Part shown: in pieces, positions 1-64,000 of the stretch
Numbering within the stretch: the stretch's first letter is position 1
How the letters are laid out: the number at the start of each line of letters is the position of its first letter
Source of the DNA: Nymphaea colorata
Taxonomy: Eukaryota > Streptophyta > Magnoliopsida > Nymphaeales > Nymphaeaceae
NCBI RefSeq assembly: GCF_008831285.2
Contig: NC_045140.1
Span: 18,474,370-18,538,369, forward strand
Length of the DNA stretch: 64,000 bases
Direction of reading: 5' to 3'
The notes under the pieces: generated by a model
What the model was told of the DNA's origin: nothing
Database searches by the model: none
Seen by the model: the letters and a program-made list of their open reading frames with translations, nothing else
Made by a program: the position numbers and the translations under genes

Positions 1-24
1 AAGTGTTTCATTTATCAAACAAAC

Positions 25-240
25 CCCTTTATGTCATGATTCTAACACAATATTAAACAAAATATCAACCAATTGAATACTTTCGTATGAAATTCGTCAA
101 ATTGGTTTGCCATTCCCAAAAAAGATATATTTGACAACTTGGTGTCCCAAATTATCTTTTTCAAGTAAAATATTCACCGGCAAAAGCACCCTTAGGTTTA
201 TCTCATTAACTCTTTCATATATTTCAGATATTACTACGTA
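25..240. repeat. Dispersed repeat, copy at left edge
   Basis: About 210 bp match 15955-16160 in the same orientation with scattered substitutions and small indels (both read through a stretch around 'ccaattgaatac'). No coding capacity is seen. It is probably a fragment of an interspersed repeat cut by the window edge; the family is not recognised. Confidence 0.6.
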
Positions 241-439
241 CTGAAACAAAATGGTTTTTCTTGACAGGTGCGATCCATCGGACGTAGACCCAACCATGTT
301 TTATCCCTTGTCCATTCTTTTTTCTTGTTCTTGGTGGTGTCGAGATGCCAATACATCAAGACTCATCTCTCTCTCCAGGAAAATGAACACCTTCATCAAA
401 GATTTCCATATCGATTTTTCATTTTTATTTGTACCAATT

Positions 440-515
440 TTATATATATATATATATATATATTTAAATATATACATACATATATATATATATACACATA
501 TATATATATATATAC
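440..515. repeat. (TA)n / (CATA)n microsatellite
   Basis: Interrupted TA repeat with CATA variants. It gives rise to spurious Tyr/Ile-rich reading frames on both strands. Confidence 0.95.
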
Positions 516-689
516 ACTCCAATGGCATTATTATTCCGTATTGTGCATGATTCACTTTGCATTTCCATTTAGAATAATGTGCTCACTCAAGCCCATATTT
601 CACGGGGCGACCTGAACAAAGTGGATAGATGAACCCTTTACCCTTGTTTTATAGGTTCCGTATTTAGGGACAGATTAATTTTATCATTC

Positions 690-1420
690 ACGATGACTGG
701 AGTTTGCTGCTGCCTACCAAGAACCCAAGTGAGTTGAACGAGTCCAACTCTTCCGCCACTCCAACCCACTCGTTCACCTCTTCCGGCATTTAAGACATAT
801 ACACATTTGTTCTATGGTTGGGAAGCATGACTTCTATCTCAACTGTTAGGTTTTTTGGTATGAATATGATCTATTTTTTAGTTTGTCGTTTTGTAATGAA
901 TGTGAGTTTCAACTAGATAGAGAATTTACTATTGAGTTCTTGCTCCGCCACTTGTTATATCCAGTTCAACCCACTCGTCCACCTCCTCAAGCTCAATTTG
1001 GACCGGCGCTAGAAGGAGAGGAAATAAATGTAGTCCACGGCGAACGCTAGAAAGAGAGGAAAAAAAATCCGCGCCAGCTGCCGTGAAATGCAACCACAAC
1101 AATTGCCTACACAGTAAAGAGAAGAAAACAATCCACGCCAGCTGCTCGGATCAGGACTTGGATGGTTGAGCTCGAGCAGGCCCTCAACCTCAAAGACTGG
1201 TGTTTGCTGCTACATTCCAAGAACCCAAATGAGTTGAACGAGTCCCACTCTTCCACCACTTCAACCCACTCCTTCACCTCTTCCACCTCAATTTGGACCG
1301 ACGCAATGGAGTCCACGGCCAACGCTAGAAAGAGAGGGAAAAAAATCTACGCCAGCTGCTCGGATCAGGACTTGGATGGTTGGACTCCAGCAGACCCAAG
1401 CTTCGCGAAGAACAGGTCCG
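690..1420. repeat. Partial repeats in the UPF0496 upstream region
   Basis: The 5' flank of the UPF0496 gene contains several imperfect copies of the same sequence. The stretch beginning 'gccagctgctcggatcagg' starts at 1137 and again at 1351 (214 bp apart), and a shorter variant lies near 1072. The 'caagaacccaa...gagttgaacgagtcc' segment occurs near 720 and 1220. A further partial copy lies at about 4440-4500. The frames open through these copies look incidental. The copies may matter for regulation because they sit directly in front of the TATA box. Confidence 0.7.
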
Positions 1421-1439
1421 CCTTCTATCCTTCCTCCCA

Positions 1440-1446
1440 TATAAAA
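1440..1446 (+). promoter_or_regulatory. TATA box of the UPF0496 gene
   Basis: A perfect TATAAAA lies about 95 bp before the ATG at 1541, the expected distance for a plant core promoter with a short leader. An in-frame stop at 1508-1510 separates promoter and coding frame. Confidence 0.65.
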
Positions 1447-1540
1447 TGGTGCATAGCAGTACTCCTTTCACAACCCACAAAGCCTACAGCCAAGGCTGAA
1501 GAGTAGTTAGTGGAAAGTGGAATTACAGCAAACACAAACC

Positions 1541-2522
1541 ATGGCTAATGGTGTCGGCTTCTACTCGAAAAGCATGCACCATTACCAGCAAGCGTGCCGA
1601 GAGAACCCAGAGTTGTCGATCAACGACGAAAAGTTTCAGCAGAGGATTAAGACCATGGTGCAGGACTTCAACTCTCTTAGGGGTGGAGAAGGTAATAGCA
1701 GCACCCTTGTTCCTTCCTTTGATATCATAAAGGAGGCGACCATATGCATACGCGAGAATAACAAGAAATGTGCTGACGAGATATTGGCCTACAACCAAGA
1801 CTTAGGAGTCAGCACCCAAATCCTCCCAATGGTCTCGAGCTACTTCGAGCTTTGCCAAACGACACGGGATGTCTTACTTAGGTTGCAGGTACATCTTTGT
1901 TGCACCATAAACAAACTGATGGCGTTCCGTGGTGACCGGCCTGTGGATGAGAAGGTGAGGGAAGCAGTCACATGCGCCGAGGGTGCCGTGGACTGCTTCT
2001 TTCTCTCGCTTTCCGGTCTGAACCAGAAGCACGTCCAAATGCTCCACAAGCTGCAGCAGGTGAGGGATGAGGAAATGCTAACCAGAGCAGGGAGGGCGAC
2101 GAACCCAAAGATTCGAAGAGTAATCAGGATCATGCTCTGGACTGTGTTCACCGGTGTCGTGATCTTGTCGATATTGGCAGCATTCCCACATGCACCCCAA
2201 GTTCTGGCAGCGCTCTCGATGGCGGTCAACAGCATATACGGTTGTGGTCCTTTCGTCAAATGGGTGGAAGGTTTTTGGGCTACAACCAAGGAAATAGAAG
2301 GGGTGGACACGAGGGAGAAGAGAATCATTGTGATTCGAGAACTGGAGGACATCAAACTTTTAATGGTATGCAATAGGGAAAGTCAAAGCTGTGTTGAAGA
2401 CACTGGCTGAATTGATTGAGCAGGTGGAAATATGCTCCAGTGAGATTTGCATGGCAAGGAACAACTTCTTCCACCCTCAAGGCGCAGAGATTGTGCTCGA
2501 GCATTTATCTACCGAAAAATAA
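1541..2522 (+). CDS. UPF0496 family protein, with apparent frameshift
   Basis: UPF0496 is a plant-specific family with no established biochemical function. The ATG at 1541 has strong context (aaaccATGGct); the open frame extends a few codons upstream but has no earlier ATG. The frame runs to a TGA at 2408-2410 (289 aa). It shows the family pattern: an N-terminal helical part with 'MVSSYFELCQTTRDVLLRLQ' near residue 100, a hydrophobic segment near residues 195-220 ('LWTVFTGVVILSILAAF'), then 'ELEDIKLLM'. From about 2364 the typical C-terminal helix continues in the next frame ('AIGKVKAVLKTLAELIEQVE', then 'CSSEICMARNNFF') to TAA at 2520-2522. One extra base near 2364-2380, or a sequencing error, would explain this. 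A full product would be about 326 aa, the usual size. No intron is needed. The gene may be functional, recently broken, or miscalled by one base. Confidence 0.8.
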
Positions 2523-4430
2523 CCCGTTTGGAGCATAGGAAAGACACAATTCTCGAAAAAATGTCGAAGATATTTGATCAGCTTTACAATGAACAGGCAT
2601 AAATCGTAGCAATAGTGAAAATGTTAATTTAGAAAAACAGAACTTTTTTTTTTCAAGGAATCTTTTTGCATCCATCATTAGGTCCCGTTTAATGCATAGC
2701 AAAAAAAAAAAAAAAAAAAAACTGTGCATCGTGGGGATTTTGCCGTTTTTGTATGGCTTTTATCTTTTTAATAAAAAATAGGTACAAAAATCCCTGCCGA
2801 GATCGTTGGACTAGCGTTAATTTATTCTGGGAAAAAGTCCGACCCTGAACCATGGGGGTCCGAATCGTTTCTCTATGGCCACCGCCTTTTCCTCCTCCCA
2901 CAAATGAGCGATGGATCCACCAAGAGCATTGTCATAATAGAACAGTGCAACGTCTTTCTCTTCTCTTTCTTTTCTCTTTCTCATCACAGGACAGCCGGCG
3001 AGGTGATTGTGTTTCTTCAGATGTGGTAAGATCATTCACCATACCATCTCTATTTTATCTCGCTCCCTCTCCCTTTGTATGTCGGCCGCGCGTGCCATGT
3101 CTCCCTTTCGATGGTGGCAGCAAGATCGGCTGAGTTATAAGCATGACCTTGCGATTTGGGTACAGAGGCACCGATCAGAGGCCCTTTGTAATCACCCTTC
3201 TCGAAGAGTTTGAGCTCAAAATAAATTGTTGTGTTTTATTTTCTTCTGTGCACCAGTTAATTTTTTAACAAAAAAAAAAACTTTTCTGCCATCAAACATG
3301 ATGGTTCGATTGAAAAAAAAAATCAAATTCTTTTTCCTGCATATGTTTTTGTTGAAATTTTTTCTATGATAAATTTACTGCTGAAAAATTCATCAATGCA
3401 TCGATACCTTACATTCACGGTACAGACCAGGGAACTGGGCTTTCCTTTATGTCTTAACTATTTAGCACACTGCGTGATACCACATGGTTCGACCAAGGCT
3501 GTCCTTTATCGAATTTGATAGTTTATAAATGTTAATGGGTTGAACGTTCAAATTGAATATGGACCTGCCCTAGTAAAAATAAAAAAAAAAACAAGAGATG
3601 GTAAATATAAATATTTACAAACCATGAAAAGGAAAAAATGAATTTGGAAAATGGCACCGTGGTTGCCGTTGCTTGTGGCGATGGCTCTTTCAAAGAGGGA
3701 ACGTTGTTGAAGAAGTCAAATTGAATATATATTACAGATATGTTTGTTTGGGAACAAATTTCTGCTTATTTCGAGGATTTTCTTTTCACTCGCAATTTGT
3801 AGAATGTTAATCAGTCAATACGAATTTTCATGAGTTGGCTAAAATACTTTTAGTTTACACTAAAAAAAAAAACCTTTTGTAAAAGATAAAAATAAAAATG
3901 AGAAAAGTAAAAAAACTATAAAGAACATTTCTTTTAAAAAATTACCAAAATATCTTTTGGTCCTTGCGTATGGTGCCGATGTGCTTATAAGCGAAGAGGC
4001 TAGGACGAGTCACTACTGCGTAGCCAAAGGGAGGACTTCAATTAATAGTTGAAACTAAAGGGACACTGTTTATGTATATAGGTATTTATATATTTAATGT
4101 CCACAGTCCCTCAGACTATGATTCAGCCTGAAAAAACGGGGGAGTGTTCACGATGCTCTTTATATGTCGAAGCCAAACTCAATTTGGCATTAGATGCTTA
4201 GTCCCGCGTTGTTAAAGTTTAGGACCAGAAGGCTGATTGACTAGTTCGAGCCAAAGGAGGGTGCAAGATCTGCGTGCCCGCAGTCCCCTTTCAATGAAAA
4301 TTCTTGCACCTTTCGAAACTCTGTCCTTTTGATTAAGAGGGCCCCGACAACATTTAAAAATTATTTTTGTATATATTTTTTATTATAAATATATATATGT
4401 ATAATTTATTTATTTATATTTAATTTTTTT
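2523..4430. other. Intergenic, no gene seen
   Basis: AT-rich sequence with poly(A)/poly(T) runs (for example 2700-2720). Reading frames here are short, low-complexity and without recognisable domains. At about 4125-4160 a purine-rich run followed by 'TGTTCACGATGC' resembles a polypurine tract plus LTR start, but I cannot find the rest of an element. Confidence 0.6.
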
Positions 4431-4728
4431 GTTTAAATCAGAGCAAGGACTCGGATCAGGACTTGGATGGTTGAGCTCAAGCAGACCCAAGCTTGACTTT
4501 GGCATGGCCAGGTCCTTGGACAAATAACTTGGCATCAAAGTTTGTTGGAAAAGTATGTACACAAAAAGTAGAGCCCGATCGACATGCCTAAACAGGATCA
4601 CAAGGCTTCGCTTTAAGCTCATCCTTCACCCAATTGTGGATCCCCTGGATATGGGTTTATATGTAAAAAATAAAAATAAAAACGAGACAAGAACCTAATT
4701 AATTATAGAATTTGGGTTTAATATTCGG

Positions 4729-4730
<2 letters not shown>

Positions 4731-4793
<63 letters not shown>
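4731..4793. repeat. (AT)n(AC)n microsatellite
   Basis: About 50 bp of AT dinucleotides passing into AC dinucleotides. Confidence 0.97.
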
Positions 4794-5779
4794 ATCCCAA
4801 ATTCCTAAACCCAAAAATAAAAAATTGACGTATTTGAGCTAATCGAGCTGGGTCTGGTTTAAAAAATAGCAATAACAAATCTAACTTCAGGCATGATTTC
4901 ATATCAGTTGGCCAAAATCTAACCAATGAAGCATTTTGAAAAATCTTTTTTTTATTTCTTTACATTAGTTTTAAAAAACCCCTACATGTAACATGCAAAG
5001 CAAGCCTTCAATCTGGAGTTCAATTATTCCTCAAATATACGTACCATTAATGGACTCATTTTGAGCTAATATGACGCTCTTGATTAGGTAAAATATTTAT
5101 TGAACGTCCCTTTGAGGGTATTCATTATACAAGTAAATCATCATGCTCCCCGAACATATATTTTTTAGAACATATGTTTCAAAAACATTGCTTTTGTCTC
5201 AAGGAACATACCATGATGATTAAATCCACCATTTCAACATTGGATTTGGAAATATAAGCATAATACCACCATGTCTTGAAGAGCAAGAACATAGTATTCT
5301 TATAATATGTGTTCGAAAACATCATAAACTTTTTGTGCCCTTTCTGAAATTTGCATTTGGTTTCTTCTTCCATCTAGTCTTTAGCTCAGTTGAATTTATT
5401 TATTTTGACCCTGTGACAGAAGAACCGACGACTTGCCTATACATGGGACTCCATTTAAATGGCATTTGATAAGAGCAGTGCAGTTTTGAAACATGTGTAC
5501 ACAACGTACAGATTTTAGAAAACCATATTCTTGAAACCATATTCTTGTTCTAGGAAACATGGTGAGACGGTAGATATTGTTTTTAAATGTAACAATCAAA
5601 TATTAGAATATAACGATATCATGTTTCTTAAAACAAGGTCAAGGTACTTTTTAAGACATGTATGATGAGAACATGTAGTTTTGTAGCTAGCAGTTGGGAG
5701 ATTGGCACCATAATTCTTTAGACATGGTACGATAAGAACATCTGTCTCCTTTAGACAGTGGGATATTTTTCCTTCTGTT
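4794..5779. other. Intergenic, repeat-like sequence
   Basis: No gene is recognised. The part at about 5440-5560 matches 18125-18230 in inverted orientation ('gaaaaccatattcttg' on one strand, its complement on the other), so it is probably interspersed repeat DNA. Short phrases around 'aacatgtttt' recur between 5.2 and 5.7 kb. Confidence 0.5.
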
Positions 5780-6369
5780 CGAGAGCTTAACTGCAAAATT
5801 GCTCTCTCCTGTGTGCGTGTCTTGTGTCTTGTCTGCGCGTCTAAGAATTCGAAAGGACATTATGGAAACCAGACATGTAGATTGGATTGATCTAAGGGTT
5901 ACAAAATTTAATGAATCTAACTTATATGCGTAGATTGTACTTGTGTAGGAAATATAAGGAAATCAAAATCAACAAACTTTGACGCGCAGATTGAATTTTG
6001 CCAAAGGGCTTCAAAAATTGGTGGTTTTATTTCTTGGTTTATAACATCTATTCTAACATTACATTTCCGTGGTTTCTTTACTTCAAAATCGTTGCACAGT
6101 TTCAGTCCATCTATGCAATTAGATGTATAAGAACATATTTGAAAAATCCTCACATACTGATGCTGCATAATACTCACATAAATTGCAGTGATATTTTGTC
6201 AGAAGCACTCATAAACGACAGAAACTACAAAGACTTGTCTTCTTTCTGATTTATACCACAAATGAACCAATTGCATCTAATTTCCACATCTGGAAAAAGG
6301 TAAACTGGGAGAAACGAAAGTCTTCAACCTCAAAGGCGACGTGCCATAGGCCATCCAGGGCCTTCCTCA

Positions 6370-6902
6370 CTAGAGACAAGCTTCCAGGACACAGCAGCAA
6401 CAAAGAGCCGCAAGACTGCCATGAAAGAGTATCAGCAGCTTATCTCCAAACACATGGAAAAAGAGAAACAGAAAAATAAAACAAGGAAACTGCCATGATG
6501 GAATATTTTAGATGAAAGAACTCTCCCTTAAAAATGCCCTCATTTTGGCAAAGTGAAAGAAGAACGTCTCCAGTTTAATCTTGCCAGACAGTGTTTGGGA
6601 CTTAACATCCACGGCAAAGGATCGTGAAAAGGAAAACGAACGCCTGAAAGAGATTTGCCAACTTACAGTGCTTCGAAACAACCAGGGCCGCTCTTCTGCG
6701 CAGGGGGAGGTGGAGGCTGCTGCGCGTACTGCGGTGGCGGAGGGTAACCTGCCGGAGGGTAACCAGCCGGTGGTGGCGGAGGGTAACCTGCCGGAGGGTA
6801 ACCTGCCGGTGGTGGCGGAGGGTAACCTGCCGGAGGGTAACCAGCCGCCGGTCCAGGGTAAGGTGACTTAAAATTTGGAGGTGCCTGATCGTAGTAACTC
6901 AT
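6370..6902 (-). CDS. CYSTM-domain protein (Cys-rich tail-anchored), two exons
   Basis: CYSTM proteins are small tail-anchored membrane proteins linked to stress tolerance. Exon 1 is 6667-6902 and exon 2 is 6370-6415; the intron starts with consensus gtaagt and ends with cag. The spliced frame is 93 aa. It begins MSYYDQAPPN, continues with a Pro/Gly/Tyr-rich region, and ends in the CYSTM module 'CFEALLAALCCCCVLEACL'. The four-Cys run plus flanking Cys are all present. The middle contains about three copies of a 15-residue unit of the PPAGYPPAGYPPPPP type, encoded by a 45-bp minisatellite. The paralogue at 40.6-41.1 kb lacks this expansion. It differs from that paralogue also in ending with Leu instead of Phe. 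A TATA-like box lies about 110 bp upstream. Confidence 0.88.
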
Positions 6903-7009
6903 CTTGCAGTACTACGACTCCCTGAAGCTTGAAGCTACGACTGCAAACGAAAGAAGAGGAGTAGCAAGAAGGAATGAGAGGTGGGTGAGGAAGAGAACTG
7001 AGAAGGGTG

Positions 7010-7019
7010 TAAATAAATA
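7010..7019 (-). promoter_or_regulatory. TATA-like element of CYSTM copy 1
   Basis: Read on the minus strand it is TATTTATTTA, about 110 bp before the ATG. The same ten bases occur at nearly the same distance before the second CYSTM gene (41213-41222), while surrounding sequence has diverged more. Confidence 0.5.
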
Positions 7020-7855
7020 CAAGGGCAACAGTGCAAACCGGTTGGAAGGTTCACGCGATGGTTCCAACATTCAACCGACCAATTTGGATCCAATAATTGG
7101 TGCTGGGCTCGCAGTTTCCAGTTTTCGAGCAAGTTTAGCACAATAAATCTTTTCTTTTATGAACGGATGCTTTCAAAATATTGCATGTAAAACTAAAGAA
7201 CTCGTCTAATTGAGATTTAGCATGGTTTTTAGAGATGTAAAGAGATTGGATTTTATTTAGATGTAACCTTTATTATACCCGGTTTATTAGTTCATACATT
7301 TTTCAGTTCATAGCATGAGAATATAAAAGAAGAAAAGTTTATAATATATCCATATTTGATTTTAAATTAACCATCCAAATCCAACTTTTATTTTTCATGT
7401 TTGAATCTGAATCTAGCTTTTAACTGCACATTGAACCTAAACATAAGAACTGAGTTTCAAAATGTATGGATGTTGGATTTTTATTTAAAATCAAATCCAA
7501 GTCCGAATTCGTACTTAAAACTGATCAAGTATTTATCTAAAAGCAAACCTCAAATTTGATTGGATGTCATTTCTTACATTAAAACCCGTTCCTATATATG
7601 AATCATATATGACTCTTTTTATATATAAGTAATTTGGTCAGATATCCAATCTAAAACGGATTCATTGACAGCTCTTTTTTTTTTCATTTTGTATTTTTAT
7701 TCAACATCTTAACGAGGTCTTTTGGACAGAGGTTTTTTAGTGAACTCCTACTACGAAGCCTTATTAGAACCAAGTCAAGGGAAGGTTCAAGTGATTACGA
7801 TTGTTGGGACCTATTTAATGTCTTCAACTTGGTCAGCAATATTAAAAAATGAAAC

Positions 7856-7859
<4 letters not shown>

Positions 7860-7931
<72 letters not shown>
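7860..7931. repeat. (AT)n microsatellite
   Basis: About 72 bp of uninterrupted AT. The equivalent tract in duplication copy 2 (42067-42094) is only about 27 bp, so the array changed length after the duplication. Confidence 0.97.
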
Positions 7932-7933
<2 letters not shown>

Positions 7934-8559
7934 TTGAAGTCTTCCTACAGTGAACTCCTTCTTTGACATTTCTTCATCCAATAATGTTCTCCTAGAGCCC
8001 TATGGGGGCCACCCTTCCAATTGGCTGTGTCGCTCATTCACAATATTGGTGAAATAGGTGTTGCATTAATAGCCTTCGTCTCCTGAAGCTGTTTCCATTG
8101 AATGATCGCGTCTCCAGCGAAGAAATTTAGTTGGACTTGCCAGCCCAGTGGTTGAGGGATCTACCCAACCAATATAGTGTTTCTCCTTCCTATGCCTTTT
8201 TTTATTGGAATCGGCGCTTAAGTTCCACAAGGTTTTTTCAAACAAAAGATGAGTTCGGTACGTATAGTTTTGCATATATGGTTCAATAGCCAGGTTGGCG
8301 TCTGAGCAGTTTATATGGTATGCTTCAAGGGGAAAGCGTGAAAGCCCCTTCCCTCTTTCTATGGACATACAACATGGTGCACTCAGTGCAACATGGTACA
8401 CTCAGTGTTTAGTTGAGTAGGATGTTAACAATCCACCACAGAAAAAAAACCCGAAAGCACTCCCTCCTCCCCAACCCTTTGGCATAGGGTTCTGAGTTGT
8501 GTTGGTATGTTACATTCATTAATTAAAGTATCGTGATCTTACTGTATATAATATATAAT

Positions 8560-10000
8560 ATAAGAGAATAGCACTTACAGTAAACAGACCGACAACATAC
8601 CATCTTGGCAACTGCCTACCGGATCAGTTATACTACACTGCTTAGAGCGACAATGCGACCACTGTCAAAATGAGTTGAATATTAGAGCGACAATGCGCCC
8701 ACTGTCAAAATGAGTTGAGTATGTCAATTTGGGAGAGAAAGGGGGTGGAGGAGGGGTTTACGCTTGCCTCTTTGTGCACATAACGTCAAGTCGCCCGAAA
8801 TAACTTTTAGTTTTCCATGGTTTTTTGGATTGTCAATTCGATTCTTAGTGTTGCTGCATTAGCATATTTCAAAAATATAAAGACACCTTCAAGAAAAATC
8901 TTAGAACCTTCAAATGCGTAATAAAATACTGAAGAGCACTACTACCCATTAAACTAAATTATGTGGGTCCTTGTTGCCCCACACAAGTCCTGCCAATGGT
9001 TGTCAGCAGACATCATTCACTTCTATGTCGCTCGGCAGGACAAGGGTACGACGATTTCAAGCAGAGATAGATTCGCCTTTGATGTTAAAGACTGTAATCC
9101 TGACAAAGAAGATATGTGGTTTTGAGAGTTTCGATTTGACTGAATTCTTGTAGAGGGTAGAATCACTTACTAGATGGTTAGAAAAACTTGTTAATTTGGA
9201 AGTGATTCTTCTTGGTATTTTTATTCCTGTTCTCATTCTTTGCTTTTTGATGAATAAAAGAAGGGAAAACTAACTCAGTTTCGAACTCATTCATGACTCT
9301 TCCTCGTGAAGTCTGGGTTAAAGCTGGATTGGATTGAAATAAGTTTTGGATCCCAACATAAATTGATGAGACGTAGGGCCATGTGCATCGTTCCATCTGT
9401 AACTCGGATCCCAATATGTATAATAAGTTGTCACTGATCTAGTCAGAACCACTTGGACGGTCACCACCTCTTAGACAATGAAAGGTTGTTATTGTATCCA
9501 TCAAGGAATAAGGTGGAAAGAGTCGTCGCCTGTCTGTTTGAGTATTTGCCATTGCTGTTCATTGTTATTTATGTTGTATTGATCACAAAAACTTTTAATT
9601 GAAAAAAGCTGTCATGACTATTCTTGTATTCTTTCCTGTCTGAATGGCGCGAGTGTGAGTTGATTTTCGTGAGATACCAGCAGAGCAACGAACCAGACCA
9701 TCTCTCCACCTCGGTCGCTGTTTCTTCTTCATGGCATCGAGATGGAAATCCCTCTTCCAACCAAGCAAAATTGTTGTGCAAGAGAACCATCTCCTTAAGA
9801 TCGCCACTACACCATTCACCGGCAAAGAGTATCTCACTTGGTTGGGCGAAACCTGTCAAACTCAACCTAAGTGGCAAAGCCAAAGTTCTCATTTAACACC
9901 AGGCGCACATTCATTTCGATCGGCCCTTGTGAAAACCTACACATGGATAATAACTAAGATATCTAGACATTTACGTGTTGATTCTCATAAAATCAAAAAA
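8560..10000 (+). mobile_element. Ty1/copia retrotransposon 5' remnant, copy 1
   Basis: This stretch matches 18925-20920 along most of its length. Near 9675-9690 is a decayed primer-binding site ('ataccagcagagc', like the initiator-Met tRNA complement). It is followed at about 9700-9895 by a broken gag start. Across two frames this reads the copia gag N-terminal pattern, with '...SLGWAKPVKLNLSGKAKVLI' then stop. The sequence before the site (roughly 9160-9660) is probably LTR. No protease, integrase, reverse transcriptase or 3' LTR follows. Exact element ends are not visible. Confidence 0.6.
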
Positions 10001-10284
10001 GTAAATTACCCTGTATACACATATTACCGTATTATATATATATATATATATAGGGGCTCACACACACAACTTTGTTTTGTGGTTACTAAGTAGCTACGAA
10101 ACAGACTAATTCAAAAAACTTCTCTAGGTCAGCTAGGAACTTTGAGAGAGAGAGAGAGAGTCGCTGAGAAACGTATCAATGTCAGTGTTTTCAACATCAG
10201 GAAAAATTACTGAGCATCAAAAGGTGAAATTCAGCAGTTGTATGCCATGGACCAGACTAATCCCAAAACACTTCCCTAGGTCTG

Positions 10285-13131
10285 CTATGAACTTTTGCGG
10301 AGTCTTTCAACAATCTCATGCCTGTCAATGAAGCGATCGAGCACCTCTTCATTTGGGATAATGCAATCATCTTCTTTTCCAAACCACTGATAGCGCCGGT
10401 TCGCTATATAGTCATACACTGCATCCCTCAGAGGATCTGGGATTACTAGCAAGAGGCTTAACACCGAGTAAGGCAATGGCAAGTACGAAAGAACCTTGAG
10501 TGCAGCTGCAACAAGAAATAAAAGTTTCACCACCACAGAAGAAAGCTTCCAGATCAACAACAGGAAGAAACAAGGACCTTCTGCATTAAAGATGGGAAAC
10601 CCAAGTAGAAGGGAAAAAACTCGGTTTAATCCTCTGCTGCATACAGTAACTTCAATACAATAGTGGTTCATAAAACAATATATGTTTCTTCAAGAGGGGC
10701 TTGAATGATGACAACCAAACAAAACACAGCAACGAAAGTATGAAGGAAAGGTGCAGAGACCTGAGCCTTCACGAGCAAGCGTGTGGAAGCAGGATAAAAA
10801 CGGAAATAAGCCAAAGATTTTCTGCAAATATGCAGGTGCATAAATGTTATCTGTAGACAAACATATTCCGTATGTTGGAGTAAAGTATCTTGACTCCAAA
10901 AAAGAGTTGTTGGGACTCGGTATCAGCCAAGGAATCTCTATGCACATAGCTATATGCTAGTGACAATATAGCATGGATGACTATCAGACAGGTGTAATAT
11001 ATTTCACTGGAACACTAACCATGGTACTAAAGAGCCATATGACAATCAACACACGAGTTGGTTAACCAAGTCAGACTCTTATTTAGCTAATAATACTGGC
11101 ACTACTGAATGAATATGAAAAGAATAGTGACTATGCTAGTGACAACACGAAAGAATATGCACATAGCTATAATAAAAGTGACAATATAGTTAGGGTGACT
11201 ATCAGACAGATGTAGTATTTCACTGAAACACTATGCATGGTACTAAAGAGCCAAATGACAATCAACACAACAGTTCATTGTCCAAGTCAGGCTCTTGTTT
11301 AGCTCATAACACTGAAACGTTCCAAAAATAAATCAAAAGAAAAAAGAATTTTTGAACAAAAACAGTCAAATCATCGATAGAGTATGTCTCTAGTATGCTG
11401 TCACTTGGCAATTTTCCTGTATTGTAGCATAAACTTCAGTAAGTTCAGCATTTGAACAAAGAAACGAGACAATAAAAACAAATAGTGAAAATAATTATAC
11501 ATGCAAACTGAAAGACCTCTCTATGTGCCCTTGATTGCGAAATCTAACATCAGCACCCTAAGCCTGCCTTCAGGTTATCACTCTTGGTTTCTGAATACTG
11601 ACTTCTTGGTGATATCCTAACAGAATTTCCACACTCTAATGGCTTTCCCTAGTAAAAGGGCACAAGGACAATAACTCAACAAGGGATAATTGCTTGCTTT
11701 ACCTTAAAAAACTAAAAATGTTATGAAAGAAATTTTCCTAAGCTTAAGAAGTAACAACTTTTGGTTAACAAAAATCTTGAATTTGTGCAAACTGAAAGAC
11801 CTCTCTCTGTGCCCTTGATTGCGAAATCTAACATCAGCACCCTAAGCCTGCCTTCAGGTTATCACTCTTGGTTTCTGAATACTGACTTCTTGGTGATATC
11901 CTAACAGAATTTCCACACTCTAATGGCTTTCCCTAGTAAAAGGGCACAAGGACAATAACTCAACAAGGGATAATTGCTTGCTTTACCTTAAAAAACTAAA
12001 AATGTTATGAAAGAAATTTTCCTAAGCTTAAGAAGTAACAACTTTTGGTTAACAAAAATCTTGAATTTGTGCAAACTGAAAGACCTCTCTCTGTGCCCTT
12101 GATTGCGAAATCTAACATCAGCACCCTAAGCCTGCCTTCAGGTTATCACTCTTGGTTTCTGAATACTGACTTCTTGGTGATATCCTAACAGAATTTCCAC
12201 ACTCTAATGGCTTTCCCTAGTAAAAGGGCACAAGGACAATAACTCAACAAGGGATAATTGCTTACTTTACCTTAAAAAACTAAAAATGTTATGAAAGAAA
12301 TTTTCCTAAGCTTAAGAAGTAACAACTTTTGGTTAACAAAAATCTTGAATTTGCAACCCAGGGAGGATGTAATAGTGAGCTGCCAGCATTAATGAAGATC
12401 TTACATCATCATGACAGCTAAAGTCATTTGATAACACGGGCCCCTGATTGAAATTTTCAATGGCTACCTCATCATACAGCTTTTCCATCTGAAGGACATT
12501 ATGTTTTATACTACTTAAGAAAAGAAGAGTAGAAGATTATTAGTAACAAGTCCTTACTCCAGTTACATTTCATTGTTTATATCATGTTTAATCCTGTAAT
12601 GACCATTTCTTTGTGATTGTTCCGTCTCCACCTTTGTATGAATGTGAATGATCTTCTTCTCCTTATTGCAATTAAGACGACAATTTCTATATTTTTCTAC
12701 TGCTTGTTTACTCTTGTCCATTTTGTTCCTCGATTTTTTTATGTAATCCTTTCTGTATTTTCTCTTGCATTTAGTTTCCATGCCAAATAAAATTGGTCTG
12801 TACCGATGACTACATTCATTGCATATTTATTTTAATCCACTATAGCTGTGTCAAAGTATAGGGGTTTTGATGCTCATCACTGTTTTCAGTTCTTTACTGG
12901 TATCATCCAATTTTCTACACTATGTGTGCTCCAACATCATGACTTCATTGCCCAAAATGGTCTAAAAAGTATAGCAATTTGTTAAAGTAAAGTTAGATCA
13001 TATTTTTACTGATAAAGCCACTTTTAAATAGCATAAAACAGATAATTATTGGCTAGTTCATCTGATTCGGGAAAAACAGCAGGTCCTTGCTGCCACCTCC
13101 TGAAAAAGAAGCTTGAAAAAGTAGAATGAAC

Positions 13132-13171
<40 letters not shown>

Positions 13172-15487
13172 TCAATTTTTATGGTGTCATGCTTCATAAC
13201 TATCATGCCTTTGTGGAATTAAAAAAATAAGATGAGAAAAAGTAAAAAAAAAAAGAATACAGGACACAAGCAGTTCCTCTATATAATCAGCTCCACATGA
13301 GCAATCTTCTATTGATGATTTATCATATGTTGATCTTGTCATGTACCAATCAACAACACAAGCTCTATTTCAAGAGTGAATTTTTATAATTAAAACAATG
13401 TCAATCTTCAAATGCCACTTGTTTCTCGTTCATGCTCTTCCACCAGCATCTAGTCGATATTTCAAGTTATTCAATTTCATGCCACTATAAATCTAGGGGT
13501 ACATCTGAATTGACATTCATTGGAACAGGACAGTAGCTGTTAACCAGTTCCTGGGAACAAATGGAGTAATATACTACCCAAGCAACAAACACTATGATAT
13601 GAATACAAAAAGTGGCAATGAGACACTTTATATATTTGTCCCATAAGATTAATGGGCAAAAACAATGACAAGCATCTGGGAGGTGTTTCATAACCATGTT
13701 TTCATCCTCACCCAGGTGAAACCTAATAAGGTTGAGGAATTGCCCAACAAGAAAAGGACATGTCAAGATGCATCATGGAAGGTCCAACAAAGATTTCAAT
13801 TGCCCTAACCAAATAACCCTTGCCTCATATTCTCTTTTTCCACTTGTCACTTTCACCTACTAAGATAGTTCGTCTCTTTTTTCAAATGTTCAGCCAGTTT
13901 TAGTATCACTCCCACCATAAAGTTCATACCTCATAAGTTACATCACTAGTTTTATACTGTCCCAATGTTATGTGATCAAAACTAAGAGCAACCTACACGT
14001 GGTTACATTTTTATAGGCTTTCAACTTCTTCAGGATATTGGACATGAAGTGATTAAAAAGAAAAATAAAAACATCTGATATAAGATCATTCAACGGTGAT
14101 TGACTTGAAAGTGAGCACCACTTCCTACATACCAATTCACTAAGAACCTAAAAGTAAAAGAGAAAAAGTGCTATTAAATCAGCTCCATGGGATGCCCCTA
14201 AGGTCGCAGGGCCAGCAGACAGAGTAGACTTGCATAAACCACTACTAAAAAAATTTTTTGTTCCATGGTCATGACATAAATCTTCATCAACAGATGAGGA
14301 ATGTCTTTCTGTTAGTCATTATTGTCGACGAGCAGATGGTCAATGCCTTTTCTGCCCAGCCATCATAAAATTCAACAATAAAAGGAGGTCTGAAGTTTCT
14401 CAACATAGAAATTATTTATCACACACATTAAAGAAGAGGAAATCAAAACAGGAAAGCAGCCAAGCAAAATTTATCCGAACATAAAATTGACAATAGTCGT
14501 AGTCCTACCACAGTTTTTCAGATTCGCCAGTTATCCAAAAGTCATTCTGAAGTTTAACTAACACATGGTTACACAGGGAAAAAGGGGACAGCCAAAGTAA
14601 GACGATGAAGATGCATCTCAATCGAACACTTCTCTATTAGATCCCGAACGTAAATATCTGTGAAACAACTACAAATGCGAACCTGTGGATCCTTGATGAC
14701 ATAAACCAGGCCCTTCTACAAACAAAAACCGCCTTAAAACAGCTTCACGACCAACCCCACAGAAATTCAAGTACGGTTCGGCGGCTCTTGACTGCACAGC
14801 ACAGAATTTGATCTTCTTGTATTTGTCTGCCCTTATAACCCAGTTCACGCCTTCCACATCAAACCCCAATTCATTGGAACCATCAGAAAATTGTCATCAA
14901 GAAACTACCTCCAATGCAAGTAAAATGACAAAAAGAAAAAGGCAGACATATTTGCACAACAAGAACCAAATTGCATAAAACTACTTAGATGTGGATCATC
15001 GGCAAAGTATCATCTCAGGCAAGAAAAATTGATGGAAAAGAAATATCCGAGAAATAGTTTTACTATATCATTGCAGAAGTAAAACCCAATTTCCTAACTG
15101 GGATACGATCATCAATTCTCACGCAGTGCAAGAATCTTGGCAGAAGTTCAGTACCCACCAGGATTCTTTCGCATTATCATTTCCACAAACAAAACGCAGT
15201 TTCTGAACTATTTGGGATTTGGATCAGCAAATCGACGGTTCCCATGATCACTCATTTAGCAGAAAATTAAGCATACCTTTGTTGCAAAGATGGCAGACCC
15301 CATCATACACAACCACACCGGGCTGAAGCAGGCACGGTGTGGCAGTATCGCTTAGCCCCTGGTGTAATACAGTACATGACCCATCTTCCCCGGCAACACT
15401 ATAGGGCCTACCCGAGAAGGAGAAGCAAGAGCTCGTTACCATATAGGCTGCTCTGCTATATCGTGCAATACACTTGTTCAGCATCAT
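10285..15487 (-). CDS. DCC (DUF393) thiol-disulfide oxidoreductase-like protein, three exons
   Basis: DCC-family proteins carry a DxxCxxC motif and are predicted thiol-disulfide oxidoreductases; the plant substrate is unknown to me. Exons: 15277-15487, 14683-14850, 10285-10505; total 600 nt, 199 aa, and the splice phases agree. The motif is at residues 62-68 (DGVCHLC). Exon 2 gives 'GVNWVIRADKYKKIKFCAVQ' and 'EPYLNFCGV'. Exon 3 gives 'AALKVLSYLPLPYSVLSLLL' and 'DAVYDYIANRRYQWFGK', all typical of plant members. About 55 N-terminal residues before the core are rich in Ser/Ala/Cys with few acidic residues, compatible with an organelle presequence (inference). The second donor is gttcgc, weaker than consensus. 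Intron 1 is 426 bp and intron 2 is 4177 bp. An 11-codon upstream frame ends 7 nt before the start. Confidence 0.85.
10948..11312. repeat. Imperfect tandem duplication in DCC intron 2
   Basis: Two copies of roughly 150 bp (about 10948-11100 and 11160-11312) share long stretches such as 'catggtactaaagagcca' and 'gactatcagacag'. They differ by many substitutions, so this duplication is older than the neighbouring 284-bp array. Confidence 0.7.
11502..12353. repeat. Three tandem 284-bp units in DCC intron 2
   Basis: Units begin at 11502, 11786 and 12070, each with 'tgcaaactgaaagacctctc', and end near 12353. The copies are nearly identical (for example one 'ctatgtg' versus 'ctctgtg' difference near the unit start, and one 'gcttgc' versus 'gcttac'). 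No open frame is shared. The near identity indicates recent amplification or homogenisation. Confidence 0.95.
13132..13172. repeat. (TA)n(CA)n microsatellite in DCC intron 2
   Basis: About 18 bp of TA followed by about 22 bp of CA. Confidence 0.95.
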
Positions 15488-15494
15488 TCCGGCG

Positions 15495-15530
15495 TCACCG
15501 TTTCAACCGCATAGAATGAAGACGACGCAT
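15495..15530 (-). promoter_or_regulatory. Short upstream open reading frame before DCC start
   Basis: On the minus strand an ATG opens an 11-codon frame (MRRLHSMRLKR) that stops 7 nt before the ATG used for the DCC protein. It could lower translation of the main frame if the transcript starts far enough upstream, which cannot be seen here. The main frame has its own in-frame TGA just upstream, so the uORF is not an N-terminal extension. Confidence 0.4.
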
Positions 15531-18400
15531 GATGTACTAAAAATCGTTGCAAGAAACTTGCGGGTTGGTTTTCTGTTTCAATCGGACTCTGGGTAGGGCG
15601 GTAAGGACAAAAGAAACACGGAGAATTTCTCTCTGACGGCATTCTCTTGAACATATTTTAGAAATGAGCTAGTTCTGCTTAATTGACATCATAATTCATA
15701 GGCTCTCCTGCTTCCGGAAGCTGCAGAATAAAGACCAGCTTTCCTGCCGTTGATAAGGTAAAGTATAATTAATAAAATAATAATAGTCACAACGTCAAAT
15801 GCCTTTCAACCAGAAAAAGTACGGTGATTCATACTCATCCCACCGGTTTGCCTTTCAAACAGCATGACATCCATGGATAGTTTAAATCAATTCTTATGAA
15901 TGAGATCATTTGCCCCTACTTCAACACAAGAGAAACCTGTACTTTTTTTCTGTAGAACCTTTTATATCTTGGTCCTAACTCAACATTAAACAAGTAACAA
16001 CCAATTGAATACTTGTATATGAAATTCGTTAGATTGGTTTGCCATTTCCAAAGGATATAATTGACAAATCGGTGTCACAAAAATCTTTCTTCTTGTAAAA
16101 TATTCAGCGAGAAAAGCATTGTTAGATTTATTTCATCAATTATTTCATATATTTTGTTCCTGATTTAGTGATAAGTTATTTTATATTCTTTTATTGCTTA
16201 ATGCAGATGAAGTGTCTAGGTCATCTTGGCTTTTAATTAAACTGATCCACTGGATTCGCTTTTTCTTTTAGCTGCATGTCAGAAGAGCTAAATGGCACAT
16301 CTATCATGAACACAGACAAAAATGTGTTTCCAATGAGGTAGCTAGGTGGTTAGCTTATACTTTTGCAGCTAAGTAATTACTACGGTTCCTGACCTTAAAA
16401 AAAAAATTGAAAAAGAAAAGGAAGACAAGGTTGAGTGAGATATGATCTATTCTTTCAGAAAAAATTCTAAATGGGAATGCAAATGTCACAAGAGTTTGGA
16501 GCTGGATCTGATCCTGGTTTGACCCACATTGCTAGATTCTGAGATTCAAGATGGTGTTCGAGTCTCATGTACTATCTTGTCTGAAGATAATGGTCTTTTG
16601 CATGAATTCAAGATTAGACACTTCCCGCTCTGGCTTAGACCTGACTTTTAGTTAAGCTAAAATATTGTTGTGAAGATTTTTCATTAATGTATTATTATCT
16701 GAGGTCCCCAATTTGATTTACCATGGCTTTTTGTGTGAGTCTCTTGTGAGTTGACCTTGTCGCATCACCAAAGCTGTGGATCACGAACACACAACGATCT
16801 TGGTCAGAAACTAATGAGGATACGCGGTCAAGCTTAATGATCATTGTTCTTCCTTTGCTTTTGGATTCTGATCAATTTTTTGTGAGAAAATTAGTAGAAA
16901 ATTCGAATTATTATATTTTTCTGTTATTTTTATGTTTTTTGAATTTTTGAAACGTCCTGAGATTTTCTTGAGAAAAACAAACTTCCCACTTAATATCCAA
17001 GAACAACCACACTGATAAAAATACTAATAGGGTGTTTGGAAACAAGAACAATGTTTTCTTTCGAACACAATGTGTCATGAATATATCGGAAAGATTGGGA
17101 TAGGTTGGTTCATGGAATACTAGATTGTAGCGTTCTTATCAAAGATATGTTGGGTGGTGGGTGCTAAACTAGGCTTCTACCTACATACACAAAAAGGTAT
17201 ATATCTAATTGAGTTGAGTATAAACATCAACAATTAGAGACTGTACCCTTGCCACACCCGCATCCTAATTCCTAGGCAACTCTGTGTGGTGACATATACA
17301 CAAGGGCAGAGGCAAGTGTGGGCACTGTGTGGGCAATTTCCCATACTGATCCACAAGAAATTTTCTATTTTATATTTTGGTATTTTCGAAAATTTTCTTC
17401 ATTTAACCTTAAAAATTTAGAGTTTTACAACTAGTATCCTTTAAACAGAATTTCTGGCCTCCGCCTATGCAGTGAGCAATTATCATTAAGCTTAATCCAA
17501 CTATCACCTTTCTGAAAAATGAATGCATGGGTACCTGCTTGCTGCTTAACATTGTACTTCTTGGGCTTTTCTGAATGCCATAAGCGGACCTGGTTTGTTT
17601 GGAAATATTGAACCCTCTTGATTTCGTTCATTAATCTGAAATTTGAGGTGCCTCCCAACAGAATTTCAATCAAGCATTTCACTTATTTTGGATTTTCATT
17701 TGATTGCTGGTTTTTTGAATTCTCTTCAATTTTACCATATCATTTAACTTGCGTTTTACATTGTAAATATACGTTCTGTTCAGAATTGTGATGTTCATAT
17801 CATCTGCTGGCATTTTACTCTGAACTGAAATAATTTTCCACCTCCAGAGTATCATTTTGGACTGGCTACTGTACTATGCTCCCTTTGACTCTCCAAGGAA
17901 CAGAGGAGACACTACAGCAAAGTACATTATCGTGTCTGGAAAATGGAAAACGTAGCAGCTCTTGGTCACAGTTAAATGAAATGAGACTGAAAATTTGAAA
18001 AAAGACAAAAATTGTTTGTGGAAGAAGATACCTGAAAAAAAAAAATACCATGTGTCTAAAAAAAATACCATGCTTTCGTTTCAAGAAACGTGATATCGTT
18101 TATGTATGGTCTCACCTTTTTTCCTAGATCAAGAATATGGTTTTCTAAAATATGTATTTTATGTCCTTGCATTTCAAAACTGCAATGATGATCTTATCAA
18201 ATGCCATTTAAAGCAAAGGGAGTCCCCTGCTGACCTGCTCTTTGCTGAACTTGCAATTCTGCAATATGTACCCATCTTCCAGTGCTTGCGATTCAAACAG
18301 TTCATAATGAAACTCTTTTTCTTTTGACAAAGTTAAACTGTTTTTCTTGGTGGCATCTTTCTTTTTTTTTTGGACAAAGTGGGAACATAAAAGCATGACA
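15531..18400. other. Intergenic, no gene recognised
   Basis: Contains the second copy of the left-edge repeat (15955-16160), a poly(A) run at 16399 and AT-rich DNA. An open frame on the minus strand at 17431-17682 has ordinary amino-acid composition but no family I recognise. The part at 18125-18230 is an inverted relative of 5440-5560. Nothing else is supported. Confidence 0.55.
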
Positions 18401-18401
18401 T

Positions 18402-18537
18402 GAAAAGCGCATCGGCGACGCAGCCGTGATGTAGAAAGCTAGCGTTTAAAAGTACATAGAATGCGCCTTCCTGTTGCCGAGGACGGTGGCGCCGCTCTTC
18501 TCTACAAGTATTTAGGCCGATGTCACCGATGCGCTTT
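18402..18537. repeat. Short imperfect inverted repeat
   Basis: The stretch around 'aagcgcatcggcgac' (18405-18419) is answered by 'gtcaccgatgcgctt' (18521-18535) with one mismatch over 15 bases. Between them lies 'gccgaggacggtggcgcc', a string that also occurs at about 27440 (inverted) and 29440, so it may belong to a repeat family. Confidence 0.5.
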
Positions 18538-18858
18538 CTACAATCCAAACTCTCTCTTTTTCCTTTCTGTTCTTGACAATAAAGTGGGAACGTATAGCAT
18601 ACAGAATTCAGGCCAGATAAAGACAGGCGCGAACTGGCTGGCCCTTTTCTTCTTGTTAAAGTCTTTCCAGCAATAACATGCATACTGTTATTTCCGCAAT
18701 AACAATATAGAAAATTGGGTTTATGTCCGCAGATCGCACCTATCAAGAAAAACTATTTTGTTTCAGTACAACATGAACATCTGATAATGCTTTTCCCGAT
18801 GAATATATTTTACAGGTGTAAAAAATCCATTCCTACTTATGAATCATATATTACTTTT

Positions 18859-18860
<2 letters not shown>

Positions 18861-18924
<64 letters not shown>
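18861..18924. repeat. (TA)n microsatellite
   Basis: About 64 bp of TA dinucleotides at the left edge of the second copia-bearing repeat. Confidence 0.97.
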
Positions 18925-18925
<1 letters not shown>

Positions 18926-20912
18926 CACTTACAGTAATCACACCGACAACATACTATCTTGGCGACTATCTACCCCACCAATTATACTACACTTCACGGT
19001 CAAAATCAGTTGTATATGTCAATTTGGGATAGGAAGGGGGTGGAGGAGTGGTTTACTCTTGCCTCTTTGTGCACATAACATCAAGTCGCCTGAAGTAACT
19101 TTTAGTTTTCCACGGTTTTTTGAATTTTCAATTATTTTAAAGCAGGCTTCGAGTTTTTAAAACATTAACGAAATTGAAAAATATGGATTAATTCACACTA
19201 ATTTGATGAGGCAGATACGGCCCGATTCTTATTGTCGCTGCATTAGCATACTAAAAAATATAAAGGCCCCCTTCAAGAAAAATCTTAGACCCTTCAAATG
19301 CGTAATAAAATAATGAAGAGCACTATTACCCATTAAACTAAATCCTACTAAATTATGTGGGTCCTTGTTGCCCCACACAAGCCCTGCCAATGGTTGCCAG
19401 CAAAATCATTCACTTCTATATGTCGCTCGGCAGGACAAGGCTATGACGATTTCAAGCAGAGACAGATTCGCTTTGATGTTGAAGATTGTAATCCTGACAA
19501 TGAAAATATCTGGCTTTTGGGAGTTCCTATTCGACTGAATTCTTGTGGACAGTGGAATCACTTACCGGATGGTTAGACTAACCTGTTAATTTGGAAGTAA
19601 TTCTTCTTGCTATTTCTATTCCTGTTCTCATTCTTTGCTTTTCTGATGAATAAAAGAAGGGAACGCTAACTCCCAGCACGCCTGTGTTCCAAAATTATTC
19701 ACTTCTAGAACCAATTTCGACAAAAATGAGTTCACAGTTAATTTAATACTTGGAGAATGCAGCTCCGGCTAAAATGTAACGGAACATTTTAAAGGAGGAC
19801 ACGGCCTGGCCCATATATGGCTGTTTCATTTTGAGGCATCTCCTTAGATCCAAATCCGATCTTAGATCTGGGCTGAGAGAGATTCAATACTTTGTATGAG
19901 ATTTAAGATCCAACTGAGGGAGAAGGTCTGTTCTGAAATCTGCAGTTTCAAATATACAAGGATCCAAAATCACCTCGGAGCTTAGTCAAAGCCTTCAAAT
20001 TTGTCATTTCCACATTTTTGTATCTTCTTGTTTGCTGGAGGAAAGTTGAAAAGGATATGTTAGTTCCTCATGCCTAATTGTATACGTTATTACATCTTAC
20101 AGCCTCCTGACGACAAGCGACCTTCTTGGCAAGCTGTCTGTCCACATCTTTGTCATTGAAAGTATTTAAAAGTTCAATTGCAACTCAGTTTCGAACTCGT
20201 TCATTACTCTTCCTCATGAAGTCTGGGTTAAAGCTGCATTTGGATTGAAATAAGATTTGGATCCCAACATTAACTCGGAACCCAATATGTACAGTAAGCT
20301 GTCATTGATCTAGTCAGAACCACTTGCAACCGTGACCACCTCTTAGACAATGAAAGGTTGTTATTGTATCCATCAAGGAATCAAGGTGGAAAGAGATGCA
20401 AAGATCGTCGCCTCTGTTTGAGTATTTGCCATTGCTGTTCGTTGTTATTTATGTCATATTGATCACGAAAACTTAATCGAAAAAAGCTGTCATGACTATT
20501 CTTGTGTTCTTTCGTGTCTGATTGGTGTGCTTGTGAGTTGATTTTCGTGAGATAGTATCAGAGAAACGAACCAGGCCGTGTCTCCACTTCGGTCGCTGCT
20601 TCTTCTTCGTGGCATCGAGATGGAAATGAATGCCTCTTCCAACCAAGCAAAAATTGTTGTGCAAGAGAACCAACTTCTTAACATCACCACCACATCATTC
20701 ATCGGCAATGAGTATCTCACTTGGGCGAAATCTGTCAAACTCTACCTCAGTGGCAAAGCCAGGGTTCTTATTTAACACCACGCGCACATTCATGAGGGAA
20801 GGGGATTTGGTACGAGTAGATAATCAGCCCATATAAGAACATATATACATGGACAATAACTAGCATATATAGACATTTACGTGTTGATTCTCATGAAATC
20901 AAAATAGTAAAT

Positions 20913-20920
<8 letters not shown>
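18925..20920 (+). mobile_element. Ty1/copia retrotransposon 5' remnant, copy 2
   Basis: This is the better-preserved partner of 8560-10000. A primer-binding-site-like 'tagtatcagagaaacg' lies near 20553. The gag start follows in one frame from the ATG at 20620 to a stop at 20773-20775: 'NQLLNITTTSFIGNEYLTWA' then 'KSVKLYLSGKARVLI'. This is the typical N-terminal pattern of plant copia gag. The region about 19730-20550 would be LTR; part of it (19780-20300) recurs at 42525-43060. No downstream pol genes are present, so both copies are truncated. Confidence 0.65.

Positions 20921-20945
<25 letters not shown>
20921..20945. repeat. (TA)n microsatellite
   Basis: About 24 bp of TA dinucleotides at the right edge of the copia-bearing repeat. 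Confidence 0.95.
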
Positions 20946-20948
<3 letters not shown>

Positions 20949-22980
20949 GCTTTCCATTAGTTGAGCATACATACTGAGTTTCTTGCCAGCCAAACGCCCA
21001 ATGCTGGTGCTCGACTCATGGAAATCCAGTCTAATTATGTTGCCTCATTGACATCTACTGGATTTGCATAAAACCAAATCCCCGATTTAATGCCAAACTC
21101 GTAGGTTTCTACGATGATGCAACTGTCCTTGACATATCAGAATTTGACAATGCAGAATTTGATGTTCATCATCTTAGGTAAGGTTCAAATATGAGATAAT
21201 CACAATTATAAAAGCAAATCATCATCATGTCATGACTGGTCATAGTCACATGACTTGACAAGAAGGTCTCTCACATATACCACGACATGTAAAGACCACT
21301 CAATGGCCACGATAACACAATTCTAATTCACATGCAAGGCTTGCATGTACATATCATTCTCATTCATTTCATTCACATGCACATCGTTCACATACATTTC
21401 ATTCATATTCTTTCATTTTCATTAGCTTTAGTGAATTGACAGTTCTTATAGGTGCAAACACAGGCACATGCACACCGCGGGTGGCCTATAACCGGAAGAC
21501 AACCCCCGTGGTGGCCCAGAACAATATGGATTCATTCCCGCTGCAGCGGTAGAGCACTCGTCCATTGATGTGTGAATTCCAAGAAGAGATACTCAGTTTT
21601 CCCTAGAAGACCCAGTTTGGGAAGTTGGGAGCCCAATGTTCCAAGCACATCACACAACAATACCCTGAGGTCTTGCACCGCCTGCACTCCGAATAGGCGA
21701 GACCAGTGACGAAGGCGGACAACTCCCAAACATAATGTCACAACCCATTGGTCTCTCATATCTTATTCTTTCATTCTTTATCGTTATAATTGCACATTCA
21801 CAAAATGGCTGGCTAGCTCATGAGGTTGGTTCACTCCATGAGTGCACTCACACCTCCAAATGCCTCCACACGAGGGCTACACATATCATTAACATTTTTA
21901 GCTAGCCGTCATAATAATATGGGTACAACTACATTTCAATCTCATTTAATTGCATTATTGCTCATAGCAATGCATATATAACACATCACAATATTCATTT
22001 TGATCAAACACATCAATCACATCTTTCAAAACTTAGCAAAACCACGAAGAGTAGTCTCGATCTGTGATTGGCTCATAGTTGTCCTAGGCAATTATCATTC
22101 TAGGATGCTTTCTAATGCACAATTGGGGCCGAGATGATATTCGACACAATACCCCACCACATCTGTCCTAAGCAGTTGTCAATTCTAGCATGCACATGCA
22201 AATACGTAATAGTTTTCAAAACAAGCTTCTAATAGCTTTCCAAAACAAAACTTATCACATAACAAATCATTCGTTTGCATACATACATTCACTTACAAAA
22301 CAATCGTTCGATCACGTCACAATCGTAGGATCCCATGATTAAAAAAAAAAAACACATTCACATGTTGGACCCAGCAAAAATTTTGCCTGGAACGCCGCCA
22401 TACCTGTCGCACGTCCACAAAACACCCAAAATGCCTCGAGCTTCGAATCTGGTTGCTTAAGGTCTACGAGACGTGCTCGGTGTACCTACAAACATAAGCA
22501 AGAGATAAGATTTCTATTAGTTTCACTTTACAATGTATAGAAATGTAAAATATAATCATTGAGGCATGTCACCGCCTGAAGAAGGTGTCGACGGGTAGTG
22601 TTGACCCACAAGGCCCTCCAATAGGCCTCTCTCTAAATTTTTGAGGTTGTGACCAAACATCTAAACTCAAAGCTTCAATCAATCTATCACTAACACATTT
22701 CTCATTTGCTTTCTTTAGTTGAAGTATCTTCACAATAATACACCCAACTTACATGCTCTTTCCCAACCAACAACGTAATTTGCCCATTGACAATAACATG
22801 TGTCACGTGATCACTAAGACGGTTCTAAATCTTCTCAACCACATCAAACTTCTACCATGTTTTCAAATAGCTTCGAGAACCAACTTATCATGCTAAAAAG
22901 GGCATTATAAGCTGAGACAAAGAAATATTCATCCAAATCAAGTGTCTCTGTTTCTCTTTATGCTATTGAAGAAGGTGAAG
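20946..22980. other. Unclassified, probably decayed repeat DNA
   Basis: No gene is recognised. Composition changes to sequence rich in 'cattcacatgcac'-type strings with several GC-richer patches (21470-21560, 22390-22480). This looks like old retroelement or satellite-like DNA, but no LTR pair, primer site or protein domain can be shown. Confidence 0.4.
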
Positions 22981-22984
22981 ATGC

Positions 22985-24682
22985 TTAAAAAAAAAAAACA
23001 TTAGCACAAGCATTCAATAATATGGGAAGGGCAGAGATGGATAGAAGAGATGGATAGAAGGATCAGAAGGTTCTTTTTTGCAAGTTTACTTCCTTTTAAT
23101 GTAGCCAGAACTCCTTATTGAAAAATTGTTGTTACAGGTTTGGCTAATTACAGTTTGAGTGGTTATGTACCCCCGAGTCCAGAGAAGCTGAGAACAGTAA
23201 TTCTTGCAGAAGAGAAGGCAAACGTTGAAAAATTATTAGAGAAGAAGAAATTTTCATGGAAACAATATGGAGTGTTCATTGTTTCTAACGGGTGGACTAA
23301 TATACAAAGGCAGCCCCTGATAAATTTTATTGCTTATTCGCTTGATTGACCAATCTTCTTGAAATGTGTTGATGCATCTGGGGAGTATAAAGATGTTGAG
23401 TATTTAAAAGGGCTATTTATAGAAGTCATTAAAGAAGTGGGTGAAGATAATGTTGTGCAAATTATTACTGATAATGCTCCAGTTTGCCAACAAATAGGAA
23501 TGAATTTGGCAAGTGATCCCAAGTATAGTCACATATTCTGGACTCCTTGTGTGGCACACAATATAAATCTAGCACTTAAAAGTATTTGCAACCCACCAAA
23601 AGATGATCCAAATGCCGGTTTCTTGTATTCATGGATTGAGGAGCTTGAGCATGATGTCAGAAACATCAAAAATTTTGTTGTAAACCACAACAATGTTCTT
23701 TCTATATTTAATAGGCATTCTAATTTGAAATTGTTGAAGGTAGCAAAGACTCATTTTGCATCCATTATTGTAATGATAAAAAAGAATAAAGCAAGTGAAA
23801 CATACATTAACACTTATGGTGACTGACAATGATTGGGAGTTTTATCGGAATGATGACATTGTAAAGGCTCAAGAAATTTAAAAATACATTTTAGATGATG
23901 AATGGTGGGATAAAGTTACATATTTTCTGCAGTTTACAGAACCTATTTGGCAAATGCTAAGATGGAACATAAGCAATAACCCTTTGCATTGTATGGCACA
24001 CTCCTTAAATCCAAAATATTATGGACAAACATGGTTAGCAAGAGGTATTGGTCGTGTTCCTCCTAATCAAGATCCAGAAATATCAAAAAATAGGGAGATA
24101 TGTTTGGAAAAGCTAAGATAATAAATAATGAGTTTGTGAGCTTCTCTGGTGGAAGAAATGATTCAATACAAGCTGCAATGGCAAGAGATGAAGAAGATCC
24201 TATTAATTGGTGGTTATGTGTTTTGGACCATCAACACCAAATTTCCAACATCTTGCATTGAAGTTATTATCTTAACCTGCAACCTCTTCATGTTGTGAAA
24301 GAAATTAGAGCACTTATTCCCATATTTACAACATCAAGAGAAACAAGCTAACTAGTAAGCGATCAAAAAAATTAGTTTATGTCTACTCCAACCTATGCTT
24401 ACTTTCACGTACTTCAAATGATTATAGGTATTTCTTTCTTTTTTTATCTCTGATATGTATACATATGTATATTATGTTGGTTGTTTAATTAAAGTTAATA
24501 TTAACTTAAATCATATTTTGATTTTGTTGCAGCTTGTAGTTCAGGATCATCCAAGTATTGGGATGTTAATCCAGAGGACATTGACGTAGAACTTGAAGGA
24601 GAACATGATTTGCATGCTCTTAATATGGATCTTACAGAACCTGTTGTTCCTTCTAATCTTGATGATGCAACTGAGGAGTGAG
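22985..24682 (+). pseudogene. Dead hAT-type transposase (DUF659 region)
   Basis: Successive frames carry the conserved order of plant hAT-like transposases. At 23140-23349 there is 'GWTNIQRQPLINFIAY', interrupted by a stop at 23347-23349. At 23353-23826 come 'PIFLKCVDASGEYKD', 'VVQIITDNAPVCQQIG' and 'IFWTPCVAHNINLALKSIC' (DUF659 core). At about 23935-24060 is 'PLHCMAHSLNPKYYGQTW', and at about 24190-24225 is 'DPINWW'. Multiple stops and frameshifts lie between the segments. The C-terminal dimerisation part is eroded and an acidic tail-like frame lies at about 24540-24680. Terminal inverted repeats were not found. It is on the plus strand and cannot make an active enzyme. Confidence 0.85.
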
Positions 24683-24806
24683 GAGATCAACAAAGCTGAT
24701 GTATTTTGAATGTTAGTTATGAGACGGAGGAGAATGAGAATCAAAATTGATAAATTTTGGATTATGATTTATGAATATGGCAATATGTTATTTTTTTTGT
24801 AATTTT

Positions 24807-24935
<129 letters not shown>

Positions 24936-25171
24936 CGAATATGTTATTCTGTTTGAAATTTTTTGACATATATATGTATATGTGCATGTGTGTGTACGGC
25001 CCTACCCAGGTTTTTTAAAAATGGTTTGTATTCATAACCGTACCTGTACCTATGTGACATAGATTAGATTATGAGGAAGGACAATGTCTATGAAGGGTCT
25101 TCAAGCTTCTCTTTGACCTCTTTCGCTAAAGATGCTAATTTGAAAACAATAGGAATAAACAAAGGCTAGTA

Positions 25172-25973
25172 TGTTAACGTTAAGGTTGAAAGACAACCAC
25201 TTCTAGAGAGATTCAAGAAAAGAATCCCAACAAGATAAATCAAAATTAAATGGTAAAGGGAAAAAAAATCTTTCTACAAAATCAGATTTAGTTTCCATGC
25301 TTATCGTCAAATGGATGCCAATATCGCCTATTTAAGCTCTTTCTTTGCATTGTATAATTAAGGCTCACGATGGCCTTTCATGGTGAAAAATCATGCATGT
25401 TTAATGACAATAATATTTTCATTGCATTTGCTTGTTTACTTTGCTTTTTTTATATTTTTTCAACTATCAGAACATGAAAATGAGAAGAAGATCGGAGCCC
25501 AAAGATGGCCTGCAGATGACCAAAGAGATTGCTGCCTTCTTCATCAAAGCAAGGGCTTGATCTTTTTGAAGCAAAACTTCATGGAGCAAATTTGTGCTCG
25601 CCAAATCACCGCCAAAGAGATGGAATGGTCAGCTTTTACAAAGTTCTACAGCAAATTTGAACTTTCAGATCTATCGTTCAGTTTGAGGGAGGATGTTAAC
25701 GATAAGGTTGAAAGACAATTTCAAGGAAAGAATCCCAACAAGATAAATCAAAATTAAATGATAAAGAGAAAAAAAATCTTTCTGCAAAATCATATTTAGT
25801 TTTCATGCTTATCATCAAATAGATGCAAATGTCACCTATTTAAGCTCTTTCTTTGCATTGTGTAACTAAGACTCATGATGACCTTCCATGGTGAAAAACC
25901 ATACATGTTTAATGAAAATAATATTTTCATTGCATTTGCTTGTTTACTTTGCTTCTTTTATATTTTTCCAACA
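25172..25973 (+). mobile_element. Complete miniature LTR retroelement (TRIM-like, copia-derived)
   Basis: The two LTRs are 25172 to about 25464 and 25694-25973. Both begin TGTTAACG and share most of their length ('ggttgaaagac', 'aatcccaacaagataaatc', 'tatttaagctctttctttgc'). The element is flanked by a 5-bp target duplication TAGTA (25167-25171 and 25974-25978). After LTR1 lies 'actatcagaac', a decayed initiator-Met primer site. Before LTR2 lies a polypurine tract (gagggagga). The internal part is only about 230 bp. Its last codons ('FTKFYSKFELSDLSFSLRED') resemble the C-terminus of copia RNase H, so the element looks like a deletion derivative of a copia element, mobilised in trans. LTR divergence (several percent by eye) shows it is not brand new. 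Confidence 0.85.
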
Positions 25974-26600
25974 TAGTATTCCACAAAGGCTCATTATTCA
26001 CGTCTAGCTAAGGAGGAACTGCATACCTAACAGAAAATGTAATAGGTTTCTTCGTAGTACGTCAAGTTGAGGAACCTTCATAGGCAAAGAAGAGAAAGTT
26101 ATACCCAATAACAGGCCATGTCTTTTGCAGCATCAAGCAGATACAACACAGAGCAACAATTAGTGCGAACAAGAATATAAATGCTAGTAAAGGCTGGTTC
26201 TCCACATGGATCATCCAAGCGTGGTTTTTATGTGTATGCCCACTTGTAGAAGACAATGGCAAATTCCTACTAAAACTCAGGTATGAATGATAGCCTAAAG
26301 TCCTCAACTGCTTAAATCTATCGACTTCTAAGTACTAGATTATAGATTAACCAAAATGTGCTTATGTAAGGAGATGCCCACTTGCAGAAGGAAACTGCAA
26401 GTTTCGTTGTATAATTCATACCCTCAAGTTCTTTACAGCTTATATATAAACTTTCAACTTCTAAGTACTTGCTTATAGCTTTTTGTCCTTTGTGCGGGCC
26501 AAGCAAGGCAAAGCTACATTGTTTCTCAAATAAATTGGTTCTCAAGTAGAATGTGTATTTAGACTGAAGGGAATTTCAAAATTGATCAGTTTAGAATGGT
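25974..26600. other. Intergenic, or downstream intron of the inverted oxygenase fragment
   Basis: No domain-bearing frame is seen. Two imperfect copies of a roughly 100-bp segment (about 26210-26330 and 26375-26475) share 'tgcccacttg.agaag' and related strings. If the minus-strand oxygenase fragment was ever a full gene, its next exon would be expected here, but it is absent. Confidence 0.45.
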
Positions 26601-26639
26601 TTTCCAAGCACACAAAAGCAAGTCCATAGAAATGTGTAC

Positions 26640-26910
26640 ACCAGAGACGACAACGATTCCCAGCCCGTCGCGTCCGAATCCATCTTCAATCTTCCTCGAG
26701 AGATCCACGCCCTCGCCGTGAACTCGGCCCAGCCCAAGAAAACAATTACGACGAAGATCATTCAAAGAAAAGGAAAACAATATCATAAATAAAACAAGTA
26801 AAACCCAATCGATTCTCCGTTACCCGAAGTTCATCGTAGAAGATGGTGACGGGCTTGACAACCTGTGGATTGGTCTCCGGCAGAGAAATCAACCCCTTGC
26901 AGGAAAACAT
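26640..26910 (-). pseudogene. 2OG-Fe(II) oxygenase-like gene, first two exons only
   Basis: Exon 1 (26824-26910) has an ATG in good context (gccaccATG) and encodes 29 residues ending FYDELR before a gtaacg donor. Exon 2 (about 26640-26711) reads 'GVDLSRKIEDGFGRDGLGIV' and then VVSG. This is the N-terminal region of an uncharacterised plant 2OG-Fe(II) oxygenase-like family. Joining at phase 0 gives an open frame. No third exon is found to the left; the matching later exons are on the opposite strand at 27.86 kb and beyond. It is therefore a displaced and inverted 5' end. Directly upstream is an inverted copy of the SAR1 5' flank, so the fragment could be transcribed (inference). Confidence 0.75.
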
Positions 26911-26945
26911 GGTGGCGGTCTCTCTCTTTCTTTCCCCTCCATCTC

Positions 26946-26981
26946 TTGAAGGAAACGGAGATGGAGGGGAAAGAGTGTGGG

Positions 26982-27021
<40 letters not shown>

Positions 27022-27260
27022 AGGTAGAAGTACCTCAACACTGTGTAAATGTTTAGAGACAATCTGAACCCAAGAAGAACAGAAAAAAGTAGAAAATTAC
27101 TGGAATGAAAAGACGAGGATGAGGGGCACTAATACACAAATCAAGTAAAAAAGCTTGAATACAAAAATACGCTGTTTTAAAAAGCAAATCAAATAACTAT
27201 ATTCATTAACAAATTCACAATCAGCCACAAGAAAGAAAAATCAAATAATAACCCTTGTGG
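26946..27260 (-). repeat. Inverted copy of the SAR1 upstream/leader region
   Basis: On the minus strand this stretch matches 48907-49246, the region in front of SAR1. It includes the same order of features: 'ccacaagggttattatttg', 'cccctcatcctcgtctttt', a (CT)n(CA)n microsatellite (here 26983-27021), and 'cccctccatctccgtttcc'. The match ends near 27260, where sequence like the CYSTM 3' flank begins. Its position gives the oxygenase 5' fragment a SAR1-type leader. Confidence 0.85.
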
Positions 27261-27361
27261 AAATTAGATGTAATTGGCTCATTTGTGGTATAAATCAGAA
27301 AGAAGACAAGTCTTTGTAGTTTCTGTTGTTTATGGGTGCTTCTATTCTTGACAAAATGTCA
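27259..27361 (-). repeat. Fragment of CYSTM 3' flank, inverted
   Basis: About 100 bp match the complement of 6187-6290 and 40390-40500, the sequence just downstream of the two CYSTM stop codons (shared 'aaattagatgtaattgg', 'tcagaaagaagacaagtc'). It lies between the SAR1-like segment and the large inverted repeat. Confidence 0.8.
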
Positions 27362-27368
27362 TTGCAAA

Positions 27369-27797
27369 ATGAGGGGGCTGGGGGTGATTTAGTGGGGGTT
27401 GTTCAAGACCCCTTCAGAACTTTTTTGAAAGATGAGAGGCGCCACCGTCCTCGGCAGCACCTTTCACTTGAGCCTGACTTGATTTGTAATAAAGGATCAT
27501 AAAATATAAAAACTTCATACATAAGATATCTATAATTAGAACTACACCATGTCAGCTTCCAAGATTACTTGCACATTTCTCGTTCTCAGTTTACTTTGCT
27601 AATGTATTCAGTGGGCTATGAGTCACAGGCACATTTTACTACAACCACATGAAAAGTGCCAAGAGCATGTTCACTGTGTTGCATTGTCAAGATGATCCAA
27701 TAACTATCATTTGCTCAAGTTGTAAACAGATAAAGTGGACATCATGATTTGAAGTATCACTGCTGCACATCTTCAGTAGAGATACAGTACCTATCAG
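27369..27797. repeat. Large inverted repeat, left arm
   Basis: This 429-bp arm is the reverse complement of 29100-29527 with few differences. It contains 'gaggcgccaccgtcctcgg' near its outer part and 'gtagagatacagtacctatc' at its inner end. The spacer is about 1.3 kb and carries oxygenase exons. Confidence 0.9.
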
Positions 27798-27854
27798 CTT
27801 AACAGGAGGGCTTTTCTAATAAACTGGTCATCTATGTCGTTTTCGTATATGAAG

Positions 27855-29106
27855 CATTCATATCTCTTGGAAAGTTGATCTTTGATGTGGGAGTCATGTT
27901 GGCATATCACTGTGATCAATATGGTATGTTCTCCTTGACAAATCTTCATGTGCTACAACTTTCTTTGCATTGGAATAGTTTTCAGTTAATTAAGTTTCTT
28001 TTATTATCATGTTTTAATTTGAACAGTCTCCAAGGAAGTGAATATATCTGAAGATGAAAGTCTTAAAAACATGCTTCAGCGCTCTCATTGTCATAAAGGC
28101 TGTCTTTTGTACTACTTCCCAAAACAGAAAAGGTTTAATTTCATGTAGAACCCTGATTTTGCGTTGCATGTTAAAATGGTTTTTAGCTGTATGTCCAAGG
28201 GTTAACTGCTTGATTGTTTTCTTATCACATGTAACTTGTGTAGCAGCTCTCTGTTCTCACTTCACCCCTGAACTTATACAACTTTGCTTCTCGTGCCTTT
28301 CTCTTCGTCGGCTGAGAAGAATATGAAGCATGGATACTGGAAATTCCATGATGCTTCATAGACAAGATGTGGTGCCATGTATATGAGCTTATTCTTGTAC
28401 TTGGTCCTTCAATTTTTGCCTTCCTGTTGTGAGTTTTTGCTAATTATGCCTTTTAATTTTTAAGTTATTTCTCTTTATGTTGTCTATGAACTAACAATTG
28501 CTAACATGGTTTTTATACTTCATGTTTCAGACCATGAATATTGAACATGCATAACCATGCTTGCAGTTCATGCACTCAAGCACCTGTTTTATGTGCATGT
28601 GAAAAGCTTCATAATACTTGCAATACGTTTTAGTGTTTCTATTGACATTTGGTGTCATTGACTAAAAAACCATCGGGATGGTGTGCTACATCTTGCATAG
28701 TACCACTAAGTCCAACTGAATAAATCATTTCTATTTTGGCACCTATATCTCTTGCATTTCTGTGACGTGTCGTTTCTGTTTTTCATGTTTGTGCTTCACT
28801 GTCAGGCTTAGTTTCTTTTAGCAAGTTATGGAGTTTCAGAGACGTACAACATGATGAAGTGATATGGAGGACAATACATGCTAATGTGCAAATTCATTAA
28901 TATGAAATATGGCTAAATAAATTCATTGTAAGAAAATGTCCTTGTATGTTTCACATCTCCAATTTTTGTGGTTGTCATTAGTGTTTTGGGAGAAGAAGCT
29001 GGCTCAATGTCTTCTTGGTGTGTTATATGTGCTGCACACCATGACCATACCCATTGTAATATGTGTTCTTGGTGTGTCTGGCATACGGACCATGTTTCGC
29101 TGATAG
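27855..29106 (+). pseudogene. 2OG-Fe(II) oxygenase-like gene fragment, set 1 (three exons)
   Basis: Exons 27855-27923 ('ISLGKLIFDVGVMLAYHCDQ'), 28027-28132 ('VSKEVNISEDESLKNMLQRS' and 'LLYYFPKQK') and 28982-29106. Donor and acceptor phases fit (1, 2). The last exon holds the HxD iron-binding motif (WHTDH), but 54 extra bases are inserted in frame just before it. They are flanked by a repeated 'tcttggtgtgt', and nearby Gly residues are changed compared with set 2. The first exons, the second iron-binding His and the 2OG-binding Arg region are missing. The end of the last exon coincides with the inner edge of the right inverted-repeat arm. It is a remnant, homologous to 37122-38277. Confidence 0.8.
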
Positions 29107-29527
29107 GTACTGTATCTCTACTGAAGATGTGCAGCAGTGATACTTCAAATCATGATGTCCACTTTATCTGTTTACAACTTGAGCGAATGATAGTTGTTGG
29201 ATCATCTTGACAATGGAACACAGTGAATATGCTCTTGGCACTTTTCATGTGGTTGTAGTAAAATGTGCCTGTGACTCATAGTCCACTGAATACATTAGCA
29301 AAGTAAACTGGGAACGAGAAATGTGCAAGTAATCTTGGAAGCTGACATGGTGTAGTTCTAATTATAGATATCTTATGTATCAAGTTTTTATATTTTATGA
29401 TCCTTTATTACAAATCAAGTCAGGCCCAGGTGAAAGGTGCTGCCGAGGACGGTGGCGCCTCTCATCTTTCAAACAAGTTCTGAAGGGATCTTGAACAACC
29501 CCCACTAAATCACCCCCAGCCCCCTCA
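29100..29527. repeat. Large inverted repeat, right arm
   Basis: Reverse complement of 27369-27797. This orientation is probably the original one, because part of it matches the sequence that follows the oxygenase exons in set 2 (about 38380-38560). Confidence 0.9.
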
Positions 29528-29672
29528 TCGGACGATCCACATCGACTTCTGGAAAAAAGGAAAAATTCATTTTCTCCTTCAAAAACCAGCGACATTCCTT
29601 GGGCAAGGAAGGACAGTCGGGGAGAAATACCCAGCGTTGCAGGCATCGTCTGGCATCTCGTACTGCGGAAAA

Positions 29673-30196
29673 ATGGTGTGCTTCCTCCCCTCCTCCCCTG
29701 TTCTTCTCCTTCAGCTCCGGGTAGCTACTGCCCACTGTTGTTTCTTCTACTAAGTCTATACTGAAATTCTCATTTCTTCTAACTTGTCGTAGGAGTGGGA
29801 GCTTCAAGCTAACATCGGCTGCTGTCAGAAATGCCGGGAAGACGTGGCAGAGTACTTGACGGGCGTTGAAGGTAATAATAGCTGAAACTGATTCTTGCAT
29901 TGAAACGGACGGCCCGACAGTTTCGTATACTAATTAAGCATGTCATCGGATTTAGGAATGATGTTGCGTTCAAATTGATAAACTTGTATATTGCAGGCGT
30001 TGAATCCGTGGATTTGTACCCAGAAATGAGGAAGGTGGTGGTGACGGGAAACGTAGATCCCGACGTCCTCGTCCTTGAAGTTCAGAAAGTGAAAAAGAAA
30101 GCCCGAATACTGACGAGGGGCGCGTCAATCCCTGCGAAGAACTTGTCCACCGTAGGTGATGAACACGGTCGCAACAACAAAGAAGATAATAAGTAG
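29673..30196 (+). CDS. Heavy-metal-associated (HMA) domain protein
   Basis: The HMA fold binds metal through a CxxC pair; plant HPP/HIPP proteins of this type act in metal handling and stress. Exons 29793-29871 and 29997-30196 are well supported: a gtaata donor, a ttgcag acceptor, and the reading 'ELQANIGCCQKCREDVAEYL', 'TGVEGVESVDLYPEMRKVVV', 'TGNVDPDVLVLEVQKVKKKA'. The CQKC motif is in exon 2. The first exon is less sure: an ATG at 29673 gives 16 residues to a donor at 29721, with a 72-nt intron, total 108 aa. No C-terminal CaaX box is present, so it is HPP-like and not isoprenylated. The tail ends early at TAG, while the copy at 38.6 kb reads on with extra Lys. Confidence 0.75.
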
Positions 30197-30696
30197 AAGC
30201 AATCAGGACATGCAGAAATTCCACTGAAAGAAGAAGAACCGGAGAAAGCAAAAACAGTATATAAACCCCCAAAACCATCGGATGGCAGGGGCGAGGTCTC
30301 CGCCCGCGGAGTGGAAGAACTATGGCCTGAATCTTTGAGCAGCTGGGCTTGGTGGTGTTGGCATCTTCTACCGCTGGGGAAAGATCTACAGAAACAAGTA
30401 GCTGAGCTGTGAAGGGTAGCGTCTCCCTCTCCAGGTTTATGCATGCCTGGTTAGATATTGAAGGCGGTAATGTATTTATCGTCGTCTGTAAAGGCATTAT
30501 TACAATTTTACCGCTGCCGTAATTCTCATGTTTGACGGGGAGCAGGTATATCCTGTACGCAAACACCATGCGGCAATGGCAAGAGAAGTTTGGTTTTCAA
30601 CCATATAAACATCGTTGTATGTTTTCTTCTTCTTCTTTGTTTTCTCTTGATGTCGTGAGAAAGAGAGAGAGCGAACTGCGTTAACAGAACATTGCA

Positions 30697-31707
30697 CGGT
30701 CTACAAGCCAACCATACCGTGTCGATTGGGGCTTCAGATCTTCACCAAAAGTACCGAACATGCCAACCCTATAATTGAACTTGGTACGCCTAAACGTTGT
30801 GAAATCCACTTGGATTCGGGCTGTAAATGCGTTGAGTATACTTTTATTTCAAGGTTCGATTCTCACGAGCATCAAAACTGTAGATGTACCTCGAGTTTGG
30901 TGGGAAAAAAGAAAGAAAAGACAATTTGTTTTGAGAGGCATGTTTTTAGAACATATGTTCAAAAGCACTAAATTAGTGAGATATTATGTCCTGATTGTTG
31001 GATCTAATAGTCTTTTTTGGAACAGAATAATAAAGTTTCTGAATGTTGTCTTCTATGAGCATGTGTTTCTAAATAGTAGTCGAAGACAATATTTTATTTT
31101 TTTTATCAAAAAACATTAATCAACTTTATTAATATAAACTTGCATGTAGTGAAATTGGATCTTCACGGATACGCGGGTCATATTTCAAATTTGAATATAT
31201 TTGGAACTCGGTTTTTGAAGTTATACATAATTGAACAACATCAAGTGAGAAAAAATGTGAGCTTTGCATGGACTGGATCTAATCAAACTCGGAGAATACG
31301 TGGCAAATGGCACAATTTGTAAGTGTTTGGTGAACATGCCTCAAATAATATGTAGATTTATAAATATTTAGTTTTAGTATTTCATGAATCTGTCTTAAAC
31401 TTTAACTTTATGTTGGATTTATGAACCTTTTTCAAAATATTTGAACTACCAAACAACCAAAATGTTAGTGTGCACTGTCTTTTCATAAAAAGCTAAAAAG
31501 CGCTGAACGACAGCTGCAGGCCTTCTAAAAGAATTTTTTAAAAAGTTACAGTGCGATTTGGTAATCCGGAAACATTTCTTGGAACGAAATTTAGCGGAGC
31601 ATGCACAAGCCCAGGCTGTGACGCTTTTTAACCATTCATCGCTGGACTCTGCGGTGACAGCCATCCGATCAAGTACTGTAAATTCATTCCAGTAAACGCC
31701 TCCGACC
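30697..31707. repeat. One-kilobase dispersed repeat, copy 1
   Basis: Collinear with 43265-44332, same orientation. It runs from 'gtctacaagcc.accatacc' through 'agaggcatgtttttagaac' to 'ttcattccagtaaacgcctc'. The copies differ by indels (for example extra 'actattatttcaccaaccc' in copy 2). Small frames on either strand are shared but have no recognisable domain. No terminal repeats or target duplications are evident. Confidence 0.8.
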
Positions 31708-31854
31708 CTTGAATACCTAGATTATAGATGATTGGTAAGTTCATGCAAGAACCTTCTATGTGCTGAAAGTTAAACCAGCAAGTCAACATGTAGGCAGTAT
31801 TAGTTGATACTTGACCGCCAAGGAAAGAACTGCTATTAGAAGTGAAGAGAGAGT

Positions 31855-34830
31855 ACGGATATCTAGTGATTGTTGTCTTGGGAACCCTCCCACAAAAAAG
31901 TATATGAAGCGGCAACATTTTGTGAACAGTTTCATTACCTACGAAGTTAAGCTAATATTTCATTTAAGGTCGACTTTCAGGAAAGATGAACTGAGAAGAT
32001 ATTAACCCTGATATATTTCTCGTCTCACCTTCATGATCTTTTTGTAGATAATCCTTTATGACTCTTTTGATTACCAGCATAACCTTCTTCACTGTCGTAT
32101 AATATTTTTGTCTTGATACTGAGGGATGAAAATCGGATCTCTCCCTTTCTGATTTTCTTCATTAGATTTAGAGGGAAAGTACACTTTGATGAGAGTACAT
32201 CCAGGGGTGCTAGAAAGAAAAATGCAATAAATCCTGAAAATATGCAGGTGGTTACTCTTGATCAAGTCTCTGAATTGGATATGTTTACTCTACTTTTTCC
32301 CATAAAATGTTTTTCTGAAGTTTCCCCTCATTTAAAATCAGCACGCAAAAATTAGAGATAGAGTTGAGAGACAACTAAGTTATCAATGCTCGCTGTCATT
32401 ATAAGTCATGGTCAACAGTTTTATATGAAATTTTGGTATATATGTCTTGTTCTTTTACCAGCACTTTTTGAGAAAAGATTATAGTGAAGAAAAGGTAAAG
32501 TTTCTATGAGATGTTTTTTGGTCAAAATATTTTGTTCCTAACATTGTTCATATATTTTGTGGAAGAACAAATGCTATATATTAGAAGGTTACAGACGCAT
32601 GCTTAACAGGAAGGCTTTTCATCAGCACTATAAAGAAGCATGACTAGGTGTATTTAGAACATTCATCATTTTTTCAGCCATTTTTGGAATAGTTGTTCTT
32701 TTTCATGTTGGTTACAATTAACATCTTTCTCTGTTGATATATGAATTAGTTTTGTACTTCTTTTGTTGTTGTCATTGACAATGAAAAGCATGTCTTTTGG
32801 AGCCGGTACTTGGAAGGTTTAAGCTGGCTATGACTTGTCATGTTTTAGGTACAATTTTGGATTGAGTCATGGGAAAGAGAAGGCTGAGTCTGGAAAACTA
32901 GGTATGTCAGTTTCTAGTTTACATTTGTAAACTCCAAACTTTGTTTTATAGGGTTCTAAACATCTTAGATGTCAAAGCAGAAATTGGAGTTTATGCTTTT
33001 CATTTTTCTCTTAATGAATTCCCTCTACATATATTAATTCTTTTTTCCCAAGAATCTAAGAGTGTGAGCACAAGTCTAGAAAGGGATTTAACTTTACTAT
33101 GCAACCATTTTCTGAAATCTTAAATCCTCTTCCATATTACATTTTCTTCTTCTTTTGTGGATATGCTCAAAGGATCCTTCTATGCAAATCCAATTATTTA
33201 TAGGGTTCTAAACATCTTAGATGTCAAAGCAGAAATTGGAGTTTATCACTTTCATTTTTCTCTTTATGAATTCCCTCTACATATATTAATTCCTTTTCCC
33301 AAGAATCTAAGAGTATGAGCACAAGTCTAAAAAGGGATTTAACTTTACTATGCAACCATTTTCTGAAATCCTAAATCCTCTTCCATATTGCATTTTCTTC
33401 TTCTTTTGTGGATATGCTTAAAGGATCCTTCTATGCAAATCCAACTCTAGTGATTGTTGTGTTGGGAACCCTCCCACAAAAAATTCTATGAAGTGGCAAC
33501 ACTTGTGAACAGCTTCATTACCTACAAACTTAAGCTAATATTTTGTTTAAGGTTGACTTTCAGAAAAGGTAAACTGAAAACACTTTTTAACCTTGATATA
33601 TTTCCCATCTCACCTTCATGATCTTTTTGTAGATAATTTTTTAAAACTCTTTTGATTGCCCGCATAACCTTTTAGCTTGTGAAATGTTCAACACTCTCTT
33701 CACTATCGTAGAATACTTTTGCCATGATACTGAGGGATGAAAATCGGATCTCTCCCTTTTTGATTTTCTTGATTAGATTTAGAAGTCAAGTACACTTTGA
33801 TAAAGAGTACACCCAGGGGTGCTTAGAAAGAAAAATGCATTGAAATCCTGAAAATATGCAGGTGGTTACTCCTGATCAAGTCTCTGCATTGTAGATGATC
33901 ACTCTACCTTTCCCATAAAATGCTTTTCTGAAGTCTCCCCTCTTTTAAAATCATCACGCAAAAATCAGTGATAGAACTGAGAGACAACTAAGCTATCAAT
34001 GCTCGCTGTCATTATAAACTATGGTCAACAGGTCTAGATGAAATTTTGGTTTATATGTTCTGTTCTTTTCCCAGCACTTTTGAGAAAATATTGTAGTGAA
34101 GAAAAGGTAAAGTTTCTATGAGGTTTTTTTTTGTCAAAATATTTTGTTCTTAACATTGTTCATATACTTTATGAAGAACAAATGCTATATCATTGTTCAT
34201 ATACTTTATGGAAGAACAAATGTTATATATTAGAAGGTTCTAGGCACATGCTTAATAGAAAGGCTTCTCATCAGCACTATAAAGAAGCATGAGTAGGTTT
34301 ATTTAAAATATTCATCTTTTTTTCAGCCATTTTTGAAATAGTTGTTCACTTTCATGTTGGTTACAATTAACATCTTTCTTTGTTGATATATGAATTAGTT
34401 TTGTACTTTTTTTTTATTGTCCTTGACAATGAAAAGCATGTCTTTTGGCGCTGGTACTTGGAAGGTTTAAGCTGGCCATGACTTGTCATGTTTTAGGTAC
34501 AGTTTTGGATTGAGTCATGGGAAAGAGAAGGTTGAGTCTGGAAAACTGGGTATGTCAGTTTCTAGTTTACATTTGTAAACTCCAAACTTAGTTTTTTAGG
34601 GTTCTAAACATCCTAGATGTCAATTGGAGTTTATCCTTTTCATTTTTCTCTTTATGAATTCCTTCTACGTATATTACTTCTTCTTTCCCAAGAATCTAAG
34701 AGTGTGAGCATAAGTCTAGAAAGGGATTTAACTTTACTATGCAACCATTTTCTGGAATCCTAAATCCTCTTCCATATTGCATTTTCTTCTTCTATGCTTA
34801 AAGGATCCTTCTATGCAAATCCAATTATTG
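31855..34830. repeat. Tandem duplication containing oxygenase exons
   Basis: A segment starting 'tctagtgattgttgt.ttggg' at about 31855 is repeated from about 33447. The sub-segment 'gggttctaaacatc' occurs three times (about 32948, 33202, 34598). The unit is about 1.3-1.6 kb and includes the 53-nt exon with 'SHGKEK' and the 'GSFYANP' exon. Divergence of several percent suggests moderate age. Confidence 0.85.
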
Positions 34831-37800
34831 ATGTTCCTTCGACTGAGGCTTCTCTTCTACTTCTGCAAAGGTTGTTAAAGAACTATATATGGTTCTATAA
34901 AGATATTGCTAAAAGTTTTTCCTCTTTTATAAAAACTGCCATGTGGAGGGATGGTATCAACCATTAACCTTTCTGAGTAATCCTTCGGAAATGGACAGTG
35001 CCATCGTTGCTATTCTTCTTTCAAATAGACAATAATGATATACAATTTTTGAATAGCACAAATCTTTAATGACCACTGAATGCTTTCTTGTGAATGTTAA
35101 ACATTAGTCTTTTATTGTAGAGACGACCCTATTCATTTGCTCACACGTGCAACCATTTCATGTCTCGGATGTTGGAAAACTAAAGACCAACAAATGGACC
35201 CTAGTTCCTTATAGGAGATACTGTTGTTCATGTAAAACACATCATTTTTTTTTCTTTTTTTTGGGGGGTGGGGGCCCGGGCGGTGGGCAGGGTGGGGGAC
35301 ATGTCCTTTCATTTCCTATGCTTTTGCTTTGTTGCTTCTTTCCATCACTTGTTTTATTATGAAGCTTTTTTGTTATTTGTCATTATCTTTGTCTATCTTT
35401 CTTAGATATCCATCTTATTGTCGACCAAATATATGGCCCAGGAATCATTTGCCGGAACTTGAGTTTGGTAAGTATCGTTTTTTTGTTTCTTAGTTCTTTT
35501 AATTTCTAGATCATGAAAAACAAAGCAATCTGGGTCACGTACCGGTGTCGACACGCCTACACGTGGACACCGCAGGATACGTTTTGAATCGGGTTTGGGT
35601 CAGACCCAATCCAACACTTTCATAACCCAATTTTCTTTTTAACCCTCGTTTCTTTTTACGCTTTACCCTCGACAGTCGACCTTCCTTTACCCTCGATGAT
35701 TTGCGGCGACAGCACAGTTCGGCAATGGTGGTCGACGGCGACGGCGATGACCTCCGGCGATCGACCGCGACATCCTGTGGCGTCCGGCGGCAGCCGGCGA
35801 CAGACAGGTAAGTGTTTTTTCTTTTTCTTTTCGATATTCAACTTTCATTTGGGGATTTTTTAGATTGGGTATTTCTTGCCAATTTGGGGATGTTTTCCTT
35901 TGAAGATTGGACAGTTAATGATCCTATTCTTCAATGCTATGTGCGATATTTTCTTTTTTTGTTTAATTTTGGGATTTGGTGATTTCGCCGATTTGGAGAT
36001 TTTGCCTTCGTTTTTGTAAGGTGGCCATTGCAACAGTCTCTAGAATGTGCCATAGGTTGCTGCTTTCATTGAGGACTGTTTTACATTATTCAGAAATAAA
36101 TCTCCGACTGCGTGTTTATACTTTGTCAGTTTGTTGTATTGTTTCATAAATTTTATGTTCATTATATGTTTTTTCCATCTTTTTATTATGTTTAATGTAG
36201 TATGATTTATGAGATTGTAAGAGTGAATTATTAATTTCGTGTTTTCTTTATTATCATTTTTAATTTTTTTGAATATAATATTCACCGTGTCCGCGTATCC
36301 TAAAATTTTGAAAAAATTGCCGTGTCCGCATACCCGTACCCGTATCCACATCAAATAAACATTTGGCTCATTGCAAATAGACAGCGATTTGTCCTTCGTT
36401 ACTGATAATAACAAAGCAGATTTCTAGAGAAATGTAGAGCTCCTGTAGCATCTCATGTTGTCACCAAGAATTGGAACCTGTGATGGCATCGTTTTGTTAA
36501 ATTATTTACAAACCAAAAGTATAGTATTATAACCAAAACAATAAAGAAAACTGTGTGAAGATATAGAGAACTTCTTTTTATTTCCTTTTGTCACTTTCAA
36601 GATCAAATGTCAGAAAAATGATAAAGAGAAATTCCATTGATATAGGATCTGTTTAGTTGTTTGTTGTCAATTTGTCTCCCAAACTTGAATAACATGGTAG
36701 TGGACCTCACAGACTGTGAGGGTGTGTGTGATTATAACGTACGAGGGATTTTAGATGTCGTCTCCTCATATCAAATTTAACTACTTGAATAATAAATGAT
36801 TGTTTAGATGGATTACAGACTTGACCTATGATATTCCAATAAAGTTCTGATTCTGACTTTATACCTAGACTGATACTTATTTAACTTTCCACCTTAAATG
36901 TGCCAGAAAAGTCTCATTAAAAAGAAAAATTAAGAAAGAATAAAATACCTTCATTTGGTTATGTTTGTCTATTAATTATACTTTTTCCCTTTGCCAGATT
37001 GTTCATTGGTCAGGGGTTGATTTAGATAGTTGTTTAGGCTAAGGTATATAAGAACGAATGATTTTTATTTTTGTTATTACTTCTAATAAATTGGTCATCT
37101 TTGTCCTTTTCGTATATGAAGCATTCAAATCTCTTGGAAAGTTGATCTTTGATGTGGGAGTCATGTTGGCACATCACTGTGATCAATATGGTATGCTCTC
37201 CTTGACCAAGATATAATTTATCATGGTATGAGCAATTATACATGACACTTCATGTGCTACAGTTTTCTTTGTATTGGAATAGTTTTCTGTTTATTAAGTT
37301 TCTTTATTATCATGTTTTAATTTGAACAGACCCCAAGGAAGTGAATATATCTGAAGATGAAAGTCTTAAAAACATGATTCAGCGCTCCCGTTCTCATAAA
37401 GGCCGTCTTTTGTACTACTTCCCAAAACAGAAAAGGTTTAGTTCAATGTAGAACCCTGATTTTGCATTGGATGTTAAAATGGTTTTTAGCTGTATGTCCA
37501 GGGGTTGACTGCTTGATTATTTTCCTGTCACATGTAGCTTGTGTAGCTGCTCTCTGTTCTCACTTCATTGCTGAACTTATACAACTTTGCTTCTCGTGCC
37601 TTTCTCTTCATGGGCTGAGAAGAATATAAAGCATGGATACGGGAAATTCCATGATGCTTCATAGACAAGATGTGGTGCCATGCATATGAGCTTAACCACT
37701 CTTTATGTTGTCTATGAACTAACAATTGCTAACATGCTTTTTATACTTCACGTTTCAGACCATGAATATTGAACATGCATAACCATGCGTGCAGTTCATG

Positions 37801-38374
37801 CACTCAAGCACCTGTTTTATGTGCATGTGAAAAGCTTCATAATACTTGCAATATGTTTTAGTGTTTCTATTGACACTTGGTGTCATTGGCTTCAAAACCA
37901 TCGGGATGGTGTGCTACATCTTGCATAGCACCACTAAGTCCAAGTGAATAAATCATTTCTATTTTGGCACCTGTATCTCTTGCATTTCTGTGACGTGTGG
38001 TTTCTGTTTTCCATGTTTGTGCTTCACTGTCAGGCTTAGTTTCTTTTAGCAAGTTATGGAGCTTCATACAACATGATGTAGTGATATGGAGGACAATACA
38101 TGTCAATCTGCAAATTCATTAATATGAAATATGGCTAAATAAATGCATTGTTTAAGAAAATGTCCTTGTATGTTTCACATCTCCAATTTTTGTGATTGCA
38201 AATTAGTGTTTTGGGAGAAGAAGCTGGTTCAATGACTTGGTGGTGTGGCTGGCACACAGACCATGGTTCGTTGACAGATACTGAAGATGTGCAGCAGTGA
38301 TATGTTTTGGGAGAAGAAGCTGGTTCAATGTCTTTGGTGGTGTGGCTGGCACACAGACCATGGTTCGTTGACAG
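32849..38374 (+). pseudogene. 2OG-Fe(II) oxygenase-like gene, set 2 (middle exons, tandemly duplicated parts)
   Basis: Exons with matching phases: 34497-34549 ('YSFGLSHGKEKVESGKL'), 34804-34870 ('GSFYANPIIDVPSTEASLLL'), 35406-35467 ('RYPSYCRPNIWPRNHLPELE'), 37122-37190 ('KSLGKLIFDVGVMLAHHCDQ'), 37330-37435 ('NISEDESLKNMIQRSRSHKG', 'RLLYYFPKQK') and 38207-38277 ('EEAGSMTWWCGWHTDHGSLT'). The last carries the HxD iron ligands. A duplicate of the first exon lies at 32849-32901, and a second copy of the last exon, with a one-base insertion, at 38303-38374. The start, the exon before 'YSFG' and everything after HxD are missing. Both HxD exon copies have lost the GT donor (AT instead). The block is a remnant, although most splice sites remain normal. 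Confidence 0.82.
35535..36350. mobile_element. Possible inserted non-autonomous element in an oxygenase intron
   Basis: GC-rich ends contrast with the AT-rich intron. The left end has 'gtaccggtgtcgacacgcc' and the right end has repeated 'ccgtgtccgc', 'cccgtacccgt' strings, roughly complementary in style. Inside, at 35690-35810, is a CpG-rich stretch ending in a perfect donor-like 'caggtaagtg'. Set 1 lacks a counterpart because that part of the intron is not present. Exact ends and target duplication could not be fixed. Confidence 0.4.
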
Positions 38375-38616
38375 ATACTGAAGATGTGCAGCAGTGATAC
38401 TTCAAACCATGATGTCCACTTTATCTGTTTCCAACTTGAGCGAATGATATTTGTTGCATAATCTTGACAATGCAACACAGTGAATATGCTCTTGGCACCT
38501 TTCATGTGGTTGCATTAAAATGTGTGTGACTTATCGGCCACTGAATACATTAGCAAAGTACCCTTTCGACAAATGTGTAAGTAAACTTAGAAGCTGACAT
38601 GGTGTACCCTTTCGAC

Positions 38617-38810
38617 AAAAGTCCTCCTCCTTGAACTTTAGAAAAGTGAAAAAGAAAGCCCGAATACTGACGAGGGGCGCGTCAATCCCTGCGAAGAACT
38701 TGTCCACCGTAGGTGATGAACACGGTCGCGATAACAAAGAAGATAATAAGAAGAAGAAGAAGAAGCAATCAGGACATGCAGTAATCCACTGAAAGAAGAA
38801 GAACCGGAGA
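38617..38810 (+). pseudogene. 3' remnant of the HMA-domain gene
   Basis: Matches the last exon of the gene at 29.67-30.20 kb from 'gtcctc.tccttgaa' onwards, reading 'KVKKKARILTRGASIPAKNL'. The CxxC part and the beginning of the exon are gone, and the join to preceding sequence carries a small frameshift. The tail reads through the position of the other copy's stop into a Lys run and 'QSGHAVIH'. 3' flanks of both copies are alike to about 39010. It follows oxygenase set 2 just as the intact HMA gene follows set 1, so the pair was duplicated together. Confidence 0.8.
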
Positions 38811-39010
38811 AAGCAATCACAGTATATAAACCCCCAAAACCATCGGATGGCAGGGCAAGGTCGCCAAGGAGTCGAAGAATTATGGCCTGAATCTTTGGGC
38901 ATCTGGGCTTGGTGGTGTTGGCATCTTCTACCGCTGGGGAAAGATCTACAGAAACAAGTAGCCGAGCTGTGAAGGGTAGGTAGCGTCTCCCTCTCCAGGT
39001 TTATGCATTC

Positions 39011-39989
39011 TTAGTTAGATATGGAAGGCGGTGATGTATTTCTTGTGGTTTTAATAATTAAGGGAGTAAAGCAGTTCTTCTGGTCTGTGCTGTTCAGTTT
39101 TTGTTAAAGTATGGAAGGGTTCCCTGTTATCGTCCTCTGTAAAGGCATTATAATTTTACCGTTATGTATCATGTGACCTTGGTTCATGCGACTTTTTCAA
39201 AAGCAAAGCATCTTGTTTCTGGTTTTTCTGTATTAATGCAAATACAGAGAAGGTTGATTGTCTCCATTTTTGTACCTTTAACATGAAGAAGATCACTTAG
39301 TCAGAGTGCTTAGAACAACCAAGAAAGGCCCAGATGTCAAAACGATGAAAAAGATACTGGCATATACTTGCGGATGTAGTTACCAACGATCCATTCCTCA
39401 CCAAATTAATTAAATCTCTGAATTTGATAAACTAAGATTGTGGTATCAGAATCGGCCCAATTAATACATCTGAATCGGCATATTCGACTCGAATCCTCTG
39501 CAAAATGATTCGGTTCGGCACCAACTCAGTGGTGAATAGTCTCTCTTGTGGCCGACTTAAATTTCAAACAGTGGCATGTGTACAAAATGTCGTAAGGTTC
39601 TTGCAGAAAAGCCCACCATTTCTACTCTTGCTCCTTAATGGAGCTTTAAAGGTGCTTTCTGGTGCAGCCTCTCAGTGGGGAGACAGGTGATTTCATATGG
39701 TGCTTTAATATTCAACGAACTAATGTAAGTCACATTAGTTATTAAACTAAACAATTGCTTTTTCTAAATTTTCGAAGAAAGTCATCCGCGACTTTGTCAA
39801 AAAGTTCGGTTTTCCCAGTATTGTTAAAACATACAACAGGCAGAAAATGGGTGGCATTCATCCAAATAATGCAATGTAGCCTCTTAGTTGCTGAATTGGT
39901 CACCGTCACATTAATACAATGGCATATTTTTTCTCTCTGCTCGTCGGCGAGCGCCGGCGAAGAACGCAAGCTCGGGCATGGTTATCTTC
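39011..39989. other. Intergenic, no gene recognised
   Basis: AT-rich sequence with small unrelated frames on both strands. A GC-richer patch at 39940-40010 leads into the (CT)n tract. Nothing supported. Confidence 0.5.
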
Positions 39990-40030
39990 CATGACGAAAG
40001 AGGAAGGAGGCAGAGATTAACTGCAAAATT

Positions 40031-40032
<2 letters not shown>

Positions 40033-40068
<36 letters not shown>

Positions 40069-40093
40069 CTCTCCTCGTGTGTGTGTGTGTGTA
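40033..40093. repeat. (CT)n ... (GT)n microsatellite
   Basis: About 30 bp of CT followed, after a short gap, by about 16 bp of GT. Confidence 0.95.
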
Positions 40094-40577
40094 TAGAATT
40101 CAAAAACAAATTATGGAAACCAGACATGTCTATTGTACTTGTGTAGGAAATCTAAAGAAATCAAAATAAAAAAAATTCGACGCGCGGATTGAATTTACCA
40201 AAAGACTTTAAAAATCAGTGGTTTTAATTCTTTCTTGGATTATAACATCTATTCTAAACATTAAATTTCCACAGTTTTTTTATGCCAACATTGTTGGACA
40301 GTTTCAGTCCATCTATTTATGCAATTAGGCGTATAAGAATATATTTGAAAATTCCACAAATACATCACGCTGCATAATACGCACATAAATTGCAGTGACA
40401 TTTTGTCAAGGATAGAAGCACCCATAAACGACAGAAAAGACTTGTCTTCTTTCTGATTTGTACCACAAATGAGCCAATTACATCTAATTTCCACATCTGG
40501 AAAAAAAGTAAACTGGGAGAAACGAAAGCCTTCAACTCCAAACGCGTCGTGCCGTAGGCCATCCAGGGCCTTCCTCA

Positions 40578-41112
40578 CTAGAAACAAGCTTCCAGGACAC
40601 AGCAGCAACAAAGAGCCGCAAGACTGCCATGAAAGAGTATCAGAAGCTTAGCCCCAAACACATGGAAAAAAGAGAAACAGAAAAAAGAAAAAAGAAAACT
40701 GCCATGATGGAATCTTTTAGATGTAAAACGATCTCTCCTTTCTGTGAAACGGCAGAAACCGATTTCTTCAGAAATTACCCTCCCCCCCTTTTCTTTTGCA
40801 AAGTGAAAGAAGAACATCTCCAGTTTAATTAATCTTCCAAAATAGTGTTTCAGACTAATCATCCATGGGAAAGGATCATAAAAAAGAAAACAGACGCATG
40901 CATGGAAGAGATTTGCAAACTTACACTCCTTCGAAACAACCAGGGCCGCTCTTCTGGGGAGGTGGAGGCTGCTGCGGGTACTGCGGTGGCGGGGCACCCG
41001 TAGGGTAACCTGCCGGCGGTGGCGGAGGGTACCCCGGCTGTGGAGGGTACCCGTACCCTGGTGCAGGGTATTGTGCCCCATAGTTTGGAGGTGCCTGATT
41101 GTAATAACTCAT
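40578..41112 (-). CDS. CYSTM-domain protein, second copy, two exons
   Basis: Exon 1 is 40925-41112 and exon 2 is 40578-40623, with the same gtaagt donor and cag acceptor as copy 1. The product is 77 aa: MSYYNQAPPN, then a Pro/Tyr/Gly-rich region with single 'GYPPQPGYPPPPPAGYPTGA' type elements, then the CYSTM module 'CFEGVLAALCCCCVLEACF'. All Cys of the module are present and the size is typical for the family. The protein is expected to be anchored in a membrane by its C-terminal segment with the Pro-rich part in the cytosol (family knowledge). Compared with copy 1 the Pro-rich repeat is not expanded, so this is probably closer to the ancestral form. Confidence 0.9.
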
Positions 41113-41212
41113 CTTGCAAAACTACGAGTCCCTGAAGCTTGAAGCCACGACTGCAAGCGAAAGAAGAGGATGAGCAAGGAGGAACGGGAGGTGGGTGAGG
41201 AAGAGAAGGGCG

Positions 41213-41222
41213 TAAATAAATA
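41213..41222 (-). promoter_or_regulatory. TATA-like element of CYSTM copy 2
   Basis: TATTTATTTA on the minus strand about 100 bp before the ATG, conserved in copy 1. Confidence 0.5.
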
Positions 41223-42064
41223 CAAGAGGGACCAGTTGAAAGGTGTCGACGATGGTTCCAACTTCCAACTGGGCAATTTCCTTCACAGTTAAGGGGAGAC
41301 TTGCTCATCTCGCCAAGTCAACGACACAGCGTGTATATATGATCCAATCGTTGGCGCCGGACTGGCAGTTTCCACTTCGCGGGAAAGCCGCGTGGACCCA
41401 GTTCAACTGAACCGGGTCTAGCACAATAATTCTTTTCTTTTATGAACCAGTGCCTTCAACAAAACCCGTCTTATCGGGACTTCAATGCATCGTTTTTAGG
41501 AATGTCAAGGATTCAATTTCAATTAGATATAACCTTTATTTTACGTGATTTCACATTTTTTTCAGTTCGTAGCATCAGAATGAATGCGAAAGAACAAAAG
41601 ATTAGCGTATATCCATATTCGATTTAGACTCACCATTCAAATCCAACTTTCGTTTTTTCACATTCGAATCTGAATCCAATTTATAAATGCACATCGAATC
41701 TAAATGTTATAGTATGTTATGTTAAGAACTTACTTTCAAAATGTATGGGTATTGGGCATTTATGTAAAAGTGAATCCAATGCTGAATTCGCTCTTGAATC
41801 TAGTCAAGTGTTTATTTGAAAGCGAATCTCAAATCTGGTTTGATGTCATTTCTTAAATATGAATTCATTCCTATGTATTAATCGAATATTAATTTTTTAT
41901 TCATATTATCAATTTGGTATACATCCATTCTAAATTAAATCGGTTAGCATCCCATTGTTTCATTTTATATTTTTATTCAACATTTTAATTACGAGATCTT
42001 TTGGGCAGATTTTTTTAGTGAACAACTATGACGAAGCCTCGTGAGGACCACACAAGGGAAGTTT

Positions 42065-42066
<2 letters not shown>

Positions 42067-42099
<33 letters not shown>

Positions 42100-42112
42100 T
42101 TATTTATTTATT
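42067..42112. repeat. (AT)n(TTTA)n microsatellite
   Basis: About 27 bp of AT followed by TTTA repeats, at the place equivalent to the longer tract at 7860-7931. Confidence 0.95.
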
Positions 42113-42524
42113 TGTTGAAGTCTTTTTAGACTCTTTCTTTCTTTGACATTTCTTCATGCAATAGTTTCTTCCCAGAGCTCTCTCGGGACCACTCTTCTTG
42201 GCTTCTCCCGAGAGTGTCGTTTATTCACAATATGGACCGCTTTCGTCTAGGGAGACGGACTCCATTGAATGATGTTTGAACGCGTCCCCAGGGAAGAAGT
42301 TTCGTTGGAATTAGTTTGCCAGCAAACAATCAAATAATTGATGCGTGGAATGGATCTACCCGACCAATGTATGGTTCCCACTTCATATTCTTGTTTTATT
42401 GGAATGGATTTATGAAATCCACATGGTTTCACATTTTTTATCCAGTCATTGGATTGGTATTTTCAAACAAAGTTTGAGTTTGGTAAGTATAATTTTGCAT
42501 ATAGACTAAATGTAAGCCATGAAC

Positions 42525-43060
42525 AAGACATTTTAAAGGAGGACACGACCCGGTCCAGCCATCGCTGTTTCAATTTGGGGGCGTTCCATAGATCCAAATC
42601 CATCTGAGATCTGTGCTGAGAAAGATCCAAATCTTTGTATTAGATTTAAAATCCAAGGGAGGGGGGGGGGGGGTGTTCCGAAATCTACAGTTTCAAATAT
42701 ATCGAATCACCTCGGATCGAATCGGATCTTAGTCAAAAACATACTTTTTTTTTTAATTTTTCACATTTTTGTATCTTCATGTTTGCTGGACGAAAGATGA
42801 AAATGAGATTTTAGTCTCTCACACCTAACTACGTCACGTCTTACGTCCTCATAACTTGAAAATATGTAAAACCTCAATCGGACATTCAGTTTGGAACCCG
42901 TTCGTGACTCTTCCTGATGAAGGCAGTTGGATTTGGATTGACATAAGATTTAGATCCTAACATCACCTGATGAGACCTAGGGCCTCTTGCATCTCCCCAT
43001 CTGTAACTCCGACCCCAATATATATATATATATATATATATTAAGTCGTCACTGACCTAA
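42525..43060. mobile_element. Copia LTR-like fragment, third copy
   Basis: Matches 19780-20300 and 9280-9430 ('acattttaaaggaggacac', 'gactcttcc', 'ttggatttggattgacataa'). It contains a run of about 13 G at 42660 and an (AT)n tract at 43019-43040. No primer site or coding part follows, so it is a partial or solo-type remnant. Confidence 0.55.
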
Positions 43061-43264
43061 TCAGGACCACTTGCATTCCTCTCTGCAAACTTGAGTGGCC
43101 TCAATAATATTTCCGACTAAAATAATATTCCTCACCCCAAGATATTCGTGCAATAATATAAATCAGATGTACATAAAAGAAGGGTTTACTTTATAACATC
43201 ATCTACTGTTCACCGTAAGGCTTGCGTAAGTATTTAATGTGCGCCTGAACGCACCTGGACAGGA

Positions 43265-44332
43265 CATTGCACGGTCTACAAGCCGACCATACCATACCGT
43301 GCCGATTGGGGCTTCAGGTCTTCACCAAACGTACCGAACATGCACATGAGTAAGAAATCCATTTGTGAAACCCATCTGGATTCGGGCTGCAAATGGGTTG
43401 AGTATACTTTTGTTGCAGGGTTCGATTCTCACGAGCATCAAAATTATAGATGTACCTCGAGCTTGGTGGGAAAGAAAAAGAAAGAAAAAACAATTTGTTT
43501 ATGAGAGGCATGTTTTTAGAACATATGTTCAAAAGTACTAAATTATTGCGATATTATGTCATGATTTTTGGATCTAATAATCTTTTTTGGAACAGAATCA
43601 TGAAGTTTTTGAATGTTGTGTTTCTAAATAGTAGTAGAAGACAATATTTTATATTTTTATCAAAAAACATTAATGAACTTTTGAATGTAAACTTGTATGT
43701 AGCAAAATTGGATCTTCACGGATACGTGGGTCATATTTCGAATTTTAACATATTTGGAACTCAGTTTTTGAAGTTATACATAATTGGATAACATCTAATG
43801 AGAAAAAATGTGAGCTTTGCATGGACTGGATGTAATAAAACTCAGACTTATATAACTCAATCGCTGCATTGAGAATTGAATACATCAAACTATTTGACAA
43901 ATGACACAATTTGTAAGTGTTTCATGAACATGCCTCAAATAGATGAACATGCCTTCAAATAGTGTGTAGATTCATATATACTTAGTTTTAGTATTTCATC
44001 AGAATCTGTGTTTTAGACTTTATGTTAGATTTACAAAACTTTTCCAAAATATTTGGACTACCAAACAACCAAAATGTTAGCGTGCATAGTCTTTTCATAA
44101 AAAGCTAAAAAGCGCTGAACGACAGCTGCAGGCCTTCTAAAAGAATTGTTTAAAAAGTTACAGTGCGATTTGGTAATCCGGAAACATTTCTTGGAACGAA
44201 ATTTAACTATTATTTCACCAACCCAGCGGACCACGCACAAGCCCAGGCTGTGACGCTTTTTAACCGTTCATCGCTGGACTCTGCGGTGACAGCCATCCGA
44301 TCAAGTACTGTAAATTCATTCCAGTAAACGCC
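43265..44332. repeat. One-kilobase dispersed repeat, copy 2
   Basis: Partner of 30697-31707. The two copies end at the same point ('ttcattccagtaaacgcctc'), which suggests a defined element boundary. Confidence 0.8.
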
Positions 44333-47258
44333 TCCTCAGCCCCGGCCAACGTCGGAAGCACGAAACAGCGTTCTCGTTTTCACTTTTCACTGCTTCAGTT
44401 TCACGAAGTTAACACCCGTGAGGAAATGTAATGTGCCTGGGAACATCTGTCTCTGGCGGGTATGCATCTCTGTGAATCTCCGCCGCGTGCTGGTGTCTGC
44501 TAGCGGTCGACCGTAGCCTGCTCCCCTGAGTCTCTCTCTCACTCTCTCCTTTCTTCTTTTGATTCGGGCATTTTGATTGGTCCTTTTAATTGCGGATTGG
44601 GGGTTCCGATTTGGGATTTTGATTGCGGAGTTTGGGGTTCGGATTTCGGGGTTCAATTGCGGATTGGGGAGGGTTTCATTTCGGGGGTTTTGATCACCAC
44701 TAAGTGTGCACATCCCATATTTTTGTATGTTCCACTCATTGTTCTAATGCCACTTCAGATTTTCAGCTTTGAGAGTCTACCGTCTTTTTTCTGATTGCTT
44801 TCTCCTTTGCTGATATAGGTTTTTGAAGAAAACTGGAACTTTGTGGATGGTTGGACTGCAAGATTCTTTTCAAACTCCTGGGGTATGCATATAATCAGTT
44901 ATCCCTTGTGTCATCTGTTTGCAATTGATCGATCTGCATTCAGTTGTCTTTGATAGCTAAGAAAATTTCGATGCAGCGGTCATGGCCCTCTTATCCATGT
45001 TCTGGTCTATTAACTTCTTCCTCATGAATTGCTTGGCCTTTGTTTTGGCAAAGTTGTGCAACTGGTTAAACCTGCTATTCGTTTTCAAATTAACTGGCGA
45101 GACCTGCATGCATTTTCCAGCTCAGTTATCCCTTGTGTCATCTGTTCGGAATTGATCGATCTGCATTCATTTGTCTTTTCTAGTTAAGAAAATTTCTATG
45201 CAGCGGCCATATCTCTCTTATCCATGTTCCGGGCATGACATTTTTGGACTCTGTTTTGATATAGTAGTGCAACTGATCAAACCTGAAACATGTTTACAAA
45301 TTAACTGGTGAACCCTGAATTTGTTTCCCAGATCGTTTATGTGCAGTACAGAATCCGTCTTCATGTTAGACGGATTCTGTGGGAAAAATTACAGAAGGCT
45401 GCTGAACTTAAGGGCGAGTTATAAAAGACTGCCCACTGCCCAGTCTTTCTTGTTTCACTAATAAATGCCCAGCATTTCATTAAGTTCTCAAATAAACGTT
45501 TCCATTCACCACAGTGGTAACTTAGGTTAATGTCCTTTTAGCAATTTAGTTGGACAAGGATGCCTTTGTTCTCTTTACAAAATTTTTTTCTCAAATGCTA
45601 ATAAAGTTGCTTGATCGTGAGAGAGGTGTAGATGGTTGCCAGTCGGTGCCTGATGACCAGATCGTTGGCACGCCTTTGGACATTGAGTAGTCAGGGCTTT
45701 CCCTGAACTTTCTAAAGTAGAGGAAGCTCATTAGTTCCTTAACAGAGTGAAGGCTTGATTCTCAACAACTGTTTTTCAAACATTGATGGGTCTTGATATT
45801 GTAAAAGATGGCAACATTGATGAAGAAGAAAAGGTTCTTGGACAAATGTTTGGATGTGTCTCATGTGATCATTCATAGGTTTTTTGTTGATAATTTTTGT
45901 AGAAAAGAGGATGTGAAGAAGACGTTTGCCTTGGTGTTATGAGAGAGAGAAAAGAGGGGGAGGGGGGGGGGGGGGGATGTAGTTCTCATAGAATTGTGCT
46001 TGTCTGAGTATTTGCACATCCACCTTTCACCTTTCCAATCTTCCAACCTTTCAAATATGTCCGATTGGGATGGCATCTCTTCAACCCTAAAACCCCACCA
46101 GATTTCATTCCCTTGCCCCCACAATTCCCTTCCTTCTCAGTGTGCTCCAATACTCTTCCTTCCTTCTCTTTCGCTGACTTTTGGACTTGGACTCACCATA
46201 AGCTTTCTGGTGCTGATGCCTACCGAACAAAATTAAGGAAGAACACGTCATCATAATTGATTTCTTGGGTTCTTCTCTTTTCGCGGCTGGCAGGTAGAAA
46301 ACAGCGTGACTTGGGAAAATTACACATACTTGCCTCAAAGATCTTGAAACCAAAGGTGGTCATGGAAATAACTCGCTTTGTTATCTGAGTTTCGCTTGTT
46401 ATGGATTTCTTTTTCATTATTCTTGTTCAATTCTACTGCAAGGATTAGGTTTTTGGCAGCTGATCTTCAATTACTTTCTTTTGTTGAGTGTAGGATTTGT
46501 GATGACGATCGTTTCTTTGTGTTAGTTAATTGATGTATGTCATTATGTTTGGCAGTGTTTGTGCTTTTTTTTTGTTTGGTCTCTTCTAGTAAGGTTAAGG
46601 ACATTTTGGTACTTTTTCTCTCACTTAGAATTTTCACCCAGCTTCCTTGGCCGGGGCAATTACTTGAGAACTAATTTATGAACTTAGCTTCTAAATGTAA
46701 ATTTTCAAAAGTAAGCAGTGATATGCAACTTGCTCAACTTTCTGAGTGGCTATTTGTGATTCATTTATTTTTTAACCCTTTTTTATATGGTTTCCACCAC
46801 TGAGACTGGTTCGTTGTGTGATCTATAGCCAATTCTCCACTTCTTAATCCTTTTCGATAATCATGAATAAGCATTTTATGGCCGAACTGAGCTAAACTGA
46901 AAGCACAAGTTCTTTAGTTTATTTGATGCATTTAATTGCAGACTATATTTACTGCTCAATATTTAGTTTTAAGGAAAGGCATTTGCTGAATTTCTAACTC
47001 TTGATCTTCTATATTTGTCTTATGAAGCTCTTGTAAACTTCTATGTGTTTTGTCTTCCATGATCAATGGGATAACTGAGATTTTGATAGTTCTTTGATTG
47101 GCAAAAGATAGCAAAGTCTATGTGACTTTCCTTCCAAGTTCTCCATGATAGATACTTTAACTGTTTAACATATTAAGTTACTTGTTTTTTGACATGTGTT
47201 TTATGACAAGTTATCTTTGACATTGTTTGGGACAAGATGTTTTGATATAAGGTATCTG
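44333..47258. other. Unassigned region, possibly the 5' part of an unrecognised gene
   Basis: At 44520-44690 CT-rich sequence passes into 'ggggttcggatttcggggtt' type sequence, which looks like a plant 5' leader and first intron. No ATG with a recognisable protein follows. An imperfect tandem duplication (about 44892-45080 and 45123-45300) shares 'cagttatcccttgtgtcatc' and 'attgatcgatctgcattca'. A poly-G run lies near 45960-45976. No domain-bearing frame was found. Confidence 0.4.
45348..45380. repeat. Perfect 13-bp hairpin
   Basis: Arms acagaatccgtct (45348-45360) and agacggattctgt (45368-45380) are exact reverse complements with a 7-base loop. No T run follows and no coding context is known. 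Confidence 0.8.
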
Positions 47259-47266
47259 TTTAAGAC

Positions 47267-47983
47267 CTATGTTGTCAAGGCGCCTAGGTGGGCCTAGGCT
47301 AGCCTGGGTAAAATAAAAGTAGGCGACCAATTTTTTATTTTATTTTTTAGTTATGTTAATATGTCAAGTTATTTTGATTAACTATCACTAATATTTGAAC
47401 TGTGGATTGTAGTAAAATCAACTTAAACAATCAAAGATTATTTGTTGACTTCATTGAATATGCAAAATCAGTAGAAGTTTAACATTACTCATTAAATGTA
47501 ATCTAATACAAGAAAAAAAAAAAAAAAATCTCTAGAAGAAGGAATGTAAATCCGTAAGAAGACATTAATACATCTATACTTAAAGAAAGACATAATATAA
47601 GACTAACAATACATAATAGTATCCATATAAATACACAATAGTAACAATACCATCAAGTACATAACCATACTAACGTGTGTATATATATATAACATGTATA
47701 ACAGACTGTACATAACAGTGTATGCATATAACATGTATTACAATACAATTTAACATAATAGTATATACATATAAGTTTATAACAGGTATAACAAATTAAC
47801 AATACATATAATTATATGATATAAGTACGTAACATAACCATACTAATGTATACATATAACAGATATGAGTTATCACAATACTCTATAACGTATGTCCATA
47901 GGTACGGGTATGGGTGCCTGTACGGGTTCTAGTACGGGTATGAGTGTGGAACACTTTCAAACAAATTTGCGTATGGGGATACG

Positions 47984-48048
<65 letters not shown>

Positions 48049-48535
48049 ACCAAAATGGACTTGGTCATCTTTGACCAAGTCCAGAAAAGGACAGATACGG
48101 CCATGGGTGTGGTCAAGCCATGGGTGCGTTGACCGCACCCGACACTGGTTTGACTATGTCTGGGCCATGTCCAAGGGTGTACCCATACCCGTACCGATTT
48201 CGTACCCATGTCGACATGGGTACCTCACTCAAACGAAGTACCGTGTGACATAGTATATAACAGATCAAGTGACTAACAATATATACATATAACAGATCAA
48301 CATAATAGTACATAAAAATATGTAATCAATACAAAATAAAATACATGACAATATATACTCAATTAAAAAACCTTAATTGAAAGGGAAGGTAACTTTTCAC
48401 TTTCACATGGATTAGGCACATTGGCGCCTAGGCCAGCCTATGCGAGCCTGGGCGCCAACACATATCCCGTTGCCTAAATGGTGGACTTAGCGACTCACGC
48501 TTAGTCCATGCCTAGGCAAGGCCTTAACAACGTAG
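47267..48535. mobile_element. Non-autonomous TIR DNA transposon, 1269 bp
   Basis: The ends are ctatgttgtcaaggc (47267-47281) and, reverse-complemented, ctacgttgttaaggc (48521-48535), 13 of 15 identical. Further matching 'gcctaggc' rich sequence lies inside both ends. The flanks are an identical 8-bp target duplication TTTAAGAC (47259-47266 and 48536-48543). An 8-bp duplication points to the hAT superfamily. The interior is AT-rich, has an (AT)n tract, and encodes no transposase, so it needs enzyme supplied in trans. Confidence 0.85.
47988..48047. repeat. (AT)n microsatellite inside the TIR element
   Basis: About 60 bp of AT dinucleotides within the DNA transposon. Confidence 0.97.
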
Positions 48536-48906
48536 TTTAAGACAGGTGATAACTGAGGCAGTCCAAAAATATGCAATTGTGGTGATAGGCTTTTCCTTAA
48601 GATTTGTGTTTTTACATGCTTTGATGGAAGGTATTTTTAAAGGATGAGATTTTAGAGACATGCCAAAAGCCTACAATTGTGATTAATGTTTATCGTTTGA
48701 TGGAAGGTAGTTGTTTAAGATAAGGTAACTGAGATGGGCCAAAATCTTGCAATCATAATGATATCCTTACCCCTTGCAATCAAGATGATACCCTTACCAT
48801 GAAAACAGGTCAATGGTGCTTTGGTTACTTACATTGAGAAGGGCGCATTTGACAACGTCCTCCTTGTCAAAATATGAAAAGCTGTCAAGGCCAATTCTAA
48901 ATTTGT

Positions 48907-49140
48907 CCACAAGGGTTATTATTTGATTTTTCTTTCTTGGGGCTGATTGTGAATTTGTTAATGAATATAGTTATTTGATTTGCTTTCTAAAACAAAGTAT
49001 TTTGTATTCAAGCTTTTTTACTTTATTTGTGTATTAGTGCCCCTCATCCTCGTCTTTTCATTCCAGTAAATTTCTACTTTTTTCTCTTCTTCTTGGCTTC
49101 AGATTGTCTCTAAACTTTTACGCAGTGTTGAGGTCCTTCT

Positions 49141-49213
<73 letters not shown>

Positions 49214-49366
49214 ACAGTCTTTCCCCTCCATCTCCGTTTCCTTCATGATCTATTTGTTCATTCTCTCGATCTTTTTCCCCAGCCAAATTCCTGTGGTCGT
49301 TGATCCAGGCACTTGTGGATCCTGCGGATCTCCAGAAAGAGAATCGTAAATTTTCGAGATTGGAAG
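48907..49366 (+). promoter_or_regulatory. SAR1 upstream region and leader
   Basis: A (CT)n(CA)n tract at about 49146-49211 lies about 155 bp before the ATG, a common plant leader composition. No convincing TATA box is seen. The region 48907-49246 has an inverted copy at 26946-27260. The ATG itself sits in 'ggaagATGttt'. Confidence 0.6.
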
Positions 49367-51994
49367 ATGTTTGTACTTGATTGGTTCTATGGGGTTCTTG
49401 CCTCGCTTGGGCTGTGGCAGAAGGAGGCGAAGATTCTTTTCTTAGGGTTGGATAATGCTGGGAAGACCACACTTCTTCATATGTTGAAGGATGAGGTGAG
49501 GGGTTGAAATTCATGATTTCCTTTTGCTTGTTGTTCCCCTGTCTTTGTGGTCACTTCAGTTTGTGGAGTTGCAATTTGTTTACATTGGGTTTGAATCTTT
49601 GTTCCTCGATGTTGGTTAGGCTTTGCTAATTGTATTCTCTTTCTCTCCTCCCATTTGGTTGTGGCGTTTTTATGTTTTAAAGGATATGATTTCTTTTTTT
49701 TTTTCTTCTTCTTCTAATTTTCTATATTTTCTGGAATATGTTCATATTTTGGAAATTTTATGTTTCTTTTTATCTTCGTTCCTCTTTCTGTAAAGGAGAA
49801 TGGAAATTTTTAAACAGAAATGATTTTTTTGTTAAACTTCTTGATTATGTTCAATATATTGAGTTGCAGTATGACAGCAGAAATCCTTCCATGTTCTTTC
49901 TTTCTTTTTTCTTTCCTTCTTCATCCTGCTGTGTTGCTGATTGATCTTGGTTGTGGGGTTTCTGTTGTTTTAGAGATTAGTGCAACATCAACCTACTCAA
50001 TATCCAACTTCCGAGGAGCTAAGCATTGGCAAGATCAAATTTAAGGCTTTTGACCTTGGAGGCCATCAGATTGCTCGTCGGGTTTGGAAGGATTATTATG
50101 CAAAGGTGAGTGTTTGTCCCCACTTTTGGATTTTGATATGGTACTACCTTTCATGTTGATCATGGATGTGCTTTTTTTTTTCCTTTTCATTTTCTGGCAA
50201 ACTAGTATTTTCTATGTTTAGAGACAAAATAAAGAGACTTATTAGTTGTTTCTTTAATAATGTTTGCTTGAGATTGTTGTTGACATGTAGCTAGATATAA
50301 GACTTTGGTAATTTCGTGTGGCACATTTGACATGGTCTCCTGCAAGCTAGTCTTTTTTTGAATTCTCTGAATTTCTTTGTGGATTAAACGATTTTCTTTC
50401 CATCTAGAAATTGGTAACCATTTGAATTCAAGAACTATTTGGTTGCAGAGACTAGGAGGGAACTGTTTCTAGGACCTGCGTGGCTTTGGTTGTTTATTAC
50501 TGTATCTATTGCAGTTTGCAGATTCTTTTCTTTTATTCAAGGGCAGCTGTCCTGCCTGTTTTTGTAGGACTAGGATTTGTCAGCTTGCATATTTTGATTA
50601 ATTTCTCAAAAGGTCTTCAAGAAGGGGTGCAGTTGATGTATCAACACTAGTGGATGAATTCTTGCAGTTTCTCCTAATTTGAGGCCCATTATTAACCTTT
50701 GCAAGGAATATTATGGTTTCACGCATGCAAGTTCATGGAAAAAGTATAGCTTAAATTGTCATCATTTGGCAACCTGCTGCTTGGTTGTTTGGATGAGAAC
50801 TCCTGCCACTATTTTATTGAAGATATACAAATGGTTGAATTGGTTCAAGAATGTAGGTGGAATAGGAGAGACATTATTATGTGGATCTGAAGGTCCAGAA
50901 ACAGTTGTAGAGAAAATCAGTAGTTTCTGTTGGCTTCTGTGAGAAATTATGTATATTTTTGGCATGAGTACATGACATACAGAGACAGAAGAGAGAGGTT
51001 TTACAAGGATCTTTTTTTTGGTTATGCTTGAGCCACCAATTATGATGATGACCGTCTTTTCTTGAGGCATCCACATATTCTTTTGTTTAGCAATAACAAA
51101 CAATAACTGGCAAAAACTTAGCATAGTAAAAGGTGTTTTCCTTTATTTGTTGTTGGAGCTCTGTTAAAATTTTGATTGTCCAAATTTTCCTTTTTGACAT
51201 TTTTGGTAATGCAACTTGTTGATAATTTAGCGAACAAGTGTGCAATAATATGTGGCTTTACCTCTCCGAAGATGGGTACTGCAAATTATAATGGTGATTG
51301 TCATCGACATGTTAGGAATTGTCTACAGGGGAAACTGTGAATGGTTGCAAGAGGTTTGTGCCCATGGCATGCTTGTCTCTTGATAGATGCTCAATTAGTG
51401 GAATATCATCTATGTATGAGAACCAGGATTTTTCAAACTGCTGAATGGTTGTCCATATTTGTGAATCACTTGTGTTTTGATCACCTGATTAGAGGGCATG
51501 TCCGAGTTCTTGCCCCATAGCCATGTGGAGTCCTTACACCATGTTTTTACTAAATTCTAAAGGCTCTGTCTGAAGAACGTTTACTTCTCCTGCATTAATG
51601 AAGGTGCATTGGCCATTAGCATTCCGACAGATGCGTTTTACTTTTGTCTAATATCCGCTAAAGCAATATGCAGGTAGATGCTGTGGTATATCTCGTGGAT
51701 GCAGCTGATAAGGAGCGGTTTGCAGAGTCGAAAAAGGAACTGGACGCACTTCTTTCAGATGATGCATTGACATCAGTTCCATTCCTTGTCCTGGGTAATA
51801 AGATTGACATCCCATATGCAGCATCAGAGGAGGAGCTGCGTTACCACCTTGGGTTGAGCAACTTCACCACAGGGAAGGGGAAGGTGAGCTTGACCGACTC
51901 GAATGTTAGGCCACTGGAGGTCTTCATGTGCAGTATAGTCCGTAAGATGGGGTATGGTGATGGTTTCAAGTGGATGTCTCAGTACATCAAGTAG
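49367..51994 (+). CDS. SAR1: SAR1 small GTPase (COPII coat assembly), three exons
   Basis: SAR1 recruits the COPII coat at the ER membrane when GTP-bound and drives ER-to-Golgi vesicle budding. Exons: 49367-49495, 49974-50105, 51674-51994; all introns are phase 0 with gtgag donors and ag acceptors. The product is 193 aa, exactly the family length. Visible motifs: the N-terminal amphipathic region with '[12 protein letters not shown]', P-loop GLDNAGKT (27-34), '[10 protein letters not shown]' switch I (50-59), DLGGH (70-74, with His74), NKID (129-132), and the C-terminal '[20 protein letters not shown]'. All nucleotide-binding residues are present and no defect is seen. Residues 95-98 read VDAA where many plant SAR1 proteins have VDAY. 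Introns are 478 and 1568 bp without notable insertions. This is very likely a functional gene. Confidence 0.97.
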
Positions 51995-52640
51995 ATGATT
52001 ATGGTTCGGAAAGGAAGTCTGTGCACGCCCATCACACTAGCATGCAAGTTAACATCGCCTGGACTTTTTTGAACAATTGTTTTAAATCTCCTCTTTCCTT
52101 TGCTCATTTTTTAGTTTAGGTTGTGCCTGAGAATCAAAGGACCAACTACAGTACCTTATCCCTGTGGAAAGTGAAGGTGTAATTTCTATCCAGTTTTGCC
52201 TTCCTGAGCTGGTCTTGCTGGAGTTTCTTTTCTTCTACTGGCTGCTGTAGATGCTTGACCATCGGTTCCACTTTCTTCGTGGTCCTTTGTTATTTATCTC
52301 ATTCGGTCATCCTTCACACTCAATTTCTGATGGTTGAGCTCCCTTGTGTATCTTAGTTGGAGCTGTTCAGGCTTTTTAGTGAATAACTATTGGTTGATGG
52401 AGAATTATTATTAGTAGGGCTAGTGCCATTTGTTCGAAATTTAGTTGTGCTCTCAGAGGTTGCATGCCCGTCTGCTAACAGACCATTTGATGCTTGGGAT
52501 CTTTGTGATTTTACGTCTCCAACCTTTTTGGGTTCATGAGTCAGTTGCCTACGAGATAAATTTAGAAAAAGAAAGGAAGAGAGAAAGAGGGGCCCTTTTT
52601 TTTTTTTTTTTTTTTGTAAAGAAAATTGGTTTCTTCATTG
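51995..52640 (+). other. SAR1 3' flank, likely 3' UTR
   Basis: T/C-rich sequence without repeats follows the stop codon. Poly(T) near 52598-52616 and 'aataaa'-type strings are not decisive, so the 3' end of the transcript cannot be placed. Confidence 0.35.
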
Positions 52641-55600
52641 AAATGAACTAATGCCGCATTCAGTTCAGCACAAAAACAATTGTCGTTCTAATGAGTTCAA
52701 ACTTCAAAAGGGCTTTTAAAGGATGCACCTATAAGGTTTTGACCTGTTGGCTGTTGCCATTCACTATATGTGAAACGAATCAGTTTCTTTCAGCCCGACA
52801 TAAAGTAATTCTTTCGCATGGAAGCAAAAACATCATAATGTTGTAGGATATGCCAGCCGCCTATCATGTGGAGCACGCTGTTGATGACTCTTATTTGCTG
52901 TGGAAATGTTGTGGTTGGAAACGGGAAGCGACTGAAAACAGTTCATGTTGGTTCTACTTCAATTGGTACGGAAAAAAGAAAAGAATTATCTCAACAATGT
53001 ATTAGTTGTGCCTGAGATCAAGAAAAAGCTCATATCAGGCCGCCAGCTTACTTCATATCGAAATGTATCGGCTTACCGAAATTGCTTTATTATAAAGGAT
53101 AGGTGAACGAGAGCCACGGTAGTGGAAGAGCGTAGGACTCATGTATCTCAAGCACCCTGTGTTCCTTTTCAAATCAGCAACGCACAGCAGGCAAAAGAAT
53201 TACGGCATCGTGGCTGCGGCACCCTAACAAGTATACAGTCGAGCTTTATTAAGTTTACTTCTATTCTACTGAAAACAAAAATAAAGGACTTTCCTTTAGC
53301 GTGTGCTTGTCCAAATCCACTCGCTTAAAATTTGCTATTTCACATCTTTTTGTGATGGGTTAATAAAGGGAAAGGGAGTCCATCTCCCTGAATGTTTGCG
53401 TCGTAGATTCTATTTGTTGATCAGCCATCTACGGAACTCCGTTGTGACCTAGGGGGACAGGTCAGCCTCTGAAATTTTAACACAAGGCTTGAATAATTAT
53501 GCGCTAGTTGTGGAGGTGACTTCCCTAGCAACGTTTTGGAACAGCATCTCGTCCATTTGTCCTAATTTTTCGTTACCAACGTGCTGAAACAAAATGGCCA
53601 AGTGGGAATACGAAGACAGAACATTTTACTTTAAAGCTTGCTTTGTCCGTGATGTTTATGCAAATGTTCCTTGCAAATACTGGTTGAAATTGTCGATATA
53701 GTTGTTTGTCTATCAAATTGACGACGTAGACATGTTCTTAGCATCATCTCACAGCATAGGAAAATTTCCAAAACAACCAGAAGGTAGCTACTTATCTATG
53801 AGCATGTGATGCTAGTTTGTTTCCACATCTCAGAGATTATGAAGCATGAACTTTGGCCTCAACGTCTACTATCTATACAAGTACACCTATGAGGATAATA
53901 GTGGTACAGTCCTCACATGTTTACCTATAAAGCTTGATCGTGGATGTGCTCAACCTACTACAGTGAATTTTTCTGAAACTCTCACGTATAATCAAGCCCA
54001 ACAATATTAAGATTCTTTTTATGCATATCTTTTGTTAAACAATGGTCAATTCACGGAATTGATATAAGGAGACTTTGTTGCTTGCCTGGCAGCATAAAAC
54101 TATTTGTCCCCTGCCCCCAGGGGCTATGCTTGCTTAGGCCACAGGGGTTGACAGCCATGGGGGTCGAATTGGCAACAGGCATTACAGCAGCCGCTGACAC
54201 AACCATCTAAGCCAAACTCGAGCTTGAAGCTGCTTACCCTTTTTGTTGATTATATAATCTTAACATGGAACAAGGCTCATTTCTTTAAATTGGTTATTTA
54301 GCATCTAATTCGCTGTATGAAAGGAGTACCAGTTCGAAATTCACTTATTGGCCCTTTCTAGATTAAGTTGGTACTCATTCACGTGAAATTCCCAGAAAGG
54401 CTGAGATGACTGCAAGCCTATAGCTACTCCTATGGTGGGCCGACGCAATCTCCTAAGCATGATGAACCCATTGAAGATATCTGGTGTTGCAGAATCCTCT
54501 TGGAAGTCACTAACATTTGACTTTTACTAGCTGCGATATTTCCTACAGTGTGAATTATCTGTTAGAATATGCATGCTCCATCATGCTATCATCATCAAGG
54601 GGTAAAGCATGCCTATAAATTAAGGGCACCATCCGATATTAATATGGCATCCATCTTCTAGCTCACGACCCAATAGTTCTCTATATATGCTTTAACAAGA
54701 CAACCAAGACGAATATATACTGCCACAAGTGATCAATCTAGTAGTACCAGATTTTTCATGCGTCTCGGCAAAAATTTTATCTCAGTAGTGCAAAAAATTC
54801 ATCCTGCTATATAACGCTCTACCTCTAGAGCAAGGTATGGAGCTATGATGTCTTGATATACAACGTTACCTTGGATTATCGGTCTCTTGTGAGACTTGGG
54901 GTGCCTATTTAGAGGAGGCTCCTATTCTATTCTGCGACAATAATCAGCCATCCACATGGCCATTAATTTGGTTTTCTACAATTAATCCAAGCATATACAG
55001 GTCCAATATCATTTCGTTCGGGAAAAGTCACGCTGACAACTAGTTACCTGATTTGTGTTTCAAAACAAATACCATAGCCTCGTTACAGAATTTGTGCACC
55101 AAACTCGGTTTGTGGTCTCCACCACCACCTCATTTGAGAGAGGATAAAGCTAATAGTCAAGTGGTTGCTATAGACATATATCATCTCTAATAATCAAGCT
55201 GATAGCAAGGCAGAGGATCACAGCTGTAAAATGATTATGCACAGATGAATATTTGCTGCATATCTATCAGAAAATTATGCTAAGAAAGAATATGTTGGTA
55301 GGTATGGAAATACTATGGTAACCAATCCTCCAAAATGTTCACCCTCATCTTGTTGCATGATGAAAGTGAAAGAGTGAAACAACTTGTGCGCATTCTCCTC
55401 TCTATCCAAATGCCAAACCTCCTAGTTCGTTCATTCTTCCTTTTCTTCCTAATTAGCTGTATTCTGCCGTTGTTTTTCTCTTTAGTTTGGTGAGGAGCCA
55501 ATGGCTCACCGCATTCCTCCCAATGGCTCACCGCATTCCTCTTGGCCCCAGAGTCTGGGGATGCGTCGGCTTGTGCAAAGAATTGACACCCACGACCCAT

Positions 55601-57025
55601 GCCGTTTGAGCCAGCAACCGGCCACCTACCAGCCACCAGCCCAAGCCAGTTCCCTTGACAGATAGGATGTTTTTGTCACTAAATTTCATGTGACGAAGCT
55701 CCAAGCGTGGCATAAATTAATGCAATTGGTTCAATTGATAAGTGTTCAACAAGTTAGTAGCGTACATTGATATTTTGGAAAAGAAACATTCTTCTGTAAA
55801 ATTAAAGAAGCGGCGAAGCATTTAAATGTTTTCACAATTGTACATGTAGGCCAAATTAGCAATGTTGAATAAACCGATACTAATGTTTGCTTCTTCTCCT
55901 TAACATGGTTTGTTGCATACAAATGTGATGTTACTGGAGGGGCCCGTATGAACTTGCCACTGAACTTTTTCATTGCTACCCTTTATTCTTCAGATCTTTT
56001 TATTCACAGGAGAAGCAACTTTTGGGCTGTGTAACTTCCCTCCCAAAAAAAAGCCTGTATCTTCCTCGCTTTCACATTGCACTGAACCTTCATTTTCAGT
56101 CCTTCATTAATGAAGCCCTGTGCCCTTGTCAGGCATGAAAAGAAAAACCGCTCTTTGTGCACCTCCCTATTGCTAGTGAGTACCACTGGCTGCAGTCCTC
56201 AAATGAGGGGCTATGAGTTGGAAAGGCAGTGAAGAGAATTCTGTCTTGCATTCATCTGTGAGAGAGAGAGAGAGATGTGCGCAAATATATATCCACCTCC
56301 AAGAGTTTAGAATCATGCCAACTTTTGACTTCATTATTCATGCCCCACCCCAACATCATCAACAGTTCTTTATATGTTTTCACCCCTATTGTTCTTTTTA
56401 GATAAATTTATCATTGGATCCCAAACTTTTTCCTTATTTCTAACAAAAAGGTTGCCACATTGTTCTTGAACTGCAATATGACATGGACCAAGGATGACAG
56501 TGCTGCAGAAGCATCAATATACAAATGTTAGGGCGCGTTTGAATGATGATCAATAGAACCACCAATAAGATATAGTGTTCCAAATCTGCATGTTCCATGG
56601 CTTATCCCACCAAACACGGTGAAGAGTATCTCACTTCATCAAGTAAAATATATCTAATTTCACCCAAATTTGCTGTGAAAATCGTTTCGTGGGTAGCCAT
56701 GCATCAATTTTGAGAGTGTTCAATGCAAGATGATCGCATGACAGTCACGATACATTCATTATCACCTATTTAACATGCGCTTATGCTAATTATGTCTTGA
56801 ATATTTTGGGTTTTGGAGGAAGGGAAAAGAAGGAGTGTGGGGAGGGAAGTGGGGATACCATGAAGGGGGGAGGAAGGAAGGGGAGGGAAAAAGGGATACC
56901 TTGAAAAGGCTAAAGCCCCTCTTTCTTTCCCCTATGCTGGGGTTCAAGCTGCTTTGGGACTTGGGTGGAGAGTGGAATATCTGTTAGCTAGAATGTCGGA
57001 TATCTATCGTTTACAGTGTAAAAGA
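52641..57025. other. Intergenic, no gene recognised
   Basis: Only short frames without domains. A tandem 'ccaatggctcaccgcattcctc' doublet lies at about 55498-55539. The stretch at about 54100-54230 on the minus strand has a loose resemblance to tRNA-derived sequence but no foldable tRNA. Confidence 0.5.
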
Positions 57026-57029
57026 GTAG

Positions 57030-57095
57030 CATCCATAGGAATCGAACTGACAAATGGACTTTCACCCACTTGCTAGTCCGATCAGCTATGTTACG
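57030..57095 (-). other. tRNA-like trace (possible SINE head or tRNA relic)
   Basis: On the minus strand an A-box-like 'tagctgatcgg' (57078-57088) is followed about 40 bases later by 'agttcgattcc' (57038-57048), a near-perfect B box. Acceptor and D stems do not pair, so no functional tRNA is supported. A poly(A)-tailed body was not identified. Confidence 0.3.
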
Positions 57096-60000
57096 TCGAA
57101 TCGAATATTATGATAAATATAATTTATTAAAGCATTTTAATTATTGCCTTTACTAATTAAAAAAAATATTTACCCAGTCCAACGAGAAGTCATATGGTTC
57201 CTTATTTGAATGTAAAAATACGATGTCCCTCTTTGGTACTTGTCAAAATAGTTGAGAATATGAAGCCCTCCATTGAATGAAAGACAAAAAATGTGGTTCT
57301 TAAATAACTATGCATTTCCCTTTATGCATTGTTGGAAAAGATGAAAGAAGGAAATAGCAAAGCCCAACGTTGAAACAAGTGGGCCGTGCTGCTGCTCTTG
57401 GGAATTTACTTCACACATCACAGCACGCAAAAAGCTCAAAATTATCTAAGTGAAAAGGATGCAAAAGGGAAGCAAAAGGGGAAGAAAAAAAAATTCCTCA
57501 TGCACTCTTCTTTTTCTCAGAAAAAGTAGACCTTGGCTTTTGGCACTCATTCATAGGATTCCTCTATCCATCAGTAATGGGGATGGAAATAAAAGTTAGT
57601 CCATTCTCTCTCTCTTTCTTTTTATAAGATTTTAGACTGGATAACCCGGTACATGTCCCCGCAATTTTACATTGATATATATGAGTACTAAAGGGCAGGC
57701 ACTAAAAGCATGGTCTTTAGGTATGATGATCATCAACTACACGTGGTCGGCACTCATTGTCTGGTTTAGTGTTTCACGTGCCCGATGCCTACACTTTATT
57801 ACTATAAGACAACAATCTTTATTGAAGACCCAAGTAGCTTCTCTTGAATCCAACTTTGAATGCTGATCGCGAATCTCGAGATCTACGGACGCAGTGGAGC
57901 CTTTGAATTCGGTGTAGATTAATTTAGCACCTGGATTTACAGTTCATACCTGTGACGATACTTTTGGCTATGCCGAAAGAAGCATGTATTTTGCAGATGC
58001 AGTCTTTGACACCAACTTTGCAGCGTTCTTTTTTTTTTTCCCCTTTTTGATGAATAATCCTGAATGTTTACTGACTATAACTGTAGCTTAGCCTTTGAGA
58101 CCAGTTTGGCAGGCCGGTAGCCAAGTGGGTTCTGGTCAACAATCGATGTCATGGACAGAGATGGACCCTCACAGTTGAACTGAGCATACTTAGTGAAGTA
58201 GGCGTGTTCCCTGCTTGAATGAGTGGGCTCCCATATATAGACAGCGAACTTGATTACTCCGGCAACTTGCATGCCCCTCCTGTACTGCTCGTGTGGCTCT
58301 TTTATGCTTGAAATACTCGTGCATGTACATAAAATTTATAAAAGGTGGGTTGTAAACTCTAAGATACTATAAGCTAAGTTGTGCCTCATCTCTTTTTTCT
58401 CTCTCCCTCTCTCTCTTTCTCATGCGTGCACGCACACACCATGTGGTCGAGTGTGAGTGTGGGTGCATGCCTGTGCGGCACACATAAAAAGAGAGACATT
58501 TGGTGCTTTATAAGTGAGTGGAATGAATTATAATTTAAGACAGTGGTGCTTGGTTTAATTATCCTTTTTGTGTAAGTTAGCTCAGCTCAAGTGCCAAGGC
58601 ATGTGGCTTAGAAGAGCTGGGCCGGTCTGGCTGCTAAATGGATGGTCATGGTTTGAGCTCCATTAATGTTAGCTCCTTGCACAAGCTGATGCATACAACA
58701 ACCTGGTCTATTCCCATTCTTAACCCAAAAGTGCTAGGAACTAAACAACTAATTGTTTCACCCACCCGCATATAAACCTTCAAAGATTTTAAATGATCTT
58801 TAATATTAGACTAAACTTTCTCATAATGGGTGTTACACTGAAATTACCGCGGCTAAGAATTGATGAATATATTTTGCAGAATACCAGACTAAAGTGCATA
58901 CTTACAGATAGAATAAAGTAAGATTGGTGTCCAAAATTAATACATCGTCTGAAAGTTGTAGGCTGCTGAATTTATTCTCAATTTTTTTTTTTTTTTTGTG
59001 AACAGTTTCAATGGGCATGAAGCTCTCTTTTACTGAGATAGGCAACTAGTAATGATGCAAATGTGTCGAATAAGGGTCGTTTGGTAATAAGAACATTCTA
59101 TACATGAATGATGAATCTGCCTTGAAAGATAAAATGTGACACTAGAACAAGAGTCCCATTAATTTACATTTTACTCCAAAGAAAAAGCAGATTCATGTAA
59201 CACTTACAAGGTGTTCCTCATAAGGTGTTCCTCATGTGAACTGGTGATGACACCAGATCTGAGCCATTTGGGACTCTAGGTACCAATGGTTGGTAGAAGC
59301 ACACATGCTTTGCAGTTAATGTCCAAACTCCAGGTCACTTTGACGCCCAAAGCTGCCTTTGCTAAAGCAAAAAACTTGAAAGCAGAGGAGCTAGAGAGGC
59401 ATCAATGTTCCACAAACACCAACAGACACTCTCAAAAAAGAGAAAAGAAAAAAAAAAAAAAGTGAGCATCCCCATGGAAGTGTAGCAGAAGCGAGTATTC
59501 CCATGTAAGAGTAGCAGGGGCGTGATTATCAGCTGCCTCCTGGTGAAGCTCCCCATGCTAACCTCTTCACCTTGCCACTGTCCTGACAGGGGGAAAGTAA
59601 AAAGAAGCAAAGTGGAAAACTGAGCGATGCATGCACCCTTGGTGGGGCGCGCTGATACGAAACAGCCCATGGATTTTGATTTCTTGCCATCGCTTTCCCG
59701 ATTTCGCGACAGCTTTACTGAAACTGATACAGTGTAACTGGAAACACTTCGTCTATCTGTCCAGCTGAATACATTCAAAGGTTTTTTTATTGTTTAAGGC
59801 TTAACATATGATTATAAATAATATAAAATGGTAGCTATAGTTTGAAAACCCAGCCACTAATAATTCCAACCAGCCTAAGCTATCCAGCTACCCAAACGAA
59901 CTGCTTATAGGAGAGCCGAAATTTCCACCAAACTGTTTGTTTGTTCCTTGTGTCTCAAGGTGCTGTCACCATTAGGCTTTAACTTGCAATGTCAGTGGTC

Positions 60001-61572
60001 TTTTCTTCAACACAAAAGAATTGATGTACTAGAGATTCCAAACGAGAACTGATTGCCTATCAGCCTTTGTCTCCACTATTGCACCAACTCCCTCGGTGAC
60101 CCAAATCTGATTCTTTTGAAAATCAGGTGTAGACAGGTAAAGCCTTGAATCATGACCCAACTCGTAGGGGATAAGCGGTGACTCGGGTGATTCCTGAGTT
60201 CGAAAACGGAGCATGCCAGCAAAATATTGCCAATATACATGTTAGTCTCTCTATCCAGCTTTCTGCTGTTTACCGAAAATATTGCGCCATTTTGTGAATA
60301 TCAGTAAGATCTTTCTCTGTCTTCAAAGAAAACGGAGCTTGAATAACTGCAAATTCTCCATTAAGAATACTGAACTCTTTGGGACCTGTTGTACAAAGCG
60401 ATTCCTGTGCTCAAACTAGTTTGAATTACAGTTCCACGAAAATCTGCGTCCTCCTTTTACAGGTAACGAGGGCCGGTTGCATTATTGGAAACGAGTCAAA
60501 AACAGGGAGAAAAATTGACCGAGGTATGACATGAGCACAAACTTCTCTTTCAATCATGATCGAAAAGTATGAACTGTTGAATCTTTTCAAGCATCTAAGA
60601 TTCGGAACGGAGAGAACACAGTCCATTGTCCACACCAACAGCTCACAAATCCATGTGTCGATATACGAGGCAGCCAACACTGAAGCAGCTCATTTCCCAA
60701 ATGTTGCAAAGCCAATAATTTTCAACTACTCTCTAGCATTTGCAAGAAAATGACACAGAGTTGTCATGTTTCTTTTAACATGTGCTGTCCAAGTGTTGCC
60801 TACTTAGCAAATTATATGGAAAGCAATGATGGCAGGCACTGAACTGCCGGTCCCATTCAAAAGGAAAAAGAAGAAGAAGAAGAAAGATTAATGGTTTAAC
60901 AAGGTGCTCATGAAACTGTAAGTTGTTGGGTTATTGACAATATGGCTTCTCCCTTTTCTTTCCTGGGTCAGATGTTTTCAGCTTGCTTTTTGACACGCTT
61001 TGTTAGAAAGCTTCTGTATGGTTAACAGCATCTTTATCTTGAAATTTCAGCTGTAAAATCCTAATTTACAAAAGCTGTTCCGTCAGTGCATAGCACAAGA
61101 ATTTCTCCACTTAAAAGATCTATTTATTTATAAACAGAAAACACTTGTAACCAAGGATTTCTGCTGTTTACAGGTACAATGTAGAGTTGTCTCTCCAAAG
61201 ATATTACTTTTTTGATAGATGGCTTTAATCCCTCTAGTGCCAGCCCACAGAGATGGGAACTCGAGATCAACATGAAGAGGAAAGGAGAAACATAACGAGA
61301 TCGAATAAGAGACTTGCTACAGGGTCTTAGACATATCTCACTTTTTCTGTTTAAGCAAATAAAAAATGAAGATTGCATAGCATTATAGGACTCGGAACAA
61401 TAGTGCTGGCTAACACAAAGCCTGGTCTCCTACCCTTTTAGGAAGGGGTATCTTTGTCTTTTTCGGAAAAAAAAATATTTTTTTGGTTTCCACTTTTGTC
61501 CTTCATATAGGAGGGAGACCCTTTTTGCCCATTAAGGGTATTTTGGTCATTTGGCTCTTAAAACACAGTCCC
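57096..61572. other. Intergenic, no recognised gene
   Basis: AT-rich with CT and T runs (58390-58425, 58982-58998). A minus-strand frame at 60029-60214 (61 codons) has ordinary protein composition ('LGHDSRLYLSTPDFQKNQIW'), but I recognise no family and see no partner exon. A minus-strand frame at 59362-59778 is long but compositionally odd. Nothing is annotated as a gene. Confidence 0.45.
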
Positions 61573-61920
61573 ATTCCCATATTAAGGGCCTAAAATATAT
61601 CCTTCTCCACCAGTAAATGTCAAATGCGAAGAGCTTTGCAATTTGTGACTCAGAAACAGAGACAATATTAACTTCTGCTTTTTTCTTGTAATCAGGTTAA
61701 GCAAAATCTGCCAGGAGGGTTATTAGATGGCTCATTCTTTTGCCTTATTCCCATATTAAGGGCCTAAAATATATCCTTCTCCGCCAGTAAATGTCAAATG
61801 CGAAGAGCTTTGCAATTTGTGATTCAGAAACAGAGACAATAATAACTTCTGCTTTTTTCTTGTAATCAGGTTAAGCAAAATCTGCCAGGAGGGTTATTAG
61901 ATGGCTCACTCTTTTGCCTT
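61573..61920. repeat. Tandem duplication, 2 x 174 bp
   Basis: Units start at 61573 and 61747 with 'attcccatattaagggccta' and differ at only a few positions ('ctccacc' versus 'ctccgcc', 'tgactcag' versus 'tgattcag'). Non-coding. Recent origin. Confidence 0.93.
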
Positions 61921-62985
61921 CTTCCTTTTAATAAATATAGAGTGAGATGAAAGATTTGGTCGGGAGCTTCACCCTGTCGTAAAAATCTGAAACTTTGACC
62001 GGCCATCAATTACAATCACCTCCAAACCAAATCTGTTGTTGGGGCCCGCATGCTGAGCACTTTCATGTCTACATTTTAGGGCAATAATATCCTAACTTTA
62101 GGAACATAATATACCAATTCAAGCTTGATCAAACTGTAAGATAAGGTACATGGAACAAGGCCCAAAAAGTTTAAAGGATGAGTTCAGCTTTTACGCTTTC
62201 TGTCATGTGCTAAACTGGAACTTGGCAGGCCCTTGACTCCTCAGGATCACTGGTTTAATCAGCGCCTTAAGTCAGTTTCATCAAGATAAAAGTTAGGGAA
62301 ACCGAGTACTGTACTGCCTGCCAATCATGATATGGGCCTTGACCTTTTCAATGAACTCATGAACCAGTGAGGCTTATCATCACTGTAAGTAGTTACAGAA
62401 GCCTGCACAAGTAGAACCATGAAGAGTTCATTTGTGTCAATCTCTTGAAGTGAGATGCCCAAAGCTCCGCACAAACAGTGACATGCTTCAGCTGGGAAAG
62501 TTGAATTAAGTTTTAAATGGCAATTAATCGACAGTGGTGTAGCAGTTCAAAGGTGATTTCGAATGCCCAAATGTTATTTGTTTGCCAATCAAATTGGAAT
62601 ATCCGTCATGCTGAAAATTTTGGTGGCAAAAAGTCCCCACTTTAACGAAGAAAACAAGAACAAGGGGAACTGGGAGGAAGGAGCTAGTCAGCCATGGAGC
62701 AAAGCTTATAACCAACACGAAAGTTAAGGTGGCATGGCTCTTGTGGATTCCATCTGGGCAGCAGTGTATAAAAGAATAGTATTTGCCATCTGGGCAGTAG
62801 TGTATCTCAATGTCTAGTTGGGTGATCAGGAAGAGCATATGATCCTACCACTTCATCCTACGAGAGGGCCAAAACACTTACCTTTTCTCTCATCCCCTTG
62901 AGGAACAGTCGTGCTATAAGTGATTCGGGATAGGCGCCCGCACTATACTTTAACTTGCATATTAGTGCTTTTTTTTGCAGCAAAG
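61921..62985. other. Intergenic, nothing seen
   Basis: No domain-bearing frame. A short imperfect repeat around 'catctgggcag.agtgtat' occurs at about 62752 and 62789. Confidence 0.5.
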
Positions 62986-63057
62986 AGAGTTAACATCCCG
63001 AGAATTCAAAATGGATACTAGAGAGTTAACATCTCGAGAATTCAAAACGGATACTAG
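62986..63057. repeat. Tandem duplication, 2 x 36 bp
   Basis: 'agagttaacatc.cgagaatt' begins at 62986 and at 63022. The 36-bp unit keeps a small frame open (RELTSREFK.DT twice) that runs to a stop at 63179-63181. Just upstream is 'gcttttttttgcag', an acceptor-like string, so this could be a terminal exon of an unrecognised gene. That is weak. Confidence 0.7.
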
Positions 63058-63181
63058 CTGCCCACCTGCTCCATCTCATCCATTGCGTAAGCCCCTCAAA
63101 GGTATATCTGAACACCCAGTTGTTGCACTCTTTCCAAATCCACTGACAACAGCTAAAGAGCAGGGGCATTTTAACCATTAA

Positions 63182-64000
63182 TTAGGAACCTAATATCCTA
63201 ACCTATATCGTTCCATATTGACTTTGCATGTGCAACTCATGTCTAGATCAACCAAGATCAACCTGACAATGAAAAACATGGATTTCTTCTCCTTTTTCTT
63301 CACTTTTTTTTTTCTCTTTTAAATTTTCCCCGTGTTATTCATTCCTCTGTCTGCCAAACCATCTCAATCATCCATTTAAGGCATAGATGGTGTAGATCTG
63401 TAGGTCCCCAAAGGATAATTTTACGGATTGAGAAGATTGGGTGGGTCAGAAATTTTTTGGACCCTAATTCATAAAGAAAATTATGTTATAAGCAAAAAAA
63501 AAAAGAAGGTACCCAAGTTGAAGTATTAATTTCCAGCAGCTACCCACATGTCTCCTTATAATGAGGTGGCCAGCAGTAGAGAGACAAGGTGGCAGTGGTT
63601 CTTTTTTTTTTCTCCTCCTTTCTTTTTTTGAAATTTAAGGCGAATTGATATTTGAACAATAGGAGGTGAGAAAGTATCAAGTCTGTCTTCACATGATTAA
63701 AGAAATTAAATAGGTACGCACTTCCCCATAGTATATTATTTTGCGTTCGGGGAATGAAAGGAAGAGTATTAATTAAAAAATCTGAAGCCAAAACTTTTCC
63801 TTTCATAGAAGATTCCATGGACACCTCAAGACTCGTTTGTGGAATAGAATGCTAAAGAGAAGAGAGGGTTTTCGGTTTTTTTTCCTTCTGCAGATGAAGT
63901 AATCAATTGCTCGTTATGAAACTGATGTTGGACCCGATCGCTCGCACATACAAAGTTATGATTGATTGTATCTGGTGTTCGGGTCCTCGGAACTTCAGAT
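63182..64000. other. Intergenic to window end, nothing recognised
   Basis: AT-rich with T runs at 63306-63320 and 63601-63610. No supported gene or RNA. Confidence 0.5.

Follow-up and report, generated by a model that had tools for sequence, protein, structure and literature searches.

An unprocessed, i.e., duplicated, pseudogene keeps its introns and gathers splice and frame lesions. In 2OG-Fe(II) oxygenases, activity needs the distal His and Arg besides the HxD motif. A described plant locus with copies rearranged in a comparable way is the maize p2/p1 region with its P1-wr cluster. It is reported to have duplicated copies, a chimeric gene formed by illegitimate recombination in an intron, and filler copied from nearby (PMC2686159). 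Filler of nearby origin is also described there for maize break repair (PMC2686159).

The window, i.e., the whole stretch of 64,000 nucleotides that was analysed, corresponds to C3:18474370-18538369 (contig C3) in a 408-Mb plant assembly and has no N. It carries exons 1-10 of one 15-exon 2OG-Fe(II) oxygenase gene. Duplicated copies, illegitimate recombination in an intron and nearby-copied filler are features shared with P1-wr as described (PMC2686159). Unlike the p copies, which are given there as 98% alike, the C3 copies are older, i.e., about 6-11% apart, probably come from a frameshifted ancestor, and have one block inverted (PMC2686159). The window copy resembles an unprocessed pseudogene in retaining introns together with disabling lesions, but it lies in inverted, repeated blocks and not as a single collinear relic. 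A processed (retro-) pseudogene was ruled out because intron DNA aligns. The locus looks like a duplicated pseudogene in pieces, not a working gene. Very probably, it is a rearranged partial copy, no longer functional, of an ordinary plant gene for a clavaminate-synthase-like 2OG-Fe(II) oxygenase, and was shaped by error-prone break repair. Rearranged pseudogenes of this sort are an ordinary, already known kind.

A genome-wide search with a query joined from the exon candidates gave 20 matches. These were placed in the window, at C6:2.896-2.901 Mb, on an odd contig (C629), and at two further loci of the window's own contig, named P and Q, which lie 0.13 and 0.38 Mb from the window:

C3:18.363-18.368 Mb, locus P: broken oxygenase copy
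C3:18.115 Mb, locus Q: broken oxygenase copy

The intact homologue was found on contig C6 (C6:2901141-2891470, minus strand), where the matches follow one another in order. Reading frames and splice signals yielded a gene model with 15 exons, a 364-aa product and GT/AG at all 14 introns. The preliminary description, a tool-free reading of exon phases, had foreseen a source copy elsewhere in the genome, and this intact gene bears it out. Each of exons 1-10 of this one C6 gene was found in the window.

The predicted C6 protein contains H-T-D, A-T-P-H and S-R-A-T stretches, which we take to be the iron and 2-oxoglutarate ligands. In a structure search, the protein matched the clavaminate synthase-like entry PDB 9hdl (E=1.3e-55) over residues 15-327, and the alignment pairs all three stretches with stretches of the solved protein. 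Against this structure (PDB 9hdl/9hdm), the window copy has nothing beyond the HxD exon. Besides the clavaminate synthase-like match, only two thymine dioxygenase sequences, near 0.01, were returned at E<=0.01. The Pfam DIOX_N model was passed (33.1 bits vs cut-off 27.3), and the score for 2OG-FeII_Oxy was below its cut-off (17.8 bits vs 23). The domain match places the C6 source protein in the 2OG-Fe(II) oxygenase superfamily. The 79 matches listed by a genome search with PF03171 include neither a site in the window nor the C6 gene, whose protein stays under the cut-off of this model.

The exon 1-10 DNA of the C6 gene (C6:2895899-2901999) had 45 matches in the genome, in a search that skips very common words. 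Twenty-three were at C6 or the three C3 loci, 21 were a dispersed repeat of about 75 bp upstream of the gene, and one was a 45-bp match on C13. For exons 11-15, a search that scores its best candidates only listed 43 matches at E<=10, and the close ones among them (81% or more) were confined to C6. Among the same 43, a distant relative was found at C1:18389299 (37%), contig C629 reached 30%, and the other matches to this part of the gene were at 36% or less.

Seventeen exon copies were placed in the window by exon-by-exon blastn and alignment to the C6 exons:

26824..26910, minus strand, exon 1: undamaged from ATG to GT donor, with 81/87 nt as in C6 exon 1
26640..26717, minus strand, exon 2: acceptor AC instead of AG
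26027..26075, minus strand, exon 3: 1-nt deletion, common to P and Q
25094..25139, minus strand, exon 4: AA in place of the acceptor; deletion of the 3' end and donor
27855..27923, plus strand, exon 8 of short set X: undamaged
28027..28132, plus strand, exon 9 of short set X: undamaged
28982..29106, plus strand, exon 10 (HxD exon) of short set X: 54-nt in-frame insertion
32849..32901, plus strand, exon 5, first copy: undamaged
33161..33201, plus strand, exon 6, truncated copy: acceptor lost
33412..33444, plus strand, exon 6, second truncated copy: acceptor lost
34497..34549, plus strand, exon 5, second copy: undamaged
34792..34870, plus strand, exon 6, full-length copy: 6-nt insertion, acceptor deleted
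35406..35467, plus strand, exon 7: undamaged
37122..37190, plus strand, exon 8 of long set Y: undamaged
37330..37435, plus strand, exon 9 of long set Y: undamaged
38207..38277, plus strand, exon 10 (HxD exon) of long set Y: AT in place of donor GT
38298..38374, plus strand, exon 10 of set Y, tandem second copy: acceptor side altered, donor AT

The exon boundaries match those of the intact C6 homologue. The exact C6 exon length was kept in 10 of the 17 copies, i.e., exons 1, 2 and 7, both copies of exons 5, 8 and 9, and the first exon 10 of set Y, and two more differ by a multiple of three (54 nt and 6 nt). Eight copies are undamaged (exon 1, both exons 5, exon 7, both exons 8, both exons 9), and nine are damaged (exons 2, 3 and 4, three exons 6, exon 10 of set X and both exons 10 of set Y). 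With flank, the exons matched the window at blastn E-values from 7e-67 to 3e-6, the latter for a 32-bp exon 10 tip in an inverted arm, so the matches are not chance. This tip (27765-27796) and a 23-bp exon 7 match at 42474 (8e-7) were left out of the 17.

Several claims made earlier from the letters could be judged on these placements. Exons 1-2 had been put on the minus strand, and they are there (26910-26824 and 26717-26640); the idea that these two alone were inverted was replaced after the exon-by-exon blastn, as exon 3 and the truncated exon 4, which lie beyond the coordinates first given, are also minus and the inverted block covers exons 1-4. The two plus-strand sets given for the middle exons exist but are unequal: 27855-29106 holds exons 8-10 only, and 32849-38374 holds exons 5-10 with exons 5-6 tandemly repeated. 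Splice phases had been described as still matching; the exon phases do fit one gene, but the splice signals do not all survive, with 9/17 exon copies damaged. Exons 11-15, which hold the distal His and Arg, had no match in the window, where the HxD exon is present, in agreement with the statement that no complete copy exists and all after the HxD iron motif is missing. The stepwise inversion and duplication then proposed is supported by inverted and tandem copies in self- and cross-alignment. With Pfam at E up to 10, no match was obtained for five exon-bearing frames of the window or for a 135-aa string joined from its exons.

The other two C3 copies have lesions of their own. P is without the exon 1 donor, the first part of exon 2, 13 nt of exon 4 and the HxD part of exon 10, and Q is without the start codon and part of exon 2. 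The identical base of exon 3 is absent in the window, P and Q, so their common ancestor probably lacked it already, and the C3 loci probably descend from an already dead, i.e., frameshifted, copy. A deletion at the start of exon 2 is seemingly common to P and Q and not found in the window, and Q has a further deletion adjoining it. Homology of P to C6 runs, with gaps, over 6.45 kb from C6:2902466 to C6:2896016 and stops in intron 10. Sets X and Y of the window stop at the same intron 10 base (C6:2896016).

On the axis of P, the inverted block of the window corresponds to 656-2464 and the plus block to 2834-8305. There is no overlap between them, which fits a single copy broken apart between exons 4 and 5. 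Set X, a repeat of P 5697-8280, resembles set Y at 85-89%. Further features of the rearranged region were as follows:

27369..27804, minus strand, inverted arm: 436 bp, 97.0% inverse copy of 29093-29528
30684..31703, plus strand, 1-kb spacer: local duplicate, recurs at 43259-44335
35524..36351, no strand assigned, insertion in intron 7: neither C6 nor P has it
27797..27816, plus strand, filler DNA: 20-mer, 19/20 bases as in 32601-32620, which lies in the intron between exons 4 and 5
38605..38619, plus strand, filler DNA: 15-mer, exact copy of 38559-38573, at the deletion joining intron 10 to HMA-gene DNA
26929..26974, no strand assigned, 17-bp perfect inverted repeat with a 12-nt loop: homology upstream of exon 1 ends inside

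The two exon 10 copies of set Y are 97.9% alike; both this pair and the inverted arm look younger than the rest. Two matches were found in 0/100 shuffles, for the 20-mer and for the 15-mer alike. At 31700, microhomology CTCC is common to both partners. These short templated inserts, with microhomology at the joins, are consistent with the filler-DNA signature of break repair. No third full copy of the 1-kb spacer was seen among the 24 matches listed. The flank 10231-11014 adjoins the oxygenase piece in P; in the window it ends at P's C6 junction point and is followed by other DNA, with no gene sequence, so the locus needs more than a single simple inversion.

An HMA-domain gene lies downstream of the oxygenase piece in P and in both window sets, and is part of the duplicated unit:

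29572..30487, plus strand, HMA-domain gene copy of set X: downstream of exon 10 of X
38621..39069, plus strand, HMA gene copy of set Y: 3' part

Outside C3, the HMA stretch was best matched by C6:2732644-2733590 (85%, with gaps), part of a cluster of HMA genes that lies about 160 kb away from the oxygenase gene; further relatives are elsewhere on C6, on C7 and on C1. The DNA between the intron 10 join and the HMA gene matches C6:2737846 (84% with P, 78% with the window). The region at C6:2.73 Mb is one candidate for its source, since C6:16125339 matches too (92%). Over the 51 kb of C6 that surround the gene, nothing was in common with C3 beyond the 6.45-kb piece and some short matches. The DUF677, DCC1-like and CYSTM proteins of C3 had no match in 81 kb of C6, i.e., these 51 kb and 2.712-2.742 Mb. 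Whole-genome duplication as the origin of the C3/C6 pair is not supported by the 51 kb compared, but the HMA gene does have relatives on C6. A remnant of a hAT-like DUF659 transposase was recognized by Pfam at 23350-23823.

The following history is proposed. A 6.45-kb piece of a C6-like gene, from the promoter side to intron 10, would have come onto C3 already without the exon 3 base. With the HMA-domain gene behind it, this piece would have been duplicated to at least three places within 0.4 Mb. In the window lineage, exons 1-4 would have been inverted away from exons 5-10 by a break in or near exon 4 and intron 4, exons 8-10 with the HMA gene duplicated, exons 5-6 duplicated in tandem, and the 436-bp arm copied in inverse orientation. 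The joins would come from error-prone double-strand-break repair with template switching. Of this, the source gene, the shared lesions, the orientation, the duplications and the sequences at the junctions are observed; we infer the repair pathway, the order of the steps and the C6-to-C3 direction. C6 was tried as outgroup by tree, and it was not separated from the C3 copies; the direction therefore rests on truncation and lesions. One genome holds the intact source, three descendants whose lesions are partly common and partly private, and repair joins that can still be read, so the copying and shattering of the gene can be traced step by step, and the locus is a clear worked case of gene decay.

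A faster course is rather unlikely. Here, a burst of template switching would have patched the oxygenase piece and the HMA gene, whose nearest relatives are about 160 kb apart on C6, onto C3 and quickly spread them over three sites less than 0.4 Mb apart. Trees of three blocks were star-like (support 35, 54 and 72), and the oxygenase and HMA pieces are similarly diverged (about 6-11%), both of which are compatible with such a burst. The exon 2 deletion in P and Q only and the late duplicates of 97-98% identity show that it was not one single event.

Capture and carriage of the oxygenase and HMA pieces by a transposon, i.e., a Pack-MULE, Helitron or CACTA element, is improbable. It would account for pieces of two genes lying together, and the hAT-like remnant is in the window. 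However, among the matches listed, the gene DNA occurs at C6 and the three C3 loci only, with no dispersed family, and the 1-kb spacer has one other full copy among its 24; the joins, moreover, carry filler and microhomology.

Regions rich in tandem duplicates are prone to mis-assembly, and this is such a region. An assembly artefact, i.e., a mis-ordered normal plus-strand gene or stacked haplotypes, is nevertheless very improbable. The copies are 75-98% identical and not near-identical, the sequence has no N, and the filler at the joins is copied from elsewhere in the locus. Lesions also lie within exons, and the matches listed for exons 11-15 include no close one outside C6.

The reading as a dead, rearranged copy is preferred also to the least probable alternative, that the pieces still make something useful, for instance a fusion transcript of oxygenase and HMA exons or a short protein of oxygenase type. 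In its favour are 8/17 undamaged exon copies (including all window copies of exons 5, 7, 8 and 9), the common strand of an HMA gene copy and exon 10 of set X, and exons slightly more alike than introns. Against it, exon 6 acceptors are lost in 3/3 copies, exons 1-4 are on the opposite strand, and an HxD exon without the distal His and Arg exons should not give an enzyme. Annotators should be cautious, as several perfect-looking exons of the window could be called as a gene.

Some signs of constraint were found in the exons. Of 18 pairwise comparisons, 17 gave a higher identity for exons than for introns, and one gave equal values. Against C6, and counting exon copies of unchanged length only, pN/pS was 0.64 for the window (29 changes), 0.48 for P (27 changes), 0.50 for the second exon 5 (3 changes) and 0.83 for Q (7 changes). 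Set X gave 2.36 (10 changes, one synonymous). Some constraint may have persisted for a while on the C3 copies, or constraint may act on the C6 branch.

The window holds a long inverted repeat, recognized by self-alignment, at 27369-27804 and 29093-29528. The two arms, of 436 bp and 97% identity, are separated by a loop of 1.3 kb. A transcript running across both arms could form hairpin RNA. A direct duplicate of approximately 2 kb (5934-8046 and 40132-42233; 71-78% identity) was also found by self-alignment. Smaller features of the window were as follows.

1511-2407: DUF677 frame, 299 codons open
11502-12353: three 284-bp repeats, head-to-tail, 99% identical (self-alignment)
23350-23823: remains of a transposase, with a Pfam DUF659 match of 88 bits
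40921-41121, minus strand: small CYSTM-like frame inside the ~2-kb duplicate (Pfam 19.5 bits, under the cut-off of 25.2)
61573-61925: 179-bp direct tandem repeat, 97% identical (self-alignment)

DUF659 marks this remnant as hAT-type, and a long TA repeat lies close to it near 24800-24940.

The window-exon query also matched a separate contig of 23.5 kb, C629, which encodes a distant homologue (L033:2283-3064). Its identity was 43% to the joined window pieces versus 30% to the protein of the intact source gene on C6. The GC content of C629 was 48.6% (in the 6 kb read), compared with 38% in the window, and its longest frame gave no Pfam match. The contig is probably a contaminant of other origin.

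Relatives of the DUF677 frame lie approximately 5 kb left of the window and beside copy P, one of the two other broken oxygenase copies on C3. Within C3:18339000-18388999, both flanks of copy P are part of a large direct segmental duplication, the copies of which are approximately 33 kb apart and 83-97% identical.
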